Both the position numbers and the translations under genes were made by a program. From a virus, in the IMG/VR virus record IMGVR_UViG_3300047476_001158, positions 1-33,937 of that record: 33,937 nt of DNA; one strand, written 5' to 3'. The notes below the pieces were generated by a model. That model was not told the origin of the DNA and searched no databases. It worked only from the letters and a program-made list of their open reading frames with translations. This document shows, piece by piece, positions 1 through 33,937 of the stretch. Numbering within the stretch: position 1 is the first letter of the stretch; every line of letters begins with the position of its first letter.

Positions 1-1
1 C

Positions 2-184
2 CCATTTAGTGTGACACAAGATGAGTATATGAGTGGTAATGCACCAAAAACACAAACAGATCTTGAAAACAGACCTGATAAATTATCTATGATGGATAGT
101 CTTATGAACAATTATAATGAAGCTGATATCAAAAACAGTTTCTATAATTCAAATAATAACGAAAAACCAGTAAGCAACTATTAA
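2..184 (+). CDS. C-terminal 60 residues of an unknown protein (5' truncated)
   Basis: An open frame runs from the window edge to a TAA at 182-184. The visible tail is hydrophilic and rich in Asn, Ser and Asp, with a short Met-rich stretch (KLSMMDSLMNNYNEAD) and an Asn-rich end (NSNNNEKPVSNY). No catalytic motif or membrane segment is visible. It ends one base before the next ATG, so the two genes are probably co-transcribed and share the terminator at 516-545. I do not recognise the family, and the low-complexity tail alone cannot identify it. Confidence 0.75.
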   Translation, partial: PFSVTQDEYMSGNAPKTQTDLENRPDKLSMMDSLMNNYNEADIKNSFYNSNNNEKPVSNY

Positions 185-185
185 T

Positions 186-491
186 ATGAATAACAATTTA
201 CAAGAATTAGTAATGGTTAAATTGGAACTTGGTGATCCAGCTTTAACTTTTGTTGATACAAACGAATATACGATTAAATACTATGCTTTTTTAACATTGG
301 GTAACACCAACGATACGATTGTTGTGACGATGAACGGTATATCAGACATAACATTATCGATGATGGGTTTTATTGAATGCCCTATTGATGAACTAGAAAT
401 AACAGCTGTTAATCCGAGTGACTCTGAACCAGCTGCTGTTACAAGAGGTTTATTAGTATACGGTGTTAAGAGATATAAGACAGTATTTTAA
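186..491 (+). CDS. Unknown 101-aa protein
   Basis: Starts one base after the stop of the preceding gene and is followed by a strong terminator, so it is the last gene of a transcription unit that enters from the left. The product is small and acidic, with alternating hydrophobic and polar stretches (TNDTIVVTMNGISDITLSMM) that suggest a beta-rich fold. There is no signal peptide, membrane helix, cysteine pair or nucleotide-binding motif. A small virion or accessory protein is possible, but nothing in the sequence decides this. The gene call is firm because of its spacing and length; the function is unknown. Confidence 0.8.
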   Translation: MNNNLQELVMVKLELGDPALTFVDTNEYTIKYYAFLTLGNTNDTIVVTMNGISDITLSMMGFIECPIDELEITAVNPSDSEPAAVTRGLLVYGVKRYKTVF

Positions 492-515
492 CAACATAAA
501 AAAATATCTTATAAG

Positions 516-545
516 AACCCCCTTTATGGGGGTTTTTTGTTTTTT
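516..545 (+). terminator. Rho-independent terminator closing the leftmost unit
   Basis: Seven-pair stem AACCCCC (516-522) / GGGGGTT (528-534) with a 5-nt loop TTTAT, followed by a T-rich tract (533-538 and 540-545, broken by one G). It lies 25 bases after the stop of the 101-aa gene and ahead of the promoter-like element for the gp32-like gene, so it separates two transcription units. Confidence 0.9.
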
Positions 546-568
546 GGAAAAAATATTTGATCGGGTTC

Positions 569-603
569 TTGACTTTTAGGGTATTTGTACCTAATATTGT
601 ACC
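569..603 (+). promoter_or_regulatory. Candidate Bacteroidota-type promoter with possible operator, upstream of the gp32-like gene
   Basis: TTG at 569-571, a 20-bp spacer, then TAATATTG at 592-599. This matches the TTG-N17-23-TAnnTTTG pattern described for Flavobacterium promoters except at one base. The same stretch also reads as TTGACT-17 bp-TAATAT, a near-consensus sigma70 promoter. The heptamer TTGTACC occurs twice in direct orientation (585-591 and 597-603), overlapping the -7 element, and GGTA-TTTG-TACC forms a small inverted repeat at 580-591. That arrangement resembles an operator. It lies just after a terminator and just before a replication gene. Binding by any protein is inference. 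Confidence 0.55.
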
Positions 604-622
604 ATAACAAAAATAAATTATT

Positions 623-1567
623 ATGATTGACTACAAGAAAATCGATTGGTCCAAGGCCGCAACAGACACTCTGGCCGACTATGAAAAAGCAAAGTCGAAA
701 ACAACACAGACTACCCAATCTAGTTCTGTCGACTTGACAAAGTATTTTACAATTGCACTTGATGAGGGTGCACAAAGCGGTGAGAAATCAGTTAGGATTC
801 TTCCTAACCAAGACGATCCGACAAAATGGTACAAAGTTGGTTATTTCCACAACTTAAAAATCGGAAAAAGATGGACAAAACTTTACGATCCATCACAAGA
901 TGGTGATGCTTCACCATTAAATGACATGTATAAGTTCTTAATGAAGAGCGCTGACAAAGAAGACAAGAAATTGGCTATCAATTACAAGTCACGCCAATTC
1001 TTCATTGTTCGTGTTATCGAACGTGGTAAAGAACATGAGGGTGTAAAATTCTGGAGATTCCCAGCTGTACAAGACGGTTCAGGAATTATGGATAAAATCG
1101 CACCGCTTGTTAAAAAGTATGGGGCGTTCTGGAACCCATTTGAAGGTTTCGACCTTACAATCTCTATGATTAGAGATAAATCAAAAGATTCAAAAGTTGG
1201 TTTCACAAAAGTTGCTTCTATCATCCCTGATAGAGAGTCTAAACTTTCTGAAGATGAAAACCAAGCGGTAGAATGGTTAAGTGACCCAATGGCTTGGACC
1301 GATGTGTTCAAGAAAAAATCAGTAGAATATTTAACTATTGTTGCTGAGGGTAGCGAACCAGTTTGGGATGCTGAGCAAAAATGCTTTATCGCTAAAGCTG
1401 AAGAGGGTGTAAGCACTTACACACCAACACCAGCACCTAAAGCGGTATATGATGCGCCAGTTGCTATGTCTGAGGACGATGCTGATGACAATTCTGTTAT
1501 GACAGAAGGACCATCACTTGAAGAAGCACCAAACGCTAAGTTGAAGATTGACGATTTACCGTTCTAA
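623..1567 (+). CDS. gp32-like single-stranded DNA-binding protein
   Basis: Coats ssDNA during phage replication and recombination. The 314-aa length is close to T4 gp32 (about 301). The N-terminal part (1-40) is basic and Ser/Thr-rich. The core (about 55-245) has the gp32-type order: VRILPN (57-62), an aromatic patch KWYKVGYFHN (68-77), then FFIVRVIERG (126-135) and KFWRFPA (142-148). The C-terminal third is acidic and ends IDDLPF. The T4 zinc ligands are not retained: H76 could correspond to His64, but the region where the three Cys would lie reads KLYDPSQDGDASP. The only Cys is C254, so the fold is probably zinc-free. The tip DDLPF matches the SSB-Ct of bacterial SSB rather than the T4 gp32 tail. 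The start follows an A/T-rich leader without Shine-Dalgarno. The neighbours uvsX, nuclease and helicase support the role. Confidence 0.88.
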   Translation: MIDYKKIDWSKAATDTLADYEKAKSKTTQTTQSSSVDLTKYFTIALDEGAQSGEKSVRILPNQDDPTKWYKVGYFHNLKIGKRWTKLYDPSQDGDASPLNDMYKFLMKSADKEDKKLAINYKSRQFFIVRVIERGKEHEGVKFWRFPAVQDGSGIMDKIAPLVKKYGAFWNPFEGFDLTISMIRDKSKDSKVGFTKVASIIPDRESKLSEDENQAVEWLSDPMAWTDVFKKKSVEYLTIVAEGSEPVWDAEQKCFIAKAEEGVSTYTPTPAPKAVYDAPVAMSEDDADDNSVMTEGPSLEEAPNAKLKIDDLPF

Positions 1568-1579
1568 AAAAAATAACAT

Positions 1580-1633
1580 AAGCATGGATGTAAGCATGGA
1601 CATAATGTCTATGTAAGTGTCCATGCTTTTTTT
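1580..1633 (+). terminator. Terminator or attenuator hairpin between the gp32-like gene and uvsX
   Basis: An 11-pair perfect stem, AAGCATGGACA (1592-1602) with TGTCCATGCTT (1618-1628), has a 15-nt loop and runs into seven T's (1627-1633). A second copy of the left arm, AAGCATGGA, lies just upstream at 1580-1588 and could pair with the same right arm (1620-1628). A small internal hairpin GACA-TAA-TGTC (1599-1609) would compete with the main stem. It lies inside what looks like one functional operon, so partial termination that gives more SSB than UvsX is plausible. Confidence 0.8.
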
Positions 1634-1654
1634 ACACCTAAAAAAAAATATATC

Positions 1655-2668
1655 ATGGCAGTTAAGAAAAAAGAGTTTTCTTTTGATGACCTCAAAAAGA
1701 AAATGAGCACAACAACAAAGTACAAAGCAGATTTATTCCTAAATTGTGGGGAAGCCTTTTTAGAGGCATCTGGTGTACCAGGCCCTTGCATGGGTCACAT
1801 CAACATGTTACTTGGACATACCAACACAGGTAAAACAAGCGCATTGATCGCAGCATCAGTGGATGCTCAGAGAAAAGGAATTTTACCAGTTTATTTGGTA
1901 ACAGAAAAAAAATGGAGTTTCGAACACTGTCAACTTATGGGGTTGGATTGTTCAAGAAACGAAGAAACAGGTGAATGGGATGGATTTTTCCTTTACCGTG
2001 ATGACTTTAATTTCATCGAACAAGTTACCGATTATATCAACGAGGTTTTAGATATGCAAGCAAAAGGTGATTTACCTTATGATGTTTGTTTCTTCTGGGA
2101 TTCAGTTGGTTCAGTACCATGTAAAATGACATGGGAAGGTAAAGGTGGTAAACAACATACCGCAGGTGTATTGGCTGAAAAGATTAACATGGGTATTAAC
2201 CAAAGAATCAACAACAGCCGTAAAGAAACATCACCATACTTGAACGGTTTGGTTGTATGTAATTTACCATGGGTAAGACTTCCAGATTCACCAATGGGTC
2301 AACCTAAGATGAAACCAAAAGGTGGTGAGGCTATTTACCAAGCAGCTACATTGGTATTCCGTTTTGGAAATGAAGCTGACGGTGGTATCAATAAAATTGA
2401 TGCAACAAGTAAAGGTAGAAAGATCAACTTCGCAACAAGAACAAAAGTTACTGTAGATAAAAACCACATCAATGGTCTTGGTTACGCTGACTCAAAACTT
2501 ATCGTAACACCACACGGGTTCATCACAGATGACAAACGTGACAAGGCAGCGTTAGATGCGTACAAAAAAGATACTTTTGAGTACTGGGCTTCTAAATTAG
2601 ATGACGCTAACTTTGAGTTAGAGGAATACGAGGTTAACCAAAAAATCTCTTATTCTGATGAAGATTAA
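1655..2668 (+). CDS. uvsX: UvsX-like RecA-family recombinase
   Basis: ATP-dependent strand-exchange protein that forms filaments on ssDNA for recombination-dependent replication and repair. The 337-aa product has a RecA-type core: Walker A GHTNTGKT at 54-61, a probable Walker B CFFWDSVGS at 145-153, and a basic loop PMGQPKMKPKGGEAI (213-227) where the DNA-binding L2 loop of RecA/UvsX proteins lies. An acidic tail, ELEEYEVNQ (321-329) and SDED, closes the protein. It is shorter than T4 UvsX (about 391 aa), mainly at the N terminus. The ATG follows an A-rich leader 21 bases after the hairpin T-run. The gene end overlaps the next gene by 11 nt, which suggests coupled translation. Lys60 and Thr61 of the P-loop are intact, so activity is expected. 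Confidence 0.92.
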   Translation: MAVKKKEFSFDDLKKKMSTTTKYKADLFLNCGEAFLEASGVPGPCMGHINMLLGHTNTGKTSALIAASVDAQRKGILPVYLVTEKKWSFEHCQLMGLDCSRNEETGEWDGFFLYRDDFNFIEQVTDYINEVLDMQAKGDLPYDVCFFWDSVGSVPCKMTWEGKGGKQHTAGVLAEKINMGINQRINNSRKETSPYLNGLVVCNLPWVRLPDSPMGQPKMKPKGGEAIYQAATLVFRFGNEADGGINKIDATSKGRKINFATRTKVTVDKNHINGLGYADSKLIVTPHGFITDDKRDKAALDAYKKDTFEYWASKLDDANFELEEYEVNQKISYSDED

Positions 2669-3710
2669 TAAACCGATAAGAAATAAAGTTAATACAACTA
2701 TTAACTCGTTACTTATTGATGGTGAATATCTTCTAAAGCAAGGATTTCATGGTACCAAGCAGCTCCAAGGAAAAGAGGGTAGCGTTGGTACCATATTCCA
2801 CTTTATCAACACCATTAAGAGGTTTTACCAGGATTACGCTGTTACAAAGGTTGTTGTATTCTGGGAAGGTAAGGGGTCTAAAGAATATAGACAAGCTTAT
2901 TACCCATACTACAAAAAAAACCGTGACGACAAAGTTAGTCTTGATGAGAAGTATGATTTGGATCGACAAAGGATTCGAATTAAACAATACCTAGAGGAAC
3001 TATCAATCAGGCAAGTTGAGATTGAGGGTTGTGAAGCTGATGATGGTATTGCGTACTATTCAATGAACTCACCTAACGAGAATAAGATTGTCTATACAAA
3101 TGATCGTGACTTATTACAATTATTGGATGAAAACACAAAAGTGTGTTTAACAATAAAAGGTGCCAAGGTTATGATCAACATGGACAATTTTGATAGTTAT
3201 TTTGATTACCACTATTCAAATGTTGGTATATTAAAAATGATCGCTGGTGATACAAGTGATAACATATCTGGTTTACAAAATATTGGTGAGCAAAAAGTAT
3301 TAAAATATTTTCCAGAAATAAAAAAACAAACCGTTAATCAAGATTGGGTGCTTAATAGAACCAAAGAATTATTGGTTGAAAAACCGAATGATAAAACATT
3401 AAATACTATCATTAACGGTGAAACCAAATGGGGCACATACGGGACAGATTATTTTTCAGTAATGAATAAGATAATCAACCTAAAAGAACCACATGTTACT
3501 GAGGAATTAAAGGAAGCGATTAGTGAGATGGTTAATGAAACATTATCACCTGAAGGCCGAGGTGGTATTAAGAAAATCATGGAAATGATGAGAGAGGATG
3601 AGTTATTAAATTTTTTACCAAAAAATGATGACGCTTTCTTTGTTTTCTGGTCAAGTTTTATTACTATTATAAAAAAGGAAGAAAATGATTACAACACAAA
3701 AAACAAATAA
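2658..3710 (+). CDS. 5'-3' exonuclease / flap nuclease of the T4 RNase H (FEN) family
   Basis: Expected to remove RNA primers and 5' flaps from lagging-strand fragments. The 350-aa protein has the metal-binding order of PIN/FEN nucleases: LLIDGEYLL with D21, EGCEADDG with E126, D128 and D129, YTNDRDLL with D149 and D151, and a helix-hairpin-helix-like segment MIAGDTSDNISGLQNIGEQK with D198 and D201. Between them, KGSKEYRQAYYPYYKKNRDD (72-91) matches the basic helical-arch region where substrate 5' ends pass. One early position usually Asp (VVVFD-like) reads FWEG here, with Glu70 perhaps taking over. The C-terminal 130 residues are mixed helical without further motifs. The gene starts inside the end of uvsX (11-nt overlap). 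T4 RNase H is about 305 aa, so this version carries a longer C-terminal part. Confidence 0.88.
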   Translation: MKINKPIRNKVNTTINSLLIDGEYLLKQGFHGTKQLQGKEGSVGTIFHFINTIKRFYQDYAVTKVVVFWEGKGSKEYRQAYYPYYKKNRDDKVSLDEKYDLDRQRIRIKQYLEELSIRQVEIEGCEADDGIAYYSMNSPNENKIVYTNDRDLLQLLDENTKVCLTIKGAKVMINMDNFDSYFDYHYSNVGILKMIAGDTSDNISGLQNIGEQKVLKYFPEIKKQTVNQDWVLNRTKELLVEKPNDKTLNTIINGETKWGTYGTDYFSVMNKIINLKEPHVTEELKEAISEMVNETLSPEGRGGIKKIMEMMREDELLNFLPKNDDAFFVFWSSFITIIKKEENDYNTKNK

Positions 3711-3711
3711 C

Positions 3712-4173
3712 ATGGAAGAAAAAAAAGAACAACGTAAATTCGAGTTCACTCTTTATCTTAACGATAACATTATCGTTCAAAGATTCTTTAACATTATCGG
3801 CTTTAATAACAGAGCCATTAACTCTTTAAACTTTAAAGAGGCTATTGATGACAACATGCATTTAATCCAGGGTGTTCTAAAGGATAGAACTTTGGATTTC
3901 ATCACAGAGCATCAAAGACATTTTCTTGAAACTAAAGATTACGAGCAAAACGCTTCTAAAGATGTTATGAAAATTGTTGTTAAGCATGACGGTAAAGTTA
4001 TCGCTTACAGAGAATGGGATGCAACAATCTACCCCGTTAAAGTTAGATACACAGTTGATATTCGTCAACACATTTATGAGTTAATCACTCGTGTTCAAAA
4101 ATGTTTATGTACTCCGACAAGAGAGTTAGAAACAGAATACATGGGATACAACTTACAAGTTCAATTAGTATAA
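3712..4173 (+). CDS. Unknown 153-aa protein between the 5' nuclease and helicase genes
   Basis: I chose the ATG at 3712 (MEEKKEQRKFEF), one base after the nuclease stop. An in-frame ATG at 3685 would overlap the nuclease gene by 26 nt and add nine Thr/Asn/Lys-rich residues. The product is soluble, with mixed charge: a start FEFTLYLNDNIIVQRFF, a helical middle (NFKEAIDDNMHLIQGVLKDR) and an end with two cysteines (KCLCTPTRELE). No motif for a helicase loader, primase or nuclease can be named. Its position just before a gp41-like helicase recalls loader or accessory genes in T4-like phages, but no resemblance to gp59 or gp61 is evident. The function is unknown; an association with the replisome is inferred from neighbours only. 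Confidence 0.82.
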   Translation: MEEKKEQRKFEFTLYLNDNIIVQRFFNIIGFNNRAINSLNFKEAIDDNMHLIQGVLKDRTLDFITEHQRHFLETKDYEQNASKDVMKIVVKHDGKVIAYREWDATIYPVKVRYTVDIRQHIYELITRVQKCLCTPTRELETEYMGYNLQVQLV

Positions 4174-4185
4174 ATTAAATTTTAA

Positions 4186-5610
4186 ATGGCGAATATAATA
4201 AACAACTTTGAAGACTTAGGCAAAGATTTCCAATTACAACTGATCAATGAAATAATTACAGACCATAAATTTGGGTTGGCAATAATCGATATTATCGACC
4301 CAAAATACTTTTCTTCTGAAGCTTTTCAAAGAATAACCCACATAATTAAACGATATCATAAAGACCATGAAGTTTTGATGAACTTCCCAGCTTTAAGAGG
4401 TTTAATTAAAGAGGATGTTGGGCCAGAGCATGAAGCTTTGAGAACACAACTAGATGACACTGTTACTGACATTGAGAGTTGCACCGTTGGTAACCTAAAC
4501 ACACAGAACAACGCTAAGAAATTTTGTAAATTACAATCTATTCGAGGTGCTGTTAACGAGATAAAATCTAAATTAGATCGTGGTATTATCTCAGATTATG
4601 ATGAGATTGAACAAAAGATTAAGAACGCTATAACCTTTAAAGAGGAGCAGGACCCAATCCTATTGTTTGATAACATTGAAAAAGTTTTATCTGAAGACTA
4701 TCGTGACCCAGTACCAACTGGTATCCAAGGTATAGATTCTTGTACCAAAGGTGGCCTTTCTAAAGGTGAGGTTGGTTTAGTTATCGCACCACTTGGTGTT
4801 GGTAAAACAACTTTCTTGACCAAAGTAGCTAGCACAGCTTTCCTTGAAGGTAAAACGGTTTTACAAATCTTTTTTGAGGATAAAGAAGAAGCTGTGCAAA
4901 GAAAACACTTTTCAGCTTTAACAGGTATACCACTTAGTGAGTTATCAGAAAACAAAGCTTTAATCCAGAACAAGATTAAAAACATTAAAGATGAGCACAA
5001 GAACAATCTTTATCTACAAAAATTACCGTCAGATGGTGTAACCATTAACAAACTCAAGAACATCATTAAAAAGATCAATTCTAAAGGTACTAAGGTTGAT
5101 GTTTTAGTACTCGATTACATTGATTGTTTATCGATGGAGAAAGAGACCTCTAATTCAGAAGAGTGGTCAAATGAGGGTAAAATCATGCGTGCTTTTGAGA
5201 GTATGGTTGATGAGATGAATGTTGTTGGTTGGACCGCAACCCAGGGTAACAGAAGCTCAACTAGTGTTGAAGTCGTTAAGACTGAAAATATGGGTGGTAA
5301 CCTTAAGAAAGCCCAGATTGCACACTTTATCATGAGTATCGGTAAAACTCTTGAACAAAAAGATCAAAAGATTGCAACAATATCAATCCTTAAAAACCGT
5401 ATGGGTGATGATGGTATGATATTTAAAGACTGTTTGTTTGATAACTCAAGGATTTTAATTGACACAAATGATGTGTTGACTGAAAAAGGTTTTGAGTCAC
5501 AAAAACAACAATCTAAGACAGAACAAAGGCGAAGATATTTAGAAAGTGTTGCTGCTGAACGAAATACGGAAGGCGAAAATATTTCTATGCAAATTGACGA
5601 GAATATTTGA
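4186..5610 (+). CDS. gp41-like replicative DNA helicase (DnaB family)
   Basis: A hexameric 5'-3' helicase of the phage replication fork. The length of 474 aa is almost the same as T4 gp41 (about 475). The N-terminal helical domain (1-150) is followed by a RecA-fold motor: the DnaB-type lead PTGIQGID (177-184), Walker A APLGVGKT (201-208), the motif EDKEEAV (231-237) with a likely catalytic Glu, Walker B VLVLDYID (306-313), the sensor-like TATQGNR (350-356), and KNRMGDDG (403-410), the region of the arginine finger in this family. The tail is polar and Lys/Gln/Arg-rich ([10 protein letters not shown]) and may bind partners. It starts 12 bases after the previous gene. Its 3' end carries the TTG of the nrdB promoter-like element. 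It is the only complete gene in the window that stops with TGA. Confidence 0.93.
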
Positions 5611-5627
5611 AAACAATCGTATCTTTG
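5594..5627 (+). promoter_or_regulatory. Candidate Bacteroidota-type promoter for nrdB-nrdA
   Basis: TTG at 5594-5596, a 23-bp spacer, then TATCTTTG at 5620-5627, a perfect TAnnTTTG -7 element. The spacer is at the upper limit of the 17-23 range described for Flavobacterium. The -33 part lies inside the last codons of the helicase gene and the -7 part lies in the gap, so a transcript would start about 20-25 bases before the nrdB ATG at 5660. An A/T-rich stretch with TATTTATT at 5632-5639 follows; it resembles the core of the element found before the structural genes. Confidence 0.55.
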
Positions 5628-5659
5628 ACCATATTTATTTAAACAATAAAAAATTAATT

Positions 5660-6610
5660 ATGCAAGAACCAATTTTACAGGAAAACCCTAACAGATTTGT
5701 TATTTTTCCAATCGAACACAACGACATTTGGGAGTTTTACAAACAACACCAAGCGGCATTTTGGACCGCAGAAGAAGTCGATTTATCCAATGACATTAGA
5801 GATTGGCAGAACTTAACCGATAATGAAAGATATTTCATTAAGAACATACTTTCATTTTTCGCTTCTTCGGATGGAATTGTGAATGAAAATCTTGCTGAAA
5901 ATTTCTTAAAAGAAGTCCAATACCCAGAAGCTAAATTTTTCTATGGTATGCAAATCGCAATGGAGAATATTCATAGCCTTATGTACTCTTTGTTGATTGA
6001 TACTTACATCTCAAATCATCAAGAGAAAATCGAAAGTTTTAGAGCATTAGAATATCTACCTGCTGTACAGAAAAAAGCTAAATGGGCCTTAGATTGGATT
6101 GAAAATTCATCTTTTCAAGAAAGATTAGTTGCGTTTGCCGCTGTTGAAGGTATTTTCTTTTCAGGATCCTTCTGTTCTATTTTTTGGCTAAAGTCACGAG
6201 GTTTGATGCAAGGCTTATGTAATGCGAACACGCTTATCTTTAAAGATGAAAATTTACATTGTGATTTCGCAATCCATTTAATTAACAACCACGTTGTTGA
6301 CAAACCAGACGAGTCTAGAATTAGACAAATTATCCTATCAGCTTTAGAGATTGAAAAAGAATTTATCACAGAATCATTACCAGTATCTTTAATTGGTATG
6401 AACTCTAACTTGATGAAACAATATTTAGAGTTTGTAACTGATGGGTTATTAGTTAAATTTGGATGTAAGAAAGAGTTTAACGTTGAGCAACCTTTCAAAT
6501 TCATGGAGCAAATTGCTGTTGAGACTAAAGGTAATTTCTTCGAATCAAGAACAATGGAATATCAAAAAGCTAAGTTGAATGAGAAAGTTAGCTTCACAGA
6601 TGATTTCTAA
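5660..6610 (+). CDS. nrdB: Ribonucleotide reductase class Ia, beta (small) subunit
   Basis: Holds the diiron-tyrosyl radical that starts reduction of ribonucleotides by NrdA. All expected metal ligands are visible: D71 (FFASSDG), E102 and H105 (MENIH), E163 (AVEGIF), and E197 and H200 (DENLH). The radical tyrosine is Y109, four residues after H105, as in class Ia enzymes. The C terminus KVSFTDDF has the acidic, aromatic tail by which NrdB docks to NrdA. I chose the ATG at 5660 (MQEPIL): an in-frame ATG at 5546 would start within the helicase gene, upstream of the promoter element, and add 38 residues unlike the family. The 316 aa are typical of eukaryote/Bacteroidota-type R2 proteins and shorter than T4 NrdB (about 388). 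Confidence 0.96.
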
Positions 6611-6646
6611 TTAAAATTAAAATATTAACATAACATTAAAAATAAA

Positions 6647-6685
6647 ATGATCATACAAAAACGTAATGATTTTAACGAGAATTAA
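6647..6685 (+). other. 12-codon out-of-frame leader encoding an NrdA-like N terminus (probable deletion scar)
   Basis: ATG at 6647 reads MIIQKRNDFNEN and stops at TAA 6683-6685. The first seven residues resemble the start of NrdA proteins (M-x-V-x-K-R-D-G of the ATP cone). The main nrdA frame starts at 6666, inside this stretch and one frame away, with MILTRIKKAAKGL, which resembles the segment that follows about 9-10 residues later in relatives. The simplest reading is an out-of-frame deletion joining the two parts near 6665. A sequencing or assembly error, or a short leader peptide, are alternatives. Confidence 0.5.
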
Positions 6686-9029
6686 AAAAGCTGCCAAAGG
6701 TTTAAAAGTTAACACTGACGAAATATTCATTAAGGGAATAACATCCTTGCCTAATGAAGGTATAGTCACAACAAAAGAGATTGATAAGTTGTTAGCTGAA
6801 ATCGCTGCTTCGTATACTGGTAGTCACTATGATTACAGTAAGTTGGCCGCAAATATTGCCATCTCTTCTTATCATAAAGAAACAAACCCTAGCTTCACTG
6901 AGACAATGAAATTGTTGGCTGAAGATAGTATTATCAACGCTGAGTTGATAGAGATGATTGAAAAGTACGGTGCTGAGAATGTTGATGCTGTTATTAACCA
7001 TGACAGAGACTTCCAATTCGATTATTTTGCTTGGAGATCTTTACATGAAATGTATTTAACAAAAACATCTCAAGGTAAACAAGTTGAAAGACCACAGCAC
7101 ATGTATATGCGTGTAGCTTTATGGGTTACAAATTCGTTTGAAGAGGCTGTTGAATACTATGAGGCTTTATCAAACCAATTTATTTCCCCTGCAACACCTA
7201 TCATGATTAATTCTGGTACCAAAATCCCACAATTAGCATCATGTGTGTTACATTACAATAACGATGACTCAAGAAACGGTCTTTTGGATAGTTTGAGAGA
7301 CATCTCTGTTTATTCTGCTGACGCAGCTGGTATTGGACTATGTATGTCAAATATCCGCAGTAAAGAAAGTAGAATTAAAACATCTGGCGGTTTCGCTGGC
7401 GGGTTATTGAAATACCTAAAAATCGTAAACGAATCACTTCGTTTCTTTAACCAACAAGGACGTAGACCAGGAAGTGCGGCAATCTATATTGAACCATGGC
7501 ACAAAGATATTTTTGACCTACTTGAAATTAAAAAGAACACTGGTGCTGAAGAATTAAGAGCAAGAGATTTGTTCACAGCGTTATGGATTCCAGATAATTT
7601 CATGAGAGCGGTTGAAGAAGATGGTGATTGGTACTTATTCTGCCCAAATGACATCGTTAAGAACGGTATTAAGCCACTTCAGGAGTGTTTTGGTGATGAG
7701 TATGAGGCTAACTACAATAAGGCTGTAGAAATGGGCTTAGGTAAGAAAGTTAAAGCTCAGGAAATCTGGGTCAAAGTAATTGAATCACAAGTTGAAACTG
7801 GTGTACCTTATCTTTGTTCAAAAGATAACGCAAACAGAAAAACAAACCACCAAAATATCGGTGTAATTAAACAATCAAATCTTTGTAACGAGATTTACCA
7901 ATTTACCGATGAAAAAACTACAGCTATCTGTACATTATCATCTGTGGTTGTTAAAAACTATGTTAAGAACAGAACTTTTGATTTTGAAAAAATGTTCCAT
8001 GAGGTTAGAAAAATTGTTAGAGCTTTGAACAAAGTTGTTGACATTAACTCTTACTCAACTGAAAAAGGTAAAAAAGGTGGTTTAGAACAAAGAGCCATCG
8101 CAATTGGTGTACAAGGACTTGCTGACGTATTCTTTTTAATGGATTATGTTTTCACCTCTGAAGAAGCAAAAGAGTTGAATAAAAGAATTTTTGAAACAAT
8201 TTACTACGCTGCTATCACAGAAAGTAATGAATTGTGCCGTTCTGGTAAATACAAACCATACAAGCACTTTAAAGGTTCGCCAATGTCAAAAGGGGAGTTC
8301 CAATTTGATATGTGGGGTGTTGACCAAAACGATTTAATGTGGGATTGGGATTCTTTAAAAGCTAGTGTTAAAGAATACGGTGTTTGTAATAGCTTGTTCA
8401 CAGCTCAGATGCCAGTGGCTTCTTCAGCTAAGATTACTGGTTCATATGAAATGACAGAGGTAATCCCATCAAACTTGTTCAATAGGCGAGTAGTTGGTGG
8501 TGAGTTCTTAATCGCTAATAGATACTTGATCGAGGATTTTGAAGATTTAGGTATTTGGTCTGAGCAATTCAAAAATGAAATCATTATGAACGAAGGTTCT
8601 ATCCAAAACATCAACTTTAATAAGTTTTTGGACCCAACCGACAAACATTATGAGAAGAAAATCAAAAGAATTGAGCACTTAATTCAAAAATATAGAACAA
8701 TTTGGGAAGTTTCACAGAGAGAATTAATCGATATGGCCGCTGATAGAGCACCATTTATTGACCAATCTCAATCTATGAACGTTTATTTCCAGGCACCAAC
8801 AGTTCAGAAATTGTCATCTAGTCACTTCTGGGCTTGGAAGCGTGGTCTTAAATCACTTTGTTACTATGTCAGAACAAAAGCTATCTCAACTGGGGCAAAG
8901 CACTTAGCAATTAATATCGCTAGTGCAGAAACACCAACTTCAGCTATGGCACCAAAACCAGAACCAATGGTTCAAGAGGTGTCAAAACCAGAAAATAGTC
9001 AATTTGATTGTTTTGGTTGTAGCGCTTAA
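6666..9029 (+). CDS. nrdA: Ribonucleotide reductase class Ia, alpha (large) subunit
   Basis: Reduces ribonucleoside diphosphates to deoxy forms with NrdB. Key residues of the 787-aa reading are present: the redox pair C193 (LASCVL) and C422 (ICTLSS), the active-site loop SNLCNEI with N405, C407 and E409, the radical-path tyrosines Y733-Y734 (LCYYVRTKA), and a C-terminal FDCFGCSA whose C782/C785 pair would pass electrons from thioredoxin or glutaredoxin. The sequence follows the eukaryote/Bacteroidota lineage (GIGLCMSNIRS, RPGSAAIYIEPWH, SMNVYF) rather than the T4 form. The N-terminal ATP cone is damaged: the K-R-x-G stretch lies out of frame just upstream, and this frame begins only at the R-I-K-K segment, so regulation by dATP may be lost. 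It follows nrdB by 55 bases and ends before a terminator. Confidence 0.95.
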   Translation: MILTRIKKAAKGLKVNTDEIFIKGITSLPNEGIVTTKEIDKLLAEIAASYTGSHYDYSKLAANIAISSYHKETNPSFTETMKLLAEDSIINAELIEMIEKYGAENVDAVINHDRDFQFDYFAWRSLHEMYLTKTSQGKQVERPQHMYMRVALWVTNSFEEAVEYYEALSNQFISPATPIMINSGTKIPQLASCVLHYNNDDSRNGLLDSLRDISVYSADAAGIGLCMSNIRSKESRIKTSGGFAGGLLKYLKIVNESLRFFNQQGRRPGSAAIYIEPWHKDIFDLLEIKKNTGAEELRARDLFTALWIPDNFMRAVEEDGDWYLFCPNDIVKNGIKPLQECFGDEYEANYNKAVEMGLGKKVKAQEIWVKVIESQVETGVPYLCSKDNANRKTNHQNIGVIKQSNLCNEIYQFTDEKTTAICTLSSVVVKNYVKNRTFDFEKMFHEVRKIVRALNKVVDINSYSTEKGKKGGLEQRAIAIGVQGLADVFFLMDYVFTSEEAKELNKRIFETIYYAAITESNELCRSGKYKPYKHFKGSPMSKGEFQFDMWGVDQNDLMWDWDSLKASVKEYGVCNSLFTAQMPVASSAKITGSYEMTEVIPSNLFNRRVVGGEFLIANRYLIEDFEDLGIWSEQFKNEIIMNEGSIQNINFNKFLDPTDKHYEKKIKRIEHLIQKYRTIWEVSQRELIDMAADRAPFIDQSQSMNVYFQAPTVQKLSSSHFWAWKRGLKSLCYYVRTKAISTGAKHLAINIASAETPTSAMAPKPEPMVQEVSKPENSQFDCFGCSA

Positions 9030-9050
9030 GTTAAAACACTGATTATATTG

Positions 9051-9081
9051 AAAATCCCGTCACCTTGGCGGGATTTTTTTT
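9051..9081 (+). terminator. Rho-independent terminator after nrdA
   Basis: Nine-pair stem AAAATCCCG (9051-9059) / CGGGATTTT (9069-9077) with a 9-nt loop, running into eight T's (9074-9081). It lies 22 bases after the nrdA stop and separates the nucleotide-metabolism genes from the structural cluster. Confidence 0.92.
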
Positions 9082-9104
9082 ATTTACAAAAAATAAAATA
9101 TACC

Positions 9105-9122
9105 GATATTTATTTATAAAAG
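9105..9122 (+). promoter_or_regulatory. Candidate late promoter element before gp25
   Basis: GATATTTATTTATAAAAG lies between the nrdA terminator and the gp25 ATG. The core TATTTATT starts at 9107, exactly 20 bases before the ATG at 9127. The same CGATATTTAT with the same 20-base distance precedes the gene at 26397. No TTG/TAnnTTTG element is present in this gap, so the structural operon needs another start signal. It is A/T-rich like the T4 late box TATAAATA but reads closer to its complement. Its role is inferred from position and recurrence. Confidence 0.45.
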
Positions 9123-9126
9123 ATTT

Positions 9127-9543
9127 ATGGCAATAAAAAAACAAACATTTGGTATAGATTTCCCGTTTGTGAATTCGAATAGTGGCGATTATGTTGGGTT
9201 AACAACAATACCTGAATCAGAGGTTAAAGCTATGTTAATCCATTTACTATTAACTAAAAAGGGGTCTAGATATTTCTTACCAGATTTTGGTACGAATTTG
9301 TATCAATACATATTTGAGCCATTGGATGATATCACTTTGGGTAAGATAGAAGCTGAAATTCAAGACGCTGTTGAAAAATACATCCCAAATTTGAAATTAA
9401 ATGATGTCGTCATTACTAGAGTTGGTGATGAAGAAAGGTATAAAAATGATACTGAGAGAGAACATCAGATTAGAATAAATCTAGATTACACAATAACAAC
9501 AAAAACGTTCCAGACAAGCGATAAACTGGCTATAACACTATAA
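9127..9543 (+). CDS. Baseplate wedge protein, gp25 (gpW/lysozyme-like) family
   Basis: A small core component of contractile-tail baseplates that joins the sheath start to the wedges. The 138-aa length is close to T4 gp25 (about 132). It has the family pattern: GIDFPF near the N terminus (9-14), then LLLTKKGSRYFLPDFGTNLY (40-59), where the G-x-R-x-x-x-P-x-F-G-x-x-L signature is clear, then FEPLDD (63-68) and an amphipathic helix IEAEIQDAVEKYIPNL (74-89). A beta-strand end (IRINLDYTITT) completes the fold. It is the first gene of the structural cluster and lies three bases before the gp6 gene, a pairing typical of contractile phages. Confidence 0.92.
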   Translation: MAIKKQTFGIDFPFVNSNSGDYVGLTTIPESEVKAMLIHLLLTKKGSRYFLPDFGTNLYQYIFEPLDDITLGKIEAEIQDAVEKYIPNLKLNDVVITRVGDEERYKNDTEREHQIRINLDYTITTKTFQTSDKLAITL

Positions 9544-9546
9544 AAA

Positions 9547-11358
9547 ATGGCAAGACAAATAAATTACAGTAAAAGAGATTTTGCGTCCTTAAAAACGGAG
9601 CAAATCAATTACATTAAACAGTATTACCCAGAGGTTGTACAGAATTTTAACGATGCATCAATATTATCGGTATTCTTAGATTTGAATGCCGCTATTGCAG
9701 ATAACTTAAACTATCAGATTGACCGTGCGTTACAAGAAACAGTTTTAGATTATGCCCAGGAAAGACAATCTTTGTATAACATTGCTAAAACATACGGTTT
9801 AAAGCTACCAACTAAGTCAGCAGCTGTCGCTGTTGTTGAGTTTACAGCGCAAGTGCCAGTTTATGGTGATCAGGAAGACAAAAGATATCTACCGATAATC
9901 AAAGCGGGTACCCAGGTTAGTAATGGCGCTGGCGCTTATGAGGTGTTATATGACATTGATTTCGCTTCAGCGACCAATAGTTCTGGTAATGTCGATAGAA
10001 CTAAAAGACCGATTTTCGTAAACAATAAATTAACTGGTTATACTATCACAAAAACAGGTATCGTTGTGGCTGGATCTAGCAAAGTTTACACACAGGCGTT
10101 CTCGACAACCCAACCTTTCTATAAAATAACGTTACCAGAAAATAACGTACTGTCGGTTGATTCGATAATACATAAAACTGGTACAAACTATACAGCAAAC
10201 CCAACTGAGTCTGAATTTTTAAACAGTACTAACAGATGGTACGAAGTTCCGTCATTGGCCGAAGACAATGTTTTCACCGAAGACACGACAGCGCCAAGAG
10301 TTAACGGTATCGCTAAAGGTGTTTACCAAAAAGTTGATAAAAGATACATCACAGAATTTACACCAAATGGATTCTGTCAAATAACATTTGGTGCTCAAAC
10401 TGATTCATCGTTTGATATCCTGGATGATTTTATGGATGGTGGTAGTTTTAGTCTTAAAAGTTTCTTGAGAAACGGTAGTTTAGGTATGGCACCAATCCCA
10501 AACACAACTATGTTCGTTAAATACAGAATAGGTGGTGGAGTTGAATCAAACACAGGTGTTGGGACAATTACCGACATCGCTAGATTAAGTGTTGTCATTA
10601 ACGGGCCAGATCAAAATATTAATTCAACTGTACAAGCGTCAATTGGGGTTATTAATACAACACCAGCTGTTGGTGGTTCTGATGAACCGACAATCGAAGA
10701 ATTAAGAAATTATATCGCATACAACTTCTCAGCTCAGAATAGGGCTGTAACACTAAATGACTACAAAGCTTTGATCATGTCAATGCCTAGCGTATTTGGT
10801 TCACCAGCTAAAACAAGTATAACACAGAGACAAAATAAAATCGAGATCGGTGTGTTAACTTATGATGCTAATGGTGCGATATCAAATGTTGTTTCATCTT
10901 TATTGATGGAAAACATCGCTGCATATCTTTCTAAGTATAGAATGATTAACGACTATGTGATTGTTAAACCAGCTGAAGTTGTTGATTTAGGTTTCGAAAT
11001 AAGTGTATTGGTTGAAACTGGTCAACAAGTTCAAGCATCTGCTAAAATAACCAATGTGGTTAAGGGTGAATTTACTACTGATAAAACAAATCTTGGTAAG
11101 AGTTACAGTGTTGGCGAGATGATTAAGAAAATCACACAAGTTGACGGGGTGTTAAATGTTAACTATATTAAAGCTTATAACAAAACAGGTTCTGGGTATT
11201 CATCCAATACAACAAAACAAACAATAATTGATACAGCAACTGGTGAGATTGATATTACAAACAATTACATCATTGTTGAGGAATATCAAATGCTTAATAT
11301 TAAAAAACCTGATGTTGATATTAAGGTTATACCAATTATAGCAACAGGAATTAATTAA
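9547..11358 (+). CDS. Baseplate wedge protein, gp6 / gpJ-like family
   Basis: A wedge subunit that dimerises around the baseplate hub and carries the conformational change of contraction. The 603 aa compare with about 660 in T4 gp6. The N-terminal part shows the family pattern: a start INYSKRDFASLKTEQINYIK, then NDASILSVFLDLNAAIADNL (37-56) and ALQETVLDYAQERQSLYNIA (62-81), the helical region conserved from gp6 to gpJ. A middle beta-rich region follows, then the C-terminal gpJ-like segment with ELRNYIAYNFSAQNRAVT and DYKALIMSMPSVFGSPAKTS, and a ferredoxin-like end with the IEIGVLTYDANG strand. Its position directly after gp25 supports the call. The next gene starts two bases after its stop. 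Confidence 0.9.
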   Translation: MARQINYSKRDFASLKTEQINYIKQYYPEVVQNFNDASILSVFLDLNAAIADNLNYQIDRALQETVLDYAQERQSLYNIAKTYGLKLPTKSAAVAVVEFTAQVPVYGDQEDKRYLPIIKAGTQVSNGAGAYEVLYDIDFASATNSSGNVDRTKRPIFVNNKLTGYTITKTGIVVAGSSKVYTQAFSTTQPFYKITLPENNVLSVDSIIHKTGTNYTANPTESEFLNSTNRWYEVPSLAEDNVFTEDTTAPRVNGIAKGVYQKVDKRYITEFTPNGFCQITFGAQTDSSFDILDDFMDGGSFSLKSFLRNGSLGMAPIPNTTMFVKYRIGGGVESNTGVGTITDIARLSVVINGPDQNINSTVQASIGVINTTPAVGGSDEPTIEELRNYIAYNFSAQNRAVTLNDYKALIMSMPSVFGSPAKTSITQRQNKIEIGVLTYDANGAISNVVSSLLMENIAAYLSKYRMINDYVIVKPAEVVDLGFEISVLVETGQQVQASAKITNVVKGEFTTDKTNLGKSYSVGEMIKKITQVDGVLNVNYIKAYNKTGSGYSSNTTKQTIIDTATGEIDITNNYIIVEEYQMLNIKKPDVDIKVIPIIATGIN

Positions 11359-11360
11359 TA

Positions 11361-13607
11361 ATGGAGAAAAACATTAAAATAGTTTTAAATCAAGAAACAC
11401 CAGACGAAAGAATATTAGTTAATCTAGAAGACGAGTTTGATAACTTAGAGATCTTAAGTTTAAAGATATCAAGCACAGATGTTTATAGAAAAACTTCATC
11501 TGATTTTGGTGTTATTGTGGGTAGGGTACAAACTACCAATGGGTATGGTTTGCAAAATGCGAAGATATCCATATTTGTACCGATTGATCCAGCTGATAAA
11601 GAAAGACCTGAAATTACTGAATTATACCCATTTGAAACGGTTAATGATCAATTCCCAAACGGTGTTAGATACAATTTATTACCAAGAGTAAGAAACCAAA
11701 ACCCTAGTCATAGAGCTGTGGGTAATTTACCAACTTTAAATGATTTAACCCATTATCCACAATATCTTGAGATAATGGAAAAATACTATAAGTATACTGT
11801 TACAACAAATGATTCTGGTGATTACATGATATTCGGTGTCCCTGTTGGTTCACATAATATCATGATGGATTTCGATTTATTCGATACCCAGAGTTTTGAA
11901 ATAACGGCAAATGATTTGGTTGAGACAACAACGGAATACGCCAATATAAAAGATCTTAGGGATGCAACAAACGCAACGGACAATAACAATCCGAATAAAG
12001 TACCTAATTTTATCTATAAGGGCGCTGATTCTTTTGACGTTGAGGTTAAAACAAATATTAACCAGATGCCAAACATATTCAATGAGGTTAAACAGGTTAA
12101 CGTTGCACCTTTCTGGGGTGATGATGTTGAACATGATGTTGGTATCACCAGATGTGATTTTAAGATAAACTATAAATACACACCAACAGCTATATTTTTT
12201 GGTTGGTTATCTTCAGTTACAGGTAGTTTTGAAATAAGAAAAGATTATTCGGTTAATAAACCTAAAGATGTTAATGAGGCTGAGGTTCCTTTGGAATTAA
12301 GAGGTTTTGATACAAACAAGAATAGAGACACTGGTGAGATTTGGCCGTTACAAGAACTAATGGTTGTTATCTATAGGTTAGATGATAAGTTAACACCTGG
12401 TAGTAGGGTAAGAGTTGGAGCTTTTAAAGCTGAATATGGTACTGGGGTTTTTAGGGTTTCATTACCAATGTACATGGAGTACTATAAATTAAATCAATTT
12501 GGTGATCTTGTACCAACTGACGATGTTGATAACGGTATACCAACTAAGGGTTATTACGCTTTTGAGGTGTATGATATTGTAGAGGCTTGGCAAACAAGAA
12601 CGCCATGGGGTTATTACAGACTATCATTAACACCTGGTATTAGAATACCCGCATCAAACAACGGTGAGGCTTTAACAGGTGGATGGGAAGGTACAAAAAC
12701 AGGTTTATTTGAGTATGACATCATCAATAGAAAGAGAAAGTTTTACACAATAAAAACTAAGTACAATAAACACAAGGTGGATAACGTATCCATCCCTGGT
12801 GATTATGTTAATTATATACCACAAACTAACGAGTTTAAAGATATACCATGGAATTTCCCTGTTGACAGGAGAGATACACCAGCCATATCCAGTATTGAGG
12901 TCATAGGATCAGCGATTCTACCTAAGTACGAATTTGATGTTGATATCGCTGTTTTTGATTGGAATAGACTTGATGACAAGGATTATAATCCAGAAATGAT
13001 ATTCCCAGCTAACATTCTTAATTTAATTAAAATACCAAGTGATATATCATACAACGAACCTATTAAAGAACTTGAATACCATCTTGGTATCGGTGTTGGT
13101 TTAAACGGTAAAAATAGTGGTACGGTTTACACAGACATATTTAGAGGTGATGATTTTATTAACAGCACAACTGGCGAAAATTATTACGGTGATTCACCAG
13201 CTTATGATTTTGGGGATAATTCAAAAGGTAACCTAAATCTTAGTTTATTCGCAATTGAGTTGGCTAAAAAACCTGATGCGACTGTCAATACAGGTGGGAC
13301 GCACAGAAGATTCACACAAGCCTATAGCGGTACTTACACGTTGGGCCCATTCATATCATCAATAAACGATCAGAATAAAGTCTCATTGATGGAGTTTTCC
13401 ATTTATGACATAACAGATGATCTGGATGGTTTGATAGATAATAAAGTTTACACATCATACGGTTTTTATACAGGTAGTGTACCACCAACAGAGTTTAACC
13501 CAGAAATATCAAATAGATTTAGATCGAACTATTATTATTTTGGTCTTTGGGATGGTGCAAACGCTTTAAAATCAATAGAAAAAAATTATTTTACAAACAA
13601 TGAGTAA
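11361..13607 (+). CDS. Large baseplate/tail structural protein with a carboxypeptidase-regulatory-like domain (family unknown)
   Basis: The 748-aa product has no membrane segments. Residues 48-75 (FGVIVGRVQTTNGYGLQNAK, then ISIFVP) and 146-180 (TVTTNDSGDYMIFGVPVGSH and onward) together look like a transthyretin/CarboxypepD-regulatory beta-sandwich: G-x-V-x-x-x-x-G-x-x-L-x-x-A followed by T-x-x-x-G-x-Y-x-x-x-x-x-P-x-G. A 70-residue insert with PRVRNQNPSHRAVGNLPTLN separates the halves. The remainder is Tyr/Asp/Asn-rich and beta-like and ends FGLWDGANALKSIEKNYF. It follows gp6, where T4 carries gp7, gp8 and the rest of the wedge, so a wedge or peripheral baseplate role is likely, but I see no sequence likeness to those proteins. 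It overlaps the next gene by 8 nt (ATGAGTAA). Confidence 0.8.
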   Translation: MEKNIKIVLNQETPDERILVNLEDEFDNLEILSLKISSTDVYRKTSSDFGVIVGRVQTTNGYGLQNAKISIFVPIDPADKERPEITELYPFETVNDQFPNGVRYNLLPRVRNQNPSHRAVGNLPTLNDLTHYPQYLEIMEKYYKYTVTTNDSGDYMIFGVPVGSHNIMMDFDLFDTQSFEITANDLVETTTEYANIKDLRDATNATDNNNPNKVPNFIYKGADSFDVEVKTNINQMPNIFNEVKQVNVAPFWGDDVEHDVGITRCDFKINYKYTPTAIFFGWLSSVTGSFEIRKDYSVNKPKDVNEAEVPLELRGFDTNKNRDTGEIWPLQELMVVIYRLDDKLTPGSRVRVGAFKAEYGTGVFRVSLPMYMEYYKLNQFGDLVPTDDVDNGIPTKGYYAFEVYDIVEAWQTRTPWGYYRLSLTPGIRIPASNNGEALTGGWEGTKTGLFEYDIINRKRKFYTIKTKYNKHKVDNVSIPGDYVNYIPQTNEFKDIPWNFPVDRRDTPAISSIEVIGSAILPKYEFDVDIAVFDWNRLDDKDYNPEMIFPANILNLIKIPSDISYNEPIKELEYHLGIGVGLNGKNSGTVYTDIFRGDDFINSTTGENYYGDSPAYDFGDNSKGNLNLSLFAIELAKKPDATVNTGGTHRRFTQAYSGTYTLGPFISSINDQNKVSLMEFSIYDITDDLDGLIDNKVYTSYGFYTGSVPPTEFNPEISNRFRSNYYYFGLWDGANALKSIEKNYFTNNE

Positions 13608-15270
13608 TATTGTCGAAATATTGGGTTCAAAAAAGTTTGCTGGTTCAAAAACTGAAACACTAAAAACTAGATTGATATTAGAGCAACCTGGTAAAGTTAG
13701 GGATGAGTATAATTTATTTACAAACGTTTCTCAAGACGAGCAATTTGTTAAAGAGAAAAATGAAAACGATAAATACAAAATATACGGTACCGTATCACCA
13801 GCGATAAGTAAAAAAGCTTTTTACCGTAATAGTAAATTGAACATTGATAAAAATGTTTTGGATTTTACACCAGATAACTGGTCTTTGGTCCTTTGCAAAC
13901 CAGTTAAACACATAAACGATAAGGGTAAAAAACAATACACCATTGTTTATACAAATGAAAATGGTAAGGATTTAAGTTACGAATTGGATTTAAGTAAAGG
14001 TTTACCAGCGTCATTGGTTTACCCATCGATAAAGACTGGGCCACAAAATGCCAGTTTTTTGATGAACTATGGACATAATTTTATCATCGGAGATCAAATC
14101 TACATAAGATCTAATGATAGCAGAATTACAACTGGTTTATATTTCATAACAAACGTTAACGGTAAATTAATAACAATCGATTTACCATTAAACCCAAAAT
14201 CACTTTTTTATGCTGAAAATGCGAGCCAAAAAGAAAACACTTTAACGAATATCCCAGCGGTTGCGTTACAAACAGCACAAACAATACAACAGAATCAATT
14301 TACAGGTGTAATAAGAAACGTACAAACAACAAATGATAACAACGAGCTAATCAATATTTTAAAAGCTGAGAGGCCAACACCTTATCGTTTATTTAGTACC
14401 AATTTTTCTATATCAAAAGTTGTTGACAACGAGGTGCTCGAATACTATGTTAAACAAGCGCAAGTTGTTCAGGTTTTAAATACATTTGATCAATGCGGTT
14501 TTTCGTATAATTTATTTAACGAACCGTTATATAATTTTTATTTTGAGGATGATTTTAATATTTCAGGTTTACTGGATAATAAAGGTGAACCTATAACTAA
14601 CTGTTATTTAGGTATCATAAAAAATGGTTCCACATCTGAAAAGGTGTTTAGTACTGTTGAGTCTAACTTCGAGCCGTTGATTGATTACACAAACCCTGGT
14701 GAGGGTATTAAAAGAATAGCTGATACATCAAACACGACAGTATCTGACAAACCAGACGTTAATAATATTTTTGATATTGGTATATATGAATACTCAGCTG
14801 AAAACTTAACAGAGGAGTTAATATCGTCAGTACACCACAATTTCATACATAATTACGTGCTATTCAAATATAAACCTTTCCAGGAGATCGATTTAAAATT
14901 AAAATCTTCTTACATTGAAGATTCGGTCTCAAATTCGTTTATACCAAAATACGCAATATACAGTAGAAAAACGGATAAATACATTTGGAGAGATATCCTT
15001 GATTTAGGTGTCTCTGATAACGATGGTAATGTTTTGGACTACCCTTTCTTAAACGGTTCCAGATACGTTTACCAAAGATTGGTATTTAATGTTTTAACTG
15101 AAAAGAACAAAACAAAAAAATATAAACTAAATGTCAACGACATATCTAACATCGACTCACTTAATTCGGTTGATGATTACACCAGTGATATTGTAAACGA
15201 TTTATTTGGTAATAATAATGACACCAATCTGGACGATCCGTTCAAAACATATACAGACGAAAAATGCTAA
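13600..15270 (+). CDS. Unknown structural protein, 556 aa (probable baseplate/tail)
   Basis: Its ATG lies inside the last codons of the preceding gene (8-nt overlap) and its stop overlaps the next ATG by 7 nt (ATGCTAA), so translation of the three is probably coupled. The N terminus has a VSPAISKKAFYRNSKLNID stretch. The middle shows beta-rich text such as FLMNYGHNFIIGDQIYIRSN. The C-terminal third has an aromatic block FIPKYAIYSRKTDKYIWRDI followed by YPFLNGSRYVYQRL. There is no enzyme motif, signal peptide or membrane helix, and a single Cys pair is far apart in sequence. I do not recognise the family. Location in the baseplate cluster and the size suggest a virion component. Confidence 0.78.
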   Translation: MSNIVEILGSKKFAGSKTETLKTRLILEQPGKVRDEYNLFTNVSQDEQFVKEKNENDKYKIYGTVSPAISKKAFYRNSKLNIDKNVLDFTPDNWSLVLCKPVKHINDKGKKQYTIVYTNENGKDLSYELDLSKGLPASLVYPSIKTGPQNASFLMNYGHNFIIGDQIYIRSNDSRITTGLYFITNVNGKLITIDLPLNPKSLFYAENASQKENTLTNIPAVALQTAQTIQQNQFTGVIRNVQTTNDNNELINILKAERPTPYRLFSTNFSISKVVDNEVLEYYVKQAQVVQVLNTFDQCGFSYNLFNEPLYNFYFEDDFNISGLLDNKGEPITNCYLGIIKNGSTSEKVFSTVESNFEPLIDYTNPGEGIKRIADTSNTTVSDKPDVNNIFDIGIYEYSAENLTEELISSVHHNFIHNYVLFKYKPFQEIDLKLKSSYIEDSVSNSFIPKYAIYSRKTDKYIWRDILDLGVSDNDGNVLDYPFLNGSRYVYQRLVFNVLTEKNKTKKYKLNVNDISNIDSLNSVDDYTSDIVNDLFGNNNDTNLDDPFKTYTDEKC

Positions 15271-17375
15271 GAAAAACATTTAAAAAAGATACAACCTTAC
15301 TAACCAATATATTTGTTGGTGGAGAGGACGGTTCATCTGATAGGGAGTTTGTTTTCAGTAAAACATTGGATGTAGAATCGTTAGTAAATATAAACAGTAT
15401 CGTTGATTTTGAAAGCGCTGAATTTAAACCCAATGAAAGTAAGTTAGAGATCGATTTATTTTTCTTAAGATACATAGAAGATGACGAGGTTGACTCAATT
15501 TCTTCTTATCTGGAAGAAGGGTTTACAGCTTATCATCAAAAAGTTCTAGACGCAACGACAAACATAAAAACCAGTGAATTATTTGAGATTAGATCTTCAG
15601 ACAATTTAGCTGCGGTTAAGTTCGATAACGAACAACTACTTTCGGCCACTGAAATTAATAGTGAGAAACCATATGTTGTTATTGACCCAATGGTTGAGAT
15701 AAGAAAAAAATATCCTAGAAAATCGGGTAGACCACATTTTTACAATACATTTACTTTCCCATTTTGGGATAAAAAAGATTTATGGTCAGAATTAAAGTAT
15801 GGATTTAATAATAAAACATACACATACAGCTCGTTTTTACTTTTAGAGATTTTTGATGATTATAATGTTGAGACACAAAAAAGAATAACAACCATACCGA
15901 TATATGTATCGGACAGGTATCTTTTTAATGAAAAAACAAAAGAGACTGAGACTAAAGCTAGTACCAAACAAAAAAGACCAGTTTTTAATTTAACTGAAGG
16001 TGTTGATGGTTATTCATTCTTTTTCCTTAAGAATTATATTAAAACAGATTTTTATGTTAAATTTTATTTTTGGGATGCGTTAAATGGTAAGAAAATACAG
16101 TTTATCCCATCATCAAAAAATAACGTCAGTAAAAAGTGGTTACAGGATGTTGAGAACTTTGATCAGAAGAGGTTATACCTTAAGTACGATTTAGATTACA
16201 CTAAAAAATCCTACACAATCTATGACTTTAACGATAGGACTAATAACTATGATTTGGAGACGGATCACATAGATCTCTATGAGTTTGCATATGATGATTA
16301 CTGGTCCCAGGTTAGCGTATTAAATGACCAACCAACGGATCTACAGGTACCTACAAACCCAAGAGAGTATGGTGACTTATTGTTATCAGCAAATTCAATA
16401 AAAAGGGATATTACCATTACCGACCTAAAACATGAAACATTGTCTGACGCTATTGTGGCTGACCCTAATTACATACCAGTTGAGGTTAAATTTGATTATA
16501 CTGAGAATATAACCGATGATTACATTGGCCAGTATTCAATTGACTATTACAAAGTTTCTGGTTCAACAGAAGGTTATTTAAATTTTCTATCAAATGGTTT
16601 AAATATAAAACCAATTGGCTTATTAAACACCAAGTTAAATAAATGTGTTAATGTTAATATCGATTCATTTAAAAGAACTATTGGTTCACTGAGGATAGAA
16701 AATAAACAAGAAGTGAGCACATATATAATCGATAATTTTAATTTACTTGATTTAACGTTTAAATCAAATGAACCAACAATCGATCTATCAACTTACGGTT
16801 CACTTAAACATAATACCCAAACACTTGGTGATTCATCTTTACAGGTTGAATATTGTGTTTTACCTAAGAAAGGTATAACAGAGGGTTACGACAATTATTA
16901 CACAACTTTTGGCACCGCCTGGAGTGATTATGTTGAGGCTAACAAAGAAAAATCTTCTAAAGATATTATAACATACGTCACAGGTGTTACTTACACGAGT
17001 TTAATAAATAACCCAACCCATCAGATAAACTTTGCAAATATGATTGCAAATAAATCTTATTTACAAAGTAATGATATTAAAAATGATAATAATACATACA
17101 CAGCATCGGACGTAAACAGCTTATTATTAACAAAACCAACTGTAAAGGGTGATGGTATCACACTTATTATTGAATCCCTTGACCCTAAGATTAACCCAAA
17201 AGAGGAGATAATCTTGACGATTGATTTAGTTATTGGTGCTGGTGCTCTATATAAGTTCGGTACAATAAAAGAATTGGAAATAACAGGATCACTTGAGATA
17301 AATGTTTATAGAGAGGATATTGGTTTAGATGATATGAAAAAAATAACGGTACCTATTAAAATTAATTTAAAATAA
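15264..17375 (+). CDS. Unknown structural protein, 703 aa (probable baseplate/tail)
   Basis: Starts within the stop of the previous gene (7-nt overlap) and ends by sharing one base with the next start (TAATG). It is rich in Asp, Tyr, Asn and Lys, mostly beta-like with a few helical stretches. Notable blocks are FYNTFTFPFWDKKDLWSELK (about 155-174), YSFFFLKNYIKTDFYVKFYF (about 251-270) and a C-terminal strand pattern LEITGSLEINVYREDIGLDD with a final TVPIKINLK. These repeated aromatic beta motifs suggest a multi-domain tail protein. No hydrolase or glycan-binding signature is convincing. Function is inferred from the cluster only. Confidence 0.78.
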   Translation: MLRKTFKKDTTLLTNIFVGGEDGSSDREFVFSKTLDVESLVNINSIVDFESAEFKPNESKLEIDLFFLRYIEDDEVDSISSYLEEGFTAYHQKVLDATTNIKTSELFEIRSSDNLAAVKFDNEQLLSATEINSEKPYVVIDPMVEIRKKYPRKSGRPHFYNTFTFPFWDKKDLWSELKYGFNNKTYTYSSFLLLEIFDDYNVETQKRITTIPIYVSDRYLFNEKTKETETKASTKQKRPVFNLTEGVDGYSFFFLKNYIKTDFYVKFYFWDALNGKKIQFIPSSKNNVSKKWLQDVENFDQKRLYLKYDLDYTKKSYTIYDFNDRTNNYDLETDHIDLYEFAYDDYWSQVSVLNDQPTDLQVPTNPREYGDLLLSANSIKRDITITDLKHETLSDAIVADPNYIPVEVKFDYTENITDDYIGQYSIDYYKVSGSTEGYLNFLSNGLNIKPIGLLNTKLNKCVNVNIDSFKRTIGSLRIENKQEVSTYIIDNFNLLDLTFKSNEPTIDLSTYGSLKHNTQTLGDSSLQVEYCVLPKKGITEGYDNYYTTFGTAWSDYVEANKEKSSKDIITYVTGVTYTSLINNPTHQINFANMIANKSYLQSNDIKNDNNTYTASDVNSLLLTKPTVKGDGITLIIESLDPKINPKEEIILTIDLVIGAGALYKFGTIKELEITGSLEINVYREDIGLDDMKKITVPIKINLK

Positions 17376-18151
17376 TGGTAACAATCATGATTAAAGATGA
17401 TACGGATTACTTGGTTAATCTGTACATGGAGTCGTTAATAGATCCTAACGGTTCTGTAATATCACCGTATTACGATGACCCTAAGATTAGTGAGATTGAA
17501 AAAAGTTTGTCGGAGATATACCCATATAGCGATATGGTTAAACCTGCAATGAAATACGTGACAAATAATAAAAATATCACAAACCTGGAAGAGGTTAAAG
17601 CACATTTTTTGGATTCAGCTGAGAAATATTTTATAACTGGTAAGACTGATAGTAAATTTTCTTTATTAGATCTAAGTTTTACTAGGGAACAAGCTTTAAA
17701 ACTCTATAAAGATGAGATATCTAATGGGTATGCTGAATTAAGTGAGAGACCGATGCCCACACCTAAAAATATTAGGGCTGGTAAAAGAATAGAAATTAGT
17801 GGTACTAACATAGTTGGGATGATTTTATCTGAATCAGACGAAAGAAAAGAGTATGTCTTGTATTTAGACACACCAAACCCTGTTTTTTATGTTGATAATT
17901 TGGATAAAACGACTATATTTAAATTCATGAGAAATAATATTGATGAGATGGTTACACCAACATTAAATTATTATTCTGATACAATAGACGAACCAAAAGT
18001 TTTATCCGAAGTATTTATTGATAGAGGTGTGAATAACGCCTTCGAACCGATGAAAAGATTAAAAAATGTTAAGGATTTAAACGAATTAGTAAAAACAGGT
18101 TTCGGATATTATAAAATAAACACAAGAGGATACAATTTTAAAGATCAATAA
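17375..18151 (+). CDS. Unknown 258-aa protein in the baseplate cluster
   Basis: The first ATG at 17375 overlaps the previous stop by one base. An alternative ATG at 17387 would give MIKDDTDYLVNLYMESL, which also looks like a natural N terminus, so the start is uncertain by four codons. The N-terminal half is helical (LEEVKAHFLDSAEKYFITG). The centre is a small beta barrel-like region (GKRIEISGTNIVGMILSESD, then KEYVLYLDT). The end carries VFIDRGVNNAFEPMKRLKNV followed by a GFGYYKINTRG strand, which has the look of a conserved assembly motif. It could be a wedge-adaptor such as T4 gp53 occupies, but no homology can be claimed by eye. Confidence 0.78.
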   Translation: MVTIMIKDDTDYLVNLYMESLIDPNGSVISPYYDDPKISEIEKSLSEIYPYSDMVKPAMKYVTNNKNITNLEEVKAHFLDSAEKYFITGKTDSKFSLLDLSFTREQALKLYKDEISNGYAELSERPMPTPKNIRAGKRIEISGTNIVGMILSESDERKEYVLYLDTPNPVFYVDNLDKTTIFKFMRNNIDEMVTPTLNYYSDTIDEPKVLSEVFIDRGVNNAFEPMKRLKNVKDLNELVKTGFGYYKINTRGYNFKDQ

Positions 18152-18153
18152 AT

Positions 18154-19047
18154 ATGGGAATAGGTGTATATGGCGTTAAAAGGCCAGCAGATGTGGACCC
18201 TTCAGATATAGAAGTTATTGTTTTATACAGTAAGAACAGAAATGCTACTGAAGCTCAAAAAGTAACAAAATTAAACGGTACTGACGTTATTAAACCAGTA
18301 TTTGACCCAACTAACACCCTAGAGGTTTTAGGTGGTATGTACAACCTAGAATTACCCAAAAGCGTGTTTAACGCTAAAGGTTTCTACACGGTTTACATCA
18401 GACCAGCTCAGATAAGAGTTCAAATCGAAGATTGTGCTGAGTTAGCAACATTCCCAGACATTAAAGGTTTGGTATTGAACATAGATTCGGCACCAAATGG
18501 ATTTAAAAGCAAATTCAGTAATAATGGTTTAGATGGTTACAGAGTTGAATACCTTAACGATAACGGGAGTAAAGTACAAAACTTATACAGAGTTATCACA
18601 TCATCATTTATCGTTGAACCTGTTCAGGTTGACACACCTAATAGCTCAGTTAAAACGATTAAATACACATATAACAACGTAGGATCTTTATTATTCTGTA
18701 CGGTAACACCAAATGCCGCACCAAGCTTCAAGCCAACTGCAACACCATTCATTGGTTTTAAAGGCCAGAACATTGTGTTAACAAACACTAGTTTTACACC
18801 ACAAGTACTTGAAGTTGAGTTAGTTAACTATGATGCTGAAAGTTTAGCAATCGCTTTATATTCAGATCAGACTAAATCGATGGAAGACGGTATCTACACA
18901 TTGTATGACTTTGACGGCAACATTTACGCTCAATACGATTTATATGAGATTAAAGATGCTACAAATAAGAAATTATTTGAGGTTAGAACAAGAAGAAATA
19001 ATATAGACTCAACAAAGACATTAAATAACATAGTAGGAAATGGCTAA
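18154..19047 (+). CDS. Unknown 297-aa beta-rich structural protein
   Basis: Starts two bases after the preceding stop and overlaps the giant gene by 8 nt (ATGGCTAA), so it is probably translationally coupled to it. The protein is nearly all predicted beta strand, for example GFYTVYIRPAQIRVQIED, YRVEYLNDNGSKVQNLYRVI and GIYTLYDFDGNIYAQYDLYE, with Ig-like spacing. Two cysteines in the 120-220 region are isolated. No enzyme motif is visible. Immediate linkage to the giant protein makes a joint structure (for example an attachment collar) a reasonable guess, but that is inference. Confidence 0.78.
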   Translation: MGIGVYGVKRPADVDPSDIEVIVLYSKNRNATEAQKVTKLNGTDVIKPVFDPTNTLEVLGGMYNLELPKSVFNAKGFYTVYIRPAQIRVQIEDCAELATFPDIKGLVLNIDSAPNGFKSKFSNNGLDGYRVEYLNDNGSKVQNLYRVITSSFIVEPVQVDTPNSSVKTIKYTYNNVGSLLFCTVTPNAAPSFKPTATPFIGFKGQNIVLTNTSFTPQVLEVELVNYDAESLAIALYSDQTKSMEDGIYTLYDFDGNIYAQYDLYEIKDATNKKLFEVRTRRNNIDSTKTLNNIVGNG

Positions 19048-22000
19048 TCTTAGTTATACAAATACACCATTAATAGCACACTTATATGACACAGCGGATG
19101 CAGCTATGGCTGCCGCAGCTGATCTTGGGTGTTCTGGTTATAGAACTTATAATATTAATGGTGAAAACAAATATGTACCTTGTTCATCGTTTTTGGCGTA
19201 TGAACAAGCATTAAGATATTACAAAAGCCAGGGGGTTGCTAATCAGATCTCAGGATCTGGTAATATTGGTGATAAAGCGGTTGGTTTACAATTTGCTAAC
19301 GCAAAAGATGAAATCGCTGGTGACCCATTTTTTACTTTAGGTAATTTTTCATTAAACACGTCAGTAACTAAAAAAAGTGCTTCAGGTAAGAATGTTACTT
19401 TAAGTGGTGGTGATAAATCATACACAGCTGAGAGTATTAACAAATTAAACCCAGCTAAAAACACAACACAAAGTGCTGTTGACCAAGTCAATAAAAAGAT
19501 TAACGATAACCTAACGGTTAGAGTTCTTTTTAACAAAAAGAAATTACAAAATTATGTTTTATATGCTCCAATGAAGGAGACTATAAAAAACACGATTATT
19601 GAGATAACACAAAAATACCCAGCTGGTCTTAAATTAAACGTTATTGGTATTTTAACACCTACTGTGTCAGAATACAACTATTCAACAAGTAAGGACACCG
19701 CACAATTTAAAATCAATTTAAGTAACATATTCAACCCATTTGAGATTGAATATACAACAACTGGATCAACAAGGACTGATGATGTTAACATAACCCCGTT
19801 AAGAAACTTTTCTAAGACTTACACTGATTATGTTATCTATTACAAAAACGTTGAATACAAGATATTAAACGCAACATTACCTAGCTCATACAATGATAAT
19901 GAGAATGGTATCTACGTTACAGTAGAGGGTAACCCATTTGTTAATGAGGTTAACAATGATAATAGCGTTAACAGAACTTTTTGGGTAAAACCAAAAATGC
20001 AGAAATACGATGAATTCCAAACAAACTTATCCGATATGGGTCAGTTTTTATTGGATTATGATTATGATAAGAAAAAATATGTCAGTGTAATTCGTTACAA
20101 GAAATTTACAGATCTTGGTGTTGAATTAAACATGAACGAAACATTGGTATTCCCACAATATGATGAGGTTAATATTGATTTGTTTAGCAACGCCTTTGAT
20201 ACTTATTTAACAAAATTAAATACGATATCAGATGATTTTGATGCAACAAAAACTAATTTAATCTCCAGATTTTTAACAACAGACTCTTTAAAAGAGTTTG
20301 ATACCGATGATAGAAGAATAAACTTAATGTTTGGCCTTATCGGTAAGAATTTTGATACCATTAAAAAATATGTTGATGGTATTACTTTCATGACTAACCT
20401 TAGTTATGATAAAATAGAAAATATACCCGACTTATTGGTTAAAAACTATGGTAACATGCTTGGTTTTGAAACCTATAATGTTGAGGATGAAAACACACTT
20501 ATTGAATCGTTATTTGATATTAAAGATTTAAGAATTGAACCTGGATATAAACCAGTTGATATTGATATCGAATTATGGCGTAGAATTTTCATAAACTCAT
20601 ACCACCTTTGGAAATCAAAAGGTACCAGAAAATCTATTGAATTTATTTTAAATCTTGTTGGTTTACCAGATTCAATCTTTGAGGTTAACGAGTATGTTTA
20701 TGTGGCCAGAAATAAAGTTGATTACACACAAAAAGCATACGACTTGTATAAGTCTAACTATAGCGATGAGGTGTTATTGACATTAGTACCTTTTGATAAG
20801 GATGGTTACCCAACTGTACCACCAAGAGTTAAGTACCAAGAATACGGTTTTAGCGTGGCTAACGATGGTAAAAACTTTGGGCCATATGATTTTGGTACCT
20901 TATACATTAGAGCTTACGAAGTTCAAAGTAATGTGGGTATCTTCAACATGGATAGAGTTGCGGATAACGTAAAATCTTGGGTTTATTCTGAAAAACAAGT
21001 TCTTAGATTATCTGAAGACAGTATCGGGTATACCGAATACTATGAGGATGACTCTAGATTAGTGGTAAACTCGAAAGAATTAGAGGTTTATATCTCATCG
21101 GATAAGATCTTTGATTTTACAATGTACAGATATCTAAACAGAAACAGTGTTGATTTAAACGCTGATTTGACGTTTAGAGTTGTGCCAGCTATAAATGCGG
21201 GTGGTCTAACATTTAACCAGTTCTTACAAAAGTCGATGGACAATTACATCAAACCAGACAACAGAAAGACGGTTAAAACATATCCAACATTAACTAAGAT
21301 CTATTATGATTATTTAGCGTCAGCTGGTACCCCTGTAACAAACACAAAAAGTTTAGATTTTTTAAATAAATTTGACTCTTCATGGGTTAAATTAGTACAA
21401 CAATTCACACCAGCAACAACAATATTAAACGCTGGTAAGAAAATACAAAATAGTAAGTTCTTAGATAACAAATTTGTTTATAAACACGGTTTAAATAACA
21501 AAGTTAATTGGTTAGGTACTGACGGTTCTGAGTTCCAGGATTTAGCAAAAAGACCAGTTAACCAAGGTACCACAAATCCATTTGACACAGTTGGTATCAA
21601 AAAAGTACCTCTTGTTGGTGAATCATCTAGTTTCACATTAGTTGGTAACAAAGGTAAGAACTACACAGGTTATGATCCAACTATCAACGAGTATTTTGGT
21701 TTCTACTATAATATTGAAGACGCTTGTAGTAGTGTTGAGGTTTATAGATGGGATGAAAATGAGGATTACGGTGATGATGCCATCTATGGTGGTAATATAA
21801 ACACAGGTTCTGGGGACAGAAAAGGGGTTTATGTTATTTACGAAAACGGACTTTATAGGTTAAATACTAATCAAATGTATGTGTCTGGGTATACAATTAA
21901 TACCAACCCAACACCTTATGTATCACCTAACAACTTGGGTTTAATATATGGTACTAATAACACAGTAGCCATATCACTACCAAATGGTCCTGGTAAATAC

Positions 22001-25000
22001 TTAGTTGAATTTACCGTAAATGGTGAAGATGATTTAGAGATTTATGATGGGACAATTTCGGGTGTTTTATTAGGCGGTATCGGTGCTTCAACAGGTACCA
22101 CAACATATTCTGAGATTTTAACATTTACAACAGACACGTTAACGATTTTAAATTTATTTAATTTAAACAATAACGTAATAATCTCAGATTTTACCGCTGG
22201 ACTCCATAGCAATACACCAAACTCATTTGGGGTATACGAATTCTTACCGCTAAACACTGATGCTAGTACGGTAACGTTTAAAGACAGTTTACCAACAGCG
22301 ATATCAATAGCTGAAAGAAACTATTATATTGAAGCTGTATCAATAGGACACGCTTATTTGGCGGCAAATATTGATTACGTTTGTCCTGTACCTAAACCAC
22401 ATACATGTTACTACGATTACAGTGGTTTAACAATCAATATGGCAACGGTTGGTATCACAGATTACTATGACGAAACTGGTCAATATTTAACAATTGAACA
22501 ATCAAAATACTACGGGTATTCTAAAAACACCGCAACAACAGAACCAGACGATGCCGTTTATGGTAATGCTGGTGATTGGGTGGTTCCTTTTAGAAAAACA
22601 AATGCCTGGACAAATGGTGTTGTATACTACGCTGGTGATGTTGTTACTAAATCTTCAGTTAACTATTTGGTTACTGGAGCTACTGTAACAGGTTATACGG
22701 TTTCTGGTGTACCAACTGGTACAACAACGACAACAATTGTTCCTGGTATGTACCAGGCGTATTTAAATAGGGTTAAAACAGACCCATACATGCATATTGA
22801 CGCTGCATATATTAAAAGATTAAGGGTTAACCCTTTCAATGATGTTGTATCGATTAATTTAACTAAAAATCTTTACTTATACCAAGTTTATAGTGGTGCG
22901 ACCCAAACTGAAACATATAAAGTTGTCAATAACGTTTTAAATGATGAGCTTTACATTAGCGAATCATCTACATTAACCTTTGATGGTTTCTATTCATTGG
23001 ATGAAACTAAAGTGGGTCCATTCTATACCGCTAATACTGATGAGATTTTAGTTAATACTTTAATCGATGAGTTGGAGCTTGCCCCAGATAAAGACAATTA
23101 CATTGACATTAAATCTTTAAACGAAAGTTTCAATGTTGTAAATAATAGTGTTAGTTTATCTGATGGTTATTATTTAGTAAAACAAAACGGTTTCTTAAAA
23201 TTTGAGGCTGATTTATATTTTGAGTCTGAATTGGTTATTCCACAAAACCTTTCGATTAAATTGTTAGACCAATTTGGGACAATTTACCATGAAGAGCTAT
23301 TTAATTTTAGCGGTGGTGACAGTAGCCAAGATAGAGTGGCAAATGTTAGTTTTGAGGGTATGTTTGCTGTTGACACTAGACTTTATCTAGTGGTTAACCC
23401 AGAAACATATGGTTGTACTTTAAAAAGATACGAAAAAATTGATTACGACTACATAGAACCAACAACCTATTCATCAATAGATGACCCTAGATTTAGGGTA
23501 TATTTCAATGGTGGTAGAACTCTTATTGATGGGCATTATATGGACGATGTTTTATCCATAGAACCGATTGGGGATAACGTAAATTTCCAAGTTGAGCATA
23601 ATCTATTTAAAACTAACACGGTTTTAGATACATACAAGTTTAGACCAAGACCAAGTATAGGTCAATCATATGATGAAGCTAACGCTTTTGGTTTAATCTA
23701 TGGTAAGTTTTATGAAAAATTTAAAACAACTAGTACCATTGGTGATGTAACTGTTTATGAAAAAGGTTTTAATAACGATAAAATTGATTTTGAACTAACA
23801 GTTAGATCAAAAGCAGCACCATCGTTATTACCAGAGGATCAATCACAAAATGGTATTAAAAAATCATACACCATAACATCAACAAACAATTACCTGGGTA
23901 ACACACCACAGGAAGCTGATGATATGGGTATAACAAAAAATATCATTATCGGTAAAAACCCAAAACCTAGATTAAAAACATTAAATAAACAAGACTTCCC
24001 ATTCTTGAGATATCTTAAGAATGAAACCGTTATAAACAGTAGTGCATCAACAATTGATTTTGTTGGTTATGATAGTGGTTTTGCTGATTATGATTTAGTT
24101 AGTTACACTGGTGACACAATCAATAATTTAATCGCAAAAACAAGATATCAGAATGCAACTGGTTACTGGAAAAAAGAAAACGTTGTTTACAACACACAGT
24201 TATATAAAGATATTTTAGCGGTTGTACCTGAGTTTAACCCAACGATTAATAATTACCAAATTAACGACATAGTTAAAGTTGTATTAAGTAATTATGACGT
24301 TGTTGTTGAGACAGCTACTGGTACAACAATTGAAACAAAAACAGTTGAAAGATTATACGTTTGTATTGAAGATATTACAAGCAATCACCTTAGAAAGAAA
24401 ACAGGTGTGGCTTATTCAATGAACATACACCCAATTTATCAACCAAATGGTGCTAGAGCTTCTTTCATACCAATTGAAAAATATGACTTAAAATCGTTTA
24501 CACCAATTGGTTACGACAAGTTTGATAGATATTCTTCGGTTAAAACAAAAATTAAACCATACACGTATAACGCAGCTATATTACTAACGAATTCACCAAC
24601 CCAGAAATTTAATTTAGGGGATATCATTAGAACTGGTAATAACTCATCTTACACATATTATGAATACGTTTATAATAAATCATTAGTTTTCGAATCGGGT
24701 AATACCTACCCAGTTGGATCATTTGTTTATTATAACGCTTCAACGTATGGGTCTGACAGTACATTTAGTTTCTGGATGAAGAAAACAGGTACTGGTACAT
24801 CAACACCAGCAACTGGGGCTAACTGGCATGAATTTAGACCAACTGGTACTACGACAAATAACTTATTCTATACTAAGAATGATGTAATCCCTGTCTATGC
24901 ACCATATTTGGCATTAACACCAGCAGCGTTTAGAGTTAAAAATTTAATACCAACTCAAATTAGTGCGGGTGGTGATCAATACTATACAACACTGGGAACT

Positions 25001-26368
25001 GGTTTTACAGATACGGTTATTGCTGATGCGGTACCTAATTACTTACCAAGTGTTAGTACAGCTGGTGAATTAGACGGTACTGATATGTCAGCATACTATC
25101 TTGTTACTGGTACAACAGTACAATATTCTGGTGGCTCAAATAGTTTGTATACTGGATACACTCTAGAGACTAACCTTATACAAAATGATTACACAAGTGT
25201 TACTAATAGAACAATCACTGGTATAACATTAGCAGATAACAACATTATCAATAACATTAAACCTTTGTTCGAAAGATTGTGTTCAAATGTTGATGATGAT
25301 AGTATATATGACTGGTCATCAACAAGATTGTATACGGTTAACACAACAAGAATGAGTACAAAGTATAGCTTGGGTAGAAACGTTCTATATAGAGCGATTA
25401 ACCAGACATCTGGTTCTAACGCAACAGAACCATATTTAAGTACAACTAGATGGGAAGAATACGATTTCATGTTGGTTAAAAAATTCACATACCACAAAGA
25501 TAGAACTAAAGTTAAAATTTATGAGGGTACTGTTGAATCTTTGGACACAGCGACTAAAAACAGTTTATATTTCTTTAAAAATAACCTAACTTTAAAATCA
25601 GGTTTTGCTGAGAACTCTTTTAGCGGATCAACTAAGAATAATAAATTATTGACTGGTGTTAATAAATTATTTGACGCTAAGAATGAAAACTTAAGAGATG
25701 TTGCTCAATACGGAGTTGCTGGATTTAGAAAATCTGGATCGGATATTATAATGGATTACTATTATGACAGGGATGATAACAATTTACCATTAACAGGTGA
25801 ATTTATAGGTGGTTTAACAATAACAAACCCTTGTGGACATCATGCGAAGGTAATATTCGGTGTTTTATTTGACGCTGATTTAACATCATTAAGTCAGTTA
25901 TATCCTAGAAAACAAACAGGCCCAGCGGTACCTGTTATTGCTAGCACAACATATAACCCTAACGTTAGGTTAATCGTTAACCAATTCGGTGCGACTAAGA
26001 TGACTGTTACGATATCTGGACCAAATATGACTACGATCACTAAGGTATTGGCTAAAAACCAATCAATTGACGACACGATATCGGTGATAAAAGGTGATAA
26101 CATAACAATTAGTGTTACTTACGATACTAATAAAAACCTTACCAGATATAAGAGTGGTAATGTTGATGGATACACATTATATAATGCAAGTGATGCGGGT
26201 ATTGATAATACTTTCATAACAGCAACAAAAACTTCTGTTGGTAAGATTCTTACTAGAACGATCAAACTTAAAGACCTGTATGAAGATAGGGTGGTTAAAT
26301 TAGATTTTGAGGGTGCAAATTATATAGAATTAGCAACAGTTGATCCAGCGGACTACATAAAATTATAA
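19040..26368 (+). CDS. Giant tail/baseplate protein, 2442 aa, with a tail-protein-I-like segment and chitin-binding-like repeats
   Basis: The longest gene of the window. Residues 1-100 are Ala/Gly/Tyr-rich; a beta-rich part follows. At about 515-545, LWRRIFINSYHLWKSKGTRK followed by SIEFILNLVGLP resembles the K-G-T helix motif of P2 gpI-type baseplate proteins, preceded by helices (LPDLLVKNYGNMLGFETY). From about 560 to the end it is mostly beta-rich. Three stretches resemble CBM5/12 (ChiA1-type) modules: W1190 onward (AWTNGVVYYAGDVVTKSSVN), 1884-1931 (ending PATGANWHEF) and W2092-W2138 (LGRNVLYRAI, then STTRWEEY). A fourth, weaker one lies near 1730. The likely role is a wedge-to-fibre protein with glycan-binding arms on the outside of the virion; this is inference. 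No signal peptide or membrane helix is seen, and the frame is intact throughout. Confidence 0.85.
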   Translation: MANLSYTNTPLIAHLYDTADAAMAAAADLGCSGYRTYNINGENKYVPCSSFLAYEQALRYYKSQGVANQISGSGNIGDKAVGLQFANAKDEIAGDPFFTLGNFSLNTSVTKKSASGKNVTLSGGDKSYTAESINKLNPAKNTTQSAVDQVNKKINDNLTVRVLFNKKKLQNYVLYAPMKETIKNTIIEITQKYPAGLKLNVIGILTPTVSEYNYSTSKDTAQFKINLSNIFNPFEIEYTTTGSTRTDDVNITPLRNFSKTYTDYVIYYKNVEYKILNATLPSSYNDNENGIYVTVEGNPFVNEVNNDNSVNRTFWVKPKMQKYDEFQTNLSDMGQFLLDYDYDKKKYVSVIRYKKFTDLGVELNMNETLVFPQYDEVNIDLFSNAFDTYLTKLNTISDDFDATKTNLISRFLTTDSLKEFDTDDRRINLMFGLIGKNFDTIKKYVDGITFMTNLSYDKIENIPDLLVKNYGNMLGFETYNVEDENTLIESLFDIKDLRIEPGYKPVDIDIELWRRIFINSYHLWKSKGTRKSIEFILNLVGLPDSIFEVNEYVYVARNKVDYTQKAYDLYKSNYSDEVLLTLVPFDKDGYPTVPPRVKYQEYGFSVANDGKNFGPYDFGTLYIRAYEVQSNVGIFNMDRVADNVKSWVYSEKQVLRLSEDSIGYTEYYEDDSRLVVNSKELEVYISSDKIFDFTMYRYLNRNSVDLNADLTFRVVPAINAGGLTFNQFLQKSMDNYIKPDNRKTVKTYPTLTKIYYDYLASAGTPVTNTKSLDFLNKFDSSWVKLVQQFTPATTILNAGKKIQNSKFLDNKFVYKHGLNNKVNWLGTDGSEFQDLAKRPVNQGTTNPFDTVGIKKVPLVGESSSFTLVGNKGKNYTGYDPTINEYFGFYYNIEDACSSVEVYRWDENEDYGDDAIYGGNINTGSGDRKGVYVIYENGLYRLNTNQMYVSGYTINTNPTPYVSPNNLGLIYGTNNTVAISLPNGPGKYLVEFTVNGEDDLEIYDGTISGVLLGGIGASTGTTTYSEILTFTTDTLTILNLFNLNNNVIISDFTAGLHSNTPNSFGVYEFLPLNTDASTVTFKDSLPTAISIAERNYYIEAVSIGHAYLAANIDYVCPVPKPHTCYYDYSGLTINMATVGITDYYDETGQYLTIEQSKYYGYSKNTATTEPDDAVYGNAGDWVVPFRKTNAWTNGVVYYAGDVVTKSSVNYLVTGATVTGYTVSGVPTGTTTTTIVPGMYQAYLNRVKTDPYMHIDAAYIKRLRVNPFNDVVSINLTKNLYLYQVYSGATQTETYKVVNNVLNDELYISESSTLTFDGFYSLDETKVGPFYTANTDEILVNTLIDELELAPDKDNYIDIKSLNESFNVVNNSVSLSDGYYLVKQNGFLKFEADLYFESELVIPQNLSIKLLDQFGTIYHEELFNFSGGDSSQDRVANVSFEGMFAVDTRLYLVVNPETYGCTLKRYEKIDYDYIEPTTYSSIDDPRFRVYFNGGRTLIDGHYMDDVLSIEPIGDNVNFQVEHNLFKTNTVLDTYKFRPRPSIGQSYDEANAFGLIYGKFYEKFKTTSTIGDVTVYEKGFNNDKIDFELTVRSKAAPSLLPEDQSQNGIKKSYTITSTNNYLGNTPQEADDMGITKNIIIGKNPKPRLKTLNKQDFPFLRYLKNETVINSSASTIDFVGYDSGFADYDLVSYTGDTINNLIAKTRYQNATGYWKKENVVYNTQLYKDILAVVPEFNPTINNYQINDIVKVVLSNYDVVVETATGTTIETKTVERLYVCIEDITSNHLRKKTGVAYSMNIHPIYQPNGARASFIPIEKYDLKSFTPIGYDKFDRYSSVKTKIKPYTYNAAILLTNSPTQKFNLGDIIRTGNNSSYTYYEYVYNKSLVFESGNTYPVGSFVYYNASTYGSDSTFSFWMKKTGTGTSTPATGANWHEFRPTGTTTNNLFYTKNDVIPVYAPYLALTPAAFRVKNLIPTQISAGGDQYYTTLGTGFTDTVIADAVPNYLPSVSTAGELDGTDMSAYYLVTGTTVQYSGGSNSLYTGYTLETNLIQNDYTSVTNRTITGITLADNNIINNIKPLFERLCSNVDDDSIYDWSSTRLYTVNTTRMSTKYSLGRNVLYRAINQTSGSNATEPYLSTTRWEEYDFMLVKKFTYHKDRTKVKIYEGTVESLDTATKNSLYFFKNNLTLKSGFAENSFSGSTKNNKLLTGVNKLFDAKNENLRDVAQYGVAGFRKSGSDIIMDYYYDRDDNNLPLTGEFIGGLTITNPCGHHAKVIFGVLFDADLTSLSQLYPRKQTGPAVPVIASTTYNPNVRLIVNQFGATKMTVTISGPNMTTITKVLAKNQSIDDTISVIKGDNITISVTYDTNKNLTRYKSGNVDGYTLYNASDAGIDNTFITATKTSVGKILTRTIKLKDLYEDRVVKLDFEGANYIELATVDPADYIKL

Positions 26369-26374
26369 AATAAC

Positions 26375-26390
26375 GATATTTATATAAAAA
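26375..26390 (+). promoter_or_regulatory. Candidate late promoter element before the second structural block
   Basis: GATATTTATATAAAAA in the 28-bp gap after the giant gene. The core TATTTATA starts at 26377, 20 bases before the ATG at 26397, the same distance as the related element before gp25. TATTTATA is the exact reverse complement of the T4 late box TATAAATA. No terminator precedes it, so it would add a second entry point to the structural cluster. Function is inferred. Confidence 0.42.
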
Positions 26391-26396
26391 CAAAAA

Positions 26397-29123
26397 ATGA
26401 GCTATATAATTAAGAAAAATGATCCCCTTGTTAATGTCAAATTAACAAATAACGGTAGGAGAAATTTGGCTGAAGGTACCTTAAATTTCACATATTTTGG
26501 ACTTGGTGATAGTGAGATGAACTATACAACCGATGATATACCTAATGTGAACATTTTAAGACCATCTGATAACGCTTTCAATATGAACTATCCTGTTAGT
26601 TCAGACGGTACTAACATCGTGGTACCAATAACATTAGTTAATGCAATACCTAACGAGGTTTATACAACAGCGATTGAAAGAGGTTTTTTCGAATACACAG
26701 GGACTACAATACACCCAGTGGTTGATTTAGCTAGTTTATATAACATCACTGGTACAACACTTGGGTCAACAAACTCAATCACGTTTGAATTTACAGCAAA
26801 TAGCTCAAAAAACATTAATTACGTTGATTTAAAACCAGGTGATTATCTTTTCGTAAAATACGAGACAGATAATTACGTTAGTGGTGCAACATATTCACAA
26901 TCAGTTGAAATCACAGAACCAAATCAATATCTTTGGTACTCTATTCAAACTGTAACAACAGCTGATTCTGGTGATAACCAAACATTGACTGGTATAACAA
27001 CTGGTACGACAATAATCGTAGTGGTTGACAGACAATTACCAGTTGGTGCAGCTAACTTAACAGGTTTTGTTTACCCAGGTAAAGATACGATAAAAGATTA
27101 TTACGATAACCCAACACCTTTAGCATACTGGCAGGGTGGTTTATTGGATTTTTCAAACAACAACACTCAATCAGAATTGGATGTACCTGTTTGGAATATG
27201 AATATAATTAACATCGAAGATGTTATTGGTTTAAACCCAGTTACGGATAAATCAAAATATGATGTTGTATCAAGTGACTATCTTGGTGCGGCCATAAAAT
27301 ACAACCAATACAATGTAAGATCTAAAGTTGGTATCATACACTATACAAACAACACTGTATCAAATTTCTATGGTGAAGGTTTTTATAGATCAACATTAAA
27401 ACTTAAAATACCTTACATAATGTGGCATAAACAACAATTCACAAGTACACCAACAACTGTTGGGTATACGTTTGTTGCTGACACTGAATTAAAAACAATG
27501 ACTGTTAGCGCTGAATTAGGGCTTGGTGGTTCTACTTTCCAATACTATGATTTAGTTGACCAGGAAACCGATAAAAATGTTGTCGGTAAAGTCCTTATTG
27601 ATGAAAAAGTTATTCTTATTGAAGACCCAGAATTGTTATCTGTGTTATCACATAAAGCTAACAGAAACTGGACATTACCTAAACCAATTTTAACATTAAC
27701 AGAACCAGGTATTTGTGGTAACACTAGTACAGTTGGTTCAGTACAACCAGGTGAATATTTCTTTGCTTCATATTTGTTTACCGATACAAACGGTATAACT
27801 GGTATGCAATGTGAGGATTACACGATGATATACAATGACACCGACAAACCTAAAGATGTTTTATTTGAATTTAACAAGAAGACATCTGATCCAAACTATA
27901 GTGAGTTTAATTTCTTAAAGGATTATAACGACACAACTGGAACTGGTTTTAAAACTAATCAGATATTCCTATTATGGCAAAAATCTGAAACACCTATAAA
28001 ACCAGATTCAACAAACTGGTCTTATGTGGAAGTTAGTGAGTATTTGGGTACAAATGGTTGTGTAACTGGTGTTATGAAAATTAACGGTACTGAGTTTGAA
28101 TTGCATGCTGATATTTTTGACTACGCTAACGACCTTTTACTAACCCACCCAACAATTAACTTATCAACATTTGATGCGTTTGAATTAGGTGAAACACAAG
28201 TTGGTGAGATTATCGTTATTTTCAACGGTACGGTACAAAAACAAGCCTCTGACGACACGTTGTCTGATGGTGATTACTACCTATACCCTAACTCAAGTGG
28301 TATCGTTGGACCAAACGGTAGAAGTGTGATCGTATTTGGTCAAGGATATGGTGTATCAGGTGATTTATTACAGATATATTATTTGATTGGTACTAGTGTA
28401 ACAGCTAAAACAATCAAACAAGTGATATCGGTACCATCTTTGGCAACAATTAACTCAAACACAAATGCTGATCCGATTTACAAATCAACGATTGCACCAA
28501 ATAGGATATCGCTTAAATTAGATAAGCAGCCAAATAACTCCACAGTGTGGTTGTTCTATAAAGGTATGTTACTTTCATCAGCAACATATGGTGTTTTTGT
28601 TACGAACGAAACAATTGATGATAGACGTGTTGAATTAAACTTTACACCAGCACAAGGTAGTGAGATAACAATGTTCTATTTGGATAACTCAGGTCTTGGC
28701 CAGGTGGTTTCAACAAATGTTCTTACAAAAGATACGATAGCAGCATTAAGGGTAAATATTGATCAATATATACTTGACAATAGTGAGACTGATCTTTATC
28801 TTTTAACCGATTATATTGATTTACCATCGGTTACTGAGACGGATAAATTTACATTCGGTGATGAGGTGTTCTTTTATGGAAACATTGAGACAGACATAAA
28901 AGCTACCATCTATAAAACACAATTAACATGTAATGTTTTACCAAATCAGTTTATAGCATCACAAAACCCAACATTTAATCCTGATCAGGATAAAGTTGCT
29001 TTTACTGAGATAGCTATTTACGATAGTAACAATATAGTTGTGGCGACTGGTAAGTTTTCAGAACCAGTAACAAGAAAATATAATTCTGATATGTTAGTAT
29101 TACAAGCAACAATTGATTTCTAA
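26397..29123 (+). CDS. Structural protein with an LTxxGR N-terminal module, 908 aa (tail/baseplate or adhesin)
   Basis: The N terminus has VKLTNNGRRNLAEGTLNFTY followed by FGLGDSEMNY (residues 14-43). The same module pattern (LTxxGRxxL, then F-x-(L/I)-x-D-x-x-x-NY) opens the proteins at 29123 and 31259. The centre contains KVGIIHYTNN, STLKLKIPYIMW and KVLIDEKVILIEDPELL. The C terminus has VAFTEIAIYDSNNIVVATGK followed by FSEPVTRKYNSD. All of these have weaker counterparts in the 618-aa protein at 31509. The intervening sequence is Gly/Thr/Asn-rich and beta-like. It follows the giant gene behind an AT-rich promoter-like element and shares one base with the next start. It is probably a virion component of the outer baseplate or fibre; no enzymatic motif is seen. 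Confidence 0.8.
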   Translation: MSYIIKKNDPLVNVKLTNNGRRNLAEGTLNFTYFGLGDSEMNYTTDDIPNVNILRPSDNAFNMNYPVSSDGTNIVVPITLVNAIPNEVYTTAIERGFFEYTGTTIHPVVDLASLYNITGTTLGSTNSITFEFTANSSKNINYVDLKPGDYLFVKYETDNYVSGATYSQSVEITEPNQYLWYSIQTVTTADSGDNQTLTGITTGTTIIVVVDRQLPVGAANLTGFVYPGKDTIKDYYDNPTPLAYWQGGLLDFSNNNTQSELDVPVWNMNIINIEDVIGLNPVTDKSKYDVVSSDYLGAAIKYNQYNVRSKVGIIHYTNNTVSNFYGEGFYRSTLKLKIPYIMWHKQQFTSTPTTVGYTFVADTELKTMTVSAELGLGGSTFQYYDLVDQETDKNVVGKVLIDEKVILIEDPELLSVLSHKANRNWTLPKPILTLTEPGICGNTSTVGSVQPGEYFFASYLFTDTNGITGMQCEDYTMIYNDTDKPKDVLFEFNKKTSDPNYSEFNFLKDYNDTTGTGFKTNQIFLLWQKSETPIKPDSTNWSYVEVSEYLGTNGCVTGVMKINGTEFELHADIFDYANDLLLTHPTINLSTFDAFELGETQVGEIIVIFNGTVQKQASDDTLSDGDYYLYPNSSGIVGPNGRSVIVFGQGYGVSGDLLQIYYLIGTSVTAKTIKQVISVPSLATINSNTNADPIYKSTIAPNRISLKLDKQPNNSTVWLFYKGMLLSSATYGVFVTNETIDDRRVELNFTPAQGSEITMFYLDNSGLGQVVSTNVLTKDTIAALRVNIDQYILDNSETDLYLLTDYIDLPSVTETDKFTFGDEVFFYGNIETDIKATIYKTQLTCNVLPNQFIASQNPTFNPDQDKVAFTEIAIYDSNNIVVATGKFSEPVTRKYNSDMLVLQATIDF

Positions 29124-29503
29124 TGGGTTTTATTAAACGAAATAAATATACTTTCGAGATATATCTTACCGATAAGGGTAGAGAAGCCTTTGTTAACAGA
29201 GGTTTTAAAAATACGGTTGCGTATTTTTCACTAATCGATAACACGAATTACCAGCAAATGTCTGGTTTCGATGTTAACGTTTTAACAGGGCAAACAATAC
29301 CGACAATTAAATATTATGATAACACAGAGATTAACGAAAGCGATGAAGTATACACGCAGAATTCTAACAGGGGTTCCGTGGATAATAACATTCAGTTCAC
29401 AAATGGTTTTTTGGGGGTGTCACAGACAGCTGAGAATAACTATATCGTATATGAACCAGATATTTCGCCAGAAACATTAAGCATAACAACATTTAAAGAC
29501 TAA
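29123..29503 (+). CDS. Small structural protein with an LTxxGR module, 126 aa
   Basis: Starts at a TAATG overlap with the 908-aa gene. Residues 12-43 (EIYLTDKGREAFVNRGF, then a linker and YFSLIDNTNY) form the module shared with 26397 and 31259; the first three residues, MGF, are the same as in 31259. The rest is short, acidic and polar (EINESDEVYTQNSNRGS) and ends without a clear motif. The protein looks like the module plus a short tail, perhaps an adaptor that binds the same docking site as its larger relatives. The next ATG follows one base after the stop. The structural role is inferred. Confidence 0.78.
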   Translation: MGFIKRNKYTFEIYLTDKGREAFVNRGFKNTVAYFSLIDNTNYQQMSGFDVNVLTGQTIPTIKYYDNTEINESDEVYTQNSNRGSVDNNIQFTNGFLGVSQTAENNYIVYEPDISPETLSITTFKD

Positions 29504-29504
29504 G

Positions 29505-30560
29505 ATGGCTAGACAATATAACCTTAAAAATTTTAATGGTATACACTTAAAATCACCATATGATTATGATTCGTATAACACGAATGGTGTTAGTGCATTG
29601 ATCGAAAATTTTGATTTGTACCCATTAAAAAGTACCGATGTTACGAATTTCCATTTTATCAACAGTTCAGTTAGGCTTGTTGATCAAAGCTCAATTTATT
29701 ATGGGGAAATACTAGGTGATGGTTTTATTGGGGATAATCTATTTGTTACCAGAACACACGATTTAACTTATTCACAAATAAGAAAAGATAATGAATTGGT
29801 TAAGGGCGAGAAGTATTACAATGAATTTAATTTTTATTTTAATTTTGGTGGTGCCGATGCCTCTGGTTTTGAGATTGGTAGTACGGGTTACACTATAAAT
29901 GTTAGTTTATACGCTATATTAGGTAATACAAAAAGAAAATTAAAGTTAACGGACTTAAGTGTATACGATTATAAAAACCCAACGTACAGTGGGACAAAAA
30001 GTAATCCAGTTGATGCTGGGTATGTTCCAATAACAACAACAGGATACACCCTATATAACGATTATGTTGAGGTAACCAGCGATAATATCGTCATGTCCTT
30101 CCTACCCCAACCTAAAATATACGATATTGTTATTAACGTGGGTGCAACATTTTCCTATGTCTTTGTTCAAGGCGATAGCGGACAACCTAATTATGGTGAT
30201 GCTGTTGGTGTATCTTTAACAGGACCAGCGGCAGCACGTAGAATATCTTTTCAAAAACCAACTTGGGGTCCAATACCCCCTGGATATGATGAAAACGTTG
30301 ATTATCAAATAATAGATAACGGGTTTGATCAAAGTGAGATAGCACCATTCGATGTTATGACAGGACCTTTATTTAGGGTTAAAGCGGCATTGGATGTTTC
30401 TTCACAATCAGAATTTGATTCCAACATTTGCACAGGTAACAAGGAGTATAAGATAATGGTTGATTATAACGGGACAATGTCTAAAACAATAATAACTTAT
30501 GAAATGGATACGTTTAAGGACGAAGCTTCTTTACTACCAGTCACACCATTACCAGCTTAA
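29505..30560 (+). CDS. Unknown structural protein, 351 aa
   Basis: Follows the previous gene by one base. The N terminus MARQYNLKNFNGIHLKSPYD is followed by beta-rich sequence with many Tyr, Gly, Asp and Asn, such as YYNEFNFYFNFGGADASGFE. A Pro-rich turn (PTWGPIPPGYDE, about 260-271) precedes the last strands. A single Cys lies near residue 310. No enzyme, glycan-binding or coiled-coil signature is visible. Its place between LTxxGR-module proteins suggests a component of the same virion structure. Family unknown. Confidence 0.77.
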   Translation: MARQYNLKNFNGIHLKSPYDYDSYNTNGVSALIENFDLYPLKSTDVTNFHFINSSVRLVDQSSIYYGEILGDGFIGDNLFVTRTHDLTYSQIRKDNELVKGEKYYNEFNFYFNFGGADASGFEIGSTGYTINVSLYAILGNTKRKLKLTDLSVYDYKNPTYSGTKSNPVDAGYVPITTTGYTLYNDYVEVTSDNIVMSFLPQPKIYDIVINVGATFSYVFVQGDSGQPNYGDAVGVSLTGPAAARRISFQKPTWGPIPPGYDENVDYQIIDNGFDQSEIAPFDVMTGPLFRVKAALDVSSQSEFDSNICTGNKEYKIMVDYNGTMSKTIITYEMDTFKDEASLLPVTPLPA

Positions 30561-30570
30561 TTAAAAATTT

Positions 30571-31173
30571 ATGGCAACTCTTCAATACGGAACCAAAGTA
30601 GTAAAGGTAATGCCTACCTTTAGTTTTGTTATACCTAAAAACAACTTTTACATTAACACACCAGGTTTTAGTGTCAACGCAACAACCGATAAGTATTTAT
30701 CCCTTGAAAAAGAAGGTAAATTCAACATCTTAAACACAAATACAAAGCCGATATATTTTAGTGATATAACCTTTGTTAAAGCAACACCCAGAGATTCGGA
30801 ATTAAAATCTAGGCTAAATTACATCAAAGTTTTATTGACTAACACATATGAAACTGAAACAAAGTATTACCAGGAATACACGGTATCAGTCAATGGTATT
30901 GTGACTGGTGTATTGACAATTGTTACTGATTTGGGTACAATAGGTTCGAATAGATCTATCGTACCGTTAACAAAACTAGAATTTGCCGCTTTTTATGAGG
31001 TAAAAAATCTTGGCCAGCTAAGTAAACATTATTACGGTAAAACAACAAACAATCCGTTAAAAAGGGTTGGTATTGTGGATTTTACCTTTAATCTAAAGGC
31101 TTACGGTGACAAAGAGTTAACTAAAGTAATAAACGAAGATCTTGTTATCTCAACAATTTTGGTAAATACGTAA
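30571..31173 (+). CDS. Unknown structural protein, 200 aa
   Basis: Begins ten A/T-rich bases after the previous stop. The N terminus, MATLQYGTKVVKVMPTFSFV followed by IPKNNFYINTPGF, is strand-like. The centre (VSVNGIVTGVLTIVTDLGTI) is hydrophobic but broken by polar residues, so a beta sheet is more likely than a membrane helix. It has no cysteine. The C-terminal part has VGIVDFTFNLKAYGDKELTK. I do not recognise it. It is the last gene before an 85-bp gap with a stem-loop and promoter-like sequences, so it may end a transcription unit, although no T-run terminator is present. Confidence 0.77.
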   Translation: MATLQYGTKVVKVMPTFSFVIPKNNFYINTPGFSVNATTDKYLSLEKEGKFNILNTNTKPIYFSDITFVKATPRDSELKSRLNYIKVLLTNTYETETKYYQEYTVSVNGIVTGVLTIVTDLGTIGSNRSIVPLTKLEFAAFYEVKNLGQLSKHYYGKTTNNPLKRVGIVDFTFNLKAYGDKELTKVINEDLVISTILVNT

Positions 31174-31185
31174 AAAATACAAATG

Positions 31186-31216
31186 AGGCTATATTTATAA
31201 TAAGAAATAATAGCTT
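31186..31216 (+). other. Stem-loop in the gap before the 81-aa module gene
   Basis: AGGCTATATTT (31186-31196) pairs with AAATaATAGCTT (31205-31216) over 11 pairs, including one G-U, with a bulged A at 31209 and an 8-nt loop. No T-run follows, so it is not a classic terminator. It contains TATTTATA at 31192-31199, the core seen before 9127 and 26397, but here 67 rather than 20 bases before the ATG. It could be an RNA processing or stability element. Confidence 0.4.
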
Positions 31217-31244
31217 GACTTATATAATAAAATTAATATTTTTA
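31215..31244 (+). promoter_or_regulatory. Weak promoter-like sequence before the 81-aa module gene
   Basis: TTG at 31215-31217, a 19-bp spacer, then TATTTTTA at 31237-31244, which differs from TAnnTTTG only at the last base. A transcript would begin just before the ATG at 31259. The surrounding DNA is so A/T-rich that chance matches are likely, so this is a tentative call. Confidence 0.25.
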
Positions 31245-31258
31245 AATAAAAAAACAAT

Positions 31259-31504
31259 ATGGGGTTCGTACCACAAAGCGGAAGCACCGATGAAATTAAA
31301 GTTTACCTAACAGAGTTGGGTAGAAGAAGACTTTTGGAACAAGGTTTCATACCAGCACAATTCTCTATATCTGATGAAGATGGTAACTATAATGCGTTAT
31401 CGACTGTTGATCAGATTGTTACAGATATTACTGGTGACTACAATGATAATGTTTATGCAATATCAAAGAACATTACAATAAAAGGCCAAATCTTAAGAAA
31501 ATAA
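31259..31504 (+). CDS. Stand-alone LTxxGR-module protein, 81 aa
   Basis: Residues 14-45 (IKVYLTELGRRRLLEQGF, then PAQFSISDEDGNYN) are the module shared with the 908-aa and 126-aa proteins. Almost nothing else is present: a polar N terminus MGFVPQSGSTDE and a short strand end VYAISKNITIKGQILRK. It lies four bases before the 618-aa gene, whose C terminus resembles that of the 908-aa protein. The pair therefore looks like a split form of that protein, or the 908-aa gene like a fusion of such a pair. It is probably a virion adaptor. The gene call is supported by family resemblance despite the small size. Confidence 0.8.
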   Translation: MGFVPQSGSTDEIKVYLTELGRRRLLEQGFIPAQFSISDEDGNYNALSTVDQIVTDITGDYNDNVYAISKNITIKGQILRK

Positions 31505-31508
31505 TATA

Positions 31509-33365
31509 ATGAGCGCAATATTAAAAGTTAGAATCCCATATTACGGTAGAACCATTTCGACAGGTACAGATGGTGTAGCCGAATTCTATTTACTAGAAAA
31601 ACCAAAATATGTACCAGCTTTAAATCAGACGGTTGTCATCACCCACACAGAGGTATCATCTAGCACTGGTTTAAACACAAAATTAACAAATATTTCAACT
31701 AACACTGTTTTAGGTAGATTCCAGGCCGCACCAGATTTGTCATCTAACGCAACTGCGATTGCTGCGAACGGTGGTTATAGTTACTTATACACAATTGCTT
31801 ACAACGATACTGAGTTTTCTCAACCACAATATGGTGGTACTTGTCGTGGGTATATTGAATTTGATTACAATCCAGCTAACTACAACATTTTAAAACCTGT
31901 TGAAAGCGTTGTTGTTGTAAACGAAACGGTACCTTTTGATTTGGCGAACGGCTTCCAAGCTTTGAACCATAATTTTACAGGTGCGACATTAAACTCAACT
32001 GATATTTTACCAGGATTTTTTGTTGGTAGACAAGATAACAACACAATCTTTGCTAACTTATTAAAATCACTTAACCTACCTGTTACTGATGAAGAGTACA
32101 AAAAATACTCAAGATCAGCATACGGTGTTTTGAGTGTAGCTGGTACAAACGATGCTGTTGCTGTTAGAAAAAACGGTATTAATTACAAATGGACTGCAAT
32201 CACATCAGCATACACTGGAACAACAGATGCGTTGTTAGTGCACCCAACAACTGGATATACAGGTGAATATTACAACACTGTTATACAAACAATCGGTTGT
32301 AATGAATTCGAGGCAAACAAACCATGGAATCTTCCAGTACCGAATGACATGTACTTAATTTTTGAGGTACCTAATAATAAGTATGGTGAGATCATAGACG
32401 GTAAAACTGTTAAATTTACTTTACCTTATTATGTTGGTACAGCATCAGTTGATCCAGATGAAAAACGTTTAGGTATCATGACTTACGTTGGTTCTGAAAC
32501 AACAATTGATTTGTACGGTACATATAACGAGGCTGGTATCAATAACAACTTAGATAGAAAATTATCTGAACCAAACATCAGTTTGTCAACTTTAGGTGTT
32601 AGGCCTGATTTAGCTAATGTTAGTGAGACAACTTATGAAAGTAATGTTGTTCTTTTATTCTGTGATGATATCGCAGCTCCATCGGCTAACTTTAATAACT
32701 GGGGTGATGGTTACACTGAAGTACTTAACGGTACTAAAGTTTTCTCACCAACAGCACAGGAAAAACCAACTTACAACTATAAAAATGATACTTGTGTTGG
32801 TGCTGCTTATCTTGATAAAGGTTTTATCGTTATAACACACCCAATGATTGTTGACTCATACTTTAAAGCCATTTTTAATGGTGATATCGTAACCGCTGGT
32901 ACAACAAACGTGCTTAAGAATTATGATTTAGTTAATGGTATCACTACTGACACCAGAGGTGATGTTAGAACAACTGTTTCTGGTGATACTGAGCAACTTA
33001 TTGTAACTAAAGATGGTACTGATATCCTATGGGATAGCACACAATTTATCTACACTGGTACTCAGGTATCTGAATTAACTTACAATAGTTATAACACTGA
33101 AAAATCATTAAACGTTGTTTGTTTAGCTTCATCAGATGAGTTCTTTAAATCATCAAACGATACAGCTAAAGAATTACAAGGAGTTGCCCAAACTGAAGAC
33201 TACGCTTCATTTAAATCAACAAACGGTGATTTATATCCAGTGATCATTACTCAATTAGGTATTCACGATGCCCAGGGTAATTTATTAGCAATTTGTAAAC
33301 CAACACAGCCAATTAAAAAGTATTGGTATGATGTTGTGTCATTCAACGTGAAAATAAGATTATAA
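31509..33365 (+). CDS. Structural protein, 618 aa, related to the body of the 908-aa protein
   Basis: Starts four bases after the 81-aa gene. The N terminus, MSAILKVRIPYYGRTISTGT, is followed by beta-rich sequence. Shared landmarks with the 908-aa protein are KTVKFTLPYYVG, RLGIMTYVGSETTIDLYGTY, YLDKGFIVITHPMIV, and a C-terminal YPVIITQLGIHDAQGNLLAI followed by CKPTQPIKKYWYD. The last pattern (T-x-(L/I)-x-I-x-D-x-x-x-N-(L/I)-(L/V)-A, then K-x-x-x-P-(I/V)-x-(K/R)-K) is the clearest match. Order differs in part: the G-I-(I/M)-x-Y strand precedes the L-P-Y / I-P-Y strand in one protein and follows it in the other. It has no enzyme motif and is probably a virion surface or baseplate component. It is the last structural gene seen. 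Confidence 0.8.
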   Translation: MSAILKVRIPYYGRTISTGTDGVAEFYLLEKPKYVPALNQTVVITHTEVSSSTGLNTKLTNISTNTVLGRFQAAPDLSSNATAIAANGGYSYLYTIAYNDTEFSQPQYGGTCRGYIEFDYNPANYNILKPVESVVVVNETVPFDLANGFQALNHNFTGATLNSTDILPGFFVGRQDNNTIFANLLKSLNLPVTDEEYKKYSRSAYGVLSVAGTNDAVAVRKNGINYKWTAITSAYTGTTDALLVHPTTGYTGEYYNTVIQTIGCNEFEANKPWNLPVPNDMYLIFEVPNNKYGEIIDGKTVKFTLPYYVGTASVDPDEKRLGIMTYVGSETTIDLYGTYNEAGINNNLDRKLSEPNISLSTLGVRPDLANVSETTYESNVVLLFCDDIAAPSANFNNWGDGYTEVLNGTKVFSPTAQEKPTYNYKNDTCVGAAYLDKGFIVITHPMIVDSYFKAIFNGDIVTAGTTNVLKNYDLVNGITTDTRGDVRTTVSGDTEQLIVTKDGTDILWDSTQFIYTGTQVSELTYNSYNTEKSLNVVCLASSDEFFKSSNDTAKELQGVAQTEDYASFKSTNGDLYPVIITQLGIHDAQGNLLAICKPTQPIKKYWYDVVSFNVKIRL

Positions 33366-33375
33366 TACAAAATAT

Positions 33376-33937
33376 ATGCAAGAGATACAAGAAGAATTTT
33401 ACTTACTTGGACTAGACGTTTCAACTAAAACAATCGGAATTTCATTATTCAACAATAAGGGCGAGCTTTTGGAGTTAACACATATTTCTCCAAAAGCTAA
33501 ACCCGAACCAAAAACAAAGACAGAAGAGCTTATCAAAAAAGCCGATTTGTTTTACGACTTCATTCAGAAGTACAAAAAAATGAACATCAAATACATTGTG
33601 ATCGAAGAACCATTATTGCGTTCAAACAATGTTAACACAGTTGGTACCTTATTACGTTTTAACGGTATGGTTACTAAAATTTGTTATGATGTTATCGGAG
33701 TTGTTCCAGAATACGTATCAACTTACGAAGCTAGGAAAAACGCATTCCCATCATTAATGCAACCTAACTCATCGGGTAAACTAGTTTTATTTGGCGGATT
33801 ACCTAAAGATATCGACAAGAAAAAACTTGTTTGGGATCTTGTAGCCAAAAGAGAACCAGCTATCAATTGGTTATTAGACAAAAAAGGTCAGCTCAAAAAA
33901 GAGAACTTTGACATGTCTGATGCCTATACGGTTATGT
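33376..33937 (+). CDS. RuvC-like nuclease (3' end beyond the window)
   Basis: The visible 187 residues show a RNase H-fold nuclease of the RuvC type: LGLDVSTKTIGIS (11-23) with the first catalytic Asp D14, IKYIVIEEPLL (71-81) with a second-strand acidic residue E77 or E78, and FDMSDAYTVM (178-187) with D179 and D182 at the position of the last metal ligands. A helical segment NVNTVGTLLRFNGMVTKICY lies between. Such phage proteins resolve Holliday junctions or branched DNA before packaging, where T4 uses the unrelated gp49. It starts ten bases after the last structural gene with no terminator between, so late expression by read-through is likely. The frame is open to the window edge; other RuvC-fold nucleases cannot be excluded without the C terminus. 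Confidence 0.82.
   Translation, partial: MQEIQEEFYLLGLDVSTKTIGISLFNNKGELLELTHISPKAKPEPKTKTEELIKKADLFYDFIQKYKKMNIKYIVIEEPLLRSNNVNTVGTLLRFNGMVTKICYDVIGVVPEYVSTYEARKNAFPSLMQPNSSGKLVLFGGLPKDIDKKKLVWDLVAKREPAINWLLDKKGQLKKENFDMSDAYTVM

Follow-up and report, generated by a model that had tools for sequence, protein, structure and literature searches.

Possible division of a PF12571-like tail-fibre domain between protein ends and adjacent genes in the baseplate cluster of an uncultured phage

Three proteins encoded within 5 kb of an uncultured contractile-tailed phage (IMG/VR record IMGVR_UViG_3300047476_001158) begin with a similar short segment, and the initial annotation took this to be a docking module which attaches different parts to one repeated site on the virion. 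What kind of domain is it, and is it complete by itself? The window, i.e. the whole 33,937-nucleotide stretch analysed, places the genes concerned in a baseplate gene cluster: it encodes gp25- and gp6-type wedge proteins, and in immuto the corresponding module genes are surrounded by those for gp25, gp6, tail fibre and tail spike. The features are given below, where N-half and C-half denote the shared N- and C-terminal modules.

9127..9543, plus strand: gp25-type baseplate wedge protein (phrog_261, E 1.5e-18)
9547..11358, plus strand: gp6-type baseplate wedge protein (phrog_6, E 2.5e-22)
19040..26368, plus strand: 2442-aa protein directly before A, with a weak RR..N....KSKGT motif as in P2 gpI
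26397..29123, plus strand: protein A, 908 aa, which begins with an N-half and ends with a C-half, ~800 residues apart (both by profile)
26397..26531, plus strand: N-half of A, residues 1-45 (profile comparison)
28095..28685, plus strand: insert of A, residues 567-763, two small beta domains, missing in the compact relatives L203-L209
28977..29120, plus strand: C-half of A, residues 861-908 (profile comparison)
29123..29503, plus strand: protein B, 126 aa, with an N-half; its start overlaps the stop of A (TAATG)
29123..29254, plus strand: N-half of B, residues 1-44 (profile comparison and search)
29505..30560, plus strand: protein C, 351 aa, the rear part of the B-starting protein in three relatives
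30571..31173, plus strand: protein D, 200 aa, conserved in the cluster
31259..31504, plus strand: protein E, 81 aa, an N-half and ~35 further residues (profile comparison and search)
31259..31396, plus strand: N-half of E, residues 1-46 (profile comparison and search)
31509..33365, plus strand: protein F, 618 aa, C-half at its end and no N-half, beginning 4 nt after E
33219..33362, plus strand: C-half of F, residues 571-618 (profile comparison)

The motif of the giant protein at 19040-26368 is in the right place for a gpI/gp7-type wedge protein; the profile comparison gave P 0.032, which is not significant, and Pfam Tail_P2_I has no match in it.

The first ~45 residues of the ORFs at 26397-29123 (908 aa), 29123-29503 (126 aa) and 31259-31504 (81 aa) form the N-half, and their translations agree with the starts and letters that had been quoted for the three segments. 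The sharing of the module holds up as homology: pairwise comparison of orthologue profiles gave P 9.9e-7 for A and B, 9.2e-7 for A and E, and 1.9e-12 for B and E, with nine control pairs at 0.0086 or weaker. Among the 112 window ORFs on both strands, a profile from the 26397 family alone recovered the 29123 (E 7e-4) and 31259 (E 4e-3) ORFs, the next best being 0.28, while one from the 31259 family alone recovered the 29123 (1.6e-8) and 26397 (6.9e-5) ORFs, the next best being 1.3. No additional N-half carrier was found among these ORFs by profile search, nor were the baseplate-region ORFs 11361, 13600, 15264, 17375 and 18154 further module carriers. The body sizes of ~860, ~80 and ~35 residues originally ascribed to the three proteins hold at the ORF level, but the ORF of 126 aa makes up just the front of what is a longer protein in relatives: B and C have as their counterpart a single ORF in L012, L054 and L055 (388, 392 and 403 aa), and the separate short B is a gene-splitting effect. 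The E family comprises 14 distinct forms of 80-111 aa.

A second module is common to the C-termini of the 908-aa A and the 618-aa F (profile-profile P 8.8e-8), with a C-half profile from the A family alone reaching F at E 1.3e-6. The initial annotation did not mention this module, at the ends of the 26397 and 31509 products. ORF 11361 gave a weak match to the C-half profile (E 0.017) and was rejected as a carrier upon re-testing (P 0.32); neither half was found in protein D by profile comparison. Relatives with both halves on one chain number 64 + 20 + 2 distinct proteins. The window thus has three N-halves and two C-halves, the former being in excess because no spare C-half gene follows B.

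Both modules can be related to PF12571 (Phage_tail_fib, DUF3751), the N-terminal domain of the phage P2 tail fibre gpH; a role for domains of this type in anchoring P2-type fibres to the baseplate has been suggested rather than shown (PMC6363177). Against a gpH profile built from 12 phage records (a 13th, L301, was fetched but excluded, as were 80 nearly identical loci from a scan of viral contigs for gpH homologues), the N-half profile aligned to gpH 7-51 (P 1.7e-5), with the front-half signature LTxxG...L....FxxGD, and the C-half profile to gpH 86-110 (P 4.8e-8), with the rear-half signature REIGLYDxxGxLIAV. The best of 200 column-shuffled controls reached P 0.028 and 0.013 for the N- and C-half, respectively, and reversed profiles 0.49 and 0.05. 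Taken by family, the N-half matched gpH with P 1.9e-4 for A, 2.9e-3 for B and a weak 0.084 for E, which alone is not significant; the C-half did so with 9.4e-7 for A and 2.6e-5 for F. When stitched together, the two halves of A aligned collinearly along gpH 8-113 (P 2.7e-8), whereas in swapped order the C-half alone aligned (4e-6), and six middle pieces of A used as a control gave P 0.021-0.89. The stitched pair of E, the weakest member, and F reached P 0.08. Since the module profiles match the respective halves of gpH and the stitched alignment is collinear, the N-half is, as judged from these profiles, best interpreted as the first half of a PF12571-like domain. The earlier statement that no named family is known has to be qualified: by profile comparison PF12571 is a distant relative, even if none of the Pfam, PHROGs or NCBIfam models picks up the module directly. 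A, B, E, F and those relatives that were scanned all lack a PF12571 match above the Pfam gathering score; P2 gpH itself scores 197.8 bits.

Predicted structures point in the same direction. The model of L209, a compact relative of A (69-row alignment, pLDDT 80, pTM 0.76), has as its best PDB match, the top of 987 chains aligned, the HFTV1 tail chain 9h4p_BD (Z 9.2, 2.2 A over 111 residues). This match spans model residues 9..737 and therefore includes both chain ends in one aligned unit, from which a contact between the N-half and C-half of a single chain is predicted. The model of A from the window (15 rows, mean pLDDT 52.5) is by itself unusable for the end modules; it has the same top chain, at a Z of 7.7 that is below the safe level of the tool, over the range 8..908. 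Its insert is modeled with a pLDDT of 80-89 over most of its length, and in structure comparisons of the predicted model residues 671-763 resemble CBA120 TSP4 187-250 (Z 7.5, 1.3 A over 63) and residues 567-666 the T4 baseplate chain 5iv5_A 170-276 (Z 6.1). Foldseek listed a PaBG tail fibre protein (E 0.07, prob 0.98) and the Achromobacter Mano tail fibre protein, a PF12571 protein (E 0.048, prob 0.87). PDB sequence searches with the profiles A1, A5 and A6, and also with P2 gpH, returned nothing meaningful.

These results bear on whether the match to PF12571 might be a convergence of short beta-strand motifs in an unrelated baseplate family that happens to have two end modules. Such convergence would account for the silence of the family libraries on PF12571 and the P of just 0.084 for the E family, and it could also draw on the 107-108-aa neck proteins among the structural matches (Z 5.6-5.9), whose presence there means that the fold may be common in tails. 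We regard it as distinctly improbable given the shuffled, reversed, order-swapped and middle-piece controls, the independent listing of PF12571-type fibres by Foldseek, and the match of the C-half of p128 from Rhodothermus phage RM378 to phrog_30680 (at 82-114, E 0.075), a family also matched by P2 gpH.

The distribution of the halves across relatives was surveyed over the 12,343 ORFs of 163 loci, leaving out the T4 gp8, P2 and PF12571 loci (L059-L187, L293 on) and L001; as many of these loci overlap on the same contig, distinct proteins were tallied separately. A viral scan for relatives of A had yielded 474 stretches that passed tblastn, with 79 loci kept, and a genome scan 245 stretches with a pattern match, none of them encoding a relative. 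All 394 module ORFs at the 163 loci lie on one strand and every module is at or close to a protein end: the N-half begins at residue 1 in 297 of 311 cases and at residue 3-27 in the remaining ones, and the C-half ends within 15 residues of the C-terminus in 237/237. Where the halves are on separate genes, the C-only gene starts 1-23 nt after the N-only gene in 18 of the 22 distinct rows, the two being 436-473 nt apart in the other four. The N-half comes first in such adjacent genes, with one N-half and one C-half in RM378, one and two in immuto, and one and five in Mel-JY01.

It might be argued that the N-only proteins carry a highly diverged rear half of their own, such that nothing is shared between chains. 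Those of 205-1119 aa have room for one, and diverged strands can escape profile searches. However, neither a C-half at eight N-only-type C-termini (P 0.027-0.58) nor an N-half in nine C-only proteins (P 0.014-0.6) was detected, whereas the positive controls reached 1e-29 to 1.5e-11; moreover, E in its 14 forms is a very short protein. We thus hold this to be rather unlikely. More improbable still appears a reading close to the original one, in which each N-half is a complete docking domain for one repeated virion site and the C-half a separate domain with a separate role. B, E and several relatives, whose chains have an N-half but no C-half, would fit it, as would the N-terminal docking domains shared by the branching fibres of CBA120 and RaK2 (PMC10253068). 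Arguing against it, the two modules match the first and then the second half of a single known domain and become collinear when stitched, and the best PDB match aligns both chain ends as a single unit.

The comparison with known systems brings out both the precedent and the difference. By profile-profile comparison P2 gpH has the front- and rear-half motifs in the same order, and its tail location is also the same, but there the domain is a contiguous ~150-aa unit at the fibre N-terminus, whereas in A, E and F the halves are at opposite chain ends or on two genes; a contiguous PF12571-type domain at a fibre N-terminus was not encountered in A or E/F. In RM378, p129 (N-half) directly precedes p128 (C-half) and p127 is weakly N-like, all three being annotated as hypothetical only, and no large A-type protein with both halves was found in the 28.6 kb examined. 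The baseplate hub HFTV1 gp44 (PDB 9h4p; PMC12494034) is the best structural match of two A-type predicted models, and its residues ~422-515 align along gpH 30-140; its sequence comparison with five profiles was not significant (P 0.064-0.42), and it is the hub of an archaeal siphovirus, unlike the contractile-tailed source phage. In CBA120 TSP1-4 and the RaK2 branching tail fibres several receptor-binding bodies are joined via conserved end domains; these are, however, T4 gp10-like XD domains, with no split-domain scheme in the part of that source available (PMC10253068), and a possible XD-type likeness of A, to the TSP4-N domain, is confined to its insert. T4 gp8 is a baseplate wedge protein whose gene lies two places after gp6 in T4. 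A homology to it was first suggested by gene order and by eye; comparison with a profile of 44 gp8 sequences left it unproven (P 0.098-0.77; 0.21 for the N-half and 0.15 for the C-half), though the two could still have a fold in common. In the literature searched we found no description of a split PF12571 domain and no paper on Mel-JY01, or on Far-T4 together with baseplate; the terms 'immuto' and 'mass spectrometry' are absent from PMC7077304.

Taken together, we consider it probable that these proteins share a split PF12571-like domain, completed within A and probably between chains in E/F, which positions adaptor or receptor-binding parts on the baseplate periphery. Weighing against this reading are the silence of the family libraries, the weak match of E to gpH, the low Z and pLDDT of the window's own model, the wider gene spacing in four rows, the surplus of N-halves and the non-significant sequence comparison with the HFTV1 hub. 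The N-half would supply the strand-helix-strand front of this relative of the P2-type fibre N-terminal domain, and the C-half, with the motif TEIGIYDxxxxLVAIGKxSxP at the extreme C-terminus of a cluster protein, its three or four further strands. In A, both halves are predicted to fold together around the large inserted body, which would therefore loop out from the finished domain. For E/F, and likewise for RM378, immuto and Mel-JY01, completion probably takes place between two chains from adjacent genes, the small N-half protein acting as a socket to which one or more C-half proteins bring their bodies. As in P2, the completed domain would probably sit on the baseplate periphery and serve adsorption by positioning these parts. 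Of the docking module first proposed, this retains a real module in a baseplate cluster, related to a domain thought to join P2-type fibres to the baseplate; the view of a self-contained module on three unrelated bodies is not supported, as its rear half is at the C-terminus of the 26397 or the 31509 protein and the 29123 body results from a gene split.

The front half at one protein end, with the rear half at the opposite end of that protein or of the next, suggests that completion of a shared domain may be what attaches fibre-like parts. The finding ties a large group of so far unnamed tail proteins from aquatic phages to a known tail-fibre domain, PF12571, and offers a rule for finding adsorption proteins that family libraries leave unnamed: a rear-half motif at the extreme C-terminus, downstream of a front-half gene. 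More tentatively, it is possible that two polypeptides now share out what was one fibre attachment domain, with the small N-half as a universal socket for several C-half proteins that plug in by their last ~45 residues. The single socket-type gene before five plug-type genes in Mel-JY01 fits such an arrangement. Were it true, the exchange or addition of a receptor-binding part would need only a 45-residue C-terminal tag. If the halves do pair between chains, this would be an unusual modular attachment of receptor-binding parts, and their termini a usable tag-and-socket pair.

The 33,937-base virus record encodes replication proteins (recombinase, exonuclease, helicase and ribonucleotide reductase) and baseplate proteins of the gp25 and gp6 types, together with a cluster of six genes (A to F) that follows a gene for a very large protein and precedes a RuvC-like resolvase gene:

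19040-26368: 2442-aa protein, upstream of the cluster
from 26397, + strand: A, 908 aa
from 29123, + strand: B, 126 aa
from 29505, + strand: C, 351 aa
30571-31173, + strand: D, 200 aa
from 31259, + strand: E, 81 aa
from 31509, + strand: F, 618 aa

A and B overlap at TAATG, and E and F are spaced by 4 nt. The longest gap within the cluster is an AT-rich stretch of 85 nt before E (31174-31258), a possible regulatory spot. D is kept in the cluster across the collected window-like contigs; it has no family match above the curated cut-off, and neither of the modules described below was found in it. Like P2 gpI, the 2442-aa protein contains an RR..N....KSKGT motif, which also occurs in 21 further segments picked by a KGT pattern; the profile match to gpI was not significant.

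The initial annotation had proposed an N-terminal docking module attached to three different bodies, and the three modules indeed lie at the starts of A, B and E. Family profiles built from orthologues gathered out of viral contigs matched each other pairwise (A with B, P 9.9e-7; A with E, 9.2e-7; B with E, 1.9e-12) against P 0.0086 or weaker in nine control pairs, and single-family profiles run against the 112 ORFs of the window recovered the other two carriers, with no other hit worth noting. E is an ORF of its own, 80-111 aa long, in each of its 14 distinct forms. The short body of B, 80 residues, results from gene splitting, since contigs L012, L054 and L055 encode B and C as a single ORF (388, 392 or 403 aa); in the window and the remaining window-like contigs the two are adjacent ORFs.

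The finding holds and extends beyond what was first reported: we also found a second module, absent from the initial annotation, in the homologous last ~45 residues of A and F (P 8.8e-8, family profiles). A carries both modules, E only the first and the adjoining F only the second.

Both modules are related to the N-terminal domain of the P2 tail-fibre protein gpH, for which 12 domains were collected (the three scanned all score as PF12571). Wide profiles were built from 121 N-module and 51 C-module sequences; the first matches gpH 7-51 (P 1.7e-5) and the second gpH 86-110 (P 4.8e-8), against best values of 0.028 and 0.013 for 200 column-shuffled gpH alignments and 0.49 and 0.05 for the reversed one. 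Among single families, the C-modules of A (9.4e-7) and F (2.6e-5) and the N-modules of A (1.9e-4) and B (2.9e-3) match gpH; the N-module of E reaches only 0.084 and is thus placed by its likeness to A and B. Stitching the ends of the A-type alignment gave one collinear alignment over gpH 8-113 (P 2.7e-8); with the ends swapped the C half alone still aligns (4e-6), and six middle pieces gave 0.021-0.89. No Pfam, PHROGs or NCBIfam model directly matched this relation to PF12571. A weak library match of p128 of phage RM378 (374-406) to phrog_30680 (82-114; E 0.075), a family also matched by P2 gpH, agrees with it.

A scan with an A-type profile turned up relatives encoded in 474 stretches, from which 79 loci were retained. 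Modules occur in 394 of the 12,343 ORFs of 163 loci, and all of these ORFs lie on one strand; 297 of 311 N-modules begin at residue 1, and every one of the 237 C-modules ends no more than 15 residues from the C terminus. Counted as distinct proteins, 64 are A-type alone, 20 have the order A-type, N, N, C, two have A-type, N, N and one has N, N, N, C, and other layouts occur once or twice each. Of the 22 distinct rows with an N-C end, 18 have a C-half gene that begins 1-23 nt beyond the N-half gene; in the other four the distance is 436-473 nt. RM378 encodes an N half (p129, E 2e-8) directly followed by a C half (p128, E 3e-9) and a weakly N-like p127. In Flavobacterium phage immuto one N-half gene precedes two C-half genes, beyond which lie genes for tail fibre and tail spike; in Microcystis phage Mel-JY01 one N-half gene precedes five C-half genes (352-954 aa). 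In a 484-kb uncultured phage (LR756508, L213), tblastn places an encoded N half just before two C-half genes, and the ORF from usual start codons (14856-15371) begins downstream of it. One contig (3300047552_001085, L036:5284-7352) has a broken A-type gene, with a 608-aa ORF followed by the C half in another frame (7041-7352) and without the insert region of ~200 aa; this may reflect either a genuine break or faulty assembly.

The modules are best interpreted as the two halves of a domain of the tail-fibre attachment type, both on one chain in A and divided between two genes in E/F and relatives. Among proteins with no recognised rear half, eight C termini gave no match to it, and nine N termini of C-only proteins gave none to the front half, with positive controls at 1e-29 to 1.5e-11; a missing match is not proof, yet these sequence comparisons favour completion of the domain between chains.

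Structure prediction was poor for A itself (15 rows, pLDDT 52.5) and better for a compact relative, L209 (69 rows, pLDDT 80.1, pTM 0.76), whose N half is modeled as strand-helix-strand (12-37) and C half as four strands (667-736). In the PDB, the L209 model is matched best by chain 9h4p_BD from archaeal virus HFTV1 (Z 9.2, 2.2 A, 111 residues); the alignment spans model residues 9..737, which places residues near both chain ends in one aligned unit. The same chain tops the matches of the A model (Z 7.7, range 8..908). From its length (953 residues), BD is probably gp44 (954 aa), the baseplate hub according to the structure record and the paper (PMC12494034). Two stretches of gp44 (L305), EEIGLETSTGTLLTRATFETPV (internal, ~474-492) and VREAGLKSGSTLLTRHI (near the C terminus, ~914-930), resemble two copies of the rear-half motif. 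Foldseek against viral models returned tail fibres of PaBG (weak E 0.07, high probability 0.98) and Achromobacter Mano (weak E 0.048, high probability 0.87). A of the window lineage contains an additional segment (~567-763) that compact relatives lack. One part of it resembles the N-terminal region of the TSP4 tailspike of CBA120 and another part a T4 baseplate chain, which fits a baseplate adaptor.

The branching fibres of RaK2 and CBA120 are built through shared N-terminal domains (PMC10253068), and the PF12571/DUF3751 domain has been suggested from R-pyocin work to join fibre to baseplate (PMC6363177). Neither baseplate nor gp8 is mentioned in the portion of the Far-T4 phage paper covered here (PMC4360716), which deals with the group of RM378. 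The homology and layout of the modules are established here; from them we infer that the separately encoded halves would pair in trans and that the domain would lie at the baseplate and take part in adsorption.
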